This document shows positions 1-64,000 of a stretch of DNA of 64,000 nucleotides, one piece after another. The translations under genes were made by a program, and so were the position numbers. Source of the stretch: Haloarcula laminariae (GTDB lineage: Archaea; Halobacteriota; Halobacteria; Halobacteriales; Haloarculaceae); the NCBI RefSeq assembly GCF_025457605.1, contig NZ_JAMZFY010000001.1:2046001-2110000 (forward strand). The letters are read 5' to 3'. Under the pieces are notes generated by a model. The model made no database searches and was not told the DNA's origin. It saw nothing but the letters and a program-made list of their open reading frames with translations. Numbering within the stretch: the first letter of the stretch is position 1; every line of letters starts with the position of its first letter.

Positions 1-890
1 CCGAACTCCTCGACGATGCTCTGTAGTTCTAGGAGGAGCTGCCCATCGTCACCGATGAATTGAGAGATTTCGTCGATGAACACGAAGTACCGACAGTTGT
101 CGCCGGTCTCGGCTTCGCGCCGTTCGATGTGGTCTACGATGTCTTCGGCTAACGTGGACGGATTGATTACAAGCGTGTCTTGGACGTTTTCGATCGCGGT
201 GGCTGCGTCATCCTTGGTTTCGAACTCGTCTGTCGCCTCGACGAGCGCAGTCTCCATGTCCGATTGAACGAAAATCGCGTTCTTACGGGCTTCAGTCCAG
301 TCTTCTCCGCGTATCTCTTCAATGGCGTCGACGAACGCCTCGTAGACGCCGCGTGATTCGAGTTGCTGTTCCATTTCGGCGACCCACGGGATCGACGCGT
401 AGCCCCGGGAAATGTTGAACTCACGGTGAATGATTTCCGTGATTGATTCACTGCCCGAGGCGTCGGCTTTCGCGCCGATCTGGAACATCAGGACCTCGGA
501 GTTGAATTTTGTCGTGACGGATGAGACCGCCCCGTCCAGCATTTCGTTGCCTTCGATGCGGTCCCGGAACATCTCTGCCGCGCGTGTATCCCCGAACGCC
601 TGGTTCTCTAAGACGTGGCCAAGGATTTTCATGAAGTGGCTCTTCCCGGAGCCGAAGAAGCCGGACACCCACATGCCCACGTCCTCTGTCTGCGTGTGTT
701 GCGTATCGATGACGGCTTCTAGTGCATCGGAAAAGTGCCGTTCGAGTTGCGGGGTGAGAATGTACTCTTCGAGTTCTTTCCTGACAACGTCCGGGTCGGT
801 GTTGTCGACTTTGACGACGCGATCTATTTTCCGGTTGATCGGTCGGTAGAAGATTTCGTGTATTTCGTGCGTAGATTTTGTGTCACTCAA
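1..890 (-). CDS. brxC: BrxC-type BREX P-loop ATPase (N-terminal part, cut by window edge)
   Basis: BREX core ATPase of the BrxC/PglY family, needed for BREX phage exclusion and host DNA methylation. The visible part is the N-terminal 296 or so residues; the rest lies beyond position 1. At about residues 75-85 it has the family's P-loop, GFFGSGKSHFMKIL, preceded by MWVS. A further hydrophobic strand, CRYFVFIDEISQFI, looks like a Walker B region. The only in-frame start after the upstream stop is TTG at 888-890, lying one base past the brxB stop, so translation is probably coupled. Its position after brxE-brxA-brxB supports the call. Identification is from motif and gene order; the missing C-terminus prevents distinguishing BrxC from a BrxC/PglY hybrid. 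Confidence 0.9.
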   Translation of the reverse strand, partial: MSDTKSTHEIHEIFYRPINRKIDRVVKVDNTDPDVVRKELEEYILTPQLERHFSDALEAVIDTQHTQTEDVGMWVSGFFGSGKSHFMKILGHVLENQAFGDTRAAEMFRDRIEGNEMLDGAVSSVTTKFNSEVLMFQIGAKADASGSESITEIIHREFNISRGYASIPWVAEMEQQLESRGVYEAFVDAIEEIRGEDWTEARKNAIFVQSDMETALVEATDEFETKDDAATAIENVQDTLVINPSTLAEDIVDHIERREAETGDNCRYFVFIDEISQFIGDDGQLLLELQSIVEEF

Positions 891-891
891 A

Positions 892-1452
892 TTAAATCAC
901 CTTGGCGCGGTAGTATGTTCCTTCAGATTCGTTCAAGAATCTTAAGCTCTTGTCATCTATCGTCGCAGGATACGAGAACACTATCGGCGTGTTATCCGGC
1001 GTATTCATCTCTAATTGCCCCATCAACGTTGAGGCACTGGCAAACGGATACAGAATTCCCATGCGGTAGATGACAACAGTGTCAGCGTCCTCTGATTGTG
1101 CGGCGATTTCCGAAGCGATCTCACCGAGGTTCCCATCGTCTAACAGTGATGATTTTAACCCGTCTAGCAATCGATCTCGGTCACGGCGTTCGAGATCGAT
1201 GACGTCATCCAAAATTCCTCTTTCCTCCAGTAGCGAAAATACGAGGTCCCGCATATCGATGCCAGCGACGGCTTGGTCGTGGTACTCAAGTTTCTCGATG
1301 AGATTACGGATTTCTTCATCCACCTCAATTTCGTCCGCTGGATCGTAGGTGAACACGATGAACGGGACGCCCGCTCGTCTTCCGACCTCATCTCTGTCAG
1401 TCCGCACAAGACGCTCTACTTCTTCCAGCCGCTCTTGAAAATCAGAAGGCAT
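892..1452 (-). CDS. brxB: BrxB (DUF1788 family) BREX protein
   Basis: BrxB-type protein of 186 residues, normal length for the DUF1788 family. It is a small BREX component of unclear biochemistry that always accompanies BrxA and BrxC. Family-like features are the N-terminal FQERLEEVERLV helix, the FIVFTYDP segment, and the late VVIYRMGILYPFASASTLM stretch followed by PIVFSYPA, the typical DUF1788 core. The start overlaps the end of brxA by 11 bases and the stop nearly touches the brxC start, so brxE-A-B-C form one transcriptional unit. Function is inferred from family and neighbours. Confidence 0.9.
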   Translation of the reverse strand: MPSDFQERLEEVERLVRTDRDEVGRRAGVPFIVFTYDPADEIEVDEEIRNLIEKLEYHDQAVAGIDMRDLVFSLLEERGILDDVIDLERRDRDRLLDGLKSSLLDDGNLGEIASEIAAQSEDADTVVIYRMGILYPFASASTLMGQLEMNTPDNTPIVFSYPATIDDKSLRFLNESEGTYYRAKVI

Positions 1453-2260
1453 CGATCAGTTCCTCCGTGGAATCGTATTTTCTCACGAGCCGCTCCGTCG
1501 AACCGCGCTTGTCGTAGGTAACATACTCGGGAGAGATGTCGCGGATACGCCGTCGAACTTCGGATTCGTTCATCAGGAAGAGCTTCCAGTCATCGTGCTC
1601 GATCACACCCGATGCGGACGTCACTCCCTTCTCGAAGAGTCTGTACACCACGTACGCAATCGCTTCGTCCGGAACATAAGTGACCGCGAACTCCTTCTTC
1701 TGCCGTCCCTCTAATAGATTGAAATTACGGAGGGAGGTCAGATACTTGGTTGCCGCTTCGTTGATAGTGGACTCTGACCGGTCTCGAAGATCCTCGTAGT
1801 CATCTTTGATTGCCTCGATGTACTCGACGATGTCCGTTGCGCGGACCGTCAGTGTGCCCCGTTCAAACTCAGGGTATAGGAACTCGACAGTCACGATTCG
1901 AATGAACGGGTCCTGTGCGAATTCGTAGTAGAGACACCAGTCCGTAACATCGTCACGAAGATTCGTCGTAACGATTTGCATTAACGGCGTTTCGACGTAT
2001 TCGTCGGTGTCAGGGATATATCGACGAGCGACTTCCCGCAGGATATTTGTCCGGTACTCGTCGGTGTTTTTGTTCAGAATGTTCTCTTCGACGACTTGAT
2101 ACTCTAACTCGTCGAATGAGTCGACCTCCGCGTAGGTAGCAAGGATTTGCTTGGTTTCCTCGATATACGTACTGTGATGAGCGATTGCAGGGTCTAATCG
2201 CTGCTCTTGCTTGGTCTCATCTTCCTTTGCTGAATCGACGTGTTCGTTACTCATAGACAT
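1442..2260 (-). CDS. brxA: BrxA (DUF1819 family) BREX protein
   Basis: 272-residue BrxA/DUF1819 protein, somewhat longer than the usual 200 residues because of an acidic haloarchaeal N-terminal extension of about 45 residues. The family core is visible from about residue 60: a segment with TNILREVARRYIP, the CLYYEFAQDPFIRIVTVEF region, then a winged-helix-like middle and a C-terminal RRRIRDISPEYVTYDKRG segment. BrxA proteins are small DNA-binding BREX components. It sits 3 bases after brxE and overlaps brxB by 11 bases. The second methionine (codon 3) is an equally good start. Confidence 0.88.
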   Translation of the reverse strand: MSMSNEHVDSAKEDETKQEQRLDPAIAHHSTYIEETKQILATYAEVDSFDELEYQVVEENILNKNTDEYRTNILREVARRYIPDTDEYVETPLMQIVTTNLRDDVTDWCLYYEFAQDPFIRIVTVEFLYPEFERGTLTVRATDIVEYIEAIKDDYEDLRDRSESTINEAATKYLTSLRNFNLLEGRQKKEFAVTYVPDEAIAYVVYRLFEKGVTSASGVIEHDDWKLFLMNESEVRRRIRDISPEYVTYDKRGSTERLVRKYDSTEELIDAF

Positions 2261-2263
2261 GCC

Positions 2264-2917
2264 TCACGCGTTATCTGATTTAATCCCTGACTCCAGTGGA
2301 TAGTACGGCACGTGCAGCCTACCTGTACAACTCCCGTACCCACGGAGGAACATCGCAAGGAGCCGCCACTTTTCCGCCTCGACCTCATCCACCGTGTACC
2401 CGTCCGTATCCAGCTCCAATGCACCAGAGGCAGCCGTCTCAGGAATTTTATCGTCTGTCGAACCGGAGATATTCGAGGCGTTCTGTTCAATAATCGCATC
2501 GGTCCATCCATCTCCTAATGACTGGATAGATAGATCCTCCAGCTGGTCCAGAGTGATCCCATCAGATGTCTCAATCCCCTCAATAACAGCATCTAGTCGG
2601 GATTCGACTCGCGGACCGAAATCAAATAGCGAAAGTGCATCCTCACCAATCCGGTCAGATTCTACTTTCGCGCCCACTTTCAGAGCGAGATTGAGTCGTG
2701 ATTGCAGTTCTGTTTTCGGCGTTACTTCGGAGAGACGTGCTCGTCCAGTTTCAGACAGTACCCGTGAATCCCACCACTCCAAGTTATTCGTCTCACCCAC
2801 CCGCTCTACGAGGAGCCGCGACGCAAGTAAATCAAGGAAGAACTCATCCGTAACCCCCGCGTCCTGCAGATCTTCCTTGGTATCATTGTAGACCTCTGCG
2901 AGTTCGGTAGATGTCAT
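2264..2917 (-). CDS. brxE: BrxE-like protein, first gene of a type 6-like BREX operon
   Basis: 217-residue acidic protein. Near the N-terminus it has the stretch LLASRLLVERVGE then LEWWDSRVLSETGRARL and LNLALKVGAKV. I recognise this as the BrxE pattern (a leucine-rich helix, ERVGE, WWDS, then a GR..L helix). BrxE has been described only at the head of type 6 BREX loci, ahead of brxA, which is the arrangement here. I place the start at ATG 2917 rather than an in-frame upstream codon at 2998, because the extra 27 residues are not acidic and would overlap the divergent gene. The promoter would lie in the 39 bases between this gene and the divergent metallophosphoesterase. Confidence 0.75.
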   Translation of the reverse strand: MTSTELAEVYNDTKEDLQDAGVTDEFFLDLLASRLLVERVGETNNLEWWDSRVLSETGRARLSEVTPKTELQSRLNLALKVGAKVESDRIGEDALSLFDFGPRVESRLDAVIEGIETSDGITLDQLEDLSIQSLGDGWTDAIIEQNASNISGSTDDKIPETAASGALELDTDGYTVDEVEAEKWRLLAMFLRGYGSCTGRLHVPYYPLESGIKSDNA

Positions 2918-2956
2918 ACTAATCGTCAGGCTTGGGGAGGGTTTAGAACCCACGGC

Positions 2957-4351
2957 TTGCGGTGTATTAGTAAGGTAACGTCTGATGAGATAGCCCATGT
3001 GTTATTGAGGCTGTGCGTTGTCGAGGGTGTGTGGACTGGTTTCTCCGTGGGAAATGAATTAGCTGAATTATACGTGAGTCTCTCGACGGTGTACAAGTCG
3101 GTGCCGTCGAGTGCGGCGTCTGAGTGGCAGTTGGCGTTGCATTCTGTGTTGTACGGTGATGAGCTATTAGCTGACGGTGCAGAGCCGTATGGGAAACAGC
3201 AGAATAATCGTAATCACTGGAACAAAGGTGAGTATGTGCAGTCGAACGGGGATCGAATCACGGAGTTTGCCGCGCTTACTGTGGCCGAACCTCGGGCTGA
3301 GGATAAGGGATTGCTGCCGGCTGGTGCTATGGTGCCGGTTGCGCCGGAGTCCGGAGAGGTGTTGCCGGTGATGGTGTCCGAGGATGGTGTTGATGAGGCG
3401 ATTTCGTTGTTGGCTGAATTCCCGGTTGAACCGGCTGCTGATGAGGCGGGTGTGGGAGCGACTGCGTTACTGGACCCGGGTCGGGTGCAGGCGGCGAGAG
3501 TAGCAACCGGGACGCAGACAGAGACGGTGAGTGCGTCGACGGTGTTGTTCGTGAGTGATACGCACGCGGGGTTTGAGAACCGGGTGGTAACTGGTCGCGG
3601 CGATAGTGTGCCGTGGATGAACGAGCTGTCGAGTACGGAGACGTTCCACCGGATTCGAGAGATTGCGATTGCACAGGATGTGGATGCGGTCGTGCATACG
3701 GGTGACGTATTGGATCACGAGGTTGATCGGGAAACGTTAGATGCGATTGGATTAGATTTGGCGATGCTTGCAGCGAGTGATATTCCCGTGTACGGTATTA
3801 TCGGGTCGCATGATCACGACTCGTATGAACCACGGCATTCGGGCTCTGTTGACGGGATTGCGTGGCTGCAGAAACAGACGAGCAACGGTAATCTAACCGA
3901 GTTATCGGCACAGCCAACTGGAGTCCCTGATTCACCGCTTACTTTGTACGGAATTTCGGCTGGTAACGTCGGTATCGATGCTGTCGGCACGTACCAGTCA
4001 AGGTCTTGGACACCGGCTGATATCTCGTTTACACCGGGGTCACGGGGGTGGAACGTTCTGTGTCTGCACGACGGGTTCGGACCGTACCGTACGGCAAGAG
4101 CAGATGTGGATCTCGACGAGTTACTCGCACAAGCAGCCGTGTCGTTCGACTGTGTCCTCATTGGTGATGAGCACCGACCGGAGAACGGCGATTTCGACAC
4201 CGGATACACGTTCGAATCACGGGATGGCACGCCGGTACTGTACACTGGACCGGCAATGCGAATCAGCGACGCGTACAGCGATCACGCCGCGTTCGTGACT
4301 GAACTTACGATATCTTCGAGTGGTGTTAGTACGGTGCGACACACTGTGTAA
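2957..4351 (+). CDS. Calcineurin-like metallophosphoesterase (Mre11/SbcD-like motifs)
   Basis: 464-residue protein in two parts. Residues 1-190 are an unknown haloarchaeal N-terminal region with a helical start and alanine/proline-rich middle. Residues 195-464 form a metallophosphoesterase: DTH at 201-203, HTGD at 247-250, GSHD at 283-286 (normally GNHD), LHDG at 370-373, and GDEH at 403-406 in place of the usual GHxH. The order resembles SbcD/Mre11 nucleases, but no Rad50/SbcC partner is beside it. The first in-frame codon is TTG 2957; GTG 2999 is an alternative. It is divergent from brxE and could be an accessory gene of that locus or an independent defence nuclease. Confidence 0.75.
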   Translation: MRCISKVTSDEIAHVLLRLCVVEGVWTGFSVGNELAELYVSLSTVYKSVPSSAASEWQLALHSVLYGDELLADGAEPYGKQQNNRNHWNKGEYVQSNGDRITEFAALTVAEPRAEDKGLLPAGAMVPVAPESGEVLPVMVSEDGVDEAISLLAEFPVEPAADEAGVGATALLDPGRVQAARVATGTQTETVSASTVLFVSDTHAGFENRVVTGRGDSVPWMNELSSTETFHRIREIAIAQDVDAVVHTGDVLDHEVDRETLDAIGLDLAMLAASDIPVYGIIGSHDHDSYEPRHSGSVDGIAWLQKQTSNGNLTELSAQPTGVPDSPLTLYGISAGNVGIDAVGTYQSRSWTPADISFTPGSRGWNVLCLHDGFGPYRTARADVDLDELLAQAAVSFDCVLIGDEHRPENGDFDTGYTFESRDGTPVLYTGPAMRISDAYSDHAAFVTELTISSSGVSTVRHTV

Positions 4352-4436
4352 ATAGTGGAATCTCGGGGTAGGGTGCTGGAATATAGCTAGACATGACAAG
4401 TAAGGTAACAGATGCACTCATTAGTGCGGGGAATAA

Positions 4437-5102
4437 TTGCTTGATGTGTCAAACTATACTCGGAGGGACAGGATTTGGAATCAGGCTTTAAAAAAGGCCT
4501 TAGCGGACGAATCGTTTTCTCTGAATCAGATTCAGAGGGATGTTTCTGAGCCTGTTAGCAGCCATATTCTAAAGGATACGCTGAGTTCAATGGTGGATCA
4601 GGGATGGCTGTCCAAGGAGCAGTCAGAGCCAGTTGTGTGGGTTCCCGGCTCTCAGATTCCAGGCGAAAAAAACGGTGAGGAAATTCATGAGCAACATACG
4701 TCTCCAAAGAAGGTAACTGAAGTTACGAGTCTTGTAGAGGGGAAAGAGTACGTTGGTGTAGTTGACCGGTTTAGCACCAGTGGGAATGCTAACGTGAGAC
4801 TACCAGAGCATATGGATCGGACATTTGTAAACTTGGGACCAATCTATGAGTCATCAGAAGGGGAGTCAGTTGTGTTCAGATTCTTAGAGACCGGTTGGGG
4901 TGAGTGCTTAACTGAAAAATACACGTACGATGGCTACAGCCCTCGTGATGGAATGAAACACTCAGAAGGGCCCGCATCATCATCCTCACAGACAAGTAGC
5001 ACTAGTAATTCATCACCACATCGTAGTCACTCAAACCATTCCTCGAACAACTCATTCACTGAACTTAACAATAGAAATGATCTTATTAACGGCCCAATGT
5101 GA
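4437..5102 (+). CDS. Unknown protein, possible winged helix plus TRAM/OB-like domain
   Basis: 221 residues, not recognised as a named family. Residues 1-70 look like a small helical, possibly winged-helix DNA-binding unit (LNQIQRDVSEPV, LKDTLSSMVDQGWL). Residues 95-160 read as a small beta-barrel similar to TRAM/OB folds (LVEGKEYVGVVDRF, NVRLPEH). The tail is a low-complexity Ser/His/Asn stretch. The start is TTG 4437, directly after an in-frame stop. An ATG at 4394 in another frame opens a short overlapping ORF whose residues would fit before this one, so an N-terminal frameshift is possible. Codon use is less haloarchaeal than that of the core genes. Confidence 0.5.
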   Translation: MLDVSNYTRRDRIWNQALKKALADESFSLNQIQRDVSEPVSSHILKDTLSSMVDQGWLSKEQSEPVVWVPGSQIPGEKNGEEIHEQHTSPKKVTEVTSLVEGKEYVGVVDRFSTSGNANVRLPEHMDRTFVNLGPIYESSEGESVVFRFLETGWGECLTEKYTYDGYSPRDGMKHSEGPASSSSQTSSTSNSSPHRSHSNHSSNNSFTELNNRNDLINGPM

Positions 5103-5197
5103 AGGATTCGGAAGTGCGAGGAACGCGAGTCAATAATATCTATTGAAGCGCAGGAGAACAAGCGCCAGTGTCCGGGACCATTTTATGACAATTGGTT

Positions 5198-6043
5198 ATG
5201 ATACTACCCACTATGGAGACTCAACGTACCTATATTCGTGCAGACGGTGACTACAGTTCGAAAGTTGTAGTCTCTTTCAGCGGCATTGATGTCGATGAGA
5301 GTTTGACAGAACCGGTGACTGGACGTGTTTTGCTGTGGGTGAGTGATGCAGTCCCACTGCCAGCAGAGTGTGGCATAGACGATATTCAAGACGACGGTGA
5401 TGCGCCTTACGTAGAATTTGCGAACAGAGAACAGCGTTTTCAACGCCAAAGCCAGTTGCCCTTAGAATTCGATTTTACGACGAACCCATCGAGTGAGACT
5501 GGTGGAAAATGGTATTTTTATCGAACGGCGAATTGGTCGCCAGACTCGTCGGTTGACCCGTATGATGATCCGGAACGCGTCAAACACCATATTGCGATTC
5601 CGTCGGCACAGCGAATTCGGTTGATTCACCGGATTCTGAGTGGCAACAGCGAAAGCGATACCATATCGGATTTGCAAACACTATATGATGCTGGCCCGGA
5701 CGTAACTGCTGACGAATTTTCAGATGATGTGAAAAACTATGTTGGGTTTGAATCTCGGACCAAAATCCAGGACTTCCTCATGGGTAACACACGGTTCAGC
5801 CGTGGCTACTCTGAGACGGTGAATAAAGTCAGTAAGCAACTCGTTAAAGAAGAGTATCGACATCGAGTGCAGTCTCCTGATGACATCCGTTCGATGGTTG
5901 AGACGGTCAATTCGCAACGTCACTTTCCAGAGATTACGGTAATAGACGTTGTGAAGAGTACTGTGAAACGGACGGATGCGTCTGAACTCGAAGAGATTGC
6001 GGATCAACTAGGAATTGATGACTGGTCGACTGTACTCTCCTGA
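5198..6043 (+). CDS. Hypothetical protein
   Basis: About 281 acidic residues with no recognised domain. The N-terminal 110 residues look beta-rich (VVVSFSGIDVDESL, VTGRVLLWVSD, GGKWYFYRTANW). The C-terminal half is helical, with IPSAQRIRLIHRIL and repeated Glu/Asp-rich helices. Possible starts are TTG 5192, ATG 5198 and ATG 5213; the last removes a poor hydrophobic leader and may be the true one. It follows the TRAM-like gene on the same strand by 90-110 bases and is in tandem with the metallophosphoesterase, so the three may be one unit, but nothing proves that. Confidence 0.5.
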   Translation: MILPTMETQRTYIRADGDYSSKVVVSFSGIDVDESLTEPVTGRVLLWVSDAVPLPAECGIDDIQDDGDAPYVEFANREQRFQRQSQLPLEFDFTTNPSSETGGKWYFYRTANWSPDSSVDPYDDPERVKHHIAIPSAQRIRLIHRILSGNSESDTISDLQTLYDAGPDVTADEFSDDVKNYVGFESRTKIQDFLMGNTRFSRGYSETVNKVSKQLVKEEYRHRVQSPDDIRSMVETVNSQRHFPEITVIDVVKSTVKRTDASELEEIADQLGIDDWSTVLS

Positions 6044-6285
6044 CAATATGGGGCAAGTCCTGTTGGCGTGTTCCTCGAACGGCGAAGGCGGCACGAGGTG
6101 TTTATTATCATACAAATAAACCCCTGTGTTCGGCTTTGGTGAACCGCTATGCTACGGTGAATTTTCATTTTGATGCGTGTCTGTTGATGGTTTGACATGG
6201 CTGAATCGGCAAGTCAATCAAGGGTCTCTACCGACACCATCACTTGTCTATGTTCAGTACTGGCAGTATACTTCTCTGTTAGCGG

Positions 6286-8709
6286 TTACGCGTTTTCCCC
6301 GGTCGACCACGTGCTGGTTTGCCAGTCGAAGATTGCGCCGTGTTGTTCGGTGTAGCGGATGAATTTGCTGAGCATGTTGCCCATTGGTGCGTTGGCTTTG
6401 ATTTCGTCGTGGTTGCCGAGCATGATGAAGCGTTGTTTCGGCCGGGTACTGGCGACGTTGAATCGGTTTGTGTTCCCGGCGAATCGCAGGCCGCCTGTTT
6501 CGGTGTTGACGGTGCTGAAGATGATTGTGTCGCGTTCGCGGCCTTGGAAACCGTCGACAGTTGATACCTCTAAATCACCGTATTCGGGGAGTGCGTCGTC
6601 GATGAGGCTGCGCTGGCCGCGGTATGGGGTGATAACGCCGAGGTCGTCTTCGGAGACGACGTTTTCCCGGATGAAGTGCGTGACTAGTTCTTCGACGGCG
6701 TCGATTTCGGCTTCGTTGATTGTGCCGCTGAAGCGTCGCCGCCATGCCTCTTCGCCAGGAACGTCGACGAAGACGACTGGTGGGCCGTTGGCGACAGCAG
6801 CTGCCTGTAAATCGACGTCTGTTGGCGGGGTCCACTCAGTACTGCTCGGGCATGAACTGGCTGTTGTGATCTTGTCGTTGTAGACGTGGGTTTGTGCGAA
6901 GCCGATGATGTCTTCGTGGCTTCGGTAGTGGTGTTGGAGCCAGCGTTCGATGTCGTACCGGTCTCTGAGGAATGTGAACAGCGACGCCCCGTCTGGTGGG
7001 CTGCCGTCTGATGTGGAGGCGGTTTTGATGACTGGTTGGAGTTGGTTGTGGTCCCCGACGATAACCCATTTTTTCGCGTTGACCATGCCGAGCAGGCCGA
7101 GTGGCACGGAGATTTGACTGGCTTCGTCGATGACGACGGTGTCGAAGTTGATGTCTGCGAGGCCGCCGAGTTGTGACCGGATAATCGTGGCACCGGTGAT
7201 ATCAGCGTTTTGTATGGAGATGGCTTCGGCACTGTCCTGCAGGTCTTGGATTTGCCGTTGGATTTCGGTCAGTTGTGCTTGTTTCGCGTCGACCTGCGCG
7301 CCGTTATTGAGGTCGCTGATGCTGTCTTTGAGTGCCTCGACTTTATCGAGAACTTTGTTAACGGTGTCATTGTCGCTGTTTTCCAGGGCTTTCGAGAGCA
7401 TGAGCTCCATGGAGCCCTTCGAGAGTTTCTCTGGCCGGCCGACGCGAACGACGTGGTGGTCACTGGTGCTGGCGAGTTTTTCAATGACGTTGTCGACCGC
7501 GATGTTTGTGTGGGAGGTTACTAGTACGCGTTCGCCAGCGGCGGCAAGTTCTTCGGCGGCTTTGGCGATGACTTCTGTTTTCCCTGAGCCTGGTGGTCCG
7601 ACGACAAGTGAGAGATCGCCGCCGGTCAGTCCGAGAATCTTGGCGATGACTTTCTTCTGTGAGTCATCTAATTCAAACCCGTCGAGGCTCTGCCACGAAT
7701 TTGGGCGTTCTGGTTCTGGCTCGTCGATGGACTGTTGATCGAGCGTTTTGATGAGGCGAGGAGCGTTCGCAGCGAGTTTCGAGACTGTTCGATCATCACT
7801 GGAGCGGTCCCAATTGCTGAATCCGCGGCGGGTTTCGAGGAGGAAGCCGGCCTGTTGTGTGGTGGCGATACTGGATTCGGAACTGCAAATCGTGATTGTC
7901 TGTCCTTCGGCTAATCCAGCGGCCGAGGAGTGCCCGTAATCGATGTGAATGTCCTTGTGGTCGGTGTTGACGATTTTCCCGAGAGAATCAAGTCCTGAGT
8001 TCGTAATTGAGCCGACTTTACTCCCCGGTTCAACCCACCCCGGGAGTGACGTGTCAGCCCGCACGATCAGGAAATTACTGGCTCTGTTCTGGCGGAGGAC
8101 TGTCACATCCATTTGTTGCCGCCATCGGGCGTTCCCGTCTTCTTCGCCTTCGGCGTAGACGAGTGCTGGCCACCCCGGAAACCGTACGTTACACGCATCA
8201 CACCGGTATTGAAACGCCTCGTCTAGCTCGGTCCCGCAGCTATCGCAGTGCGCGTACGTGGGTGTGTCTGCTGCATGTGCGTCTTCGATGCGTTTCAGCT
8301 CCATTTTGTGCGCAGCGAAGTAATCCGCAACCCGGTCGACTTCTGATGCAATCGCTGGCGTGTGGACCGTTTCTACTAGATAATCTCGAATATGCTGTGC
8401 GAGGAGGGCGAAACCAGTCTTGGTGTCGCTGTCAGTATGTTCGACAACCTCGTGACCAACGCATCTGATAGTCGCTGCAATGGCTGCGTCTGACCCATGT
8501 GTTTCCTTGCAGAATTCGATGCCTTCGGTGGGATGGTTCTTGAGCCATGTTCGCCGTGTCCCAATCTCGTCTAATATTTCGACATTTAAATACGGCGGTT
8601 GATTAGCGACTAAATAGCCACCGTCTGCGAGAATATTGATTAGGTGCATCGTCTCGCTCGGCACCTCTAACTCCCGACCAATCTCCTGATAGACTCTCCA
8701 AGGGACCAT
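6286..8709 (-). CDS. SF1 helicase of the UPF1/IGHMBP2/Dna2 type with N-terminal zinc motif
   Basis: 807 residues. The N-terminal 350 residues include a four-cysteine zinc motif (C155, C158, C170, C173) and a beta-rich region. The helicase part has Walker A GPPGSGKTEVI at about 371, motif Ia TSHTNIAVDNV, motif II VVIDEAS, motif III VGDHNQLQPV, motif IV HYRSHEDII, motif V STVDGFQGRERD, and motif VI VASTRPKQRF. This is the UPF1-like SF1B signature, a 5'-3' nucleic-acid translocase. Between motifs Ia and II lies a coiled stalk insertion. No nuclease domain is visible. It stands alone between unknown genes and an Mrr nuclease gene about 190 bases downstream on the same strand order, and may power a neighbouring nuclease. 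Confidence 0.9.
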   Translation of the reverse strand: MVPWRVYQEIGRELEVPSETMHLINILADGGYLVANQPPYLNVEILDEIGTRRTWLKNHPTEGIEFCKETHGSDAAIAATIRCVGHEVVEHTDSDTKTGFALLAQHIRDYLVETVHTPAIASEVDRVADYFAAHKMELKRIEDAHAADTPTYAHCDSCGTELDEAFQYRCDACNVRFPGWPALVYAEGEEDGNARWRQQMDVTVLRQNRASNFLIVRADTSLPGWVEPGSKVGSITNSGLDSLGKIVNTDHKDIHIDYGHSSAAGLAEGQTITICSSESSIATTQQAGFLLETRRGFSNWDRSSDDRTVSKLAANAPRLIKTLDQQSIDEPEPERPNSWQSLDGFELDDSQKKVIAKILGLTGGDLSLVVGPPGSGKTEVIAKAAEELAAAGERVLVTSHTNIAVDNVIEKLASTSDHHVVRVGRPEKLSKGSMELMLSKALENSDNDTVNKVLDKVEALKDSISDLNNGAQVDAKQAQLTEIQRQIQDLQDSAEAISIQNADITGATIIRSQLGGLADINFDTVVIDEASQISVPLGLLGMVNAKKWVIVGDHNQLQPVIKTASTSDGSPPDGASLFTFLRDRYDIERWLQHHYRSHEDIIGFAQTHVYNDKITTASSCPSSTEWTPPTDVDLQAAAVANGPPVVFVDVPGEEAWRRRFSGTINEAEIDAVEELVTHFIRENVVSEDDLGVITPYRGQRSLIDDALPEYGDLEVSTVDGFQGRERDTIIFSTVNTETGGLRFAGNTNRFNVASTRPKQRFIMLGNHDEIKANAPMGNMLSKFIRYTEQHGAIFDWQTSTWSTGENA

Positions 8710-8897
8710 ACAACCCTCCCTACCGCCTCATACAAATAATCTCTCAGGAAAATAATATTATTGATAACTCCAGATGATGCCCCCGGACGCTGATAGCCAG
8801 AGGCGACGCAGGCTTTGCCGGGGCGTGGCTGATTGTGAATATGCCTGTAGTATGCAGCCTTCTCACCTGACTGGCTTCGTGATGGGCTGAATAGGAG

Positions 8898-9767
8898 TCA
8901 GTATTTGACGTTGGTGATGCCGACGGAGTGTGTTGAGTCCGAAAAAACACGAGATAACGATTCGCTGAGTACCTGTGTGATTTCGTCGGTGTCGGGCATG
9001 TGACCGTGTTCTCTTCCGATATACATGTAGCCGCCGTGTTTTGTGCCTGCGTCGATGACTTCGAGGTCGTTGTTGTGTGCAATCGCCTCGATGTGTTTCC
9101 AGTCGTCTTTCCCAAAGCTAGCAATCGTATTACTTGCGTTGACAAAGCCGTGCATATTATACACACCGGACGGATGCTGCGGGTGGATTGAATACCCTGC
9201 TTGGGAGCCATTTACGAATACTCTTGATTGCACGTGTCCGGATTCCGCTTGTGACAACTCAATACACTCACGCAGTGTTTCCACCACATCGCCCTTAGTG
9301 TCCTTCGCAGCGTGAGTCTGGTCGAATTCGTCAGTCTGCCCCTCAGTGGCATATTTACTCACCAAGCCAGCTGCATCTACGTGTTTTATGACGGCTACGA
9401 GCCGATTTCCATCGATCGTTTTCACATTAAGATTGCTGGCGGTTTCTTGTGCTTGCTTAGTGAACTGGCTGGTAGTTACCACAACGACCGTGTCGACGTC
9501 GTCTCGTTGGTGTTTGAGACTGCTGTATTGCTGTATGTCCGGACCCCCGACTTTGGTGCCTGAAGAGTATCGTTTTGCTTGTATCAGTTGCTTCTGATAG
9601 AACGGCATGTCTTTTTCAGCGATAATGTCGACGCCACCATCGTTCGACCCCGATGTAACCGTCGTGTCCCATCCTTGCTTCTCCCACAGCTCAGCAATAA
9701 ATGACTCAAATGCATACTCATCGATATCCTGCAAATGGCTGAGAAGCTCCGCATCGGTCACATCCAT
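8898..9767 (-). CDS. Mrr-type restriction endonuclease (PD-(D/E)XK, QxK variant)
   Basis: 289 residues from ATG 9767; longer upstream starts at 9818 and 9914 add a non-acidic tail and are less likely. Residues 1-125 are an Mrr_cat fold: helix YAFESFIAELWEKQGW, catalytic GGVDIIA with D47, and LIQAKRY with Q63 and K65, then a VVVVTTSQFTKQA helix typical of the family. Such enzymes cut modified DNA as type IV restriction nucleases. The C-terminal 150 residues are an unknown alpha/beta domain. It is divergent from another Mrr gene starting at 10038; the two nuclease domains are clearly similar (both contain QKQLIQAKRY), suggesting an old duplication. Confidence 0.88.
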   Translation of the reverse strand: MDVTDAELLSHLQDIDEYAFESFIAELWEKQGWDTTVTSGSNDGGVDIIAEKDMPFYQKQLIQAKRYSSGTKVGGPDIQQYSSLKHQRDDVDTVVVVTTSQFTKQAQETASNLNVKTIDGNRLVAVIKHVDAAGLVSKYATEGQTDEFDQTHAAKDTKGDVVETLRECIELSQAESGHVQSRVFVNGSQAGYSIHPQHPSGVYNMHGFVNASNTIASFGKDDWKHIEAIAHNNDLEVIDAGTKHGGYMYIGREHGHMPDTDEITQVLSESLSRVFSDSTHSVGITNVKY

Positions 9768-10037
9768 ACTATGCAGTAGTAGCGATTGGTCTGCGAGCGT
9801 AAAACAACTACTGCTCATACTGCCGGCTGGAAATACGCTAAAGTATTTCCTACCCTTACCTACTATCCTGTTTTGAACCTGTATCGTAGTTTGGTCTATG
9901 TTCCGGTGAGGCAATCGACTCGACTACCGAGTAGTGAAGATGCGCGACCGGACGTCCTTGTTGTATACAGTACTGTTGGCTAACAGGTAGCTATCACGGG
10001 GATAGTCATTTTTATCCTCAATGCATACGGCCCTGAT

Positions 10038-11534
10038 ATGTCGGAACTGGACAACGAAGAGTTCAAAGAATTTCTTTATAATCTTACTCCAGAAGAATTT
10101 GAGAATTTTGTTGCGCAGGTTTGGTCTGAGCGGGGGTGGACTGCGAATGTTACGCAAATGTCTGGCGATAGTGGGATTGATATTGTCGCTACAAAAGAAT
10201 CCCCGTTTCAACAGAAACAGCTTATTCAAGCAAAACGATATGGTCCTGATACTGCCGTAAGTAGTCCCGATATTCAACAGTACGCGAGTCTGCGCCAACA
10301 GGAGAATAACGTTGACTCAGTTGTTGTCGTGACAAGTAGTAGGTTCTCCAAGCAAGCAGTACAACTTGCAGAGAAACTAAATGTAAAATTGGTTAGTGGC
10401 GAGGAACTGTATGAGTTATTTAAAACTGATGAGTTCTTTCACATCTTGAGTGATTACTCTCAGGACACTCACCACGGGGAGACGAAGGATATGCAGACGT
10501 CTGATGCACAGGCAGCGAATGGCCAGGGAGAGGAAGTGGGTTCTACGGTTTCCAGACAACCGTTTGGATCTTCTATAACGGTGAAATGGAAGGCTGAAAC
10601 GGGAGAAGGGTTTGCCAAAATGGTCTACCAGGATGATTCAATCTATCTCGGGGGTAGTGACAATCATTTGTTTGCTATAGAATGTGGTGCAGGAGTGACG
10701 CAGTGGAGTGTTGAGTTGCCACATTCGATTCAGTGTATAGCAACAAGCGGAGAAGATGTGTATGTTGGCTGTAAAGATTATCAGGTTTATTCGGTAGATA
10801 GAGCCACTGGCGAGGGTAATTGGTCGTTTCGCAGTGATGGATATCTCAGCGCGATAGATGTAGCAAACGGCATTGTTTGCTGTAGGGCTGAGACACACGA
10901 CTATTCAGAATTGTATGCGATAGATGCGGAGACCGGTGAAAAGCTATGGAGTTTTGAGGATGGTGCAGGGACTCACTTTGGTCACATCACTATCGACGGA
11001 GGGTCTGTCTATTATTCGTCGCTGCATACATTATTTTCAATAGATCTGAGTTCAGGTGAGGTGCAGTGGGAATTTGGACCCAAAGACCGTTCTACGAAAC
11101 CAGCAGTGCACGGCGACTCTATCTACGTTTGTAGTGATGCAAACAATCAGCTCTATGCAATCGATGCGGACAGTGGAGCTGAACAATGGTCATATGACGC
11201 ACCGGGAGAGATTCATTCCTCACCAAGAGTACTAGATGGAACCGTCTATATTGGAAGCGGTGAATCTCGTTTGTACGCGGTTGATTCAAATAATGGGAGC
11301 GAGCGGTGGTCTTTCTCAGCCAAGGGTCCAGTAACACTACCACCAGTGGTAACAGGCACGACTCTCAACTGCGCGTCAGCTTTGGGATATATTTACGCTG
11401 TCAATCCGAATGAGGGAACGCTAATTGAAGAGAATGAATTTGACGGTGATATATATGCGATGACTGCTGACGATACTACGGTATATGTGCTAGGAGAGTC
11501 AGGGGATCTGACTGCTCTGGAGTCCCCTGATTAA
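10038..11534 (+). CDS. Mrr-type endonuclease fused to an eight-blade PQQ-like beta-propeller
   Basis: 498 residues. Residues 1-135 are an Mrr_cat nuclease with helix FENFVAQVWSERGW, catalytic GIDIVA (D48), QLIQAKRY (Q64, K66) and VVVVTSSRFSKQA. A linker of about 45 residues, rich in Gln/Ser/Asp, follows. Residues 185-498 are tandem blades with the pattern hY.G....hYAhD..tG...WSF; I count eight (for example YIGSGESRLYAVDSNNGSERWSF is one blade), as in BamB and PQQ dehydrogenase propellers. No signal peptide is visible, so it should be cytosolic, unlike most PQQ-propeller proteins. The propeller is probably a binding or sensing module controlling the nuclease; that is inference. The start ATG is preceded by a short AT-rich divergent promoter region. 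Confidence 0.9.
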   Translation: MSELDNEEFKEFLYNLTPEEFENFVAQVWSERGWTANVTQMSGDSGIDIVATKESPFQQKQLIQAKRYGPDTAVSSPDIQQYASLRQQENNVDSVVVVTSSRFSKQAVQLAEKLNVKLVSGEELYELFKTDEFFHILSDYSQDTHHGETKDMQTSDAQAANGQGEEVGSTVSRQPFGSSITVKWKAETGEGFAKMVYQDDSIYLGGSDNHLFAIECGAGVTQWSVELPHSIQCIATSGEDVYVGCKDYQVYSVDRATGEGNWSFRSDGYLSAIDVANGIVCCRAETHDYSELYAIDAETGEKLWSFEDGAGTHFGHITIDGGSVYYSSLHTLFSIDLSSGEVQWEFGPKDRSTKPAVHGDSIYVCSDANNQLYAIDADSGAEQWSYDAPGEIHSSPRVLDGTVYIGSGESRLYAVDSNNGSERWSFSAKGPVTLPPVVTGTTLNCASALGYIYAVNPNEGTLIEENEFDGDIYAMTADDTTVYVLGESGDLTALESPD

Positions 11535-11542
11535 AACCCGTC

Positions 11543-12042
11543 TACATTGAGCACGCGGCGAATACACGTGTCGGTGGTTTCAACGGGATAGCAGTACTCC
11601 AGAAGTTAGAACGGTGCCTGCCGAGTATCACGGATCTCACCCGGGGGACAGAGGCGTGGGCGACAGACAAGGTTTCGCTGGCAGTTATGCTGCTGGCACA
11701 CACTGACGGGAAGTTGTCGTACTGTGTCCAAGCGTCGCGCTAACAACCTAGTCGACTACGGGCACCGCAAGTTGACGCGTGGGACGATGCACCTCCTATC
11801 GGCTACGAAACGGAGGGCCCGGTGGCGACACGACGGTTTGAGTTGCCTGCGGCCGCGAACTCCACATATGGTACGGTGCAACACGCCACAAAACACCGTT
11901 GTTTGACGACACCGGCCGAGTCCGCGAAACGGTGTTCTTTGACGAGCTAAACTGGCAATCACACGTGGAGTGTGGCCAATCACAACTCATCACGTATCGG
12001 CAACTCTACGACCTCGCTGAAAAGCCAGAAGAACAGTTCTAA
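11543..12042 (+). pseudogene. Decayed haloarchaeal gene (in-frame stop plus one-base deletion)
   Basis: A reading frame with haloarchaeal residue composition runs from about 11543 (no start codon) through an in-frame TAA at 11741-11743 to about 11890. It then continues sensibly only in the next frame, through VRETVFFDELNWQSHVE to a stop at 12040-12042. The switch falls in an A-run in acaaaacacc at about 11888-11893, where one lost A would restore a read-through HATKTPLFDD. One nonsense mutation, one frameshift and a missing 5' end show a dead gene. The parent family is not recognised. It sits between the Mrr-propeller gene and the HNH gene and fills what would otherwise be a 600-base gap. Confidence 0.6.
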
Positions 12043-12140
12043 CTTCGGTCTCTGTACCGGCGATGTGTTGTCGCTGCGGACACAGTGTATGCTGACCAGC
12101 GGGACTCTTCACAGGAAGTCATCATGCTGTGCGGCGACGG

Positions 12141-12875
12141 TCAGCCGAAGTTACCGTCGTCTGTTAGCTCGGTTTCCACCCACTCGGCGAAGCTCGCCGG
12201 CGTCGCTGGTTCGTAGGCAAGTTGGCCACTGCCAGGTGCGGTGCCTGGTCGTGACCCGTGGACGGCTGCATGGCAGGATTGACACAGTGTGACGAGATTC
12301 TCACTAGTATTGGGCCCACCCCTTGCTGCTGGCCGAATATGATGCAAGTGGAGGGTCTCGGTAGCACTACACCGGACACACTGGTGATTGTCACGCTCTA
12401 ACACGGTCGTTCGCGTTTGTGTCGATATGTCTCCTCGCCACTTTCGTTGCGCAGCTTGTCTGTCAACGACTGTCCCACCATTGGACGTGTAGTATTTGAA
12501 GTCCTTCACGTAGCCGACGGAGGTGTCGAGAGCGTCAGCAAGCGCACCTGTATGTACCTTCAGGCCGAACGCCTGCTTGACCGCGATGATACGGTCCTTT
12601 TTTGTTATCGTCGCAGGGGAGTCAAATTCGGTTTGCAGATACGTTTCGTAGACTGCAGCTAGTTCAGTTCGGCATTCCTGAATTTGGGCCTCTAACTGTT
12701 CGCCTTCGGCTGTTGCTTCAAACTCGCGGTGGGCGGCCAACCACGCATCGATATCACCGGTATCGTAGTCGTGGTGGTCCGCATAGGCGTCGAAAGCTGC
12801 GTCTTTCTCCCGCCGAAGTCGTATCCGACGGTCACGAATCTCGTCGTGACGCTCTGCAAATTCAGACGGTATCAT
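12141..12875 (-). CDS. HNH endonuclease
   Basis: 244 residues from ATG 12875 (an upstream ATG at 12911 adds only a Ser/Thr-rich tail). Residues 1-90 are charged and probably coiled coil. Residues about 95-140 contain a helix-turn-helix-like segment (ADALDTSVGYVKDFKYY). The HNH domain occupies about residues 155-210: CVRC, then LHLHHIRP with the catalytic His, an Asn in SENLVTLC, and CQSCHAAVHG, giving two CxxC zinc knuckles and the H-N-H triad. HNH proteins of this kind are DNA-cutting enzymes in restriction systems and mobile elements. It follows the lipoprotein gene on the same strand and looks like a free-standing accessory gene. Confidence 0.85.
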   Translation of the reverse strand: MIPSEFAERHDEIRDRRIRLRREKDAAFDAYADHHDYDTGDIDAWLAAHREFEATAEGEQLEAQIQECRTELAAVYETYLQTEFDSPATITKKDRIIAVKQAFGLKVHTGALADALDTSVGYVKDFKYYTSNGGTVVDRQAAQRKWRGDISTQTRTTVLERDNHQCVRCSATETLHLHHIRPAARGGPNTSENLVTLCQSCHAAVHGSRPGTAPGSGQLAYEPATPASFAEWVETELTDDGNFG

Positions 12876-12912
12876 ACGGGAACTGCTGATGCTCGTCGAT
12901 ACCGACACCACC

Positions 12913-13848
12913 TCATCGTTGGGTGATGACAGTCCCTTGCAGGTATGCGTGTCTGGAGAAATCGGAGTCCGTGACTACTTCATCTCCCATTTCAATAGTG
13001 ATGGGGACGACTGTATCCTCTCGCTGTGCCTGATATGTAATTACGAACTCCCCTTGGAACGATTGCCCTGCTATTTCGTTCGCTCTGTCCTCATTGAACA
13101 GTAATAAGTTGGATTCAGCGTTCCCGGATTTGTATCTATATGTGTTGTCACTACCGGCGGGTATTACGACTTCTCCGTCTCTGTCAACGACGCCACCATA
13201 GGTCCCTTCCTCATACACGTCAATGCTACCACTGGTGCCGATCGTGTCGACTCTGAAATCGAAGTCCGGCACGGCTATTTGGATTTGTGCCGGCTCAACA
13301 GGAACGTCGCCAGTGTTTGTTATAGTAAGTTGGAAATTCACTTCTTCGAAGGCGGGTGACTCTCCGGTGACCCCTAATTGGGCAAGAGTGCCGATATCAT
13401 CAACGGAGACGTCAAATGTGGTTTCCAGTTCGACTGTTTCGATAGGTTCCTCATTGGTGTCTAACGCGTCAATGAACCACGTGCCTGCTCTGTCACGCAG
13501 AATATCAAGAGAGTATTCTGTAATGGTTTCACTCACTTCAGTAGTTTGTTCGCCAGATGGTGTTTCGAGACGAATTTGTGCCACTTGACTCAAGCTATCT
13601 TCCGCGAGTGTGACTGACAGCTCAGTACCATCAATGCCATAGCTGTCAAATATAGAGTTGTTTTCGGGCGTATTTGTCTGTTCAGGCGTGGCTGACTGTT
13701 CAGGTGTGGTTTCCTGTTCAGATGTCGGTGTCTGCTCAGCGTTATTATCAGTACCGTCACCATTGCCGGAACAGCCAGCAATCATAACTGAAGACGCGAT
13801 ACCTGTTGATTGCAGGAATAATCTGCGTGTAGAGGTTTGTCGACTCAT
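12913..13848 (-). CDS. Tat-exported haloarchaeal lipoprotein, function unknown
   Basis: 311 residues. The N-terminus has a twin-arginine signal (TRRLFLQ) followed by a hydrophobic stretch and a lipobox, IAGCSGNG, so it is probably exported by Tat and lipid-anchored outside the cell. Residues 35-70 are a Thr/Glu/Gln/Pro-rich linker with repeated TPEQ units, typical of cell-surface tethers. The rest is beta-rich and reads like one or two immunoglobulin-like domains (VNFQLTITNTGDVPVEPAQIQIAV). No enzyme motif is visible. In a defence island it is an outlier and may be a passenger. Confidence 0.8.
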   Translation of the reverse strand: MSRQTSTRRLFLQSTGIASSVMIAGCSGNGDGTDNNAEQTPTSEQETTPEQSATPEQTNTPENNSIFDSYGIDGTELSVTLAEDSLSQVAQIRLETPSGEQTTEVSETITEYSLDILRDRAGTWFIDALDTNEEPIETVELETTFDVSVDDIGTLAQLGVTGESPAFEEVNFQLTITNTGDVPVEPAQIQIAVPDFDFRVDTIGTSGSIDVYEEGTYGGVVDRDGEVVIPAGSDNTYRYKSGNAESNLLLFNEDRANEIAGQSFQGEFVITYQAQREDTVVPITIEMGDEVVTDSDFSRHAYLQGTVITQR

Positions 13849-14120
13849 AGACTCTTATTGAAATCAGCGCTGATAAAAGCTTCTAGAGTAATTGATAACT
13901 AAATGTCATATAGTTTTATTTATCTCAGGGTATCGTGATGGATCAACGGTTGCATACGAGGTACAGAGGTACGACGTGGAATCCTCGCCAAACTGAATTG
14001 CGACAGGAATAGACCAAGCCACCCCGTAAAACTGTAGGATATATACCTTTTTTCTATGGCTATTTTTATAATAGTCAATATTGCCGACAGCTTGATTAAC
14101 AAGGGTATGGTGGATGAGGT
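13849..14120. promoter_or_regulatory. AT-rich divergent intergenic region
   Basis: A 272-base stretch between the divergent lipoprotein gene and the nuclease cassette. It is much richer in A+T than its surroundings, with TATA-like boxes such as tttttataatag near 14065 pointing to the plus-strand cassette and tagttttatttat near 13911. Promoter assignment is by composition and position only. No inverted repeat or gene was recognised. Confidence 0.4.
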
Positions 14121-15791
14121 ATGCGTCAGGGTGACCCGAGATGGACGGCTCGTGTGGATGAGGAGGAGGGTGCCCAAGATCCGTTGGGGATGACTCGTGT
14201 GACGGATCGCTTGTTACGTGACTTGCTGCCTGGTATCACGACTATTTCTCCGCGACCGCGGTATATTGCGCATCACTTGTGGGCGCTTGCTGACGTCGCT
14301 GAGCGTGAAGAGCCGGCATCACGGCCGCAGTTGATGCAGGGGATGTATCAACGGGAGCGGGTCCTGTTGTTGGCCGGGACGTGGCATGCACGATCTGATG
14401 CGAACACCAGTCATACGAATCTCGTTGGGGCTCGAACAGCGCATAAGTTAGTTGGGTCGGATGAGGGCAGTATCGGCTTGGAGTTCTCGTTTTCGTCGAA
14501 TCGGAGTGGAAGTTACGGTCGGAACTACGTGGGGCCGCTACAGACGATGGGGCTTGTTGATACGCCGGATGGGGCGGAGTTCGAGGCCCCGACTGAGCGA
14601 GGGGCCGTGATTGCTGTTGCGTACGGAACAGTAGCCTCGGAGACGGACCTTGCGGGGCTGGCGACTGGTGACAGGATTACGTTTGACCAGCTTGATTCGG
14701 TCACGCCCCAACTTTGTCCGTGTAACGTCAGCGAGGTTGATGCGCCTGACCGGGAGCCGCTCCGAGACCTGTATTTGGGTCGTGATCCGCCGGAGGCGTT
14801 CGCGGCGCAGGCACGAACGCGGCGGGAGACGCTCGGATTGATTCTGCACCTCGCACGGTTGGGCGGTGACACTGTACCGTTGGAATCAGAGCGGCTGTTG
14901 AATATTTGTTATTACGGGGCGGTTCGGATAGAAGATGAAGTAGTTGATGCGGACGTGCCAGCCGGGTTCAGTGATACTGCGGCGCGGTGGAAGGTGTTCC
15001 GTGCACACGATTATTTCGCGTTTGCTGTTGAGGCGCTGCTGACCAGTTGGTTGGCGTATCTCAAGCGGACTGAGGAAGCAGATGCGTCGCTCACTGAATT
15101 TAAACAACAAGCGCGCTCAGACGCGGTCTGTGATCGGATTGCGGAGCAAATCGGTATGTCGACACTCACTCCGGACACACCGCTGTCAGCAGTCCTGGCT
15201 GCCATGTGGCCGGATTCAACACTGTCCGGACTCCAGGAGGAGACCACGGTCGCTGCGGTCCCGATGACACACGCGGCGAGTGAAGATACACTTGATTCGG
15301 CGTTGCAAGCGGCGTTGTCGGAGTCGGATTGGATAGGTGTGTACGCCGCATGGCCGTGTCTGCTCCTCGCGTTGTCGCTTCGAATGGCGTCGCAAACCGA
15401 CTCGGAAGCTGCGGCGTGGGGGTGGCTTCGTTCGCGGACACAAAGCGATTTGAGTCCGGTTCGGTTGCGGGAGCATCTACTCATGCACTTGGAGGCTGAG
15501 CGGTCCTTCGAGGGGTTCATTGACTGGTTCATTGATGAGTACATCATTACGCGAGGGACGGAGATTGCAGCGGGCAAAGGCGATGGTGTGACAGCGTCAC
15601 GCGGTTACTTCGAGCAGACAGCCACAGGGTGGCGGCATGTCCGTGATCATACACCGTGGCATTGGCAGGCCAGGTTTGACAGTGCCGTTACCGTGCTTCG
15701 TGACCTCGCCTTGCTGGATCCGGATACGTCGACGACGACTGTCACGCCTGATGGCATCGCGTTGCTTGACGCCGAACAGGAGGCATCGTAA
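14121..15791 (+). CDS. DUF6361-like protein, first gene of a nuclease cassette
   Basis: 556 residues. Near the N-terminus (about residues 30-60) is a motif LLPGITTISPRPRYIAHHLW. This resembles the LFPGxSTIQTRARYFLFVPW signature I associate with DUF6361-type proteins, which are found beside PLD nucleases and helicases in defence loci; the match is from memory. The middle has a CPCN pair, and the rest is mainly helical. No catalytic motif is visible. Its TAA stop overlaps the ATG of the PLD nuclease gene by one base (TAATG), so the two are translationally coupled and probably act together. It may be the sensor or structural partner of that nuclease. Confidence 0.6.
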   Translation: MRQGDPRWTARVDEEEGAQDPLGMTRVTDRLLRDLLPGITTISPRPRYIAHHLWALADVAEREEPASRPQLMQGMYQRERVLLLAGTWHARSDANTSHTNLVGARTAHKLVGSDEGSIGLEFSFSSNRSGSYGRNYVGPLQTMGLVDTPDGAEFEAPTERGAVIAVAYGTVASETDLAGLATGDRITFDQLDSVTPQLCPCNVSEVDAPDREPLRDLYLGRDPPEAFAAQARTRRETLGLILHLARLGGDTVPLESERLLNICYYGAVRIEDEVVDADVPAGFSDTAARWKVFRAHDYFAFAVEALLTSWLAYLKRTEEADASLTEFKQQARSDAVCDRIAEQIGMSTLTPDTPLSAVLAAMWPDSTLSGLQEETTVAAVPMTHAASEDTLDSALQAALSESDWIGVYAAWPCLLLALSLRMASQTDSEAAAWGWLRSRTQSDLSPVRLREHLLMHLEAERSFEGFIDWFIDEYIITRGTEIAAGKGDGVTASRGYFEQTATGWRHVRDHTPWHWQARFDSAVTVLRDLALLDPDTSTTTVTPDGIALLDAEQEAS

Positions 15792-17917
15792 TGCCGGTTG
15801 AGCAACTCGCGTTGCTTGAGGAACTCAGCGAGAGTGACCGGTACTCAAGTGCGATACTCGGCACGTACCAGTTCGACGGTGAATTCTTCGAGGATGAGGT
15901 CCTGCCGATACTCGATCAATTAGACATCGCTAATATCGTGGTGCTCACGGACACACAAGCATACACGGACGCGACTGAACTCACGCAGGCTGGTCAAGCC
16001 TATTATATTGATCACGTCCGGTGTCCCGGGATTCACCATCCGAAGTTCGTGGCGTTACTCGGACACGATCACGGTCGTGCGTTCGTTGGGAGCGGGAATC
16101 TCACCGAGCGAGGCTGGTCACGGAACGGGGAACTCATGACTGTCGTTGATTACCCGGGTGAGACAGGTGAGACGGAAGCAGTGTTCGCGCAACTCCGAGA
16201 GTTCATCGAACGGTCAGCGGCACAAATTCACGGGTCACGCGCTCGTACGGCTATCAAGGAAGCGTTCCGTGATGCACCGTGGCTCCCCGAATCATCAGGC
16301 GCGGGTGGGACTGGTGATTTTGAGTTATTGCACAACTATGAGGACCCACTCCTCCAACAGGTGCGTAGTCACGTCGGTGACCAGTCTATCGAGTCAATCG
16401 AGGTTTGCTCCCCGTTTTTCAGCGGCACCGATGACGCAGCTCTCGCCGCGCTCTGTGATCTTGCTCCGGAAGAACTGGTGATCAATCTGCAGCCAGACAT
16501 GGTCGAAGGGTTCGACGCTGCGGTACTCGACGCGGAGTGCTTCGATGGGATCGACGTAACAGTGAACAAAGTAGCGCTGACTGGCGATGATTCCGACCGG
16601 TACCTCCACGCCAAATTACTCCTGCTGAAAGGCCCGGCGGGCGCGTGGGCGTTCTACGGGAGTGCGAACCTCACAACACCAGCATTACTGGAGACTGAAG
16701 CGAACGGGAATATCGAGCTCGGTGTACTTCGCTACGAGTCAGACCCCGCGTATTTTGACTACTTGCTCGATTCTGACACTGTCACTCGTGAGGCAATCAG
16801 CCCGGGTTCAGTCACGTTCCGTCGCTCCAGTCAGACTGACACGAGTGATGATCCCGCCGATTTCTACCTCACCGACGCGTACTTGGAAAGCGATGGGGCT
16901 CTTGTCATTGAGCATGATGAGGCGACGCCGCCGTGGGCGACAGTTCATCTCAATCCGAGTTCGAGTGACGAGGAGCTCAATGTGGACCTTACGGAGCCAG
17001 CTGACGGCTCACTCAAGTGCAACGATAAACGCGTCCTGCAGGCGTGCCGTCAGTCAGCACAAGTCCAAGTCACGCTGCAGTTCACTGACGAGACCCTGAC
17101 CTCTGATGCACGGTGGGTCGCGGCACCGACACTTGAGCAAACACCACGGCCGAGTGAGGTACAGACCGTGGAAACTTCCGATGGCCGTGACGGCCTCCTT
17201 GAAGTGCTTGACCGACTCCCGACGTGGGGACTGATTTGCAAATTCCTCGACGGCGTCAATTTCAACGACATGACTGTTGCGGGTGGCGGCGCCCGTATCA
17301 GGAGTAAAACCGCCGGTGATACCGAGGGTAATGATGAACTGGATGAGTGGCACCCGGAAGACCGGGATGAGATACTAGAAAAGAAGGTAAACACGCTACT
17401 GAACCGAATTGAAACAACGCGTCAAGACCTAATACTGCACGAGACAGATCCTGAACTGTTCGAATCGTTTGTCAACCAGTACATCGCCCTCTCGAAACTC
17501 GTCCTGTGGTGGGACAGTCAAGAGCCTGAAGAGCCGACCCATCTCGGCAAAGTACGAACTGCGACTGAAACAATCGGCGAGTTCATCAGGAGCCTCACAG
17601 GACGTACCGACGAAAAACGTGGAGAGGCACTCGAAACAGAGCACTCGCTTTTCGAACACACAGCAATCATCATGTGTTATGTGAACGAGTTACAGAAACA
17701 CGCTGGCTACGACTCAGGGGCGAACGAACAGGTCTACGCTGCCTTCCAGAACACGAACCGAGACGTACTAACCGCGTTCGGGAACCTTCGAGGGCAGTCA
17801 GCGCCGTCAGTTGAACGTCTCGAAGACTGTCTTGATGAGTACAGTGCAATTGATGCCGTGTCAGTGAGTGCGAGGCGAGTCGAATACTACTGCAAAAATC
17901 TAGTCAACGCTGAATGA
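15791..17917 (+). CDS. Phospholipase-D-family nuclease with two HxK motifs
   Basis: 708 residues. Two PLD half-sites are present. The first is HHPKF with H83/K85 followed by GSGNLTERGW (N103). The second is LHAKLLLL with H273/K275 followed by YGSANLTTPALLE. Two such half-sites form one active site in PLD-type nucleases. The C-terminal 350 residues are unknown: beta-rich to about 440, then long charged helices. No helicase motif occurs. It is coupled to the upstream DUF6361-like gene by a TAATG overlap and followed after 79 bases by a PD-(D/E)XK nuclease, so this cassette pairs two unrelated nuclease folds. It is probably a cytosolic DNA nuclease rather than a lipase, as no signal peptide or membrane segment is seen. 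Confidence 0.8.
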   Translation: MPVEQLALLEELSESDRYSSAILGTYQFDGEFFEDEVLPILDQLDIANIVVLTDTQAYTDATELTQAGQAYYIDHVRCPGIHHPKFVALLGHDHGRAFVGSGNLTERGWSRNGELMTVVDYPGETGETEAVFAQLREFIERSAAQIHGSRARTAIKEAFRDAPWLPESSGAGGTGDFELLHNYEDPLLQQVRSHVGDQSIESIEVCSPFFSGTDDAALAALCDLAPEELVINLQPDMVEGFDAAVLDAECFDGIDVTVNKVALTGDDSDRYLHAKLLLLKGPAGAWAFYGSANLTTPALLETEANGNIELGVLRYESDPAYFDYLLDSDTVTREAISPGSVTFRRSSQTDTSDDPADFYLTDAYLESDGALVIEHDEATPPWATVHLNPSSSDEELNVDLTEPADGSLKCNDKRVLQACRQSAQVQVTLQFTDETLTSDARWVAAPTLEQTPRPSEVQTVETSDGRDGLLEVLDRLPTWGLICKFLDGVNFNDMTVAGGGARIRSKTAGDTEGNDELDEWHPEDRDEILEKKVNTLLNRIETTRQDLILHETDPELFESFVNQYIALSKLVLWWDSQEPEEPTHLGKVRTATETIGEFIRSLTGRTDEKRGEALETEHSLFEHTAIIMCYVNELQKHAGYDSGANEQVYAAFQNTNRDVLTAFGNLRGQSAPSVERLEDCLDEYSAIDAVSVSARRVEYYCKNLVNAE

Positions 17918-17996
17918 TATCGCTACAGGTTCAGCAGCGAATAGTCGTTGCGCCGCTCGCCAAACTGATATGCGAAAGGAAGTGAATTGAGAAGCT

Positions 17997-18968
17997 GTGA
18001 GTCCAGACATCCAGTCGACCGAGTGGCAGTTGCTTGATTCGTGGTGGGCTACATACGCACAGACGCAGTCACTCGTGCGTAGCTCGGCTGGCCCATATGT
18101 ACACGGAATCGACGACTGGACAGACTCTTGGAGTGAACTGGACTCGTGGTGGGAAACGTATGCGGCGACGGGTCATGAGACGGCCGTTAAGATCGGGGAA
18201 CTACTCGCGCAATCGAATGCGCAGTGGGAGGCGTCAGCTGCGCCGTTTGACAGTGATCCACTGGCTTCAGATTTGACGAATGAACGGTTGCAACGCGGAC
18301 CGTTGCGTCCGGGGCGGGAAGAATCGTGGTCGCGGTGGTTTGCCCGTGTGCTGAACTCGTCTGCTGCGTTGGTGCGTGAAATCTTTGATGTCCCGGTGAC
18401 AGAGCCACCAAGAGACATCGCTCTGGAAGACCGATTGCAGAAAGACGGTGATGGGCATCGCCGACCGGATATTCTTCTTTTCCACGCCGACCATGGGATT
18501 TCGATTGAAGTGAAACTGGATGACGAGCGCTACGGAAAAACAGGTGAAACAGCTGCGCTTGTTGAACGAAAATATGAGGATGTCGAGTGGACGCATACAT
18601 TGTTATTGCCGACACGGAAACGTGGGCGTCTTGAGTCACTGGTTTCACCGCCAATTGATGACGACGGCGATGGTCCCCCGTCCATAGAATGGGACACGCC
18701 CGGGCCGGTTGATGTCGTCTATTGGGAAGATGTAACGACGGCGATTCGCGCGGTGTTGCGTCGCGGTGAAGGTGGTGACGACCAGTGGGCAGCGAACGCG
18801 TACTTGTTCTGTGCGGTCGTGGAACAAGAGTTGTTGCAGTTTCAGCCGGAGCCAGTGATCCGAAAGGTGGCGAACCCGACCGGTGTTGTCGACACGCTCT
18901 ACCCGATTGGAATCGAGGACGTGCTCGCCAAACAATTAACGTATCTGCAGAAACAGGTCGATGCATGA
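17997..18968 (+). CDS. PD-(D/E)XK nuclease-like protein
   Basis: 323 residues from GTG 17997. The first 90 residues contain two similar Trp-rich segments (LDSWWATYAQT and LDSWWETYAAT about 30 codons apart), an internal duplication. Residues 145-190 carry the nuclease core: RRPDILLFH with Asp, then ISIEVKLDDERYGKT with E-V-K, the PD-(D/E)XK pattern. The C-terminal part is helical. The last bases overlap the next gene by ATGA, so expression is coupled. It lies 79 bases after the PLD gene on the same strand and is likely part of the same cassette. Confidence 0.7.
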   Translation: MSPDIQSTEWQLLDSWWATYAQTQSLVRSSAGPYVHGIDDWTDSWSELDSWWETYAATGHETAVKIGELLAQSNAQWEASAAPFDSDPLASDLTNERLQRGPLRPGREESWSRWFARVLNSSAALVREIFDVPVTEPPRDIALEDRLQKDGDGHRRPDILLFHADHGISIEVKLDDERYGKTGETAALVERKYEDVEWTHTLLLPTRKRGRLESLVSPPIDDDGDGPPSIEWDTPGPVDVVYWEDVTTAIRAVLRRGEGGDDQWAANAYLFCAVVEQELLQFQPEPVIRKVANPTGVVDTLYPIGIEDVLAKQLTYLQKQVDA

Positions 18969-19525
18969 CTGATGACTTTCTTACAGGCGGGCTAGAACAG
19001 GATCGGTATTTGAAGGCAGTTCGACTGGCCGATCAATTCCAAGAGGAAATCATATCGCGTCTTTTTGAGTTCGATGAGGCGATGGTTGACGTACAACCAG
19101 ACCTGTTTGACCCGGAGACTGAACCCGATTCGAACACAAACAATACTCCGAACAATGGGCTAGCACTGCATCGGATTAATCATCCGATGGAGGGCCCACG
19201 AGCACCTGAGAGTGACCAGCGACTCAATGTCCATTTGTACTGGATGTCGCCAACGGAGTACAATCGCTCTGATATTGATAGTGCTGTTCGCGGATTTGGA
19301 TACAAAATCAAATACGGTGATACGGATGTCGATGAGTGGGTGGAAGCACAAACACACGATGGCGACTGGTCGTTACAGACTGGAGATAACCCGTACGATT
19401 CGAATACGGTGTTCTATCGACATGTGAGTTCAGCCGCTGAAATCAACGAGACGGCCACCGAACTCGTTCAGCATTTCTCGGAATACGGTGCTGCGTACGC
19501 TGCTGATTCAGATATCGAACTGTGA
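18965..19525 (+). CDS. Hypothetical protein, last gene of the PLD/PD-(D/E)XK cassette
   Basis: 186 residues beginning at ATG 18965, which overlaps the upstream stop as ATGA. A longer in-frame start upstream would lie wholly inside the nuclease gene and is rejected. The protein is very acidic and Trp/Tyr-containing (VHLYWMSPTEYNRSDIDSA, FGYKIKYGDTDVDEWVEA), alpha/beta by appearance, with no catalytic motif that I recognise. The tight overlap suggests a partner, inhibitor or specificity subunit of the PD-(D/E)XK protein. Confidence 0.65.
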   Translation: MTDDFLTGGLEQDRYLKAVRLADQFQEEIISRLFEFDEAMVDVQPDLFDPETEPDSNTNNTPNNGLALHRINHPMEGPRAPESDQRLNVHLYWMSPTEYNRSDIDSAVRGFGYKIKYGDTDVDEWVEAQTHDGDWSLQTGDNPYDSNTVFYRHVSSAAEINETATELVQHFSEYGAAYAADSDIEL

Positions 19526-19768
19526 CAGGCGGATTTGCAAGCGAAAAACTAGTTTTGGGATGCAGTGTGGAAATGGTGGGCACTCCGACAGCCAGAAGAG
19601 CAGCTACAAAAACGGTGCAGGAACCGCCCAATTGACTGGCGACTGTTTCTGTCGTCTAGCTACCGACGGATCCAGGCACATGATTATCTATCGAGTACGA
19701 ATTCGTTCAAAGAATCTCGCTATTAGAAGATAGTTTTATCAGCGATTATAAAGGTGTATAGTCGTACG

Positions 19769-22444
19769 ATGGTTGATTCGTCAAGTGAGGAGTTAGTTTC
19801 AGCGTATCTTGCTAATCGGGAGTGGGAGGAGAAGCGACGGGCAGTGGAGAAGACGGCCGGGATTGTGCAGGATTTTGCGGCGGCGTTGCTTGAGGCGGGT
19901 GAGCTTGGGCAACAGGAAATGACGGCGTTGTACCGCGTGTGTATGAACGATGATACGTACCCGGTATCGAGTAAGCGCGGGGAGATTGACGAGGTAGATA
20001 TTCCAGCGGATGCGAAACGGGATTTGAAACAGCGGCTTGCTGAGGATGTCGGGACTGTTGGGGGATTGACCTTCCCGATCGAAGTACCCGATGAAGACAA
20101 GGGTGCAGTGACGTCGTGTTTTGAAACGCTTGTCACGGCGGAGGACCCGGACGCGTGGGATGATGCGGTTCGGGAATTAGCTGCGCTTGAACTGCCGAAG
20201 GTCAAATGCGGAAAGCTGTCGCCGATTCTGTCGTATCTGCATCCAGAGTATTACCCGGTCGTGAACACGTTGTCACGGACCGGGCTTGAGGAGTACTTCG
20301 ATGTGAGCGTGTCCAATGAACTCGCTGATTTCCCGGAAACTGCCGCCACATACCGGTCGATTCGAGATGACTACGGACTGGAAGCGAACTTCCGTGACTT
20401 GGATTACTTTTTCGTATGGGCGAACACCCGAGACCCACCAGGGCCTACGCTACCCGGCGAACGGTCGTATTTTTGGGTGAATCAATCGAATCAATCTGAG
20501 ATTGAGGATGAGTATCTACGGGCGAAGGTGGACGATGTGTGGCATCACAACCTGTCGGAGCTTGATAACGATGACGTGGTGTTCCATAATTTCAACGATG
20601 AGTTAGTTGGCCTCTCGACGGTGACAGGGACGCCAACTCAGTATGAGTTCAGGGGTGAGGAGTATCATCGTGTCCCCGTTGAATTCAATTGGTTTGATGA
20701 GTCCGTTCGGGTTGATACGGAACTAAAACAATCCTTGGACACACCGGAGTGGCATCAAAAGTACTACCCGATTGATTCGAACGGGAATTTGAAGCAGGCG
20801 TACCTATCGCAATTATCCTTAGCGGCTGCAGAATTCCTGTTAGATACCGGGAAAGCATGGCAACTACTCCAAGATCCTGGACCAGATGGCCCGGGTGAAG
20901 AGATTCCGGATCCGCCTGCCCAAACTGATGAGATTGAACGGCAATTGCTGGAAAAGAAGCAAGTCGTGTTCTACGGGCCGCCAGGGACAGGGAAGACGTA
21001 CACTGCTGAGCGGTTCGCCAAGTGGTGGGTTGGCCAGCAGGACGGCGGTGACCCGGTGTCTGACCGAGTTGCGACGGTAACGTTCCACCCGTCGTTCACG
21101 TACGAGGATTTTATTGAAGGATTGAGCGCGCAGACGGACGACAATGGGCAAGTAGCGTATGATGTGCAAGACGGGGCACTGAAGCGAATGCAGGCGGCGG
21201 CGAAGTCGGCATACGAGCGCGCGAAGGAAGCCGGCACAGAACCGGACCGGTACGTGCTGATTATCGACGAGATTAATCGCGGGAACCTCGCGCAGATCTT
21301 CGGTGAAGTCATCACACTGTTGGAGGCCGATAAGCGCGGATCGTTCGATGTCGAGTTGGCACACTCTGGAGACCCGTTCACGTTGCCACCGAATCTGTAC
21401 GTGATTGGGACGATGAATACGGCGGATCAGTCGATTGCACTGGTGGATACGGCGCTTCGCCGCCGGTTCCGGTTCATGGACTTCCCGCCGGATCTTGATG
21501 TTGTGTGGGAAGAGAGCGAGATGGTCGCCACAGATGCGTATACGACAGTTACGCAGGCAAATAGTGACGTGTCGCGTCGGGAGCAGTTGCTTGGCGCGAG
21601 CGTTGAGGCGGTCCGGGAATTGAATGAACGGATTTTGTCTGCACCAGAGCTCGGGAAGGGCAAGCAACTCGGGCACACGTACCTGCTCGGTCATGACTCA
21701 CCGACGGATGTCGTTGACGCGTGGCGGTACGATATCCTCCCGCAACTGGAAGAATATTATTTCGGGCAGTTTGATCGGCTTCGAGACGATTTACTGACTG
21801 AGACCGGGGAGCAACTGATTCAGTGGGACGCCGAGCAGATTCAGGCGTTCGACGCTACAGATCTGTACACAGCACTCTGCTCACTGGCAGGGATCGAAGA
21901 CCCGGTGCCGCTCGCTGCAGCACCTGTCGAAGCAATGGCTGACGGGACGGGTGTGTCGCAGACTGTAGATGCGTGGGAGGAGGGTGAAAAAACGGTTGCT
22001 TCGTTTCGTGAACGCATCGCAACGACGTTAGATGAAACAGCGAAGTCTCGCGTGGAACGGTTACTCGAAGCTGGTGAAGATGTCGGGTGGCTTGATACCG
22101 GTCGTGGAGAGCATAATGCGACGGTGCAATTGAAAGCTGATCACATCGATCCAAGTGTCGCTCTCATTCAACTCGATCAGGACGGGACAGTAAAATTCAA
22201 ACTGAATTGGCTTGCCGCCCGCGATGAGAACGAATTGACAGGCGAATTCATCGACGACGCTGCGGGCGTGTTCGAAGAGATTGAAGCGTACTCGCACGAG
22301 TGGCGGCCCGATTCCGATGACGGTGAGAAGGAGATCCGAGCGCCGAACATCCAGATTGCCGACCTCTCCGAAGCGGAAATGGATATCTTAGTAGAAGGGT
22401 TCCGCTCGTTTGCACAGCAAGCCGATGAGTTCCAGGATGGCTGA
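19769..22444 (+). CDS. mcrB: McrB-type AAA+ GTPase/ATPase of a McrBC type IV restriction system
   Basis: About 891 residues from ATG 19769 (a GTG at 19754 is in frame). Residues 215-330 have an EVE/PUA-like reader region (YFWVNQSNQSEIEDEYLRAK), the sort of domain that binds modified bases. The motor domain follows: Walker A FYGPPGTGKTYTAERF, Walker B with VLIIDEINRGNLAQIFGEV, sensor 1 GTMNTADQSIALVDTALRRRF. The DEINRGN and MNTADRS-type motifs are diagnostic of McrB. McrB translocates on DNA and recruits McrC. It overlaps mcrC by 8 bases. A TATA-like stretch (ttttatcagcgattataaa) lies just upstream. Confidence 0.92.
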   Translation: MVDSSSEELVSAYLANREWEEKRRAVEKTAGIVQDFAAALLEAGELGQQEMTALYRVCMNDDTYPVSSKRGEIDEVDIPADAKRDLKQRLAEDVGTVGGLTFPIEVPDEDKGAVTSCFETLVTAEDPDAWDDAVRELAALELPKVKCGKLSPILSYLHPEYYPVVNTLSRTGLEEYFDVSVSNELADFPETAATYRSIRDDYGLEANFRDLDYFFVWANTRDPPGPTLPGERSYFWVNQSNQSEIEDEYLRAKVDDVWHHNLSELDNDDVVFHNFNDELVGLSTVTGTPTQYEFRGEEYHRVPVEFNWFDESVRVDTELKQSLDTPEWHQKYYPIDSNGNLKQAYLSQLSLAAAEFLLDTGKAWQLLQDPGPDGPGEEIPDPPAQTDEIERQLLEKKQVVFYGPPGTGKTYTAERFAKWWVGQQDGGDPVSDRVATVTFHPSFTYEDFIEGLSAQTDDNGQVAYDVQDGALKRMQAAAKSAYERAKEAGTEPDRYVLIIDEINRGNLAQIFGEVITLLEADKRGSFDVELAHSGDPFTLPPNLYVIGTMNTADQSIALVDTALRRRFRFMDFPPDLDVVWEESEMVATDAYTTVTQANSDVSRREQLLGASVEAVRELNERILSAPELGKGKQLGHTYLLGHDSPTDVVDAWRYDILPQLEEYYFGQFDRLRDDLLTETGEQLIQWDAEQIQAFDATDLYTALCSLAGIEDPVPLAAAPVEAMADGTGVSQTVDAWEEGEKTVASFRERIATTLDETAKSRVERLLEAGEDVGWLDTGRGEHNATVQLKADHIDPSVALIQLDQDGTVKFKLNWLAARDENELTGEFIDDAAGVFEEIEAYSHEWRPDSDDGEKEIRAPNIQIADLSEAEMDILVEGFRSFAQQADEFQDG

Positions 22445-23726
22445 CCTCTCACAAATCAGTCTCGTCGGCTCACCTGTTCGTGAGAGTGCCAGGGATGAAA
22501 CTGTCCCGCCGTCAAACCCGTTGGTACTGGCAGAACACGACGAGTCAGACCCGTTCGAGATTAGCTCGGATGACGCGGCGTTCCTCGACCGGTTGGGCGA
22601 GGTTCACGAGTCCGCACCGCTTGATGTATCGTATACGAATGAGGGGCAGGCGATCATCAGTAGTAGCTCGTACGTCGGTGTCCTGACGTTGCCAAGCGGC
22701 CTGCAAATCGAGGTGACGCCGAAGCAGTCAGTAACGCGGTTACTGTGGGCGCTGCAGTACGCATTCGATACGCCGATCGATTCGATGGGGAAAGAAACGA
22801 AGTTCACCGGTGCCTCCTCGTTTTTCGATGCGATCGGCGTGTTGTTCCTGACGGAACTCAAGACTGTCCTTGACCAGGGCTTGCATCGGGATTACGTGCG
22901 AACGCAGGCCGTCCAAGATAATGTTCGCGGCCGGATTGACGTACAACGACAGTTACAGAGACCGGAGCCGACGCCGACTGATTTCGCCGTCGAGTACGAC
23001 GAGTTCACCACTGATACAGTGTTGAATCGTGCTGTGCTTGCGGCCGTGCGCGTACTGACCGGGTTAGTTCGTGATAATGAATTAGCCGGGCGGCTCCGAC
23101 ATGAAGAGCAACGGCTCCGGCAGTTCACGACGGTCAAACCAGTGTCTGTTGACGCCGTCGAACGCATCGAGTTGTCACGGTTGAACGAGCATTACGAACT
23201 CCTGTTAGACTTAACACGAACGGTTCTAGCCCGGGAGTTCTTCGAGGATATTAGCGCCGGGAGGAACCGGTCGCTCGCGCTGTTCGTGAACATGAACGAT
23301 ATCTTCGAGCGACTCGTTGAGCAGGCGTTCCGAGCGGCTGCGAAAGAAATCGGCGGACTTACCGTAGAGGGCCAAGCATCGATTCAGAATATCGTCGACG
23401 GACCACACGCCGTGTCCATGCGGCCGGACGTTCTAGTCAGACATGACGACGGGACACCGGCGACTGTTATCGACGCGAAGTGGAAAACCGGGTCACCGTC
23501 GTCAGGTGACGTATACCAACTCACATCGTACATTCTCGCGCTGGATACATGTGGCGCGCTCGTGTATCCAGGGCACAGTGACCATGGCGGGGAAAAATCG
23601 ACAGTGATGAACGAGTACTCGCTTCGCTCTGTCGAGTTAGCCACGGATGCAGCAGCCCCGTCCTATCAAGATTATGTCGAGGTGTTGGAACTGAGCGCGC
23701 GGAACTACTTGACCGATATTCTCTAA
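22437..23726 (+). CDS. mcrC: McrC-type nuclease subunit of the McrBC system
   Basis: 429 residues from ATG 22437, which overlaps the mcrB stop; an upstream in-frame ATG at 22410 is less likely. The N-terminal half is the McrC beta-rich part that contacts McrB (IISSSSYVGVLTLPSGLQIE, VTPKQS). The middle is helical. The C-terminal third has the PD-(D/E)XK nuclease core: MRPDVLVRHDDG with Asp, then VIDAKWK and QLTSYILAL. The length and motif order match McrC. With McrB it should cut DNA carrying modified bases. The gene ends 3 bases before the convergent ADP-ribosylglycohydrolase gene. Confidence 0.92.
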   Translation: MADLSQISLVGSPVRESARDETVPPSNPLVLAEHDESDPFEISSDDAAFLDRLGEVHESAPLDVSYTNEGQAIISSSSYVGVLTLPSGLQIEVTPKQSVTRLLWALQYAFDTPIDSMGKETKFTGASSFFDAIGVLFLTELKTVLDQGLHRDYVRTQAVQDNVRGRIDVQRQLQRPEPTPTDFAVEYDEFTTDTVLNRAVLAAVRVLTGLVRDNELAGRLRHEEQRLRQFTTVKPVSVDAVERIELSRLNEHYELLLDLTRTVLAREFFEDISAGRNRSLALFVNMNDIFERLVEQAFRAAAKEIGGLTVEGQASIQNIVDGPHAVSMRPDVLVRHDDGTPATVIDAKWKTGSPSSGDVYQLTSYILALDTCGALVYPGHSDHGGEKSTVMNEYSLRSVELATDAAAPSYQDYVEVLELSARNYLTDIL

Positions 23727-23729
23727 GAA

Positions 23730-24668
23730 TTACTTCATCCGCCCGAATGATGAGTCAATCTCGTTCGTTGCAAGTGCTTTTGCTAGAAGTTCCAAATCGT
23801 CACGATATTCGACGATGTCGAGCCATCGATCAGGGAGTGTTTCAGCACCAAACCGTGCGCCGGCGATCGCGCCTGTAACGGCTCCGAGCGTGTCCGTGTC
23901 ACCGCCGCGGTTGACCGAGGTGGTGATAGCGTCTTCCGCAGTGTCTGCCGTGAGTGCGTCGTACAGCGACGTTTGCAGCGTATGAACGACGTAGCCGGTG
24001 TTTTCTAAGTGAGTCTCGTCGACGAGGTTCGGGACGAGACGAATGGTTTCGACGAGTTCGTCTGGAGCGTCGCCGTCGACGCGTTCGATTGCGTCTGTAA
24101 GCGGCTCATCGTCGCCGCGGAGGTAGCCAGCGATAGTGTGGTTGAGAATTACGCAGCCGTACTGGCACCGCGGGTCGTAGTGCGTGATCGCTGAAGACTG
24201 TGTACTGACTTGGTCGAGCGTCGAAGGATCGTCAGCGAACGCGATAGCGTGCGGGGCGCACCGCATGATACTGCCGTTACCAGCGTTTGAGCCCTCGGCG
24301 CGGCGCTGCCAGACTTCTCGACCGGCATCACGCCACGAAATCCCGGCTTGGTATTCGCTGATGGCGTCGGCGGTCATCAGCCCGACGTCAAACGGGCCGT
24401 CATCGTACCAGGCTGCGAATCGGTCAGCGATATCTTGCCCGTCAAACGCGCCTTCTTCAACGAGGCTCCGGGCGATACAGAGTGCGAGGTCGGTATCGTC
24501 GGTTACGGTCCCGGCGGGTTTTCCGTGTGTGCCGTTCCCGACCATCTCCGTGAGGGTTCCATGCTCCTCGGCAATCCGCGTCGGGGAACGGAACTCGACA
24601 GGCCGGCCCAACGCATCTCCGCAAGCAAGGCCGAGCAGCGTCCCTTTCGCAGCATCTACTGAAACCAT
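23730..24668 (-). CDS. ADP-ribosylglycohydrolase (ARH/DraG family)
   Basis: 312 residues, full length for the ARH family of enzymes that remove ADP-ribose from proteins or nucleic acids. The N-terminal GTLLGLACGDALGRPVEF, the metal-binding TVTDDTDLAL (residues about 54-63), AGNGSIMRCAP, and the C-terminal GGDTDTLGAVTGAIAGARFG are the diagnostic binuclear-magnesium motifs. All the key aspartates are present, so it should be active. It is convergent with mcrC, with 3 bases between the stops. In a defence island an ARH could act as an antitoxin or reverse ADP-ribosylation by phage or by another defence protein; that is inference. Confidence 0.92.
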   Translation of the reverse strand: MVSVDAAKGTLLGLACGDALGRPVEFRSPTRIAEEHGTLTEMVGNGTHGKPAGTVTDDTDLALCIARSLVEEGAFDGQDIADRFAAWYDDGPFDVGLMTADAISEYQAGISWRDAGREVWQRRAEGSNAGNGSIMRCAPHAIAFADDPSTLDQVSTQSSAITHYDPRCQYGCVILNHTIAGYLRGDDEPLTDAIERVDGDAPDELVETIRLVPNLVDETHLENTGYVVHTLQTSLYDALTADTAEDAITTSVNRGGDTDTLGAVTGAIAGARFGAETLPDRWLDIVEYRDDLELLAKALATNEIDSSFGRMK

Positions 24669-24883
24669 CGTCTCAAGGCGTTACGTTGGGAGGTATTTGT
24701 ACCCCGGTGCCGCTCACCATACAATCGGGGTGGTAAACGTGGGATTAGTCTCTTGTCAGTATACAGGGAATCGTATCCAGGCTGTAGGAACCGAATCGAC
24801 TTGCCAATGCATGTGTATTGATCGGGCTGGACTGAATGCTGAAGCTGGCACGGACTTATTGTGCTAGCACTGTTGATGTCCCT

Positions 24884-25498
24884 ATGGCTGCTGATCTTCA
24901 GAAATGGATTGCTGAGTTTGAGTCCGAATGGGCTGATAAGCCGATTGAGTATTTGCACGAGCCCGGTGACTGGCGGGAAGATAGTGATCCGCTTTTTAGC
25001 TCAATATCCAGTGCGATTCAGGATCGGAACTACGAGATTTCAATCGATGAGTTGCTGAAAATCAGTCAATGGAAAATGCAAGGTTCGCGGAACGATGACA
25101 ACATCAAAGGGAATGCTGAGAAAGACGTTGACGTTGAGAAGCAGTGTCAGCATGCGTTGACCGAAGTAGAAGGTAAGGAATCGATCGAAGCACTAACCGA
25201 CCTTAGCGGGATTGGTGTGCCGATGGCCTCTACTGTTCTGACGGTAGCGAAACCGGAAGAGTACGCGATCATTGATTATCGTGCGTTTCGCGGCCTCGCA
25301 GCTGCACTCCCGGAGATCGTTGATTCGCGGGACTATAGCGAATACGCTGAATTCTTGGAGCATTTTCGAAATTACCTCACGAATGCCGAAGCGTATGAAT
25401 ATTATATCGAGCACGTGCGCGAGATTGCGGAACAGGAGGATCTCTCGGCGAGACAGGTTGATATGGCTCTATGGGCCTTCGATAAAGAAAAGTCATAA
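24884..25498 (+). CDS. Helix-hairpin-helix protein of unknown function
   Basis: 204 residues from ATG 24884 (in-frame ATG 24836 adds a poor leader). The C-terminal half has a helix-hairpin-helix-like LTDLSGIGVPMASTVLT followed by EEYAIIDYRAF, the pattern seen in HhH-GPD-like DNA-binding proteins. A clear glycosylase active site is not identified, so enzyme function is uncertain. The N-terminal half is charged and helical. It stands alone between the ADP-ribosylglycohydrolase gene (divergent) and a MITE. Likely a DNA-binding accessory defence protein. Confidence 0.6.
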   Translation: MAADLQKWIAEFESEWADKPIEYLHEPGDWREDSDPLFSSISSAIQDRNYEISIDELLKISQWKMQGSRNDDNIKGNAEKDVDVEKQCQHALTEVEGKESIEALTDLSGIGVPMASTVLTVAKPEEYAIIDYRAFRGLAAALPEIVDSRDYSEYAEFLEHFRNYLTNAEAYEYYIEHVREIAEQEDLSARQVDMALWAFDKEKS

Positions 25499-25868
25499 CC
25501 AACACTTCCAGACACAGAAAAGTTCATTTCTGCTGAGATTGGGCGTAGGTAGCGTGTCATAGAACCGTTCACAGACGATTTGCCGTGATGCAACCCGAGT
25601 GTAAAGTGGTGAGATGAATATGACTACAGAACGCAGTGCAAGACTTAGAGCCTGTATTTTGCATCATAGCATCTTTGATGCCCAAAGAGCCTGTCCGAAA
25701 AACAATTTTCGCGCCGAGTCCACGGCTTTAAACGCGGCTATAGACTTTATTAAGCAGATTTACCGGTAAGATAGACGTTTTTCGGACAGGCTCCAAAATT
25801 TGTCCTAATAACTGCAATAGAACACATACTCCTGTTGCTTAATACCACTCCCAATTAACCTTACACCA
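25499..25868. other. Gene-free stretch containing the MITE
   Basis: 370 bases between the HhH gene and the third Mrr gene. Apart from the 107-bp inverted-repeat element at 25687-25793 I see no gene. The sequence just upstream of 25869 (acttaataccactcccaattaacc on the plus strand) is AT-rich and is a plausible promoter for the Mrr gene. Confidence 0.5.
25687..25793. mobile_element. 107-bp miniature inverted-repeat element (MITE)
   Basis: Perfect 17-base terminal inverted repeats, GAGCCTGTCCGAAAAAC at 25687-25703 and its exact reverse complement at 25777-25793, enclose a 73-base non-coding centre. A 4-base CAAA lies directly outside both ends (25683-25686 and 25794-25797), a possible target-site duplication. 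No transposase is encoded, so it would need one elsewhere in the genome. Family assignment is not possible from this alone. Confidence 0.75.
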
Positions 25869-26903
25869 ATGCCCGAGCGATCAGACATACAGTCGTATCT
25901 TGATACGATTGACCCATATGAATTCGAAGAGTTGATTGCTGAGATATGGGAGCAAAAATTCGGGTACACTTCAAAAGTAACACCAAGTTCCCAAGATCGC
26001 GGCATCGATATTGTTGCGGAAAAAAGTAAGCCGGTGGCGCAGAAGATCTTGATCCAAGCCAAATTATATCAAGAGGAGAATAAAGTCGGCAGCCGAGAAA
26101 TTCGGGACTATGCAACGCTCTACCAACAAGATGAAAGTGCCGACCGAGTGGTACTTGTTTGTACTGGTGGCTTCACGAGCCAAGCAAAGGAATTAGCTCA
26201 GGATTTGCAGGTAGACATTTTTGACAGAGAAGAAGTTGTGAATTGGCTTGTTGATGACAACGTCGGTTCGGAGATAATTCAAACAGATGATGGATCACAC
26301 GCCCATAGCCACTCCTCTAACTCTTCGCCATCCGAAAACTCTGCCAATGACGATAACTCAATTCGGTTGATTGAGGCCGCAAACGAATGGTTATCCTCAG
26401 ACTTTATTGAAAAAACGACGACGCTTAAGCCTAGAAGTGGAATTATAGAAGGAACGATCACTGGTGATGCGCTATACAATTCTTTGCTCTTTCATATTCG
26501 CATTATAAATTGCGAGTATGGAAAGAACGAGCACGACACCTCTGAGTCCATACACTTCCCGCTTGAAGATAACGGTGATGCATGGTCCGTAACTGAGGGT
26601 ATCTCCTATCTTGAAGGTATGTATCAGATAGTAACTCAGGACCGTGCCGTTATTGACAGAATGGATGAAATGAGCGACAGTTCTGAGCACGTTACGAAAA
26701 TTCACGAGGAAAGTGTAGAGAACTATCTGATTGGTACGTATGGCCATGAAGATGTGCCTACTAAGATCAAGATTGAACAGGAATTTAGAACGGTAATACG
26801 GATCATTCAAGATATTTTTGAATATTCTTTAGACGATATAGCTAAAATCGAGATAGAATCAGAAACACCCATTAAGAAAGCATCAAGAATGGTATTTGAC
26901 TGA
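25869..26903 (+). CDS. Mrr-type restriction endonuclease with unknown C-terminal domain
   Basis: 344 residues. Residues 1-130 are an Mrr_cat nuclease: YEFEELIAEIWEQKFGY, catalytic GIDIVAEK (D47), LIQAKLY (Q63, K65), and VVLVCTGGFTSQAKELA. A Ser/His/Asn-rich linker (about residues 140-165) leads to an unknown 170-residue domain, mostly helical, with a beta start (LKPRSGIIEGTIT). The catalytic part resembles those of the genes at 8898 and 10038 (same QxK variant), but the C-terminal domain differs, so the family appears to exchange its sensor parts. Confidence 0.85.
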   Translation: MPERSDIQSYLDTIDPYEFEELIAEIWEQKFGYTSKVTPSSQDRGIDIVAEKSKPVAQKILIQAKLYQEENKVGSREIRDYATLYQQDESADRVVLVCTGGFTSQAKELAQDLQVDIFDREEVVNWLVDDNVGSEIIQTDDGSHAHSHSSNSSPSENSANDDNSIRLIEAANEWLSSDFIEKTTTLKPRSGIIEGTITGDALYNSLLFHIRIINCEYGKNEHDTSESIHFPLEDNGDAWSVTEGISYLEGMYQIVTQDRAVIDRMDEMSDSSEHVTKIHEESVENYLIGTYGHEDVPTKIKIEQEFRTVIRIIQDIFEYSLDDIAKIEIESETPIKKASRMVFD

Positions 26904-27059
26904 ATAGTTCCGAGATTAGTCTTTTGGCGATATCTCAATTGTCTATTCTGCCAGACTTGCGCCCTGTATCTTGCACCCGGGTCTTGACATGAATTGGATA
27001 AGAAGTGCGCGCGAATCTTTCTAAGACACGCTCGCGTAGGTTGAACTCGGCAAAGAAAA

Positions 27060-27266
27060 TCAACTCTCAAACTCGTCCGTGAGTGTCTCAAGTTCTGCTT
27101 GGAGTTCCCACAGTTCCTGCGTGATATCTTCAATCGGTTTCCTGATCTCGTCGTCAGTACTCTCACTGCCGGCGGTCCACAGGAGTTCTTCTGCCTCACT
27201 CAGATACCCGTCTGCTAATTCAAGCGCTCGAACAATATCCGGGTCCGGCGACGGGCTATCTTCCAT
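27060..27266 (-). CDS. Small acidic helical protein
   Basis: 68 residues, rich in Glu/Asp and Leu with a long predicted helix (EELLWTAG then IEDITQELWELQAELETL), probably a coiled coil. Composition matches a real haloarchaeal protein rather than chance. Start ATG 27266. It lies between an Mrr gene and a divergent membrane-anchored Mrr-type gene and faces the latter. The function is unknown. Confidence 0.55.
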   Translation of the reverse strand: MEDSPSPDPDIVRALELADGYLSEAEELLWTAGSESTDDEIRKPIEDITQELWELQAELETLTDEFES

Positions 27267-27440
27267 GCCTTCCAGTACGAACCTTGGTGTGTTGGATGTT
27301 TGTATCCGAGTGATATTTCATACGTCTGAAACAGTGTTCCATCGGCCGTTAGTCAGTGCAATTAGCGCTGATGGATTCGCTAACGGAGCTTGTCCGCCGA
27401 ACAAATTTGTAGCTGCAACTATATTCCATCTACTAACCGT

Positions 27441-28799
27441 ATGGCTGTTCTCGATGACTTGTCCGGATTCGAGTTCGAGGACGTCATGGAGGACGTGTTC
27501 CGGAACCTCGGGTATGAGAACGTCCGGCAAGCCGAAAAAACAGCTGACGAAGGCCGCGATGTACTGATGGAGGAAGTCGTGGACGGGACGCGTCGAGCGA
27601 TTGTCGTCGAGTGCAAGCACACGGATACTGTTGGGCGTCCCGTCGTGCAGAAACTGCACTCTGCGATTGCGACGTTTGATTTCGACGGGCCGAAACGCGG
27701 GATGGTTGTGACGACCGGGCGGTGCACGGGACCGGCTCACGAGTACGTCGACCGACTCAAACAGAACGGTGATCCACACCCGATCGAAATTATTGACGGG
27801 GAGGATCTCAGGGAATTGGCCGACGAAATCGGCCTTGATCTGTACAATGGTCGTATTGAAATCTTGTGTGATGAGACGCTTCGTCCGTACGATCCGACAG
27901 CGTCCGTGTCCGCACCGGTAGAACAGGCATTCCGTGACATCGAAAACATTGACACGGGAACCGTGCCGAATCCGCAGTCACACGTGACGCTCCGACCGAC
28001 GGTGACAGTCACAGCAGACACGAACGCGACGTTTGAGACGTCCGTCGGTGTCATCCACCAAATTAACGACCGGTCCCGGTTCGTCATTCACGCTGATCGT
28101 GGGAACCCAACGATCGCGTCCGAAGAAGTCGCTACACTCGTCGTGGAGAATCGGCACGCGGCAGTCGAACTGCCTGACGACGAGTTCGCTGACACGTTTG
28201 ATGCCGTTGAGCGAGGCCGGTTCGGACAGACACAGACTGAGTATAAAGAGTGGGCTGTGGACCGACTGCGAGCGATGCACACGACGGACGTGACCTACAC
28301 TGGCGACAACAATGTCACGTACACGAAGACGTGTGAACCAAACCAGTCCGATGTATCCGTCCAGTCAATTGACGCCGTCTATCTCCCTGCTGTGCGGCAC
28401 TCAGTCCAACTTCAGGAGTATTCGTACCCATTGGAGTATTTTTCGGCCGGGCCATCACGAGTCACGACTGAGGACGGCATCCACCAGTGTGTCCACTGCG
28501 AGACACACGGTGGATTGGAGACGTACACGTACTGTGCGAATTGCGGGGCGATTAGCTGTGAGAAACACATCAAAACTGAGCGGCTGGAGCACGAACCGGT
28601 GTGTACTGGTTGCGCCATCACGGAACGATTCGCGTTGAAAACGAAGTACTTCTACGACGAAGAGAACCTGGAAGCCTTCCGCACGGAATACAGCGAGATG
28701 CCGATTCACCAGAAAGCCATGGAGAACCAACTGGTGACCGGGAGTGCACTGCTACTTGTTATACTGTTCATTGTCGGGCTTGGCCTTGTGCTGATCTGA
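27441..28799 (+). CDS. Membrane-anchored Mrr-type nuclease with zinc motifs
   Basis: 452 residues from ATG 27441 (a longer in-frame start at 27390 is unlikely). Residues 1-120 are Mrr_cat: FEDVMEDVFRNLGY, catalytic D40 in DEGRDVLM, and VVECKHTD with E57 and K59, the classic ExK form rather than QxK. The middle, about residues 130-340, is beta-rich and unknown. Residues about 355-400 carry zinc-type CxxC/H motifs (CVHCETHGG, CANCGAISCEKH, CTGC). A C-terminal membrane segment, LVTGSALLLVILFIVGLGLVL, anchors it, with the nuclease presumably in the cytoplasm. Start upstream region shares a divergent spacer with the small gene at 27060. Confidence 0.85.
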   Translation: MAVLDDLSGFEFEDVMEDVFRNLGYENVRQAEKTADEGRDVLMEEVVDGTRRAIVVECKHTDTVGRPVVQKLHSAIATFDFDGPKRGMVVTTGRCTGPAHEYVDRLKQNGDPHPIEIIDGEDLRELADEIGLDLYNGRIEILCDETLRPYDPTASVSAPVEQAFRDIENIDTGTVPNPQSHVTLRPTVTVTADTNATFETSVGVIHQINDRSRFVIHADRGNPTIASEEVATLVVENRHAAVELPDDEFADTFDAVERGRFGQTQTEYKEWAVDRLRAMHTTDVTYTGDNNVTYTKTCEPNQSDVSVQSIDAVYLPAVRHSVQLQEYSYPLEYFSAGPSRVTTEDGIHQCVHCETHGGLETYTYCANCGAISCEKHIKTERLEHEPVCTGCAITERFALKTKYFYDEENLEAFRTEYSEMPIHQKAMENQLVTGSALLLVILFIVGLGLVLI

Positions 28800-29435
28800 G
28801 TAGCGCGTCCGAACACCCCCACCCCCTTATCGATTTGTTCCAACTGATACTGTGTGGGGGGTCAGTCTCCAGTGAAAAGACAATGCATCAACACTCGGAG
28901 TTCATTGCCTCTAATGCTAGTTCAGCTGTGAATCGCTATATTTGACCGATTCACTGTCTCTCAGTTGATTCTAGTAGTCCAGAGCAGATACCTCTAGAAG
29001 GAATACACCCCCTTATCGATTTGTTCAAATTGAAACTAGAGAGTGATATTGGTATTATTTGAGCAGACAGTGCATCAACACTCAGAGCAGATACCTCTAG
29101 AAAGAACACACCCCCTTATCGACTTCCTCTGTTCAACTCTCGTCTTGCGATTATCGTACTTATCGGGTATTTAAAGAAATGGGTTCAAGCGACTGCTGAC
29201 GTGCAGTTCTGTGCCCAATCCGGCACTCTCCGGACATCCAGTTGTCCGGTAAATCCGTTCGGTCTGTACGGCACAAATCTCGTGACAGTCAACATACGGA
29301 GACCGTTTTGCGCGGAACAAATCGATAAGGGGGTGGGTGTCTCGACCAGTCCTATCGAGCAACATCCCATCTTATTTTAATCGAGTCACCAGCTACATCC
29401 TACGATTTATTTCCACGCTATGCGCTTACACGATT
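28800..29435. repeat. Non-coding repeat cluster with direct and inverted copies
   Basis: A 636-base gap holding three direct copies and one inverted copy of a motif that begins CACCCCCTTATCGAT: 28820, 29006 and 29109 on the plus strand and 29314-29335 on the minus strand. The outer two (28820-28841 and 29314-29335) match over 22 bases as inverted repeats. A second motif, gacartgcatcaacactcrgag, recurs at 28879-28900 and 29066-29087, about 60 bases after the first motif each time. A third, starting agagcagatacctctagaa, recurs at 28981 and 29084. No ORF is convincing. The spacing is irregular and the repeats are not CRISPR-like. It could be a replication-origin-like or MITE-like structure. Confidence 0.6.
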
Positions 29436-29864
29436 GTGACTAACACTGGTAGCAAGGACTTGGAGCGAGCGATTGAGATCGCAGTGGATGCCTATGCTGG
29501 CCAGACTGACAAGGCCGGGGCGACGTACATTCGTCATCCACTTCGGGTGATGGAAGCGATGGAGACTGAGACCGAACGCGTCGTCGCGGTGTTGCACGAT
29601 GTCGTGGAGGACTCTGAGTACACGTTAGCGGATATTGAAGCCGAATTCGACGAACAAATTCGTGACGCGGTTGATGCACTAACAAAGCGCGATGGGGAGG
29701 CGTATCTTGAGGAATTCATTCCCCGGGCAGCAGCAAACGATATCGCTCGCAGCGTCAAACGCGCCGATATCGAGGACAACATGGATCTCACGCGATTGGA
29801 CGAGGTGACCGACGATATACTCGCAAAACAAGCCACGTACCACGAAGCACTACAGGAGTTGTGA
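29436..29864 (+). CDS. Small HD-domain alarmone hydrolase-like protein (MESH1/SpoT-type)
   Basis: 142 residues from GTG 29436; an in-frame GTG at 29337 adds a leader that overlaps the repeat cluster. The metal-binding HD signature is complete: AYAGQTDKAGATYIRHP (H34) and VVAVLHDVVEDSEYTL (H54, D55), as in the hydrolase domain of RelA/SpoT and in stand-alone MESH1 enzymes that remove the 3'-pyrophosphate of (p)ppGpp. There is no synthetase, TGS or ACT domain. In bacteria such small hydrolases act as antitoxins to alarmone-making toxins. No partner synthetase is visible here. It is convergent with the AddA-like gene, with 6 bases between stops. Confidence 0.8.
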   Translation: MTNTGSKDLERAIEIAVDAYAGQTDKAGATYIRHPLRVMEAMETETERVVAVLHDVVEDSEYTLADIEAEFDEQIRDAVDALTKRDGEAYLEEFIPRAAANDIARSVKRADIEDNMDLTRLDEVTDDILAKQATYHEALQEL

Positions 29865-29870
29865 GGTTGC

Positions 29871-32741
29871 TTACGTCTCTGCGTTCCTCACGAGGTCCTG
29901 GAGTTGATCACGTGATAGCGGGTCGATGAATTCTCGCTGCCCGTCGACGGTATAGAAGATGCTCGCGGTGACGTTCTTCTCCGGGTAACACTCAGACAGG
30001 ACGTGATAGTACGCGCTGAGTTGTTTTCGATACTCGGCTTCGGCGCGCTTTGTCCGATCAGTTTTGTAATCAACGATGTCGATTTCAGATGGTGTTTCGT
30101 GGACGAGATCCACGATGCCTGAAATCGTGACGCGCTCGCCGTCGATTTCCAAGGGAAGCACGGCGCGTTCCTCGACGTGCAGGTCGCCTGAGAGGCTGTC
30201 GAGGAACGCTTTGACGTGTGCCTCGTCGTCGGTGTCGTCAGTCGTCGTTGTGACAGCCTCGCCGAGTGCGTAGGCCTCGGCGAAGTCGTGGACGCGGGAG
30301 CCGAACTCCCGACCACGGAACTCGACTGATTCGGCGTCGCCCGTGTCGGCAGCGAACACTTCATCGTCCATAAGCGTGTGCGGCGTATGGCTCGTCGGGC
30401 CATCCGGTGTGACAATCGAGAACGGGAGTTGCGTTTGCGCTGTTTGTGTTTGCTCGACGGCTTCGATTGTCGTGTCCCCCTCTCTTGTAGAGCATGGGAG
30501 TTCCTCGAAGAACGTGTTCGGATCTTCCCCACCAGTGAACAGGACGTGACTCTCAGCTCGCGTTATGGCCACGTATAGGAGACGCCGCTCCTCATCGTAA
30601 TCACGCGACAGGCAGTGACGGATGACGTCATGCCGCCAATTATCGTAGACGTGCGGGTGCTCGGCCACGGTAGAGTACTGCTTGCGTTGCCGGAGTCCAA
30701 CCGGCTCGGTGTACTGTACAACACCGGATCCACCACCGTTTGGCGGGAATTTGCCACTGTTCATGTTCGCCAGGATCACAATCGGATATTCGAGTCCTTT
30801 CGCGGAGTGGATGGTCTGGACTGTGACTGAGTCGACACCGGCACTGGTGAACACGTCGTGTGTGCTACCGTTCTCGATACCGCGTTCGATGAACCGGATG
30901 AGGTCACCGCGGGTAAACGTCGAAGATTCGTGTACTGACTGTATCGTATACAAGATAACATCGGCGTACTCACCAGTGAACCCGTACCGGTCGAACACCG
31001 CTCTGGCAACAGCTCCGACTGCGGCCCGTTCGGCGAGGTTATCGCGGAACGCAGTCATGTTAGCGGGGTACTCGCCCGTCTCAAGGATCTCGTCGATTTC
31101 GTCGAGCGTGTACCCTGCTTCTTCGAGTACAACCGCCCATCCCCTGTCAGCGTCTGCCTCAAGGATCCGAAGCCAGGCAAGCAGTAGTTTTGCCTGATCG
31201 GTTCTGAACAATTCAATCCCGCCGTCGTATGCCATTGGGAAGTCGTACTCGTCAGCGACGGTCAGTAGTTCCCGGCCGAAATCACGGGTCCGGGTAAGAA
31301 CCGCAATGTCACCGAACGTTGGTTCCCGTCGATTCCCATCATCGTCTTCGACAGCATACTCCTCATTCCCGACGACATTTTGAATCGTCGAGAGGATGGA
31401 TTCGTGTTCATCAGGATGCTGAATCCCTTCGATTGTCGTGTTATCGAACGAGGCGTTCGAAGACAGTGAGGCGATATCCCCACGGATCGAGTCATCGACA
31501 TCATCTCTCTTGGTCGCCGGGGTGACGAGCGCTTCCTCGGAGAAGTCGAGAACCGTTTGTGTCGACCGGTAGTTCTCGGTCAACTCGATTCGTTCAATCT
31601 CGTCAGTCTCTAACGCGATACGTTCACGGTCCCCGTTGAGGTCGTCGGTAAACCGTTCAATCCGTATTTCGAAGTTGAGGATGTTCTCAACGTCAGCATA
31701 CTGGAACGAGTAAATGCTCTGCTTCCAGTCCCCGACAACGCAGATGTTGTCAGTGCCAGCCAGCAGGAGCGCGAGCTTGAATTGAATCTCACTGGTGTCC
31801 TGGAACTCGTCAACCATCACGTACTCAAACGCAGCACGGTCCCGAAGCGAGTCATCCTCACACAACAGGACGAACGCGAACAATTGTAGGAACCCGAACG
31901 TCAAATAATTCCGACTCAACGCGAATTCAAGGTACTTGACGTAGATATCGTGAACGAACGCTTTGAGTTCCTCGCGGTCCTCATCAAACACTCGCTTGGC
32001 GACACGCGCCGGTACTTGCTTCGTCGAGTCACCTCGCAACTCCGCCTTGGCCGGTGCATCGGGCAAGTACGTCTTGTTGCGGCCATAGCCGTTCAGTTTC
32101 TTCCGGAGTCGGGACTGTTTGCTCCCACCATTACGTGGCTGGTTGACGTCATCGAATAAGGATTCGAACGCGGCGAAGTCACCGTCGAGTGCAGCTTCGC
32201 CATCCCGATACCAGCCGTCGGTAGTCGGGAAGACGCCTTTCGACGCAAGCTCCGAAATGACGCCAAGGAGTTCGAGTGGATCCGACATTGCACGGAACAC
32301 GTCCGCGTACTCGGGGTGGTTGTCACGGAACTGGTCGATGAACTCACGGAACAGTTCGTTCTCGACGAGCTCATCCTCAATGATGCGCGTTGAGCCAGTA
32401 ATCCGCTCGTCGATGCCGAGGTGTGTCGGGGCCCGATACCCGTGCTCTTGGAGAATGTCGAAACAGTGTGAGTGGAACGTTTGGATCGAGCCGTCCGCGA
32501 GTTCACGCAGGGAGTACGTGGACTGGTCCACAATGCGTTCTTTCATTTCCGTCGCGGCGCTCCGCGTGAACGTTACGAGCAGGACATCTTCGGGTTCCAC
32601 CGAAGGTTGATCGACGATCTCTGCATACCGGTGCGTAATAGCGAACGTTTTCCCCGTCCCGGCACCCGCATCAACAACGTAGATACCGTCAGTGTTCTCG
32701 ATAAGTTTCTGCTGTTCCGGGTTCGGTGTCGGCTCACTCAT
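29871..32741 (-). CDS. AddA-like UvrD helicase fused to RecB-type nuclease
   Basis: 956 residues from ATG 32741. The N-terminal helicase is of SF1A/UvrD type: Walker A VVDAGAGTGKTFAITHR (about residues 22-38), VMVDEFQDTSEIQ (motif II), VVGDWKQSIYSF (III), ENYRST (IV), TIHSAKGLEYPIVIL (V), RLLYVAITRAE (VI). The C-terminal 150 residues carry the RecB-family nuclease, with IVDYKTDRTKRAEAEYRKQL. This is the AddA/RecB layout, an end-resecting helicase-nuclease. It overlaps the AddB-like gene by 8 bases, so the two are coupled and should form a heterodimer. The pair may serve DNA repair or degrade invading DNA. Confidence 0.9.
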   Translation of the reverse strand: MSEPTPNPEQQKLIENTDGIYVVDAGAGTGKTFAITHRYAEIVDQPSVEPEDVLLVTFTRSAATEMKERIVDQSTYSLRELADGSIQTFHSHCFDILQEHGYRAPTHLGIDERITGSTRIIEDELVENELFREFIDQFRDNHPEYADVFRAMSDPLELLGVISELASKGVFPTTDGWYRDGEAALDGDFAAFESLFDDVNQPRNGGSKQSRLRKKLNGYGRNKTYLPDAPAKAELRGDSTKQVPARVAKRVFDEDREELKAFVHDIYVKYLEFALSRNYLTFGFLQLFAFVLLCEDDSLRDRAAFEYVMVDEFQDTSEIQFKLALLLAGTDNICVVGDWKQSIYSFQYADVENILNFEIRIERFTDDLNGDRERIALETDEIERIELTENYRSTQTVLDFSEEALVTPATKRDDVDDSIRGDIASLSSNASFDNTTIEGIQHPDEHESILSTIQNVVGNEEYAVEDDDGNRREPTFGDIAVLTRTRDFGRELLTVADEYDFPMAYDGGIELFRTDQAKLLLAWLRILEADADRGWAVVLEEAGYTLDEIDEILETGEYPANMTAFRDNLAERAAVGAVARAVFDRYGFTGEYADVILYTIQSVHESSTFTRGDLIRFIERGIENGSTHDVFTSAGVDSVTVQTIHSAKGLEYPIVILANMNSGKFPPNGGGSGVVQYTEPVGLRQRKQYSTVAEHPHVYDNWRHDVIRHCLSRDYDEERRLLYVAITRAESHVLFTGGEDPNTFFEELPCSTREGDTTIEAVEQTQTAQTQLPFSIVTPDGPTSHTPHTLMDDEVFAADTGDAESVEFRGREFGSRVHDFAEAYALGEAVTTTTDDTDDEAHVKAFLDSLSGDLHVEERAVLPLEIDGERVTISGIVDLVHETPSEIDIVDYKTDRTKRAEAEYRKQLSAYYHVLSECYPEKNVTASIFYTVDGQREFIDPLSRDQLQDLVRNAET

Positions 32742-35319
32742 CGGTAGTCCCCTCCAGAAGCAGGTCGCGGTGATCAATGCGACGGTAGTTCGGTTCACCA
32801 TCAAGTCCCTCGACCGGGAACCGAGTGTCGCCGCGCCGGTATTGATTCAACTCCTCGATACGGTCGGTGACAAACCGCTCGATAGCGTCCAGGTCATCCC
32901 GAAAGAACGATTTCTTCCGGCAACTATTGAGTTCGCGTATCGCCTGGTCACAGCCTTTTTCGACGTCGACGTCGCCCCCGGTCTGTTCGTCGACGGCCGC
33001 CGTGAACGACGCAGCAAAGGATGACTCCCGAAGTTCATCTTTTGCAGTCGTGCCCGGGAACGACAACTCCGTCATGATCTGTGCGTACGCATCGAAGCCT
33101 AACTCCTCGAACGTGGCCACGCAATCATTGTACCCGTCAAGCAGCGTCTCGTAGGCCTGCCGGGACCCGACGTGTTCATCGAACGTCCACGGATAGTACT
33201 TGACCGTTGTCAACGTATCGTCAAGGTCGGCGTCACCAGTGATGACGTCGTCCACGGTTTCCAAGAAGTGGAAGAAGGTGAACGAAATCGGTTCATCTGG
33301 ATGCATCGTTCGGTAATGACACAGGTACAGTGCCGCCTGAAAATTCGGCGTATCGTTCGGCGGATCGATCGCAGCTTGCTTTACCACATCGCGGCGAGAT
33401 TTTTTCCGGCCACTTTTGAAATCGAGCAAGTGGTCCGGTGCCGTGACGAGATCGATTTTCCCTTTGATGCCGATTGAAGTGTTTTCGAACCAGCGTTCCG
33501 TGAGCGGGGAGTCGATCGGTTCGTCGAAATAATCGGCGAAGAAATTACTGCCCCATCCTGACGAGGGTGTGAGAAAGTCATCAGACTCCGGCCCGTGCGC
33601 ATCGAGGTACTCGATAATCGTCTCAAGCCCGATACGGTATGAGCGGCGACGCAAGGGCTCGTCAGTTCCCGCGAACAGCGGCCTGGCTTCATCGGCCATG
33701 ACGTCTACCACGTCCGAGAGAGCATCGGCATCGATAGTCTCAGGGTGGTTCACGTAAAACTCAGCGAAATCATGAAACAGATTCCCCTCGGTGAAGTAGT
33801 CCTTATCGGGCCCATCGACTAACCGACTGAAAAAGTAATCCCGTGGACTGTTGACGTAACTGTTGAGACTCGACTGGCTGATCGCTTCGACTGTCTCAGC
33901 CTCGACATCAAGTTCCTCTTTTTCGAACCCTATCTGTCCGTCGGCGACTGGTCTCCGATGGGCGACTGAGTCGAGGTCGCTGAACTGGTCGTAGTCATCG
34001 TCCAGTAGCTCGCCGAAGTAGAGACACGGTGTGACTGGCTTCCCACCTTTCGTGTCTTGCACGAGGTAGTACTGCTCGACACCACTCTGAATCAGGAGCT
34101 GGAACTGGTTAAGATACCGCTGGAACTGTGATTCGGTATCAACCCACGGTCGCTGTGGCGGTGAGTGAGTCCAGTCTTCGTCCAGTCCCACGTGGAACAC
34201 GACCGACCGGTCGACGTACCCGGCAGATTTCGCATCAGCGAGCAACACACCTTCATTCTCTCGGTTGACTGGAACTTCGTAGGTCTGCAAATAGTACGCG
34301 AGCTCGTCAACCGTGTCAGCAGAGACCGGTACGTCAGCGATTCCCAATTGACCGAGTTCTTCGTGGAACGACACCAGACTGGTGTCAGTCTGAGACTCGT
34401 ATTCGGTGAGCGCTTCTTTGAACGTGTATGTAGTGAGTGACTGGCAGAACTCACGAATCCACGCAGTCTCCGGAATCCCTGCTTCATACAATCGCTTGTT
34501 GTTATGATCGATGGGGACATCGATTCCCATCTGCGTGAGCACAGGTTGGACGTCTCCGACTGTCGTTTCGCCGCCGCGAAACCCGGCGCGGCAAAGATTG
34601 AGAAATGCGCGATGGTCGGGTTCGTCAATGAATCCCGGCCCACCGTAGTACGGAATCCCGGCTGCGTCAAACGCCGCTTCGATGAGCGACGAATAGCGGC
34701 TACTGGCGTCTAGTACGACAGCGACGTTCTCTGCTGTTGTGGCCGTGACAGTGTCGAGAATCGCATCGATGATATCCGCTGATGAATCGAATATATTGAA
34801 CGACGGATAATCAAATGGCTCGTCGATAAAGAGGTCAAACTGGTCGTAGTCGTCGGGAAGGATCGCTCGCTCTAGTGTTGTGAATTGCTGTTCTCCGACG
34901 ACCGCTATCGACTCTTCGTCGATTGTGTACTCGGTTAGCGACCTTGATGTCGACTGTAACTCTGCCATAATCTCAACGACATCGCTGGTCTCGGTGTCGA
35001 CGTAGCTGTCGTAGTCGAGTATCGACTCGATAGATCCCTGGTGTTCCCAACACTGCAGCACGTTCCCGATCGCGTAACTGATCGATTTCCAGTCGTGGTC
35101 AGTGCGATCGATGACTTCGAGGAATGCACTACGGTCTTCAGCTTGTTCTCGCCGACCAGCTGCCAGTCGACGCGGTGTCGTTGCAAACGTTCCAAACTGC
35201 GGGACATCAACTCGACGATTGATTGCACTCGCTAGCGGGGCGTCCGGGGTAAGGACCAAGTCATAATCTGCGACATCCTCATACAATGTTTCGACCGGTT
35301 TCGCACGCTGAATAGGCAC
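32734..35319 (-). CDS. AddB-like nuclease subunit (inactivated helicase plus PD-(D/E)XK)
   Basis: 861 residues. The N-terminal 450 residues have no Walker A (no GxxxxGKT/S) but contain weak helicase-like stretches, as in the catalytically dead AddB helicase. The C-terminal 350 residues hold a RecB-type nuclease: ISQSSLNSYVNSPRDYFFSRLV, FHDFAEFYVNHPE, then GIKGKIDLV and HLLDFKSGRKKS with the catalytic Asp, Asp and Lys. The Fe-S cysteines typical of bacterial AddB are absent. It is coupled to the AddA-like gene by an 8-base overlap, so the two should form an AddAB-like complex. Confidence 0.82.
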   Translation of the reverse strand: MPIQRAKPVETLYEDVADYDLVLTPDAPLASAINRRVDVPQFGTFATTPRRLAAGRREQAEDRSAFLEVIDRTDHDWKSISYAIGNVLQCWEHQGSIESILDYDSYVDTETSDVVEIMAELQSTSRSLTEYTIDEESIAVVGEQQFTTLERAILPDDYDQFDLFIDEPFDYPSFNIFDSSADIIDAILDTVTATTAENVAVVLDASSRYSSLIEAAFDAAGIPYYGGPGFIDEPDHRAFLNLCRAGFRGGETTVGDVQPVLTQMGIDVPIDHNNKRLYEAGIPETAWIREFCQSLTTYTFKEALTEYESQTDTSLVSFHEELGQLGIADVPVSADTVDELAYYLQTYEVPVNRENEGVLLADAKSAGYVDRSVVFHVGLDEDWTHSPPQRPWVDTESQFQRYLNQFQLLIQSGVEQYYLVQDTKGGKPVTPCLYFGELLDDDYDQFSDLDSVAHRRPVADGQIGFEKEELDVEAETVEAISQSSLNSYVNSPRDYFFSRLVDGPDKDYFTEGNLFHDFAEFYVNHPETIDADALSDVVDVMADEARPLFAGTDEPLRRRSYRIGLETIIEYLDAHGPESDDFLTPSSGWGSNFFADYFDEPIDSPLTERWFENTSIGIKGKIDLVTAPDHLLDFKSGRKKSRRDVVKQAAIDPPNDTPNFQAALYLCHYRTMHPDEPISFTFFHFLETVDDVITGDADLDDTLTTVKYYPWTFDEHVGSRQAYETLLDGYNDCVATFEELGFDAYAQIMTELSFPGTTAKDELRESSFAASFTAAVDEQTGGDVDVEKGCDQAIRELNSCRKKSFFRDDLDAIERFVTDRIEELNQYRRGDTRFPVEGLDGEPNYRRIDHRDLLLEGTTDE

Positions 35320-35456
35320 GTATTCGTAAAGTGATATTAGTTGCTTAAATGTTGGTATTAGAACGGTATCTTATACGAGAAAACGAGCGATTGCCAGCAA
35401 CACTTGACTTCCCTGCGAAGCGCTACATCCACTGACGGAGCAGATCAGTGTCGTTG

Positions 35457-36512
35457 CTACTGACGGTCGGCGTGGGCTTGGACGATTGGCTGGTCACGTT
35501 CGAGAATCGCTGCTAGCTTCTCACTGCGCGTGTCGATATCGATTTCTTCGTGTTTCCAATTGCGTTCGCTTTTCCCCTCCCATACGCCGTACAGTGTCGC
35601 TCGCGGGAGTACCAGAACGCCGAACAGGACCGCGAGTTCGTACAGTAGCGTGGCAATCTGGTCCCATGTCCCGGTGAGTCGACGGGGAAAATCGACATCG
35701 AAATTAACGTGCACAGCCGGGAGCTTTCGCTCACGGGCTTCGTCGATGAACCCGTAGTCGTTCGAGAAGAGAACGACGCCAGTAGGCTTGTCAGCGTAGT
35801 ACTCGGCACACCCATCGATGATACCGGTATCACCTGTTTCGGTTGCGACAATATCGTGTGGTCGCGTTTCACGCAACCGGCGGAATTCCCGCAATCCAAG
35901 CCGGGTTTCACGGTTATCTTCTGTCGGCTGCCCGGCCAGCCGTTCGTATTCAGGGCCGAACGCGTCCGCCAATTCAGCGGCAGGCATCGCGTTCTTCCCG
36001 TACCGGTAACTGATGCTCAATTCGGAATCGACGCCTTCGAGCAAAGCGTACCCGTTGACCGGTGCCCGGCCACCCGGTTTCGTGTGTAGCACCGGGTCAA
36101 TCTCAAGTACGTCGTGCATCCGCCACGGTAGGAGATTTGTATCGAAACCAGCGTACCGCGGTGGATGCCCTTCTTGCAAGTCTTGATATCCGTACCGGGT
36201 GATGAATTCGTCTAATTCCTCGCGGTTTTGAATGTCGACGAGCCTGCTGGCGGTGACGGCTTTGACGTACGCTGCTTCGTTCGGGAGTTCCTTGCGAACC
36301 GTCGGGCCATGTTCGCGTTCGATCTCGTCGAGTGCGTCTTCGTACGTCACTGCACCGGTGGTCATACTGACGGTACTTTCCGTAGCGTCGCCGAGGTCGA
36401 CACGAAACAGCTCACCGATTTCATCTGCCGGGTGAACCACTGAGAAGGACTCCTCACCGAGTTCGTACAGTCCGTTCAACAGCAGCACTAGGTCTTCGTG
36501 TGCGAGTTCCAT
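35457..36512 (-). CDS. PIN-like nuclease, probable effector of a CARF-like partner
   Basis: 351 residues. The PIN-type core is visible: AGFDTNLLPW with D124, TGDTGIIDGCAEYY with acidic residues near 228-233, and VLFSNDYGFIDEARERKL with D252, spaced as in PIN ribonucleases. The first 115 residues form an N-terminal helical region with Asp/Glu, and the last 100 residues are helical. Its start overlaps the stop of the CARF-like gene by one base (ATGA), so expression is coupled. A CARF sensor with a PIN nuclease is a known combination among CRISPR-associated effectors (CARF-PIN proteins); here the two are separate genes without any CRISPR or Cas gene in the window. Confidence 0.65.
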   Translation of the reverse strand: MELAHEDLVLLLNGLYELGEESFSVVHPADEIGELFRVDLGDATESTVSMTTGAVTYEDALDEIEREHGPTVRKELPNEAAYVKAVTASRLVDIQNREELDEFITRYGYQDLQEGHPPRYAGFDTNLLPWRMHDVLEIDPVLHTKPGGRAPVNGYALLEGVDSELSISYRYGKNAMPAAELADAFGPEYERLAGQPTEDNRETRLGLREFRRLRETRPHDIVATETGDTGIIDGCAEYYADKPTGVVLFSNDYGFIDEARERKLPAVHVNFDVDFPRRLTGTWDQIATLLYELAVLFGVLVLPRATLYGVWEGKSERNWKHEEIDIDTRSEKLAAILERDQPIVQAHADRQ

Positions 36513-37012
36513 CAGAGGATTTCCGTGAAATCGTACAGTTTCGCTGCTGTCCGTGGAATCTCCGGGTAAATGCGACTGAAGTAATCGCTTGATTCCAGGT
36601 AGAAGTAGAAGATATGGTCCGCGTTGTACGTCATCCCGGCGTTGAACGCGATTACGGACATGAATTTCCGCCCGGGCGTGACGTCGACAGCAACGTTCGC
36701 AGCTGCGTCGTGTGCGTCGGTGATTGCCTCTTGGAAGTGAGTGGCAATTCCTTGGAAGTCTGTCTCGTGGTCGATGTGTCCTGTTTCGATCGTTGGGCTC
36801 TCGACGCCGTACTGCTCAAGCAGTGTCCGAGTGAGGACTTTCGTATCGGAGAGTGCATCTCCAAGCCCGGGATTATCCAGAAAGTACACCGTGTCAGGAA
36901 TGAATTCAGAGTTGAGTCCATCCCCGGCACACGCCGCTGCAATCGGATTCACCATCGCCTCTACAGTCGTGCTTCCCGAACTCACCCAAACATTGTCCAT
37001 CGTACCTATCAT
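36512..37012 (-). CDS. CARF-like nucleotide-sensor domain protein
   Basis: 166 residues. It begins with a strand VWVSSGSTTVEA and has PDTVYFLDN, then a helix and AANVAVDVTPGRKFMSVIAF, in which D110 and the TPGRKFMS loop correspond to the D-x-T-x-G-x-K-x-M-S signature of CARF domains in Csm6/Csx1-type proteins. The size fits a single CARF domain with no effector part. CARF domains bind cyclic oligoadenylates. It is coupled to the downstream PIN gene, which could be the effector. No cyclase (Cas10) is in the window, so the ligand source would have to be elsewhere or different. ATG 37000 (codon 5) is another start. Confidence 0.7.
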   Translation of the reverse strand: MIGTMDNVWVSSGSTTVEAMVNPIAAACAGDGLNSEFIPDTVYFLDNPGLGDALSDTKVLTRTLLEQYGVESPTIETGHIDHETDFQGIATHFQEAITDAHDAAANVAVDVTPGRKFMSVIAFNAGMTYNADHIFYFYLESSDYFSRIYPEIPRTAAKLYDFTEIL

Positions 37013-37101
37013 TTTACTAAACTATGATAAACGTTTACCTACTGTTACGATTCAATTCGTGTGAGAGGTTCCAATACCGTGGCGTGATTCGCCACACGAG
37101 A

Positions 37102-38592
37102 CTAGTCCCCTGGATTGCTACGAACAATGTCGTAGGCCGTAGCGTCGGCTAGGTCCCACTGGAGGCGGTCGATTGATTCTTCGTTCACCTCGTGATATGA
37201 GAGAGCGTACACGCGAGCACACGAATCGAACACGTCCTCTGTGATTCGATACTCGTGTTCAACCGTCGCTTTGCTGTCGGCCTCTGTTTTCGAACGGAGC
37301 AACGATGAGCGAACAGAGACACCCGGAAGCTGTGTCTGTTCAAACGTGGAGTCAGCAGACTCAGATGGGTCGCCGAGACCATCTGGCTGGATGAGGTGCC
37401 ACCCATCACTGTCAGTGTAGAGGAATTGCGTCCGAAGCCCCTCGCTGCGTTGTGATTGGACGTGCAAATTGACCGGGTCTTCGGACCAGACACGACGACT
37501 AACCATGTGGCTGAACACAAGTGGCTCGTCGCCAAGAACCTGCGTCTCAATCGGGAATCGCTTGAGAACAGGGTCGAATTTAGCTGGTGAAGCGCGTGCC
37601 TGTGTGAGCAGTAGTTGTTCGTCGTGACGCGTCACACCGAACTGCCACGGTTTTGCGTCGGATCCACGGTACGTCTCGACGTAAAGCGGGTCACCAACGC
37701 TCATCGTGGCTCCATCACCTGTTTCCGGTATCACTGGTCGGTACAGGTCGCCATCAACGACGACACCAAGCGGGTGAAAACTCACATCGAGTCCTTCGTA
37801 CCAGTGTCGATAGGCCAGTTCCAGACTACTGGCTTGCTCGCCAGAGGGAGCAGAAAAAGTTGCGTCGGTCTGGCCAGGTCCGTGCGTTGACGACCCAACC
37901 ACGAGCGAAGCTTTCGATAACTCGAAGCGATGGAAGTTCATCGCGCCAGCACTGTCGAACCGTCCAGCGAGCTCGCCAGCTTCCTGTGGGTCAGTCAGTG
38001 AGGCAACCAGACTGATTTGGATAGTCGGTTCAGCGACTTGATGGAAACAGCCAATCTTGAGCGTTGGGTGGGCTTCTAGTTGATCGATATTCGCACGGTA
38101 GAACCCGATCAAGTCGGCTACCGACAGGCCAGTACTCGCATCGATTTCAGTCGCACTCAGAGGAACGAACCAGAGGTCGCGTTCGTGAGGCCAACAGCGA
38201 GTGAGATTTGAATAAAACATACACCCGCGGCCAGGCGTTTCGTTCACGGTGGCGAGCAAGTCCTGCATGTCTCCGCTATCTTCGAACCTCGGAACATCGT
38301 CGCTAGGATGAGGGTCACTGGCTGGCTCTGCCTCTGGTTGAGCTGCGTTCCAGCTATGCGACACTTCATGGATTTCGGTTGCGGAGTCGAAAACGTCAGC
38401 CGTGACGATGTCGCTGTCCGCGTCAACGGTTGCAATACCTTTGATCCGGTCGTCGCTGAGAGAGAGACCGGTGGTGACCACGCTGAGATCCACATCGTTG
38501 ATATCTGCTTCTTTCTGGACCGTCTGCCGTGTCTGATACTCGATATTCCCGCCGCTCGATTCGAACTCGTACGTGAGGTTGTATAGTGACAT
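37102..38592 (-). CDS. Unknown protein in the VWA-HEAT-CARF-PIN cluster
   Basis: 496 residues, beta-rich throughout (LTYEFESSGGNIEYQTRQTV, FQFLYTDSDGWHLIQPD-type strands), very acidic, no recognised domain, no signal peptide and no catalytic motif that I can see. It lies 107 bases downstream of the HAD-HEAT gene and 89 bases upstream of the CARF-like gene, all minus strand, so it is probably co-transcribed with them. It could be a structural or ligand-binding subunit. Its composition and the lack of paralogues in the window give no further hint. Confidence 0.5.
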   Translation of the reverse strand: MSLYNLTYEFESSGGNIEYQTRQTVQKEADINDVDLSVVTTGLSLSDDRIKGIATVDADSDIVTADVFDSATEIHEVSHSWNAAQPEAEPASDPHPSDDVPRFEDSGDMQDLLATVNETPGRGCMFYSNLTRCWPHERDLWFVPLSATEIDASTGLSVADLIGFYRANIDQLEAHPTLKIGCFHQVAEPTIQISLVASLTDPQEAGELAGRFDSAGAMNFHRFELSKASLVVGSSTHGPGQTDATFSAPSGEQASSLELAYRHWYEGLDVSFHPLGVVVDGDLYRPVIPETGDGATMSVGDPLYVETYRGSDAKPWQFGVTRHDEQLLLTQARASPAKFDPVLKRFPIETQVLGDEPLVFSHMVSRRVWSEDPVNLHVQSQRSEGLRTQFLYTDSDGWHLIQPDGLGDPSESADSTFEQTQLPGVSVRSSLLRSKTEADSKATVEHEYRITEDVFDSCARVYALSYHEVNEESIDRLQWDLADATAYDIVRSNPGD

Positions 38593-38699
38593 CCCTATCT
38601 ACTCCGTTTGTATAGTCGTGTCAGCGGGCCCGAGCGGGCTATCATACGTTCCGTTCAGAACTCCTCGTCTCCTCGATGCAGTGCTGTACGAGTTCAGTA

Positions 38700-40487
38700 T
38701 CATGCATGCTCAATCTGCGAGAGCGCCCACGACGCTCGTTCCCGAACCGCTTTCTCATCGTCTTCGTCCAGTCGCGCTTCCAGCACAGGCTTTTGTTCCG
38801 CGGCGCGAAGGTATCCGAGCGCCCAACACGCATTCTCCCGAACGGCCGGCTCGTCGTCAGTCAGCAACTCGACAAACACTGGCATGACGTGTTCGACAGC
38901 ATCCGGAAAGTCCTCGGCCACGCGCGCAAGTGCCCCACTCGCATTGACCCGCGTGTACGCATCATCGACTGTGAGGAGATCGGCGATGTCATCGACATAC
39001 GGCTTGATAACATCAGTATGGATCGCTGCGACCTCGAACAGTAACGCAACCGCGTTATTCCGGAGCCGGTGATTCTCAGCGGTCAACAGATGTGCAACAT
39101 CATCAACGATATCGACGGCGAGACTCGGTGAGACCTCAACACACCGACCAAGCGCCGCGATCGCACTCATTCGAACACTGTCTGATTGGGACTCGTCGAG
39201 GACGACCGTCCCGAGCAGGTCCACAACGGGTGTGACAGCGTCCGGGTGCTCGCGTGCAACGGCTGCAAGCGCAGTCACGGCGTCGTCGATCCCGTCAGCA
39301 CGAGCCTCGATAACCGTCGATAGGCCCGGAACAGCATCGACAGCATCACTCGGATCCGCCGACGCGATGTGTGCAACACACGCAGCAGCCTCTCGACGCG
39401 CGGACACACGCGTGGAATCCAGGTACGACGCGATCTCGGTTACTGCGGGTGCGATATCACCCGGATGCTGGTCCCCAATCGCACTGAGCGTCGCTAACGC
39501 ATCGGCCGGTGAGACCAGCTGCGAGTCGCGCATCAGCGATCGGAGAATCGGGATCGCTGGCGTACAGTCGCCGGGACGCACCGTTGCGATGGACCGCAGC
39601 GCTCGCACGGCCTCTCGCTGCTGGAGCGAACTCATCTCCTCACGATCGATGAGAGACAGCACCGCTGACACACGGACTGCGTCAGGATTAGCGGACGCCG
39701 CTCGTCGAAGCAGCGTTGCCTCTTCAGCCAGCGAATCCGCCTGCGTCGTGAGCGTCGCCACTGTCTCAGCCGAGATGTCTACCACCGAGACCCGTTCAAT
39801 AGCATCCATCGACACGATGAACTTGTCAGTACCTGGTTCGAACGGCGTGCAAAGCGCACCAGGCGCTTGCGACGGCTCTTCCAAAAACACTGCATCCACC
39901 GAAATAGTCGATAGCAGTGCTGTGGTCGTGCTGTCGTCGCTCGTGTACGTGAGTTCGAAGGCTGGTGCCTCACGGTTCTCGCTGAGCCATGAGGAGAGAT
40001 GCGACGCATCAGCCGGTATGATACCAGCCGAGGTCGGCCGGCCACCGTCTGTCACGGGCTCGTTGACCCACGGCAACGCCGGGTCGATATCACCACGCGT
40101 GACAGCCGGCACGAAGTCCCACGCGTGATAATGCGTCCATCCATCGACATCGCTCAGGTCGAGATCATCGATGACAATGTACTCCTCAGCAGACGGGTGC
40201 AGGTCAGCGATCAGTGCGAGTCGTTCACGCCGCGTTGGAAACTGTTCGTAGTACCCGTCAGGTTGCTTCGAACCAAGCCACTCGTCCCACGAATCGCTGT
40301 GCTGACCGACGATATCGACGACGCCGGGAATCGCCGCTTCATCGGCAAGCGACTGGTTCCCGATTGCGTACACTGCGTGATCAGTGTCGTGTGCGAGGTG
40401 TCGAACCCACGCTAACGGCACCGCTTCGTGCTGCGGGTGCGCGTTCACGTCAACGGTCCAGTCACGGTCGAACGCGAAGACGATCAT
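38700..40487 (-). CDS. HAD-like domain plus HEAT-repeat protein
   Basis: 595 residues. The N-terminal 100 residues open with VFAFDRDWTVDVN, the DxDxT motif of HAD hydrolases, followed by HAVYAIGNQ and YIVIDDLDL, so a HAD-like fold with possible nucleotide or phosphate hydrolysis. From about residue 270 to the end there are HEAT/ARM helical repeats, roughly one per 38-42 residues (AVRALRSIATVRPGD, ARREAAACVAHIASADPSD, VRENACWALGYLRA), forming a solenoid scaffold for protein binding. Its start overlaps the VWA gene stop by 4 bases (ATGA), so the two are made together. Confidence 0.75.
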   Translation of the reverse strand: MIVFAFDRDWTVDVNAHPQHEAVPLAWVRHLAHDTDHAVYAIGNQSLADEAAIPGVVDIVGQHSDSWDEWLGSKQPDGYYEQFPTRRERLALIADLHPSAEEYIVIDDLDLSDVDGWTHYHAWDFVPAVTRGDIDPALPWVNEPVTDGGRPTSAGIIPADASHLSSWLSENREAPAFELTYTSDDSTTTALLSTISVDAVFLEEPSQAPGALCTPFEPGTDKFIVSMDAIERVSVVDISAETVATLTTQADSLAEEATLLRRAASANPDAVRVSAVLSLIDREEMSSLQQREAVRALRSIATVRPGDCTPAIPILRSLMRDSQLVSPADALATLSAIGDQHPGDIAPAVTEIASYLDSTRVSARREAAACVAHIASADPSDAVDAVPGLSTVIEARADGIDDAVTALAAVAREHPDAVTPVVDLLGTVVLDESQSDSVRMSAIAALGRCVEVSPSLAVDIVDDVAHLLTAENHRLRNNAVALLFEVAAIHTDVIKPYVDDIADLLTVDDAYTRVNASGALARVAEDFPDAVEHVMPVFVELLTDDEPAVRENACWALGYLRAAEQKPVLEARLDEDDEKAVRERASWALSQIEHA

Positions 40488-42565
40488 GACTCGTGAACCT
40501 CAGTGGGAGTGTCCGCGTGTTCACAGAGCGTGTCGAGGAGTTCCAGTTCCTGCTGGAGCGACGCGTCATCTACTGCGTCCATCTCGTCTGCGAGGTATTC
40601 ACGGAGGTCAGCGAACCGGCGGGCGTACTCATCAGGGACCACGAGCGGGACGGATTCGCGTTCGTGTTGTCCGCGCTCATCGTGGAGCAACCAGTCGTCG
40701 ACGCCGGTCGCGCCATCAGCGCGGTCGTGGACGTCTTGGGCCCACGCTCGAAGTTCCCGAGCGTACCGAGCCAGCGACACGGCCTTCCGCACGCCGGTAT
40801 GCGCGAACGTTTCAGGCCCGTCAGGCATCGTGACGGACACGCGCTCTGTCTGCTCACTCCCATCCCGTTCCGTCCATGATGCGGTGAGCTCTATATCACC
40901 ATCCTGCTGCGTTTCCGACAAGCGGACTAAGATGACACCACCACGGGCTTTCCCATCCTCTTTGGCCGATGGGAACAGCGTTGAGACGTGCATCAGCTGG
41001 TCGCTCGCATCGTCCGCCGACGGTGACCCGTGAACGGCTTCGATCTCGTACCCGTCCGCATCGAGTTCCAGGTCGAGATCGTACACGAGCGGCGTTACCA
41101 TGTAATCGAATTCGTCGCCGAGGCGCTGCTCGAACTCGTCGGCCGAATGGATGAAGTAATGATTCGCCCCGCGAATCCCTGACAACGCATCAGCCAGTTC
41201 CGCGTTCGCATCCAATCCCATGCCGACGAACGTCGTGTGGATACCGTCCGCCGCGGCAGCCTCGAACAGTTCCGTCAGGCCACTCTCACCGGTCTCACCG
41301 GTGTTCGGCATCATGTCGGTCATGAACACCACGCGGCGCTCGACGCCCCGACTGGATTCCCCGTCGACCAGCATATCCATCGCTGCTTCAAACCCGTCTT
41401 CCATGTTCGTACTGCCACCGGCTGCGATCTCACGGATGTGCCGCCGAATCGCCGGCATGTCTGTCGCCCCGACATCCCGAAGTGGCTTCGCAACGTGCGC
41501 CCGGTGGTTGTAGAGGACAACACCGAGTCGGTCCTCGGCGTGCAGTTGCTGCGTGAGTGCACACAGCGACTGCGTCGCCGCCGCCAGTTTCGTCTCACCA
41601 GCAGTATCAGCCTCTTGCTTGCGGCCCTGCTCGTCGTAGTAGTACTCATCGAACGGACTGGACATCGAACCCGACACATCGAGGACGGCCACGAGGTCGA
41701 GCCGCGGCCGGTCGAATTCGGACACGGACAGCGTCGAATCGAGGCCCACCGAGAGGTACTGTTCAGTGTCACCAGTTAGTGGATGCGTACTCATCGCAGC
41801 GGCGTACCGTGGCGCGAACAACGCGTCCGATGCAGTCCGTTCACCAGTCTCGAAGTAGTAGTCATAGAACAGCCCCTCGTCACTGATGGCCTCGGGTTCC
41901 GGCGTGAATCCGTTCGCAACGTTCTCGCGGAAATTCACGACGTCTTTCGCGCCACCAGCAGCAAGCCCGACCGTTTCAGACGCCATGTCGTTCATTGCCG
42001 GAGCGGACTGCACGGACTCGTTCATCACGGGCTGTGAGTCAGCGTGCAGTTCGATTTCGTCAAGCTGGCGAGCGCACGACCGGCAAACGTAATCGGGCGT
42101 CTCAACTGTCGACGACGACTGATCGTTCCCCATTACTTGCCAGTCATCGACGGCCTCGGCCTCGACGGTGACCGCCTCGACAGACGAGTCTGCATCGAGA
42201 ATTCCGAACACGTCGTCGATACCGAGTTCTTCGACGGCTGCCGCGACAGCGCTGTCCACGGTATCGATGACTTGCCCTGGTCGAAGCTCACCACCACACT
42301 TGGGGCACTCACCGATCGGTGCGTGGGTCAAGTCGATCGGCGACGCACCGAGTAACTCCGAGAGCTGGTACGTTGCCCCTGTTTCGAGATGACAGAGCGA
42401 GTCGCTGTCCGGCGTCGCAATCACTGAGAACTGTTCGCCGGACTGGTCGGCAACGAGTACCCGCGTAACATCTGTGCCGCCGGCGTTGATCTTTCGCTTG
42501 GTTATGAATTCGACTTCGATGTCGAGTCGCGCGCCTGGCCGTACATCCGTGTATATCCCATCCAT
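40484..42565 (-). CDS. VWA-domain protein with N-terminal zinc ribbon
   Basis: 693 residues from ATG 42565 (longer in-frame start at 42646). The N-terminal 150 residues have a beta-rich barrel and two CxxC pairs (CPKCGGEL and CRSCARQL) that form a zinc ribbon. The middle, from about residue 300, is a von Willebrand factor A domain with an intact MIDAS site: LDVSGSMSSP, GGSTNMEDG and FMTDMMPN. The tail is acidic and helical. VWA domains bind partners through a metal site. It heads the minus-strand run and overlaps the HAD-HEAT gene. It is divergent from the ATPase at 42903. Confidence 0.8.
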   Translation of the reverse strand: MDGIYTDVRPGARLDIEVEFITKRKINAGGTDVTRVLVADQSGEQFSVIATPDSDSLCHLETGATYQLSELLGASPIDLTHAPIGECPKCGGELRPGQVIDTVDSAVAAAVEELGIDDVFGILDADSSVEAVTVEAEAVDDWQVMGNDQSSSTVETPDYVCRSCARQLDEIELHADSQPVMNESVQSAPAMNDMASETVGLAAGGAKDVVNFRENVANGFTPEPEAISDEGLFYDYYFETGERTASDALFAPRYAAAMSTHPLTGDTEQYLSVGLDSTLSVSEFDRPRLDLVAVLDVSGSMSSPFDEYYYDEQGRKQEADTAGETKLAAATQSLCALTQQLHAEDRLGVVLYNHRAHVAKPLRDVGATDMPAIRRHIREIAAGGSTNMEDGFEAAMDMLVDGESSRGVERRVVFMTDMMPNTGETGESGLTELFEAAAADGIHTTFVGMGLDANAELADALSGIRGANHYFIHSADEFEQRLGDEFDYMVTPLVYDLDLELDADGYEIEAVHGSPSADDASDQLMHVSTLFPSAKEDGKARGGVILVRLSETQQDGDIELTASWTERDGSEQTERVSVTMPDGPETFAHTGVRKAVSLARYARELRAWAQDVHDRADGATGVDDWLLHDERGQHERESVPLVVPDEYARRFADLREYLADEMDAVDDASLQQELELLDTLCEHADTPTEVHES

Positions 42566-42902
42566 AGTTTTGCCTTGACTGCCTGTCACCCGGACAGCCC
42601 GCGGGTTTCCGACGACGATACACTCGCTCCCCGTCCCTGCAAGCAAATTACCACCATTGCAGTGGTGTTTTTGCGTTAGCTATATCCAATAATATGCCTC
42701 TTGTTGATATAAATCCTTCGACAAAGCGCAATATAGAGAAGTAGGAACTCTCAATAGCTACATTGCAATGCCGATTAACCCAAGTACCTGCGGCCAATAG
42801 TACAGTCAGACACGACTAACATGCAGACAACCACCACTGTGGCGTCGAGAAGACAAACGGAACAATCATTGCGACGCCACTCCACGACAAAGCAACTGTA
42901 TT
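42566..42902. promoter_or_regulatory. Divergent intergenic region with a 9-bp inverted repeat
   Basis: 337 bases between the VWA and ATPase genes. A perfect inverted repeat, GTGGCGTCG at 42839-42847 and CGACGCCAC at 42872-42880, lies 22 bases before the ATPase start and may be an operator. Near 42650 an accac/gtggt hairpin followed by ttttt resembles a terminator-like stem. The middle is AT-rich (aatataga) and could hold both promoters. Confidence 0.4.
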
Positions 42903-44468
42903 ATGCCTATTGACGCTGGTGACGCCTTGGTCCAAGCACTCCACGACCACAACCCGTGGTGGGACCAAGGCACCGATGTATTCGACCTGCCAACCCGGCA
43001 GAAAAGCGACTTCTATCATCTCGCCCGACCAGAGCAGCAAGGCAGTCAGTTCGAAGATCAATCCATACTCGCCCTCGTCGGTCGCCGCGGCGTCGGCAAA
43101 ACGACGCTACTCCATCAATTCATCCAACACAGAATCGCAAACGGCGACGCACCGGAGCAATTCCTCTACCTTCCATTCGACGCCAACCCACTCTACCAAC
43201 TCCAATCAGACGAACAGCTCCGGCGCGTCGTCCGATACTACGAAAGCCGCATCCACGGCCGAACCGCAGACAACAACCCACACTTCATCCTCATCGACGA
43301 TATCCATCAAATCGAACACAGTAACAAACCAACAATCGATGGATGGGGCACCGCAATCACAACCCTACTCGAAGACACACCGGACCGTCATCTCGTCATG
43401 ACCGCAAGCGCCGGCGTCCAAATCAAGCGGGAACTCGCCAACACCACCCTCGAAGCGGACCAATACCAGATCCAACCCGTTCTCCCCGAGAAATTCCGGG
43501 ATTACCTCTTCACACTCTATCCAGACTTAGAAAACGAGGAGACCCGTGTGAGTCCCACCTCGCTGCGCCGCGGAGAGCACAGTCTCCCCGCCGCACTCCA
43601 AAACGGTGATCCTGACCCGTTCGTTGAAGAGCTCCAACGGAAATACGAGCAAGTAGCAGACGTCGAACGCCGCATCCAATCACAGGTCGCCGATTACCTC
43701 TCGATGGGCGGCACCATCAGTTACGAACACGATGGCGTTGTCGAATCAGCAGCCGATCTCACCACTGACGACTACACGCGCCTCCGCGAAAACGTGCAAA
43801 ACGCACTATACCAAGACGTCCCCGGATTCGAATCAATTCAAACAATTGCAGATCTCGAACGGTTATGCGCGCTGGCCGCTCGCAACCGTGCGGCCGAATC
43901 CTTCCGATACCAGGATCTCGTCGAACTATTCGACGTCGACCGCCGCACCATCGCCGACAGCTACCTCCCCGCCTTAGCCGAACTGTACCTCCTCACCGGC
44001 GTTACGGAGTACGATAACAGCCGCCCGCGCGGTGTCAGGCTCTACCTCCGCGATACCGGCCTCGTCACCGCACTCGCTGACGGCAACGCATCCACTGTTC
44101 GAAACGATTTCCAACGAGAGGCAGAACTCGCCCGCATCGCAGCATTCGATCACACGATGCGATTCGCCTACGGAATCAACGCTGCACAGGGGAACGACCC
44201 AACCCCGTCCGTCCAGTACTGGCGTGGCCGCAAGGGCGAAGTTGACTACATCTTCGAAATCGGGGATACACCAGTCCCAATCGCGCTCGCTTACCGCTCC
44301 CGAGCCCGTGACGACTCGCTGGCAGCTGTCCAACAATTCAAGCAGGAATACGACACACCAGTTGGCTTCCTCCTCACCGGCGATACCGTCCAAGACACCG
44401 AGCCAATTCGAAAACTCGACGACGGCATCATTCAACTTCCGTACTGGCTGTATCTACTTCTCTGCTAG
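42903..44468 (+). CDS. AAA-type ATPase with DUF4143-like C-terminus
   Basis: 521 residues. Walker A is LVGRRGVGKTTLLHQF at about residues 60-75, Walker B is HFILIDDIHQI at about 138, and the C-terminus has the DUF4143 layout: a winged-helix region (YQDLVELFDVDRRTIADSYL) and a nuclease-like segment GEVDYIFEIGDTPVPIALAYRSRA. In most relatives the end of that segment is an IEVK-type catalytic triad; here it is IALAYR, so the nuclease is probably inactive. Such proteins are common in archaeal genomes and often plasmid- or defence-linked; the molecular role is unclear. Confidence 0.8.
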   Translation: MPIDAGDALVQALHDHNPWWDQGTDVFDLPTRQKSDFYHLARPEQQGSQFEDQSILALVGRRGVGKTTLLHQFIQHRIANGDAPEQFLYLPFDANPLYQLQSDEQLRRVVRYYESRIHGRTADNNPHFILIDDIHQIEHSNKPTIDGWGTAITTLLEDTPDRHLVMTASAGVQIKRELANTTLEADQYQIQPVLPEKFRDYLFTLYPDLENEETRVSPTSLRRGEHSLPAALQNGDPDPFVEELQRKYEQVADVERRIQSQVADYLSMGGTISYEHDGVVESAADLTTDDYTRLRENVQNALYQDVPGFESIQTIADLERLCALAARNRAAESFRYQDLVELFDVDRRTIADSYLPALAELYLLTGVTEYDNSRPRGVRLYLRDTGLVTALADGNASTVRNDFQREAELARIAAFDHTMRFAYGINAAQGNDPTPSVQYWRGRKGEVDYIFEIGDTPVPIALAYRSRARDDSLAAVQQFKQEYDTPVGFLLTGDTVQDTEPIRKLDDGIIQLPYWLYLLLC

Positions 44469-44511
44469 AAACACAATCAGGGCTGTCGAATCAACAGACT
44501 GGTCCAGACAA

Positions 44512-46788
44512 TCAGCCAAACAGCCTGGAGAGGAAACCACCAGATTCGTCGTTTGACTCAACGCTTTCTTCTGCATCTTCTTCCCCTGCTGCGTTGTTCA
44601 TACCAGCCTCAGCTGCACCGTCTAATAATTCATCGACAGTGTACCCTGCCCACTCGGCGAACTCTTCAGGGGCACCGATGTACACGCTGGACGCGGATTT
44701 TTCGGCCATGAATCGTTTCGGGAGACGTTTCGCGTAGTCGTGGACTTCGTACCCGTCCCGGTCAAACTCAGCAGTGATTGCCCCTGGCTCTGGTTCGAAA
44801 GAGACGCGCCCACCTTGAATGTCTCGCTGCCAGTTGATTCGACCCGTATCGTACGTCTTCTCGGCTGGCTCGTCCGCAGGGAAGTACTCGGGCTGCTCCC
44901 GGCCGGCTTCCTCGTAGAATTCCCGGACAATGCGCCGGACGTCTTCGATAGTACCCGTCCCGTCTTCCCACGGTTGCTCGGTAAGCATACGTCGCGCAAC
45001 GTAACTGAAGATCGGATTCTGTCGTTCCAAGACCTCTGCAAGGTCATCTTGTGCTTCTCGGAACCCGGGATCTTCCGGATTGGAAGGGAACGAAACGTCC
45101 ATACTCAGGATTTTCATACGATTCCGGAACTCCGATTTCGGGAGTGCATCGTTCGTCGTGAAAATGAGGCACGGCTGGTCAACGCTAGTCGGGGTCCAAT
45201 CACTCCAGTAGTTCCGGATCGGGCTCCACCGCTGGATTTTCTCTTTTTCAGCGTCAATGATGGCGTACGGGAAGCTGGTGTCCCATTGACGGATTCCGCG
45301 AATCTCTTTCACGCCGACATCGTCGGCATCCACGCCGGAAATCACCGTGTTGTCCGAAATGAGTCGTAGTATGTACTCGGTGAGCTTGTCTTTCCCGGCG
45401 TCGCTTTTCCCCTCGATGTAGAGGTGCTGCAGGACGTTATCGAGTGTTCGAGACGGTGAGGACAGCGCCTCCGCGTACTGGTTGGCGAACGGTGCCCAAA
45501 ACCCGTACAGGAACGCTTCGTACATTTGGCCCATCACCGCAGTTTCCGACTGCGTGTGCCCGTGGTTCTCCACTGTCTCGATGTAGTCCTCGATAGTTTC
45601 GAGACAGTGGTTGAGAACAGCTGGCGTCGGGTCATCAGTAGCGACGAGAATCATCTCATCATCGTCCCCGATGACGAGTTGCTCAGCATCCGGAAGCACC
45701 GACATCGTCGGAATCGTGGTCGATTCCTTGACCTGGTTGTTGTACGCGCTCAGAGGCGCAGTGATACTGTGATCCTCGACAGTCGCACCGCGGTCACGGA
45801 GCCCCGTCCCGAATTCGTCGGCTGTGTCCCTGTCGACCTTGCTCGTCCCCATCCGTATCTGCTCATCAGGGGCCCGGACACGCGGCCGATCAAGCGTCTC
45901 AGTCAGGTCCGTTTCGTGGTCTGATTCGACCAGTCCGACATCCGGCGACTCTGTGTCTTCACTGTCTCGCTCAGCATCATCGCCACTCGCGGAGTCATCA
46001 GGCTCGACGACGGTTCGGTCAGCGTTCTCGGGTTCTTCCACGAACGCGACCGTTTCGTCAGCGCCCTCAGGATCATCGACGACCGCAGTAACGTGGTCAG
46101 CGACCGATTTGAGGTCCTCGACCGCGTCTTGATTCAACGCGGCCGTGTCGCTCACGTCAAGGTCCCCTGCACCGACCCAATACTCGATGCGGTTGTCTCG
46201 TTCTTCTGGCGTGTCTGCGTCTTCGAGCGCCTCAACGAGCCCGTCGAGAAGCGTCTGGTCGCTGTACCCCTCTCTGTACTCGTCGATGAATTGCTCGAAT
46301 TGCTCATCGAGTTGCGTACCGACATCGGTCGTGATAACCGAGATTTGGTTCGTGTGGTACTCCCACGAATTCCGTGAGAGGTTCGCTGAGCCGTGGACAA
46401 GTTTGACCGTGTCATCAGGCATGACAATACGGTAAATCTTCGAATGGACGGTTTTCTGGTTCTTCAGCCGAACGGTGAGTCGCCCGTCCTGGCGAAGCTC
46501 CACGAGCGACCGTGCGGTCGATACCTCATTGACTCGGTCAGCATAGTCGTCCGCATTTCCAATCAGAACATCGAGAGAATCGATGTCGTACTCGGTGAGC
46601 ATCGTCACCATCAATTCGGGCGTCTCCGCGTATGTGACCGCGTCGACGTGGCGAGCCCCTTCGAACAAATCCAGAAAGTCCGCCCGTTCTTTCACCATCG
46701 CCAATCGAAACTCAGCGGCCCCCGACCCGTAGAACTCTGGCATATCGGCGAACCGATCGAACGAGATGTTCGCCGTTAGTTCATCCAT
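44512..46788 (-). CDS. PLD-type nuclease fused to an SF3-like P-loop ATPase
   Basis: 758 residues. N-terminal PLD half: HSKIYR with H115/K117 followed by HGSANLSRNSWEYHTNQ (N136). A low-complexity acidic linker (about residues 245-310) follows. The C-terminal part has a P-loop IEGKSDAGKDKLTEYIL at about 457-473, a Walker B-like FPYAIIDAEK, a sensor stretch CLIFTTNDALPKSEFRNRMKIL, and a helical tail, the pattern of SF3/D5-type helicases and primase-helicases of phages and plasmids. A PLD nuclease joined to an SF3-like motor in one chain is unusual. It is convergent with the ATPase at 42903 (43 bases apart). Confidence 0.7.
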   Translation of the reverse strand: MDELTANISFDRFADMPEFYGSGAAEFRLAMVKERADFLDLFEGARHVDAVTYAETPELMVTMLTEYDIDSLDVLIGNADDYADRVNEVSTARSLVELRQDGRLTVRLKNQKTVHSKIYRIVMPDDTVKLVHGSANLSRNSWEYHTNQISVITTDVGTQLDEQFEQFIDEYREGYSDQTLLDGLVEALEDADTPEERDNRIEYWVGAGDLDVSDTAALNQDAVEDLKSVADHVTAVVDDPEGADETVAFVEEPENADRTVVEPDDSASGDDAERDSEDTESPDVGLVESDHETDLTETLDRPRVRAPDEQIRMGTSKVDRDTADEFGTGLRDRGATVEDHSITAPLSAYNNQVKESTTIPTMSVLPDAEQLVIGDDDEMILVATDDPTPAVLNHCLETIEDYIETVENHGHTQSETAVMGQMYEAFLYGFWAPFANQYAEALSSPSRTLDNVLQHLYIEGKSDAGKDKLTEYILRLISDNTVISGVDADDVGVKEIRGIRQWDTSFPYAIIDAEKEKIQRWSPIRNYWSDWTPTSVDQPCLIFTTNDALPKSEFRNRMKILSMDVSFPSNPEDPGFREAQDDLAEVLERQNPIFSYVARRMLTEQPWEDGTGTIEDVRRIVREFYEEAGREQPEYFPADEPAEKTYDTGRINWQRDIQGGRVSFEPEPGAITAEFDRDGYEVHDYAKRLPKRFMAEKSASSVYIGAPEEFAEWAGYTVDELLDGAAEAGMNNAAGEEDAEESVESNDESGGFLSRLFG

Positions 46789-46875
46789 ACGCTACTTCCC
46801 CACTGCTTACCAATAAACACCGACGAAGCGACTATTCAGAAGTCTGTGCCGGCGCACCGTTCGAACAGGACCTTA

Positions 46876-47295
46876 TCATAGGTCCTCCTTGCCAGAATCA
46901 CTATCGACGATAGTGACAGCGTCCTCGATGTCTTCATCGGCGAGTGCTGCCGAGTCCATCTCGGATGTCTCAGCCGTCTCCTCGTCAGTTGCATCTTCCT
47001 CATACGTAGCGAACATCCGATCCACGCCGTCTAATGCTGCAGTGTAGCGGTAGAGATCTTCCCGATCGGTACGTGCGTGGTAGTATCCGTCGAGGGTCTT
47101 GTCGAGATAGTCGCTGTCGTAGAGGCGCTTCAGTGTGACTTTCGCAGTATTGTGTGGAATGTCGATTTCATCGTGAATATCTCGTGGACTGTATCCGTAC
47201 TCATCATTCTTGTAGAGGAACGCAACGATATCTGATTTTGTCGTCCCCGGCGTCAGGTCAAGGTCCGGGTCGTGGTTTTCGAGTGAGACAGGCAT
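46876..47295 (-). CDS. Winged-helix regulator
   Basis: 139 residues. Residues 15-75 form a winged-helix domain: TTKSDIVAFLYKN, YSPRDIHDEIDIPHNTAKVTLKRLYDSDYLDK, then a wing and a Tyr-rich strand. The acidic C-terminal tail (DEETAETSEMDSAALADEDIEDA) is typical of halophiles. It faces the PLD-SF3 gene, 87 bases upstream of its start, on the same strand, and may control it or the divergent SWIM gene. Two tandem 10-base repeats lie just upstream of its start. Confidence 0.75.
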   Translation of the reverse strand: MPVSLENHDPDLDLTPGTTKSDIVAFLYKNDEYGYSPRDIHDEIDIPHNTAKVTLKRLYDSDYLDKTLDGYYHARTDREDLYRYTAALDGVDRMFATYEEDATDEETAETSEMDSAALADEDIEDAVTIVDSDSGKEDL

Positions 47296-47296
47296 G

Positions 47297-47316
47297 TAAC
47301 TGATTGTAACCGATTG
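47297..47316. promoter_or_regulatory. Tandem 10-base repeats upstream of the winged-helix gene
   Basis: TAACTGATTG (47297-47306) and TAACCGATTG (47307-47316) are two nearly identical 10-mers, so one helical turn apart. They begin 2 bases before the start of the winged-helix gene at 47295 and may be an operator for the regulator itself and the divergent SWIM gene. Binding is inferred. Confidence 0.35.
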
Positions 47317-47419
47317 AAACTCATGACTCTGACGGGCGATTCAACACAACTCAGTCGGGCCGGCAAGCTCCCGGCTCGGCACCAAAATCGAATTCTACGC
47401 CCGCTTCAAAAAACGAGAC

Positions 47420-48217
47420 ATGCACATAGATAGAGAAACAATCGAGAACAGGAGTACCGATGCGGTCTTTGAACGCGGGAGAAACTACCGTGACGAGCGG
47501 CGTGTTCAGCAACTGGATCGGTTCGATAACCTCGTTACGGCGACCGTCAGCGGCTCGAATCTGTACGATGTGACTGTCGAATTCGACGGAAAACGTATCG
47601 ACACCCGGTGTACCTGTCCGTACGACGGGAGCGGCGACTGCAAGCACGTCGTCGCAGTGTTACTGGATATTGCCGCCAATCCACCACAGGATGAGAGTGA
47701 CCGTGTCGAGGCAGTTTTAGACGACGTGTCGACCGACGACTTGCGTAAGTTCGTCTGTGATGCACTCGCCAAACACCCTGAGTTACGCGACCAATTTCTT
47801 GCTCGATTCGGCGACGACTACAAATCGGTTGACGATTATCGGGAGGAAATTGCGCAACTGTTGGAACAGCATGCCGACCCGGTCGTATTCGAGGCCATCG
47901 ACTTCTCTAGGTTTTTCGAGATTGCCGAGCAGTATCGGGACCGCAACCGGTATTTGGCCGCTGCAACCGTCTATCGAGCGGTGTTTGAGGAAGTCGACGA
48001 GAAGTACAATTGGATTGACGGTGCCTACGATCACTACGCACAAACTATCCAGACCGCACTTGATGGATACACCGACTGTGTTCTTGCGACGAACCCAACT
48101 CCTGAGGAATTCGACACGTACGCCGGTGTGTTAGAAGCTCGGGCAACGATAGAGCCTCGAATCAATGACGAACAGTTTTGGCGCGCACTTGACCATCTTG
48201 AAGAGCGATACGAATGA
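47420..48217 (+). CDS. SWIM zinc-finger protein
   Basis: 265 residues. Residues 60-82 contain the SWIM finger RCTCPYDG...DCKHVVAVLL (C64, C66, C74, H76), a zinc module for DNA or protein binding. The first 60 residues hold the usual SWIM-flanking beta region (GRNYRDERRVQQL, DVTVEFDGK). The rest is helical and acidic with a repeat-like character, probably a scaffold. SWIM proteins of this form are widespread in haloarchaea. It is divergent from the winged-helix gene. Confidence 0.82.
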   Translation: MHIDRETIENRSTDAVFERGRNYRDERRVQQLDRFDNLVTATVSGSNLYDVTVEFDGKRIDTRCTCPYDGSGDCKHVVAVLLDIAANPPQDESDRVEAVLDDVSTDDLRKFVCDALAKHPELRDQFLARFGDDYKSVDDYREEIAQLLEQHADPVVFEAIDFSRFFEIAEQYRDRNRYLAAATVYRAVFEEVDEKYNWIDGAYDHYAQTIQTALDGYTDCVLATNPTPEEFDTYAGVLEARATIEPRINDEQFWRALDHLEERYE

Positions 48218-48383
48218 GCAAACCAACAGATTGATTCGCAATTGGAGCTTGCCCAATTTGACGAAAAATTACAATCAGTATAACATTGGTACCGATTATG
48301 GCGCAAGATACAGAGAGTGAGTTCAGCAATGGGGTTGAGTCTATGAAGAGTGTCTCGTTCAACCAGCCGTGAGCTACGCTGAC

Positions 48384-48653
48384 TTAGCGATGTGATTCGA
48401 CTTTGATGACTGGATAGCCCATTTCGTCGGCAATGATAGTAACAGTGGTCGTATCGGCTTCAAACTGAAGCGTCATCTTCAGCTGGTGGTCTTGGAAAAG
48501 CCCGTCAAGTGCATCTGTGTTAATATCTTCACTAATGAGCCATTTTTGTTCAATCACATCCTCATCGTGTGCCTCTGCTACCGCTGTTACGACAGCTGTG
48601 CTTAGCTCTTCGCCCTCAACTGGCTCATAGTGGAAACTCTGTTGATTACCCAT
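48384..48653 (-). CDS. HalOD1-domain protein
   Basis: About 89 residues from ATG 48653. It has the Halobacterial Output Domain 1 pattern: ELSTAVVTAVAEAHDEDV, LISEDINTDALDGLFQ, then KMTLQFEADTTTVTIIADEM, of about 80 residues. Many haloarchaeal genomes carry stand-alone copies next to regulators. Function is unknown; the domain is thought to be a signalling output. It has no recognisable operon partner here. Confidence 0.75.
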   Translation of the reverse strand: MGNQQSFHYEPVEGEELSTAVVTAVAEAHDEDVIEQKWLISEDINTDALDGLFQDHQLKMTLQFEADTTTVTIIADEMGYPVIKVESHR

Positions 48654-48674
48654 GCACGGTATTGGAAATGACAA

Positions 48675-49661
48675 CTAAAAACAATTAGTCCCACTATGTA
48701 TCTTGGTAGTCACCTTATCGACCGTTCCATGAACCTGGAGAGCACAATTTTGCTGTTGAGTGTGAGTAATTAGGTAAAATCGGTTGGGTATGTAACTTTT
48801 ACCCGTATATGGCTGAGAATACCACACTTACCTGGTAGATTGGCTTATGCAGGGCGGTGTAGTATATAGGATATGCCGCGATCATCAAACGTCCCCACGG
48901 ATGCTGCTTTTCGTCTGTCTGATCTCGCCCTCGATATCCCCTCATCTTACCATGGTTGACCACTGTGAACGCCCTCAAGGGACCGAACTGGATGTCATTC
49001 TGCTTGATGAACAAGCCCCGATCTCCACGTATATCCTCTGTCCGATAGACCCGAGTGACAAAGAAATAGAAACAACATGGATTCGATTCAAGCAGAGTGA
49101 TAGCACCCCACTGTCGGAAAACCGGTGAGCAACTCGTTAAGCGATCACTCTGCATCCCCAATTCAGAACACAAATCGTTCAGATTCAGAGAAGGGTTTCG
49201 GTCAATATGTCCTCTCAATACTCTGTACTGTCCGGCTTATGCCACCACTTTCTGGCAAAGATCCCATGCGAGATATGCGCCCTCCATCTTGCACAAGCCT
49301 ATCTCCCAATTTTGGGACAGGTACCTGCGTTTCGCTGTCTTCGGTAAGAGCCTATTCGATACGGGTTAACGACCTCGCAGTAGAGATAGTATTTACCAAA
49401 CGGTTTTATTTGCCGCTTGACAGGGGTACAGATGGAGTGCCATATCGCGTAGCTACACAGGTTCCTGCCCGAATCCCACGTGGCACTCCATTTCCCGATA
49501 CCACTCAAGCGACATTGAGACCGTGTGCACACTAGGATATTAACGAGTAGACCGGAGACCACCAGTAAGTTTTCGCGTTCCGTTCGCAAGCACTTACGGA
49601 CAGCTCATCGCCAAATACCGGGTGCAAACAGTATCTTGGCAATAGTTCTATGAAAGCGTCT
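48675..49661. other. Mostly non-coding interval with one small gene
   Basis: A 987-base interval between HalOD1 and the ribbon-helix-helix gene. Apart from the short gene at 48952-49128 I see no convincing coding sequence. A perfect 11-base inverted repeat, ATGGAGTGCCA at 49432-49442 and TGGCACTCCAT at 49481-49491, is the only clear structure. The rest is plain, moderately AT-rich DNA. Confidence 0.4.
48952..49128 (+). CDS. Small DUF7511-like haloarchaeal protein
   Basis: 58 residues from ATG 48952. The sequence reads like the short haloarchaeal DUF7511 proteins: an acidic strand (ELDVILLDEQAP), a Pro/Asp middle and the closing TTWIRFKQSDSTPLSENR, which mirrors the family's TxWIxAxxGSxVxLxxMR ending. 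Function is unknown. A longer frame beginning at 48847 adds an unconvincing leader. Confidence 0.5.
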   Translation: MVDHCERPQGTELDVILLDEQAPISTYILCPIDPSDKEIETTWIRFKQSDSTPLSENR

Positions 49662-50852
49662 TTATGATGGTATGCTAGATCCCTCGGTTCCTTCAGGGGA
49701 CTTCGATTCTTTCTCTGAAGAAGTTGTATTGACACTTTCGACATCGGGATGATCTGCAGCTTCTTCAATTATTTTCCGGTCGACCGGCCGAAGCTCCACA
49801 CACAGTTGATATTGTCCATTGCGCTTTTCAAATTCGAAACCGGATTTTTCTGCAGCATCATCCATTAATGTATATGTGTAGTCATCAGATGGCTGGTCAG
49901 CGAGATTCTCCTTGAACAAATCTTGGACGTCTGTATAGGTTATGCTATAATCTAACTCATGAGTTTTTAACGCCTCTCGGGTAAGGAGGATCCTAAGCTT
50001 CTCAACGCGTTCTTCGCGGTCGAGATCGCCATAAACTGTAATTTGTTCTCGCCTCTCTTCAGAGATGAGGATGTCTTCATTAATCGGATGCTCGACTGCG
50101 TTCTTATAAGATATTATAGCTTCAGTGTACAACTCGACTGTCTCGTTATTCCCATCAAGCTCATTAGCTATAGTCCGTATCACCTCTTTTCTGGTGAATT
50201 CATCACCTAATTTATTTGCAATATCGGATACCATCATCGGATCAACACTGACACTTTCATCAGATTTAGCTCCCCCCTCGGCTCGCTGGTCAAGTTGAGA
50301 CTGGCAAACGATACTATTTTCATCAGACAAGCCAGACCGAGTCGATTGATGACTCACGTTTTCTTCATTTCTGTTTGTGTGATCACCATTTTCATCAGCA
50401 TCAAAAGTGGTATCAGCGTCGATACCACCCGTTACGAGATGATGAATTTTATCTAAAATCCTCTGGCGACGACCTCCGTCACGGTACGAATTCAATGCCC
50501 GAGCAAGTGTCGCCCCAAGATTATCGTCGCAGTGTCGTTTCGCAAACGCCGCGAACTCGTCCTTCAACTGTGAATTTACACGGTAGCCAAGCTGAACTGT
50601 GTCACTGTGATCAATTCTTTCATTAGATAGGACTGGTGTTGAAGAAGAAATTCCCTGAGACACTAGGTAGTCTTGGAGAAGCTGTTCAGCCTCGTGGAGT
50701 AGATTGTCTTTATCCATAAATTCACGCATCGCCGATTCCAGCTCAAACCGGACATAGGAGTCCGCACAACCCCATTTCTCTTCAACAAACCGAACGAATT
50801 CATCGCGTTCAGTACGAGGGATGCGCCACCCGAGAACCTCACGAGCGGTCAC
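49662..50852 (-). CDS. Ribbon-helix-helix-like DNA-binding protein of plasmid type
   Basis: 396 residues from GTG 50852. It has two similar N-terminal segments (WRIPRTERDEFVRFVEEKWG and VQLGYRVNSQLKDEFAAFAKRH), each like a ribbon-helix-helix or small DNA-binding unit, then an acidic linker and a C-terminal helical part with HTH-like FTRKEVIRTIANELDG. This layout is common in haloarchaeal plasmid genes near replication or partition loci. A 15-base palindrome, GTTTCAGTGTGAAAC at 50881-50895, lies 29 bases before the start and could be its operator. Confidence 0.6.
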   Translation of the reverse strand: MTAREVLGWRIPRTERDEFVRFVEEKWGCADSYVRFELESAMREFMDKDNLLHEAEQLLQDYLVSQGISSSTPVLSNERIDHSDTVQLGYRVNSQLKDEFAAFAKRHCDDNLGATLARALNSYRDGGRRQRILDKIHHLVTGGIDADTTFDADENGDHTNRNEENVSHQSTRSGLSDENSIVCQSQLDQRAEGGAKSDESVSVDPMMVSDIANKLGDEFTRKEVIRTIANELDGNNETVELYTEAIISYKNAVEHPINEDILISEERREQITVYGDLDREERVEKLRILLTREALKTHELDYSITYTDVQDLFKENLADQPSDDYTYTLMDDAAEKSGFEFEKRNGQYQLCVELRPVDRKIIEEAADHPDVESVNTTSSEKESKSPEGTEGSSIPS

Positions 50853-51605
50853 TGGCCACCACCTAGATTCAGTACGTGTGGTTTCAGTGTGAAACCGCGA
50901 TTCCTACTTTGTTTCTTTTCGTTGATGTTTTTGTTATCAGTATGATACCGTACAGTAGTAGTAATGAAAATAGAGCGGAGTCCTGATAGTGAGCCGAATT
51001 TTCCCCAATCACTCCCACGTAAGGCGGTTTTTTCGTTTCTGTTTCCTGCTACTCGTTTAGCGAGAGACCTTTTTTCGTTTTCTTCTTCATCAACTACAGC
51101 TGCGTGGCCAGTTCTCTGTTCAGTACAGTAGCAGGTCCACTTAATTATATAGTGATCTGTTTTTACCGATCTCCAGTCTAGCTCATCGTCATGGACATAA
51201 AGATTGTCTGTTTGATCCTGTGAGTGCATTATACCGAGGGTTTATTTTTTGCACCAAGGCGCGGCAGCGGTCTCTTCGCTGGATAGAGTTATCACTAACG
51301 CAGCGACACTCTATTCAGGTCCGAAGAGGGGAACCCGGTGCTAGCTTACTTTCTGTTCTGTGCGATTGGTGTCTTCAATCTGAGATAGTTGAGACGTATT
51401 GAGTTGGTTCTAACCGCTTCTCGAACTGTATCTCAACTATCTACTGGTGATAGTCTTTGACGATTGTTGTCAGGTTGCTCTTCGATGTTCTAAATGAATC
51501 ATCAGTCGTTGTCGGTATAATTGAATCGAGTGTACCGTAACCGGATACGAATGATGTTTTAGGCAATTAGATTAATAAGGCAAGATACCGTATCCGAATA
51601 CGATT
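50853..51605. other. Gene-poor region with inverted repeats and a dyad operator pair
   Basis: 753 bases between the ribbon-helix-helix gene and the gene at 51606. A frame at 50849-51229 has no haloarchaeal composition and is not called. A perfect 12-base inverted repeat, AGATAGTTGAGA at 51383-51394 and TCTCAACTATCT at 51431-51442, and the dyads at 51533 and 51586 are the main signals. A TATA-like ttaataagg lies at about 51572-51580. The mix of palindromes near a plasmid-type gene suggests a replication or maintenance region. Confidence 0.45.
51533..51604 (+). promoter_or_regulatory. Two dyad repeats in the promoter of the gene at 51606
   Basis: TACCGTAACCGGATACGAA (51533-51551) and TACCGTATCCGAATACGAT (51586-51604) are 53 bases apart, about five helical turns. 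The second has a perfect dyad, CGTAT-CCGA-ATACG, and the first the same with one mismatch. They flank a TATA-like ttaataagg; the second copy reaches the ATG. This is a repressor-type layout with DNA looping or autoregulation as the simplest model. The protein that binds is probably the product of the gene at 51606, by inference. Confidence 0.55.
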
Positions 51606-52190
51606 ATGGCAGGACCAGATCGTGGCCGCGGGATTCTGACGAGTTCCGACCGCGACTATCTCTCGGGTCGAACAAATCTTCAGGATGACAGCGAGCGAAA
51701 TGCGCGAAATCGAATCCGAAACAGGACCAGAAATGGGTTGTATGATTTCGTTTATCTCAATGAGGATCTTGAGAATAGGGATGTCTCACAAATCATAACT
51801 AATTCAGACGGAATCAATGAGGAGATTTTCGAAGCAGCAGAAAATGTTGTTGCCTTTCTCTTTCGTATGTGTGCACATACGCCCGAAACTCCAGGAGAGT
51901 CGACAGATAATCGGTTTCAAAAACTCCTAAGAAATGGAATTAAAAAAGGACTTGACGATAGATACGAGCTCCTTGATTTCAAACTTGACCTACAATACGG
52001 ACTACAACAAGAGCGACAAAATCAATTACTCAGACAATTAGAAGAGGGGGGCAGTTTGACATTAGCGGAACTGCGTGAAGCCCTCAACAATGACTATCTC
52101 GATGATAGCTTTCAGTTCAGACCGCTAGATCAAGATGGTTTCCCAAAAAATACAGAACCAGAAGAGACGCTCTCTCATGATGACTACTGA
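51606..52190 (+). CDS. Haloarchaeal plasmid/phage-type protein, probable autoregulator
   Basis: 194 residues. The start GRGILTSSDRDYL, then ERNARNRIRNRTRNGLYDFVYLNEDL, resembles a protein class common in haloarchaeal plasmids and proviruses (a basic, Arg/Asn-rich helix after a short RGILT leader), probably DNA-binding. Nothing else is recognised; the C-terminal half is helical and acidic with a possible winged-helix region (GSLTLAELREALNNDYL). The message is nearly leaderless, with dyad operators overlapping the start. It is followed by a serine recombinase gene 95 bases on. Confidence 0.6.
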   Translation: MAGPDRGRGILTSSDRDYLSGRTNLQDDSERNARNRIRNRTRNGLYDFVYLNEDLENRDVSQIITNSDGINEEIFEAAENVVAFLFRMCAHTPETPGESTDNRFQKLLRNGIKKGLDDRYELLDFKLDLQYGLQQERQNQLLRQLEEGGSLTLAELREALNNDYLDDSFQFRPLDQDGFPKNTEPEETLSHDDY

Positions 52191-52206
52191 TTAGCCTAGC
52201 GACCCC

Positions 52207-52234
52207 CTGTCCGGGAACGTGCGTTCCTGGACAG
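52207..52234. promoter_or_regulatory. 28-base near-perfect palindrome before the serine recombinase
   Basis: Arms CTGTCC/GGACAG and GGAACG/CGTTCC form a palindrome over 52207-52234 with a 2-base centre and a single mismatched pair. A further CTGTCCGTATCC half-site occurs at about 52272, just before the recombinase start. Such a dyad upstream of a resolvase gene could be the recombination (res) site or an operator; it could also act as a terminator hairpin for the preceding gene. Confidence 0.45.
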
Positions 52235-52284
52235 ACTGTCCGTAATAACTATTCTTTAAGTAGCTGGCAACCCTGTCCGTATCC

Positions 52285-52938
52285 GTGCAAGTAGGCTGCT
52301 ACGTACGGGTTTCGACAACGGGCCAAAATCTCGACCGACAACTATCTTCTACGGCTGACTACGCACAAGACGAACTCGGAGCGGGCTTGCAGGATATCGA
52401 GACCTATCGTGACAAGAGTACCGGTACGAACACTGATCGTAGCGGCTACCAGGACTTAATGGACGATGTCGAGGCCAATGGCTTGGATGCTGTCGTAGTT
52501 CATGACATCACGCGGCTCGCTCGCTCATTGCAAGATCTCGACCGAACCGTTGAGCGGGTCACCTCTCATAATACCGAGATCCATTTCGTTCGGGATAATC
52601 TCCCACCGTTCATGGGCGAAGATGATCCGATGGCCCGGTTGATGCTCCAGATGCTCGGCGCGTTTGCTGAGTGGGAGGCCCGAGTGAAGCAAATGAACAC
52701 ACGCGAGGGGATCGCTGCCCGCCAGGAAAATGAAGACTACCACCACGGTCCTGCGCCACTCGGCTTCTCGAAAGATGATGGCCGTCTCGTTGAGAATGAA
52801 GATTATCACGATGTTGTTGCGGCCCTGGACATGGTTCAAAAAGAGGAACTCTCGAAACGCAAGGCTGCTGAACGACTGGACTGTGCGCGCTCAACGATTG
52901 GTCGCGCTCTCGAACGGACTGAACTCTACGGTCTCTGA
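52285..52938 (+). CDS. Serine recombinase/resolvase
   Basis: 217 residues from GTG 52285. The N-terminal resolvase domain has the catalytic serine in GCYVRVSTTGQNLDRQ (S10), then the ITRLARSLQDLDRTV region and LMLQMLGAFAEWEA; residues about 185-217 contain a helix-turn-helix (RKAAERLDCARSTIGRALE). The size is that of a small resolvase/invertase, not a large serine integrase. It suits plasmid dimer resolution or DNA inversion, and marks mobile DNA within the island. Confidence 0.9.
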   Translation: MQVGCYVRVSTTGQNLDRQLSSTADYAQDELGAGLQDIETYRDKSTGTNTDRSGYQDLMDDVEANGLDAVVVHDITRLARSLQDLDRTVERVTSHNTEIHFVRDNLPPFMGEDDPMARLMLQMLGAFAEWEARVKQMNTREGIAARQENEDYHHGPAPLGFSKDDGRLVENEDYHDVVAALDMVQKEELSKRKAAERLDCARSTIGRALERTELYGL

Positions 52939-53140
52939 TTTTTGTCGGTCTCACCGGAAATATAGTTTGTTCAAGATATTCGGGCTTTCCCTCAATCACA
53001 ACGCACTACCCCACGATCCATTCCTACTAACCTCGGTGGTTGCGGCGTGGCTCCTCTACATGTGGCCCTACTCTCAAACCGGTTTCTGGACTCCTTTCAG
53101 TGAAGAAGTGTTCTAAACCATCATCACAATATAGCCACCA

Positions 53141-54571
53141 ATGCCAGAGGACGGCGATTCGGACGAGGAGGAAGTGGCATCAGCTGAGGAGCTAATGGAA
53201 CACATCGAAGGGAACTGGCGGGAGAAGGTCGAAAAAGCCACACTCAACGACTGCGAGCAAATCCGCGCAGCGGGGGAGTACGTCCGAGCGGCGGAAAGCT
53301 GGCAAGACGCTGTCAGCCGCGTCGCCGATGGACTGGCCGTCTCGGAGGAACGGGCAGCATGGCTCGTCGGTCTCTACATTAAGATCTTCACTGATCCGTC
53401 GAAAAGCGTCACAGGCTATGGCCTCAACATCGGAGGTATCTACTTCAGCACGGAGAAATCCGTGGAAGAACTCCAACCAGAGACAAGGATAGACTCCGTG
53501 GATGAGGCTGAGGAGTACCTCCGAGAGTACGTCGGGGTACACGCCGACGAGGCAGACATCAACGAGGTAGCGTTCACCGACGATTTGCCAGAAGAACCTC
53601 TCTACCCCTCCCTCGAACTTGACCTCAATGTCCCAACCCCACAACTCACGGGCCTCACGGAGGCGTTGGAGACTATCACTACATCGTACCACCAGCAACT
53701 GGCCACCCAACTATCCACGATACTGGACAGCTACTTCGACTCACTCCTATCCGACGCATTAGAGCCAATCGCTGATCTCGCCGGACAGTACCAAGAAATC
53801 GAGGAGTCAGACTTCGAGTTTAAGTGGCTCTCCAACGTCAAGCACGCAGCCTTCATGCAGCTCTACCGCGAGTTCTGCGATAAAGGGAACGATGCCGCGG
53901 CCGAACTCCTCGCCGCACAACTCCGCGACGAGGAGGGCATCGAGGGCTTCAAAGAGTACTTCCTCTCATTCGACGAGTACGACGAACGGCAGACGATCAT
54001 TGAAGAGGCACTCGACGCCCACGCAGAGGGAAGATACGCCCTCAGCATTCCCACTCTCCTCACCCAACTCGACGGCATCTTCATCGACCTCGCTCTCGAC
54101 ATCGGCCTCTGGCGGCCCGACCATGATGTAACCGGGGTTGCAGTCGTCAACAAAGGCGAAGGAAGCCCCCGCCACATCTCCGAGATCGACGAGGAGTTCC
54201 GTGACTACTACAGTAGCCGCCTCTGGCCGAACCGCGTCGACATCCTTCACGGGAAACGAACCGACTACGCCGACGACGAACTCCTCTCGGCGAAGCTTAT
54301 CTGGCTACTCTTCCAGACACTCCATACCACCGAGAACATCCGGTCAGCCGAGGACTTCGGAGACTACCACATCCTGCGTTCAGTAGACGAGAATGACGTA
54401 CACTCCATCACGGCCATCGCCGACCACCTCGACTACCAAGAGGACTATGTCGAAGAGCGTTGTATGGTTCTCGAAGAACAACATGCGGTCTCAATCTCGG
54501 AAAATGACAAGGTCTCCATCACCGAGATCGGGCACAAGTATCTCGAAGGCGACCGAAGCCTCGTTGACTGA
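53141..54571 (+). CDS. HEPN-domain protein, possible RNase toxin
   Basis: 476 residues, strongly acidic N-terminus. The C-terminal region has a HEPN active-site motif, NRVDILHGKRTDY, in which R365 and H370 fit the R-x4-6-H pattern of ribonuclease HEPN domains. Upstream helices YALSIPTLLTQLDGIFIDLA and DERQTIIEEALDAHAEGR match the usual helical surroundings of this class. The last 80 residues may be a winged helix (SITAIADHLDYQEDYV). No obvious antitoxin gene (such as MNT) is adjacent. It lies 200 bases after the recombinase on the same strand and ends 178 bases before the convergent unknown pair. Confidence 0.7.
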   Translation: MPEDGDSDEEEVASAEELMEHIEGNWREKVEKATLNDCEQIRAAGEYVRAAESWQDAVSRVADGLAVSEERAAWLVGLYIKIFTDPSKSVTGYGLNIGGIYFSTEKSVEELQPETRIDSVDEAEEYLREYVGVHADEADINEVAFTDDLPEEPLYPSLELDLNVPTPQLTGLTEALETITTSYHQQLATQLSTILDSYFDSLLSDALEPIADLAGQYQEIEESDFEFKWLSNVKHAAFMQLYREFCDKGNDAAAELLAAQLRDEEGIEGFKEYFLSFDEYDERQTIIEEALDAHAEGRYALSIPTLLTQLDGIFIDLALDIGLWRPDHDVTGVAVVNKGEGSPRHISEIDEEFRDYYSSRLWPNRVDILHGKRTDYADDELLSAKLIWLLFQTLHTTENIRSAEDFGDYHILRSVDENDVHSITAIADHLDYQEDYVEERCMVLEEQHAVSISENDKVSITEIGHKYLEGDRSLVD

Positions 54572-54749
54572 GGCGATGGAGTAAAGCCCGGTACCGTCTC
54601 AGCCGGCGGCGTGATAGTGTTCATTCCTACTGACCGGAGGGATATGATAACTATTCACCTTCCCCGCAGATTGGAAGTAATGAAGAAGATCAAAGGGGCT
54701 GATCACGGAGTATTTGAATAGACTTACCTAGTCAGTAAGGCGTGGTCGT

Positions 54750-56153
54750 TTACGAGAGATCGGGGTGTTGAGAACGTTCTAAGTATCGTTGGGCTGGTTG
54801 AGCGGTTCCACGCTGGATCCCTTCTCGAAGCTCTTTCGCCTCTTTGATGTGAACCATCCTGCGGGGCTTCCCAAACTCAATCCTGAACTGGTTCGCATTA
54901 CCAAATTTCGCCTTGTAGGTACTGGCGGAACTGTTGTAAGTCGGCGGGGAATTAGGAACTCCTGCGACATCATGTACCTGTCCTTGGTTCCGGCTGAGGA
55001 CACGGTCAAGTTGCTCAGCGTTTACGTCTCGGGCCGCTCCGTAGACTGGAAGGGTTCCGTATTTTGCCCTCTCATCAATGCCACCGCCACGCCGGTTGTA
55101 TGTAAGGTTCCCGTTCATGAGGTTGGAGAAGCTATGGACCCCGTGATCAGTCAGATGCATACCGAAGTATCCCGACCGCGGCATAATGACTGGAAGGTGT
55201 TTCTCACGGGCGAGACTAGTTATATCTGTTATGAATCGTTCAAGCGCCTTCTCATTACCCTTACTCCAAATATTTTCGATGTTGGAGATCGTGATGGCGA
55301 GACCAGCGTAGGTTGAGTTCTCTATCTCTGATCTGACCGCCTTCTTTACGCGGACATCATTGTTGTTGTTGTTCGATTCGAATATCCCCTGGTCTACGTA
55401 GAAGTGGAGATAAGCAGTCACATTACCACACGACGGATCATCCCACTTTGAGCGAGCGAGTTTCCGCATATAGCTGTTGAACCCAAGGGTTCGACTGATC
55501 ACATCCTTACCCGTAGATTTCATGACCGGTGGAGCAGGTGGAATGAGGGCAGCGTTGGGAGCGTTGCCTGCGTCATCCGCAAGTCGCTCGAAGTAGTTAG
55601 TAAATCCTGAGTCAGCACGGCTGTCGCGCCATGCCTCGTGAACTTTCCCACTACTCTGTGACTGGAACTTCATCGGGACGGCCAGGTCCTTGCTCTTTAG
55701 TAGCCCCTTCATCTGCTTCTCCACGAACGGTTGGAAGAAGGAGGGGAGTTTGCCGATAGCCTTCTCGTATTCCTTGTCACGAAGGAGATCGTAGAAGTCC
55801 CTAGACCGCCCCTGATCTCCCTGGAACGCGTAGGTCACGAGGTTCTGTGGTCGAGAATAGCGGAATAATTCGACCGGTTCATAATAGTAGAACGGGTGCT
55901 CAGTGACCAGAGACCGAATTTCATCACGTACCTGCTTGAAGCGTGGTTTAGACCGAATATCTTGCCAGCGATGACCGGGAACCATAATCGGGTTTTGTTT
56001 CTCTAAGGCATTTTTTGCAGACAAGAGTGCCTGAAGCCCCTCGGGGCCGCTCACTTCAGGGGTGTAATACGGCGCTTCGATACCTTCGATATCAGAGACT
56101 CGAACTTCATCGAGACCCTGCGAGTTTTTCTCAACGAATTTGAGCTGTTGCAT
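54750..56153 (-). CDS. Unknown protein, partner of the HTH gene upstream
   Basis: 467 residues, not recognised. It is basic relative to its neighbours and rich in Ser/Asn/Arg, with an asparagine run (SNNNNNDVRV) at about residue 265 and a Gly-rich segment (YNRRGGGIDERAKYG). Alpha/beta character in the middle (TYAGLAITISNIENIW, EKHLPVIMPRSGYFGMHL) hints at an enzyme-like domain. Its ATG shares a base with the stop of the HTH gene (TAATG), so the two are coupled. It could be a viral or plasmid gene given its position next to the island edge. Confidence 0.55.
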   Translation of the reverse strand: MQQLKFVEKNSQGLDEVRVSDIEGIEAPYYTPEVSGPEGLQALLSAKNALEKQNPIMVPGHRWQDIRSKPRFKQVRDEIRSLVTEHPFYYYEPVELFRYSRPQNLVTYAFQGDQGRSRDFYDLLRDKEYEKAIGKLPSFFQPFVEKQMKGLLKSKDLAVPMKFQSQSSGKVHEAWRDSRADSGFTNYFERLADDAGNAPNAALIPPAPPVMKSTGKDVISRTLGFNSYMRKLARSKWDDPSCGNVTAYLHFYVDQGIFESNNNNNDVRVKKAVRSEIENSTYAGLAITISNIENIWSKGNEKALERFITDITSLAREKHLPVIMPRSGYFGMHLTDHGVHSFSNLMNGNLTYNRRGGGIDERAKYGTLPVYGAARDVNAEQLDRVLSRNQGQVHDVAGVPNSPPTYNSSASTYKAKFGNANQFRIEFGKPRRMVHIKEAKELREGIQRGTAQPAQRYLERSQHPDLS

Positions 56154-56710
56154 TATTGATCTACCTCGTCCGCGAATTCCTGCAGCTTCTGGAAGACCTC
56201 ATCTAAAGAGGACATGGGAAAAATAACTGCTCCCTCAGTGGTTTCACCCTCCATCAACGAGAATCGCTTCTCAGTCAAATGGAAGTAGAGATCGTCGTTC
56301 TTACCCTGAGCAAGCTGGATATCCAGAATCGTGTCGCCATCCTCAATCCGTTTTTTCCCAAATGAATGAAGTGGCTTCCCATTGGGATAGTAGAAGTACG
56401 TCTGCTTGTTCCGTTTCTGGCGGTATACTTCCCGAAGTTGACGGAGGCGAGTAAGGTGTTTATCGACCGTGTTCCGCGCGAGACCAGTTACTTCTATTAT
56501 CTCGCTCACGGTGATTCCATCCTCCCCGTATTTCCGAACTGCTCGTCGGATCTTATCTTGCGCAAGTGTATCACTCTCTTCGTCTCCAAATCCGTCAACT
56601 GAGGGAGTGTCATCAGAGAGGTCGTCAAGTGGGTCTTCAAGATCAGAACCAAGTTCGAGAGCAGATATTTCGGACTCATCGTCTTCTTGGTGGTCATCTC
56701 GGTCAGACAT
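56153..56710 (-). CDS. HTH protein, first gene of a two-gene unit
   Basis: 185 residues. The first 50 residues are strongly acidic. Residues 52-95 form a winged helix-turn-helix: DKIRRAVRKYGEDGITVSEI and VTGLARNTVDKHLTRLRQLREVYRQ, with the recognition helix in ARNTVDKHLTRLRQ. The rest is beta-rich. It is probably a transcription factor controlling its own operon with the downstream unknown gene. It is the last complete island gene before the chromosome junction. Confidence 0.7.
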   Translation of the reverse strand: MSDRDDHQEDDESEISALELGSDLEDPLDDLSDDTPSVDGFGDEESDTLAQDKIRRAVRKYGEDGITVSEIIEVTGLARNTVDKHLTRLRQLREVYRQKRNKQTYFYYPNGKPLHSFGKKRIEDGDTILDIQLAQGKNDDLYFHLTEKRFSLMEGETTEGAVIFPMSSLDEVFQKLQEFADEVDQ

Positions 56711-56894
56711 TTGTGGCCACCATATCAGACGGTTTGGGGTATGTTCATGTTAAAGGTTCCGGCTATATCGACCGCATTCGAAATATTGTCCGGGACAAAA
56801 CAGTACGGAAGGTCATTCACCAACTCTATTTCAACGATGGAGGTCAGAGAAAATAACGCGGACATCTAGTTTGTGGTTCGACAGTCCAGATATA

Positions 56895-56912
56895 ACAATG
56901 AAGCTTCGTTGT
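56895..56912. other. 18-base imperfect palindrome near the island edge
   Basis: ACAATGAAGCTTCGTTGT is a palindrome apart from one mismatched pair, about 65 bases left of the junction with chromosomal sequence. It could be an operator for the HTH gene or part of an attachment site. There is no direct support for either. Confidence 0.3.
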
Positions 56913-56974
56913 CATGCCAATGGATCAGACCGCTATACTCTCTCTTATATTTTGGAATAACAACCCAATTTTCT

Positions 56975-57185
56975 AAGCCTCAACTGGAACGAACAGGCCG
57001 CCACTGCCAACCGCGAAGTGGTGCTCGTCATGCACGGCACCGCGGTCGCGGAGTACTTCGGGCGCGTGTTCGAACGCGACTGGGGCGGCGGACAGCCGTC
57101 GGTACCGCTGGGCATCGCCGCCGCGGTCCTGGGTGCGCTGGCGGTCGCCACCCTGGCCGCCCGGCGCGTCCGCTTCGCCTCGTAG
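56975..57185 (+). pseudogene. Truncated 3' end of a membrane-anchored PLD-like gene
   Basis: An open frame with no start codon ends at TAG 57183-57185. Its translation opens with LNWNEQAA and continues with NREVVLVMHG, then a C-terminal hydrophobic segment and an Arg-rich tail. I recognise LNWNEQAA.NREV..V as the C-terminus of a haloarchaeal phospholipase-D-type nuclease with a membrane tail. The rest of the gene is absent. The change to GC-rich sequence happens exactly here, so this is the chromosomal stump left where the island joined. Confidence 0.7.
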
Positions 57186-57209
57186 CGAGGATACGACCTC
57201 AAAAGTGCG

Positions 57210-59123
57210 TCAGACGTCGTCGGGCAGGGCCGACGAACTCGCCAGTTCCTCGTCGAGTTCCGCCTCGGCCATCTTCTCGACGAGGGCGTCGACAACCTCG
57301 CTGCGCATCCCCTTGACGAACTTTATCGAGCCGACGACGAGGTGGCCGCCGCCCGAGACGCCGCCGCCGTCGACCTCCTCGGTCAGTTCGGTGACGTACC
57401 GGGGGATGTCGAGCCGGACGCCGTCCGACCGGAGGACGGCGAAGTCGGGGCCGTAGCCGATGGTGATGACGGGGTCGCCGGTCTCGGCCACCTTCGCGTC
57501 GTGAATCTCGCCGGTCGTCTTCCCCGGCGCGGGGTAGGTAAAGCGGTAGGCGTGGTTCTCGACGTCGATGGTGTAGAGGTGAGCCCCGTTGTCCAGGCGC
57601 TCGTGGTCGACGTGTTCCATCGCGGCGTCGAGCTGCTGGTCGACGTCGCGCTGGGCCTTCTCGGCCAGCTGGTCGACGAGTTCGCCGTGACGGTCGCGGT
57701 CGTCGCAGTCGACGTTGAGCACGTCGGTGATGAGCTGCTCGCCGGAGCTGTAGCGCAGCCAGTGGGTCGCGTAGTCGAGCGCCTCGCCGATGTCGCGGAG
57801 TGCGCGCTCGTCGTAGCCCTGCTCCTCGGCCAGCGCGAGGTAGTCCGGCATCGCTTCGCCCTCCGAGCGGTCCGAGAGGCCGGCGACGGCGGGCACGTGT
57901 TGCAGCTCCTCGGTGAGGTCGGGGGCTATCATCCGCGCGAGTTCGACACACATCATCCCGGTGGTGATTCGGTAGTCCTCGTCGTGGAGGTAGGGGTTGA
58001 CGTGTTCCGTGATGAGCGGTTCGACGGCCTCCGGGTCGGGGTGGTGGTGGTCGACGACGACCACGGGGATGTCGTAGTGACGGAGGTTCCGATACGCGGG
58101 GGTGTCCTCCTCGGTGGACCCGTTGTCGAGCATCAGGAGGAGCGGGAGCTTCTGGCCGTGGCGGGTCCGGTCCTCCAGCGCGAAGTTCAGGTCCCGGGTC
58201 ACGTCCTCCATCTCGTAGTACGGCGCCTTGCTCGGCAGCCGCTTGAGGAGGTGCTGGGGAGCGTCGCCGTCCTGGTAGTGGTCGGCGATGAACCGTTCGA
58301 GCGCCACTTGCAGCGGGACGCTCGCACAGAGCCCGTCGCCGTCGGCGTGGTGGCGCATCCGGATGGGGCGCCCCTCCAGGACGGTCTTCCGGAGCTCGGT
58401 GGCGACCTGTCGTAGGTCGTCCCACAGCTTCTCGAAGGCGGGCCACTCGACGAGCGGGTCGATGTCGGCCGGCTCGGCCGCCGCTTCGAGTGCGTCGTCG
58501 AGGTTCGCCTCGACGGCTGTCGCCTCGTCACCGTCGAGCCGCGACAGCGCGTCGACTTCCACCTGCACGCCGCCGTTTCGCTCCTCCGACCGACCCGACA
58601 CCCGGACGATATCGTCGATTTCGATGTCCGGATGGGCGCGAACGCCGGCCTCCTCGAACGCCGCACAGGGGACGACGCCGGTGCCGTCGCGGACCTGGAA
58701 AATCGTGGGGCCGCCTGTCTGTTTCACCTGGACGACCTGCCCCTCGACGACGACGGTGTCGCCGGTCGAGTCGGCGAGTTCGTCGACCGTGGCGGTGGTG
58801 CCGTGGGCGACGTGTTCGATCTCGTAGTCGGTGAGCTGAATCTCCTCGAAGCTCAGGTCGCCGTCCGAGCGGACCTCGCCCAGTTCGACGACCAGCGTGT
58901 CGCCCTCCTCGTACGAGCCCGCGAGGTTCGAGTCGTGGACCAGCCCGGAGACGGTGTCGGAGAGATCGACGAAGACCCCGTAGTCAACGACGCCGTTGAC
59001 CGTGGCCAGGTAGCGCGAACCCACGTCGACGTCGTCAGCGGTACAGCCGGCGGCAAGATCGTAGACGATGGCTCCCCCCTCGGGAGCCTCGGCACCGTCG
59101 TCGGTGCCAGTTGGCGAAGACAT
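57210..59123 (-). CDS. RecJ-like DHH phosphoesterase with S1 and OB domains
   Basis: 637 residues. Order: S1 RNA-binding domain (about residues 30-100, GVVDYGVFVDLSDTVSGLVH), an OB-fold (VVEGQVVQVKQTGGPTIFQV), then the DHH catalytic domain (MRHHADGDGLCASVPLQVA, LLMLDNGS, VVVVDHHHPD with the DHH motif), and a DHHA1-type C-terminal part with GGGVSGGGHLVVGSI. This is the haloarchaeal RecJ-like single-strand exonuclease family. Its codon use and GC match the core genome. It is divergent from the JAMM gene, with a hairpin-rich spacer between. Confidence 0.93.
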   Translation of the reverse strand: MSSPTGTDDGAEAPEGGAIVYDLAAGCTADDVDVGSRYLATVNGVVDYGVFVDLSDTVSGLVHDSNLAGSYEEGDTLVVELGEVRSDGDLSFEEIQLTDYEIEHVAHGTTATVDELADSTGDTVVVEGQVVQVKQTGGPTIFQVRDGTGVVPCAAFEEAGVRAHPDIEIDDIVRVSGRSEERNGGVQVEVDALSRLDGDEATAVEANLDDALEAAAEPADIDPLVEWPAFEKLWDDLRQVATELRKTVLEGRPIRMRHHADGDGLCASVPLQVALERFIADHYQDGDAPQHLLKRLPSKAPYYEMEDVTRDLNFALEDRTRHGQKLPLLLMLDNGSTEEDTPAYRNLRHYDIPVVVVDHHHPDPEAVEPLITEHVNPYLHDEDYRITTGMMCVELARMIAPDLTEELQHVPAVAGLSDRSEGEAMPDYLALAEEQGYDERALRDIGEALDYATHWLRYSSGEQLITDVLNVDCDDRDRHGELVDQLAEKAQRDVDQQLDAAMEHVDHERLDNGAHLYTIDVENHAYRFTYPAPGKTTGEIHDAKVAETGDPVITIGYGPDFAVLRSDGVRLDIPRYVTELTEEVDGGGVSGGGHLVVGSIKFVKGMRSEVVDALVEKMAEAELDEELASSSALPDDV

Positions 59124-59373
59124 TTGGCGTCACTTCGACACTCGACGGTTTGTACTCTTCGAAATAGTTGGCTAGGAGACGCCGGCTTCGGAACCGGACG
59201 AGCCAGCCACTCCCGTTCGAATCGCCGGAAAGCCCGGCGGGCTGGACTCCGGCCCCGAGCTGACCGGCTCGGGGCGGTCCGGCGGTCAGACTGCAGAGTG
59301 GCGGTCCTTTCGACAGGGTCACCAACTAATCTAGAGCGGAACGCTTAGAACCGGGCCGGACCCACCACCTGGC
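59124..59373. ncRNA. Hairpin-rich divergent spacer, possible structured RNA
   Basis: Between the DHH and JAMM genes, three hairpins are visible: CCGG with an 8-base loop at 59182-59197; AGCCC/GGGCT at 59231-59243; and a strong 9-base-pair stem, GCCCCGAGC at 59252-59260 with GCTCGGGGC at 59267-59275. The run could be a small RNA or a structured leader, or simply GC-rich spacer DNA. A tRNA-like T-loop (gttcgaatc, at about 59215) is present but no tRNA can be built. Confidence 0.25.
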
Positions 59374-59871
59374 ATGGGGCTGTTTCGCTCGGGCGAGATT
59401 CTCGGCATCGCCGAGTCGGCACTGGAGTTTGCGCGGGCCGCGTCCGAGGACACGCATCCGAACGAGTACATGGGACTGCTGCGGGGCGACGCGGCCCGGA
59501 AGGTCGGGCTGGACCGGGACGGCACCGTCCTGACGGACGTGCTGGTCATCCCGGGGACCGAGTCGAACGCCGTGAGTGCGACGGTCAAGACGAGCATGGT
59601 ACCGAACGACATGCGCGCGGCGGGGTCGATTCACTCACATCCCAACGGGGTCCTGCAGCCGAGCGACGCCGACCTGGCCACCTTCGGGCGCGGGGACGTC
59701 CACATCATCGTTGGCTACCCGTACGGGCCCGACGACTGGCAGGCCTTCGACAACGACGGCGAGCCGATCGAGCTCCCCGTCCTCGATATCGACCCGCCCG
59801 AGGAGACGTTCTTCGACTTCGACCAGCACGACATCGACCAAGAGCTTCGCGAGGAGGAGTGGGATTCGTGA
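59374..59871 (+). CDS. JAMM/MPN metalloprotease (Mov34/PAD-1 family)
   Basis: 165 residues. The JAMM signature is complete: E31 in HPNEYMGLL, then [21 protein letters not shown] with H87, H89, S97 and D100, which bind zinc. Archaeal proteins of this type remove ubiquitin-like SAMP modifiers; a haloarchaeal homologue is a desampylase. The stop overlaps the ribL GTG start (GTGA), so it is co-expressed with FAD synthase. The pairing of a JAMM protein with ribL is conserved in haloarchaea as far as I recall. Confidence 0.93.
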
Positions 59872-60299
59872 CCCGCGTCGTCGCGCAGGGCACGTTCGAC
59901 CTGTTACATCCCGGCCACGTCCACTATCTGCGGGACGCGGCCGCGATGGGCGAGGAGCTACACGTCATCATCGCCCGCTCGGAGAACGTCACGCACAAGG
60001 AGCCGCCCGTGGTCCCCGACGAGCAGCGCCGGGAGATGGTGGCGGCGCTGAAACCCGTCGACGAGGCCCACCTCGGCCACCCGGAGGACATCTTCGTCCC
60101 CATCGAACGCATCGACCCGGGCGTCATCGCGCTCGGGTACGACCAGCACCACGACGAGGAGCGGTTGCAGGCGGCCCTCGGGGAGCGGGGCATCGACTGC
60201 GCGGTTCGGCGGGCGAGCCCGCTGGAGCGCGACGACGCCGACCGGTTGCTCTCGACCGGGCGCATCATCGACCGGATTCTGTCCGAGCGGAGCGAGTAG
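59868..60299 (+). CDS. ribL: FAD synthase (archaeal, RibL type)
   Basis: 143 residues from GTG 59868 (an in-frame GTG at 59859 adds three residues). It makes FAD from FMN and ATP. The nucleotidyltransferase signature [14 protein letters not shown] is near the N-terminus, and [25 protein letters not shown] and the C-terminal GRIIDRIL are typical of RibL. It overlaps the JAMM gene by 4 bases. The 3' end overlaps the convergent lipoprotein gene by 35 bases. Confidence 0.93.
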
Positions 60300-60789
60300 C
60301 CGTCCCGCGTGGCGAGGAGTTGGTCTCGGTCTCCCCGTCGGTGGGGCTCGCCGTCGCGCCTTCGACCGTGAGTGTCGCCGTCGAGACGGTCGTCCCGTCA
60401 GCGCCGCCGGCGCGGGCTTGGACCGGCAGCGAGTACTTGCCGGGCGCCGCGTTCGGCGGGATGGCGACGATGAACGAGCCAGTCACCGTCCCTATCGGGG
60501 GTTCCCAGAGCAGTTCCGGCGGATACATCTCACGGACGGAGGTCGGTCCGGGGTCGAAATCACCCTGTGTCACTTGCCAGACCGGCGGGAGCGCCTCGAC
60601 GCGGTACGTGACGACGCCGACGCCGCGGGCCGTCAGCTCGACGCCGACCGCCTCGCCGGGCGCGCCCGTGGCCCCGGTGGTCGTCAGTCCGAAGTCGCGG
60701 TCGGTCCCCTCGGCGGAGTCGCCACAGCCCGCGAGGGAACCGAGCGTCCCGCCGGCGAAAAGCGACAGCACCGCACGTCTGCTTGGCAT
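60265..60789 (-). CDS. Small haloarchaeal lipoprotein
   Basis: 174 residues from ATG 60789. The signal has a twin-arginine core ([11 protein letters not shown]) and a lipobox, SLAGCGDS, so export by Tat with lipid attachment is likely. The mature part reads as beta-rich with an Ig-like character ([23 protein letters not shown]) and a Thr/Ser-rich tail. The function is unknown. Its 3' end overlaps ribL on the opposite strand. Confidence 0.8.
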
Positions 60790-60830
60790 ACCAACCGCTC
60801 CGTGCCCCGCGGCAAAAACAGTTAGCTTTC

Positions 60831-61991
60831 TTATATGAGGTCGTGCTCGGCCAGCCGGTCGACCGCCTCTTCCAGCCGCTCCTTGCTGTTGGCATAGGAG
60901 ATGCGGGCGTAGCCGGGCGTGCCGAACGCGCTGCCCGGGACGGTCGCGACCTGCGCCTCCGAGATGGCCTCGTTGCACCACTCGGTGTCGTCGCCCTCGG
61001 GCGCGATTTCGGGCATCATGTAGAACGCGCCCTGGGGCTCGGGGACGTGGACGCCGTGGTCCTCGAAGAGACCCATCAGGAACTCGCGGCGCTCGGCGAA
61101 GGCCTGGCGCATCTCCTCGACGGCCTCGTCGGTGTTCGTGATGGCCTCGACGCCGGCGTGCTGGACGAAGTTCACCGCACAGGAGACGGAGTGGGAGTGG
61201 ACCTTCCCGGCCTGGGAGACCAGCTCCTCGGGCCCGGCGAAGTAGCCCAGCCGCCACCCGGTCATCGAGTAGGCCTTCGAGAAGCCGTTGAGCGTGACCG
61301 TGCGGTCTTCCATGCCGTCGAACGTGCCAAGCGAGTGGGCCTCGGCGCCGTCGTAGGTAATCTCCTTGTAAATCTCGTCGGAGATGACCGTGATGTCGTG
61401 TTCGACTGCGAGGTCGCGGACGCCCGCCAGCGCCTCCTCGGAGTAGACCGCGCCGTGGGGGTTCCCCGGCGAGTTGACGACCAGCAGTTCGGTGTCGTCG
61501 GAGACGGCCTCGGCGAGGTCGTCGAGTGCGCCCTCAAGCTGGAAGTCGTGTGCCGCGGTGTCGACGCGGGTCAGCGTGCCGCCGGCCAGCTTCGCCATCG
61601 CCTCGTAGGAGACCCACGCCGGGTCCAGCAGCGCGACCTCGTCACCGTCGTCGATTATCGTCTGGAATATCTCGTAGAGGGCCTGTTTGCCCCCGGGCGT
61701 GACGATGATGTTGTCGGTCCCGTACTGGGTCAGCCCGTCGTCGTGGAGCTTCCCGGCGATGGCCTCCTTCAGTTCGGGAATGCCGTTCGAGGAGGTGTAG
61801 CCGGTGTGGCCCGCGTCCAGGGCGTCCTTGGCGGCGTCCTTGATGTTCTCGGGCGTGTCGAAGTCGGGTTCGCCGACGCTCAGGTCGACGACGTCCTTGC
61901 CCTCGGCCTCCAGCTCGGCGGCCTTGTTGCTTATCGCGAGTGTCGCACTCGGCTCTACACGTTCGACCCGTGAAGCGAAGTCCATAGTCAT
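60831..61991 (-). CDS. PLP-dependent aspartate-type aminotransferase
   Basis: 386 residues, class I/II aminotransferase (AspC-like). Visible features are the N-terminal SATLAISNKAAELEAEG, LSVGEPDFDTP, the GKQAL PLP-phosphate loop, NSPGNPHGAV, SDEIYKEI, and the PLP lysine in LNGFSKAYSMTGWRLGY (K239). It should transaminate aspartate or aromatic amino acids with 2-oxoglutarate. Its start overlaps the ribH stop (ATGA), linking it to the riboflavin gene. Confidence 0.92.
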   Translation of the reverse strand: MTMDFASRVERVEPSATLAISNKAAELEAEGKDVVDLSVGEPDFDTPENIKDAAKDALDAGHTGYTSSNGIPELKEAIAGKLHDDGLTQYGTDNIIVTPGGKQALYEIFQTIIDDGDEVALLDPAWVSYEAMAKLAGGTLTRVDTAAHDFQLEGALDDLAEAVSDDTELLVVNSPGNPHGAVYSEEALAGVRDLAVEHDITVISDEIYKEITYDGAEAHSLGTFDGMEDRTVTLNGFSKAYSMTGWRLGYFAGPEELVSQAGKVHSHSVSCAVNFVQHAGVEAITNTDEAVEEMRQAFAERREFLMGLFEDHGVHVPEPQGAFYMMPEIAPEGDDTEWCNEAISEAQVATVPGSAFGTPGYARISYANSKERLEEAVDRLAEHDLI

Positions 61992-62392
61992 AGTTTTGCG
62001 AGTTCGATGGCGCTCGTGACGGCCGAGCCGCCCTTGTCCGTGCGCGCCTCGGCTTCGTCCTTGCTCATGCCCGGCCCGATGATGCCCAGCGTGACGGGGG
62101 TGTCCCGCTTGAGCGACACGTCTGTCAGCCCCCCAGCGGCGGCGTCGGTGATGACCTTGTCGTGGTCCGTATCGCCCTCGATGACGACGCCCAGCACGGC
62201 GACGGCGTCGATATCGTCCAGCCGCGCCAGCCGGTCGGCGGCGAGCGGCGTGTCGTAGGCGCCGGGGACCGAGAGCGTCTCGGCGATGGTCGCGCCCGCG
62301 TCGGCGGCGGCCGCGTGCGCCGACTCCCGCATCGCGTCGATGACGTCCCCGTGTTTGTCGTACTGAGCCACGACCAGTCCGAGCTGCACCAT
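61988..62392 (-). CDS. ribH: 6,7-dimethyl-8-ribityllumazine synthase
   Basis: 134 residues, normal archaeal RibH length. It makes lumazine, the penultimate step of riboflavin synthesis, as a large shell-like oligomer. Seen are LGLVVAQYDKHGDVID, SVPGAYDTPLAAD, VIEGDTDHDKVI and the closing GGSAVTSAIELAKL. The start ATG 62392 is clear. Coupled with the aminotransferase by a 4-base overlap; ribL is four genes away on the other strand. Confidence 0.94.
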   Translation of the reverse strand: MVQLGLVVAQYDKHGDVIDAMRESAHAAAADAGATIAETLSVPGAYDTPLAADRLARLDDIDAVAVLGVVIEGDTDHDKVITDAAAGGLTDVSLKRDTPVTLGIIGPGMSKDEAEARTDKGGSAVTSAIELAKL

Positions 62393-62483
62393 ATTCGGTT
62401 TGGGGACACTCGCGCGTAAAGAACTACCGTTCCGTGTCGGGAAACCAGAAAGATTCTAATCCCCGCTCGTCTTGCACTCAGTA

Positions 62484-64000
62484 ATGTCTACGTCGAGCGG
62501 TGTCGTCTCTGCCCTCCAGCAGTTCCGGGACCGGAGCGCGGCGTGGTTCGACAGCGACGACTACGCGACGCTGAAAGTCGTCGTCGCGATAACGGTCCTC
62601 TCGCTCGTCCTCCGCACCGTCTTTCTCGGCGCCCGCGTGGCCCACTTCGACGAGGGCCGGGTGGCCTACTGGGCCTGGCACTTCGGCGAGACGGGCAACT
62701 TCGCCTACCGGTACATCATCCACGGGCCGTTCATCCAGCACGTCGACCGCTGGCTGTTCGCCCTCATCGGGCCCAGCGACTTCGCGATGCGGCTCCCGGT
62801 CGCCGTCGTCGGCGGACTGCTCCCCCTCTCGGCGCTGCTCCTGCGGGCGCACCTGGACCGGAGCGAGACCGTCGCGCTCGCGTTCCTCTTTACGCTCGAC
62901 CCCGTCCTCGTCTACTACTCGCGGTTCATGCGCAGCGACGTCCTCGTCGCGGCGTTCATGTTCGTCGCCTTCGCCCTGCTCGTGCGGCTCTACGACACCC
63001 GCAAACCGCGCTACATGTACGCCGCCGCCGTCTTCCTCGCGCTCGGCTTCGCCTCGAAGGAGAACGCGCTCGTCTACGTCGTCACCTGGCTCGGCGCGAC
63101 CGGTCTCCTGCTGGCGAAGCTTCTGATTCTGCCGAACGGCTTCCGCGACGCCGCCGCGTTCATGCTCCCCCGGCAGGTCAACGACCTCGCGACCGCCGTC
63201 CTGCCCGAGCGTTTCGGCCGGGTCGAGTTCGCCACCGGCCCCCCGTCAGCCGGCGCCGTCTGGGCCCGCGTGGTCGGCCGGGTGAAAGGCGACGTGTGGC
63301 GGGTCGTCGGTATCGTCCAGTCGTTCCGCAAGCGCCACGACCCCGCCTGGCAGGTCGCCGGCGCCTACGTCGGGCACGTCGTCCTCGCGCTGGTCGTCTT
63401 CGGGTTCGTCTCGCTGTACTTCTATGCGCCCCGCGGCGCCGGCATCGACGGCATCGAAAGCCACCCGGTCATCGCCGCGTCGACGCCCGGCTACGTCGGG
63501 TTCTGGGAGGGGATAACGAACCCAGCGCTGTTCGGGCAGCTGCTCGAGACCACGGTAGACCGCGTCGTCGACCAGTGGGGCAACTGGCTGGAGCCCGGCA
63601 CGGAGAAGGCCCGGGACACGTACATGAAGCACTTCTGGGTGTCCACCGAGGCGCTGATACTGGGGTCGCGCGTGGTGGCGGTACTCGGGGCCGTGGGCTA
63701 CGTCCTCGACCGGCTGAGTGCCACGACACCCCGTCACCTGGTCCCGTTTTGCTTCTATGCGGGCTTTGTCTCCATCTTCGGCTACCCGCTGGGGACCGAC
63801 ATCGGCGCGCCCTGGCTCGCCGTCCACGCCATCGTCCCGCTGGCGGTGCCGGCCGCAGTCGCGCTGGGCGCCGTGTTCCGCTGGGGGTCGGCGTCGCTTT
63901 CGACCGGTGACACGTCCCGCTTTACCAGCGCGACGCTCGTCCTCTTTGCCCTGTCGCTGCTTGTCGCCCAGTCCGCCGTGGGACAGGTCTATACGAACAC
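62484..64000 (+). CDS. Agl23-like membrane protein/glycosyltransferase (TIGR03663 type), cut by window edge
   Basis: At least 505 residues, 3' end missing. The start ATG 62484 follows a short leader. It is a multi-pass membrane protein with the N-terminal DYATLKVVVAITVLSLVLRT and VAHFDEGRVAYWAWHFGETG, then FAYRYIIHGPFIQHV and RYMYAAAVFLALGFASKENALVYVV. Those motifs, with the DEG/HG pattern, are those of the haloarchaeal 'flippase activity-associated protein Agl23' family, related to ArnT/PMT-type GT39 enzymes and linked to lipid-borne glycan steps of protein glycosylation. Confidence 0.88.
   Translation, partial: MSTSSGVVSALQQFRDRSAAWFDSDDYATLKVVVAITVLSLVLRTVFLGARVAHFDEGRVAYWAWHFGETGNFAYRYIIHGPFIQHVDRWLFALIGPSDFAMRLPVAVVGGLLPLSALLLRAHLDRSETVALAFLFTLDPVLVYYSRFMRSDVLVAAFMFVAFALLVRLYDTRKPRYMYAAAVFLALGFASKENALVYVVTWLGATGLLLAKLLILPNGFRDAAAFMLPRQVNDLATAVLPERFGRVEFATGPPSAGAVWARVVGRVKGDVWRVVGIVQSFRKRHDPAWQVAGAYVGHVVLALVVFGFVSLYFYAPRGAGIDGIESHPVIAASTPGYVGFWEGITNPALFGQLLETTVDRVVDQWGNWLEPGTEKARDTYMKHFWVSTEALILGSRVVAVLGAVGYVLDRLSATTPRHLVPFCFYAGFVSIFGYPLGTDIGAPWLAVHAIVPLAVPAAVALGAVFRWGSASLSTGDTSRFTSATLVLFALSLLVAQSAVGQVYTN

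Follow-up and report, generated by a model that had tools for sequence, protein, structure and literature searches.

In the E. coli type IV restriction enzyme Mrr, a winged-helix domain at the N terminus precedes a nuclease domain at the C terminus, the latter a PD-(D/E)XK domain of the Mrr_cat type. Similar PD-(D/E)XK domains are joined to a separate sensor, which controls or targets the cutting, in the modification-dependent nucleases MspJI and AspBHI and in the cyclic-oligoadenylate-activated Cdn1/Can2. The sensor of these proteins is an SRA-like or a CARF domain. An E. coli protein in which an N-terminal Mrr-family nuclease is followed by a seven-bladed propeller was validated as an anti-phage protein by Vassallo et al. 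(2022), and propellers can, according to the same work, bind protein or DNA (PMC9519451). Propellers of the PQQ type are also carried by kinases of Streptomyces and Deinococcus (PMC1262709), and the D. radiodurans kinase RqkA is stimulated by PQQ and by DNA ends (PMC11007091).

The window analysed here is a stretch of 64,000 nucleotides from the haloarchaeon Haloarcula laminariae. It contains a gene (10038..11534, + strand) that encodes, in a single chain of 498 residues, an Mrr nuclease, a flexible linker and an eight-bladed propeller of the PQQ/BamB type. The product, hereafter the Mrr-propeller protein, is probably a soluble defence nuclease that stands alone, with the propeller as its recognition and gating module.

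The Mrr-propeller gene

The open reading frame starts with ATG and runs through 498 codons with no internal stop. The Mrr_cat nuclease domain occupies residues 1-141 (10038..10460), the linker of ~40 residues about residues 142-180 (10461..10577) and the propeller residues 181-498 (10578..11531), all on the + strand. A TATA-like box lies on the same strand at 10009..10017, 29 nt 5' of the ATG. The position of the box is consistent with a leaderless haloarchaeal gene and with a putative leaderless-type promoter.

Both halves of the protein are acidic, the propeller half strongly so (pI 4.2; D/E 16% vs K/R 5%). Neither a signal peptide nor a Tat motif nor a membrane helix was found in the 498 residues, the hydropathy of which peaks at 1.2 over 19 residues. 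This bears out the lack of a signal peptide claimed in the earlier note, and the protein is predicted from its sequence to be cytosolic.

The same note had proposed that nuclease and propeller belong to one chain and had named a frame-joined artefact of assembly as what would undo the claim. The first point holds, since both parts lie in a single frame and the Mrr_cat and PQQ_2 families are matched above their curated cut-offs. The artefact is unlikely given the single frame, the length of the contig that carries the gene (2.25 Mb) and the nearly equal GC3 of the Mrr and propeller halves (0.38 and 0.41, respectively, vs about 0.90 in the host genes near the right-hand edge of the window). The equally low GC3 also makes a recent joining from sources of different composition unlikely. 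The Mrr-propeller gene is thus confirmed as a genuine, well-formed fusion.

The Mrr nuclease domain

The Mrr_cat family (PF04471) is matched over residues 14-127 with an E-value of 5.6e-26 (91.4 bits vs a cut-off of 21). The residues D48 (10179-10181), Q64 (10227-10229) and K66 (10233-10235) follow the catalytic D ... (E/Q)xK pattern, the last two as Q64-A-K66, and a further catalytic residue, E22 (10101-10103), is placed in helix 2 of the model. These four residues are invariant across 28 close Mrr relatives. In a wider set of 38 relatives, F21, E22 and D48 never vary, whereas Q64 and K66 are conserved in at least 90%, so that D48, Q64 and K66 are confirmed, by Pfam and by conservation, as the Mrr_cat core that had been noted before.

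Modelled alone, the domain reaches a pLDDT of 93.5 and adopts a restriction-endonuclease-like fold. Its best Foldseek matches are MspJI (E 1e-7), AspBHI and Cdn1/Can2, from which the Mrr-propeller protein differs in having a propeller in the place of the SRA-like or CARF sensor, and the Mrr half is also matched by the type IV methyl-directed models of PADLOC. The Mrr_cat domain is shared with the E. coli enzyme Mrr, in which, however, the nuclease is C-terminal. In the Mrr-propeller protein it is N-terminal, and no winged helix of the E. coli type was found in front of it by Pfam, there being no space for one before the start of the match at residue 14.

The propeller domain

Two propeller families are matched over residues 198-467 above their curated Pfam cut-offs, namely PQQ_2 (PF13360; E 1.1e-37, 130 bits vs a cut-off of 27.6) and Beta-prop_ACSF4 (E 2.2e-40). 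The AlphaFold2 input consisted of 38 rows, all of them Mrr relatives, which left the propeller to be modelled from its sequence alone. The full-length model has a mean pLDDT of 84.8, and each of the two domains is modelled with confidence. The stretch of residues 145-190 is disordered (pLDDT <50), so how the domains sit relative to each other is uncertain (pTM 0.65). The propeller comprises 31 strands of at least three residues arranged in eight blades, where the short N-terminal strand 181-182 probably closes blade 8 in the model. The top Foldseek matches are designed eight-bladed propellers (Cake8) and BamB, and in VIA-align eight-bladed propellers from several families reach Z values of about 34-38. 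These matches are evidence of fold and not of function. They agree with the model on the count of about eight blades, which had been suggested from the sequence with a structure prediction as the check.

The propeller is neither that of a recognised PQQ-dependent dehydrogenase (TIGR03075, 67 bits vs a cut-off of 480) nor that of a BamB equivalog (TIGR03300, 120 bits vs a cut-off of 285), and it has no lipoprotein signal. No ligand site is recognisable in it, and Pfam gave no known modified-base reader domain in the protein. Seven cysteines (216, 233, 245, 281, 282, 365 and 445; 10683-11372 in the window) are present, of which 281 and 282 form a vicinal pair; the related propellers examined have few cysteines or none. 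A redox or metal role of these cysteines is possible.

The nearest relatives of the propeller are ~30-36% identical and are of two kinds: exported proteins (Tat, lipoprotein or membrane) and, with no export signal, Ser/Thr kinases of haloarchaea. The propeller of one of these kinases (L071) is 32% identical to that of the Mrr-propeller protein. The kinases with PQQ-type propellers (the haloarchaeal L040 and L071, AfsK and RqkA) resemble the Mrr-propeller protein in coupling an enzyme to a possibly regulatory propeller, whereas their effector is a kinase instead of a nuclease. A cytosolic PQQ-type propeller, which the earlier note had called unexpected, is therefore by itself not surprising, and that judgement was overstated in view of the haloarchaeal, Streptomyces and Deinococcus kinases.

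Haloarchaeal Mrr proteins and the search for full-length relatives

Searches for full-length relatives of the protein were negative in 32 genomes of the genus, 146 of the family, 391 sampled from the class and 295 from the phylum, where the class and phylum searches scored few candidates per genome and could miss rare relatives. Bacteria were covered by pattern scans and by plasmid and phage records only. In the plasmid and phage records, no tblastn match extended over 80% of the protein, and those listed were essentially to the propeller only. The genome contigs yielded no relative of the Mrr-propeller protein in a single-protein scan, and an alignment-based scan of them returned Mrr-only or propeller-only relatives and nothing else. 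The viral contigs contained no whole-protein relative, and the propeller as query matched nothing in them. In the absence of a whole-protein orthologue, conservation can neither test the function nor show selection on the fusion. Literature searches likewise found no published Mrr-PQQ fusion, the one comparable case being the seven-bladed E. coli protein.

The partners of the Mrr domain were surveyed in a census of 83 haloarchaeal Mrr proteins. They include PH, zinc ribbon, HHH, HEAT, pentapeptide and DnaJ domains, and for many of the proteins one to three membrane helices are predicted. The core of the haloarchaeal family with N-terminal Mrr_cat is about 40-58% identical to that of the Mrr-propeller protein, has the same catalytic residues and is mostly N-terminal too. 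The C-terminal partners, on the other hand, vary, and unlike the Mrr-propeller protein none of the members examined has a C-terminal PQQ propeller; the census by local HMMs found no other among the Mrr ORFs. The Mrr domain of haloarchaea is a module whose partners can be exchanged.

Further Mrr genes occur in the genome of H. laminariae outside the window. In one of them (C1:2026883-2027221, L001) a TAG stop interrupts the frame, and the gene is probably a decaying copy. Another, on contig C5 (L005:979-1923), encodes a protein with a zinc ribbon and a putative FHA-like C-terminal region, recognised by eye and without Pfam support. Among the haloarchaeal Mrr proteins beyond the census, one (L184:1376-3043) is fused to an MCM-type ATPase with the archaeal MCM winged helix.

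Propeller and nuclease in the opposite order

A family of four proteins (1,008-1,046 aa) in other haloarchaeal genomes (G169, from the same genus, G229, G370 and G375) also combines a PQQ_2 propeller with Mrr_cat in one chain. The loci are L162:5502-8528, L169:2126-5191, L170:4701-7775 and L171:5625-8765. The order is the reverse of that in the Mrr-propeller protein: a twin-arginine leader with an invariant RR motif is followed by the propeller, a helical region, Mrr_cat and DnaJ, and three of the four proteins have a cysteine-rich, zinc-ribbon-like segment. One candidate, L122, had been considered as a second Mrr-propeller fusion and was rejected because its architecture is different, with the propeller in front. 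A comparison of domain order in homologues, proposed earlier as a check, thus returned no haloarchaeal relative of the whole protein and four haloarchaea with the opposite order. Given the reverse order, PQQ propeller and Mrr have been joined independently at least twice in haloarchaea.

In this family a weakly hydrophobic segment near residue 455 is followed by basic residues. The segment could cross the membrane, with the propeller outside and the nuclease inside, but its hydropathy is too low for certainty. A wider proposal, tentative and rather unlikely, is that haloarchaea have repeatedly coupled Mrr and PQQ-type propellers as ligand-gated defence nucleases in two forms, one cytosolic (the Mrr-propeller protein) and one a cross-membrane receptor-nuclease with a Tat leader, whose propeller would be outside while nuclease and DnaJ would lie within the cell. 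No description of a cross-membrane receptor-nuclease of this kind was found in literature searches, and the scan of the viral contigs with this family gave nothing. The gene at L170 is flanked by a pair of similar genes (991-3681 and 9750-12425), the first of which matches DUF1156 and DNA methylase profiles.

Genomic context

The Mrr-propeller gene is divergent from a second gene for an Mrr_cat protein (8898..9767, - strand, start codon at 9767; Pfam Mrr_cat 1.2e-26), the gap between the two being 270 bp. The Mrr half of this neighbour is 45% identical to that of the Mrr-propeller protein and its C-terminal region is unrelated. With two further Mrr_cat genes (25869-26903 and 27390-28799), the window has three besides the Mrr-propeller gene and four in total. 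It also contains the BREX genes BrxB (892-1452) and BrxA (1442-2260), ZacA/ZacB-like genes (14121-17917), a pair of McrB-like AAA and McrC genes (19754-23726) 8 kb from the Mrr-propeller gene, a serine recombinase (52285-52938), and helicase, HNH and PLD genes and a UvrD + PD-(D/E)XK pair. From the BREX genes to the serine recombinase the G+C content is mostly 45-61%, and at ~57 kb it jumps from ~53% to about 68%, with host genes beyond. The region from 1 to 57000 is a low-GC, defence-rich island, which was probably acquired.

Proposed function and alternatives

In the favoured reading, the Mrr-type PD-(D/E)XK domain would be the DNA-cutting effector, and the propeller, held on its flexible linker, would recognise a ligand and gate the nuclease. 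The ligand would most likely be a protein or small molecule that appears on infection, modified DNA being less likely. Once it is bound, two or more nuclease domains would be brought together, or freed onto DNA, and the invading DNA, or all cellular DNA, would be cut.

We infer this activity, antiviral role, gating and oligomerisation from several lines of evidence. The domains, the intact catalytic residues and the model point to a nuclease, the Mrr half of which folds like the sensor-attached effectors MspJI, AspBHI and Cdn1/Can2. The gene lies in a low-GC island with BREX, McrBC, Zac-like, PLD, helicase and Mrr genes and a serine recombinase. The Mrr core carries many different partners in haloarchaea, four of which hold independent fusions with PQQ propellers. 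Moreover, the E. coli protein with Mrr and propeller is a validated anti-phage protein (PMC9519451), and RqkA shows a PQQ-type propeller on a DNA-damage-signalling enzyme (PMC11007091). Against the defence reading, it should be considered that defence islands hold passengers too.

It is unlikely, though slightly less so than the remaining alternatives, that the protein acts in type IV-like, modification-dependent restriction, with the propeller reading modified DNA and positioning the Mrr domain as the recognition domains of MspJI and AspBHI do. The best folds for the Mrr half and its PADLOC matches agree with such a role, as do the proximity of the modification-dependent McrBC and the capacity of propellers to bind DNA (PMC9519451). 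On the other hand, the propeller half is strongly acidic, though halophile proteins generally are, and no known modified-base reader was detected by Pfam. The solved structures that best match the propeller are BamB and designed propellers, none of which is, to our knowledge, a DNA binder.

A second alternative, quite unlikely, is a repair nuclease responsive to DNA damage or redox state, in which the propeller senses a quinone or a damage signal and the nuclease takes part in host DNA processing. It draws on RqkA, the kinase activity of which is raised by PQQ and DNA ends (PMC11007091), and on the seven propeller cysteines with their vicinal pair. Some haloarchaeal Mrr relatives, moreover, have HHH or MCM domains of the repair or replication type, which makes a role in repair possible. 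The Mrr-propeller protein is, however, found in a single genome and in a low-GC island instead of the conserved core, and its own genome gave no pqqC match, though the control genomes gave none either.

BamB-type propellers act in an assembly complex. The BamB-type folds that best match the propeller could thus also suit a mere scaffold, which holds the nuclease in an oligomer or complex while the specificity comes from either the Mrr domain or a partner protein, and the TM, HEAT and other partners found with Mrr domains may serve as tethers only. This is decidedly unlikely, as the gene is on its own, pointing away from another Mrr gene and without an evident operon partner. A recent non-functional fusion or an assembly artefact, which the missing full-length relatives would suit, is very improbable in view of the 498-codon open frame, the intact catalytic residues, the low GC3 of both halves, the promoter-like box, the large contig and the parallel nuclease-propeller fusions elsewhere.

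Significance

The defence-nuclease reading places the Mrr-propeller protein beside the E. coli anti-phage protein, to which it appears identical in design with one blade more (eight in the model vs seven), the two being likened by their described architecture. What has already been validated is the E. coli protein; what the present analysis adds is the eight-bladed PQQ-type module in archaea and its relatives with Tat leader, propeller, Mrr and DnaJ. A defence design of nuclease plus propeller, of which a single E. coli protein is the known case, would in this way reach into archaea, where the propeller is eight-bladed and of the PQQ type. Haloarchaea would employ the Mrr nuclease as an effector that can be combined with many exchangeable partners. 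Should the propeller gate the nuclease, the protein would offer a tractable two-part system for learning what propeller sensors recognise in viruses.
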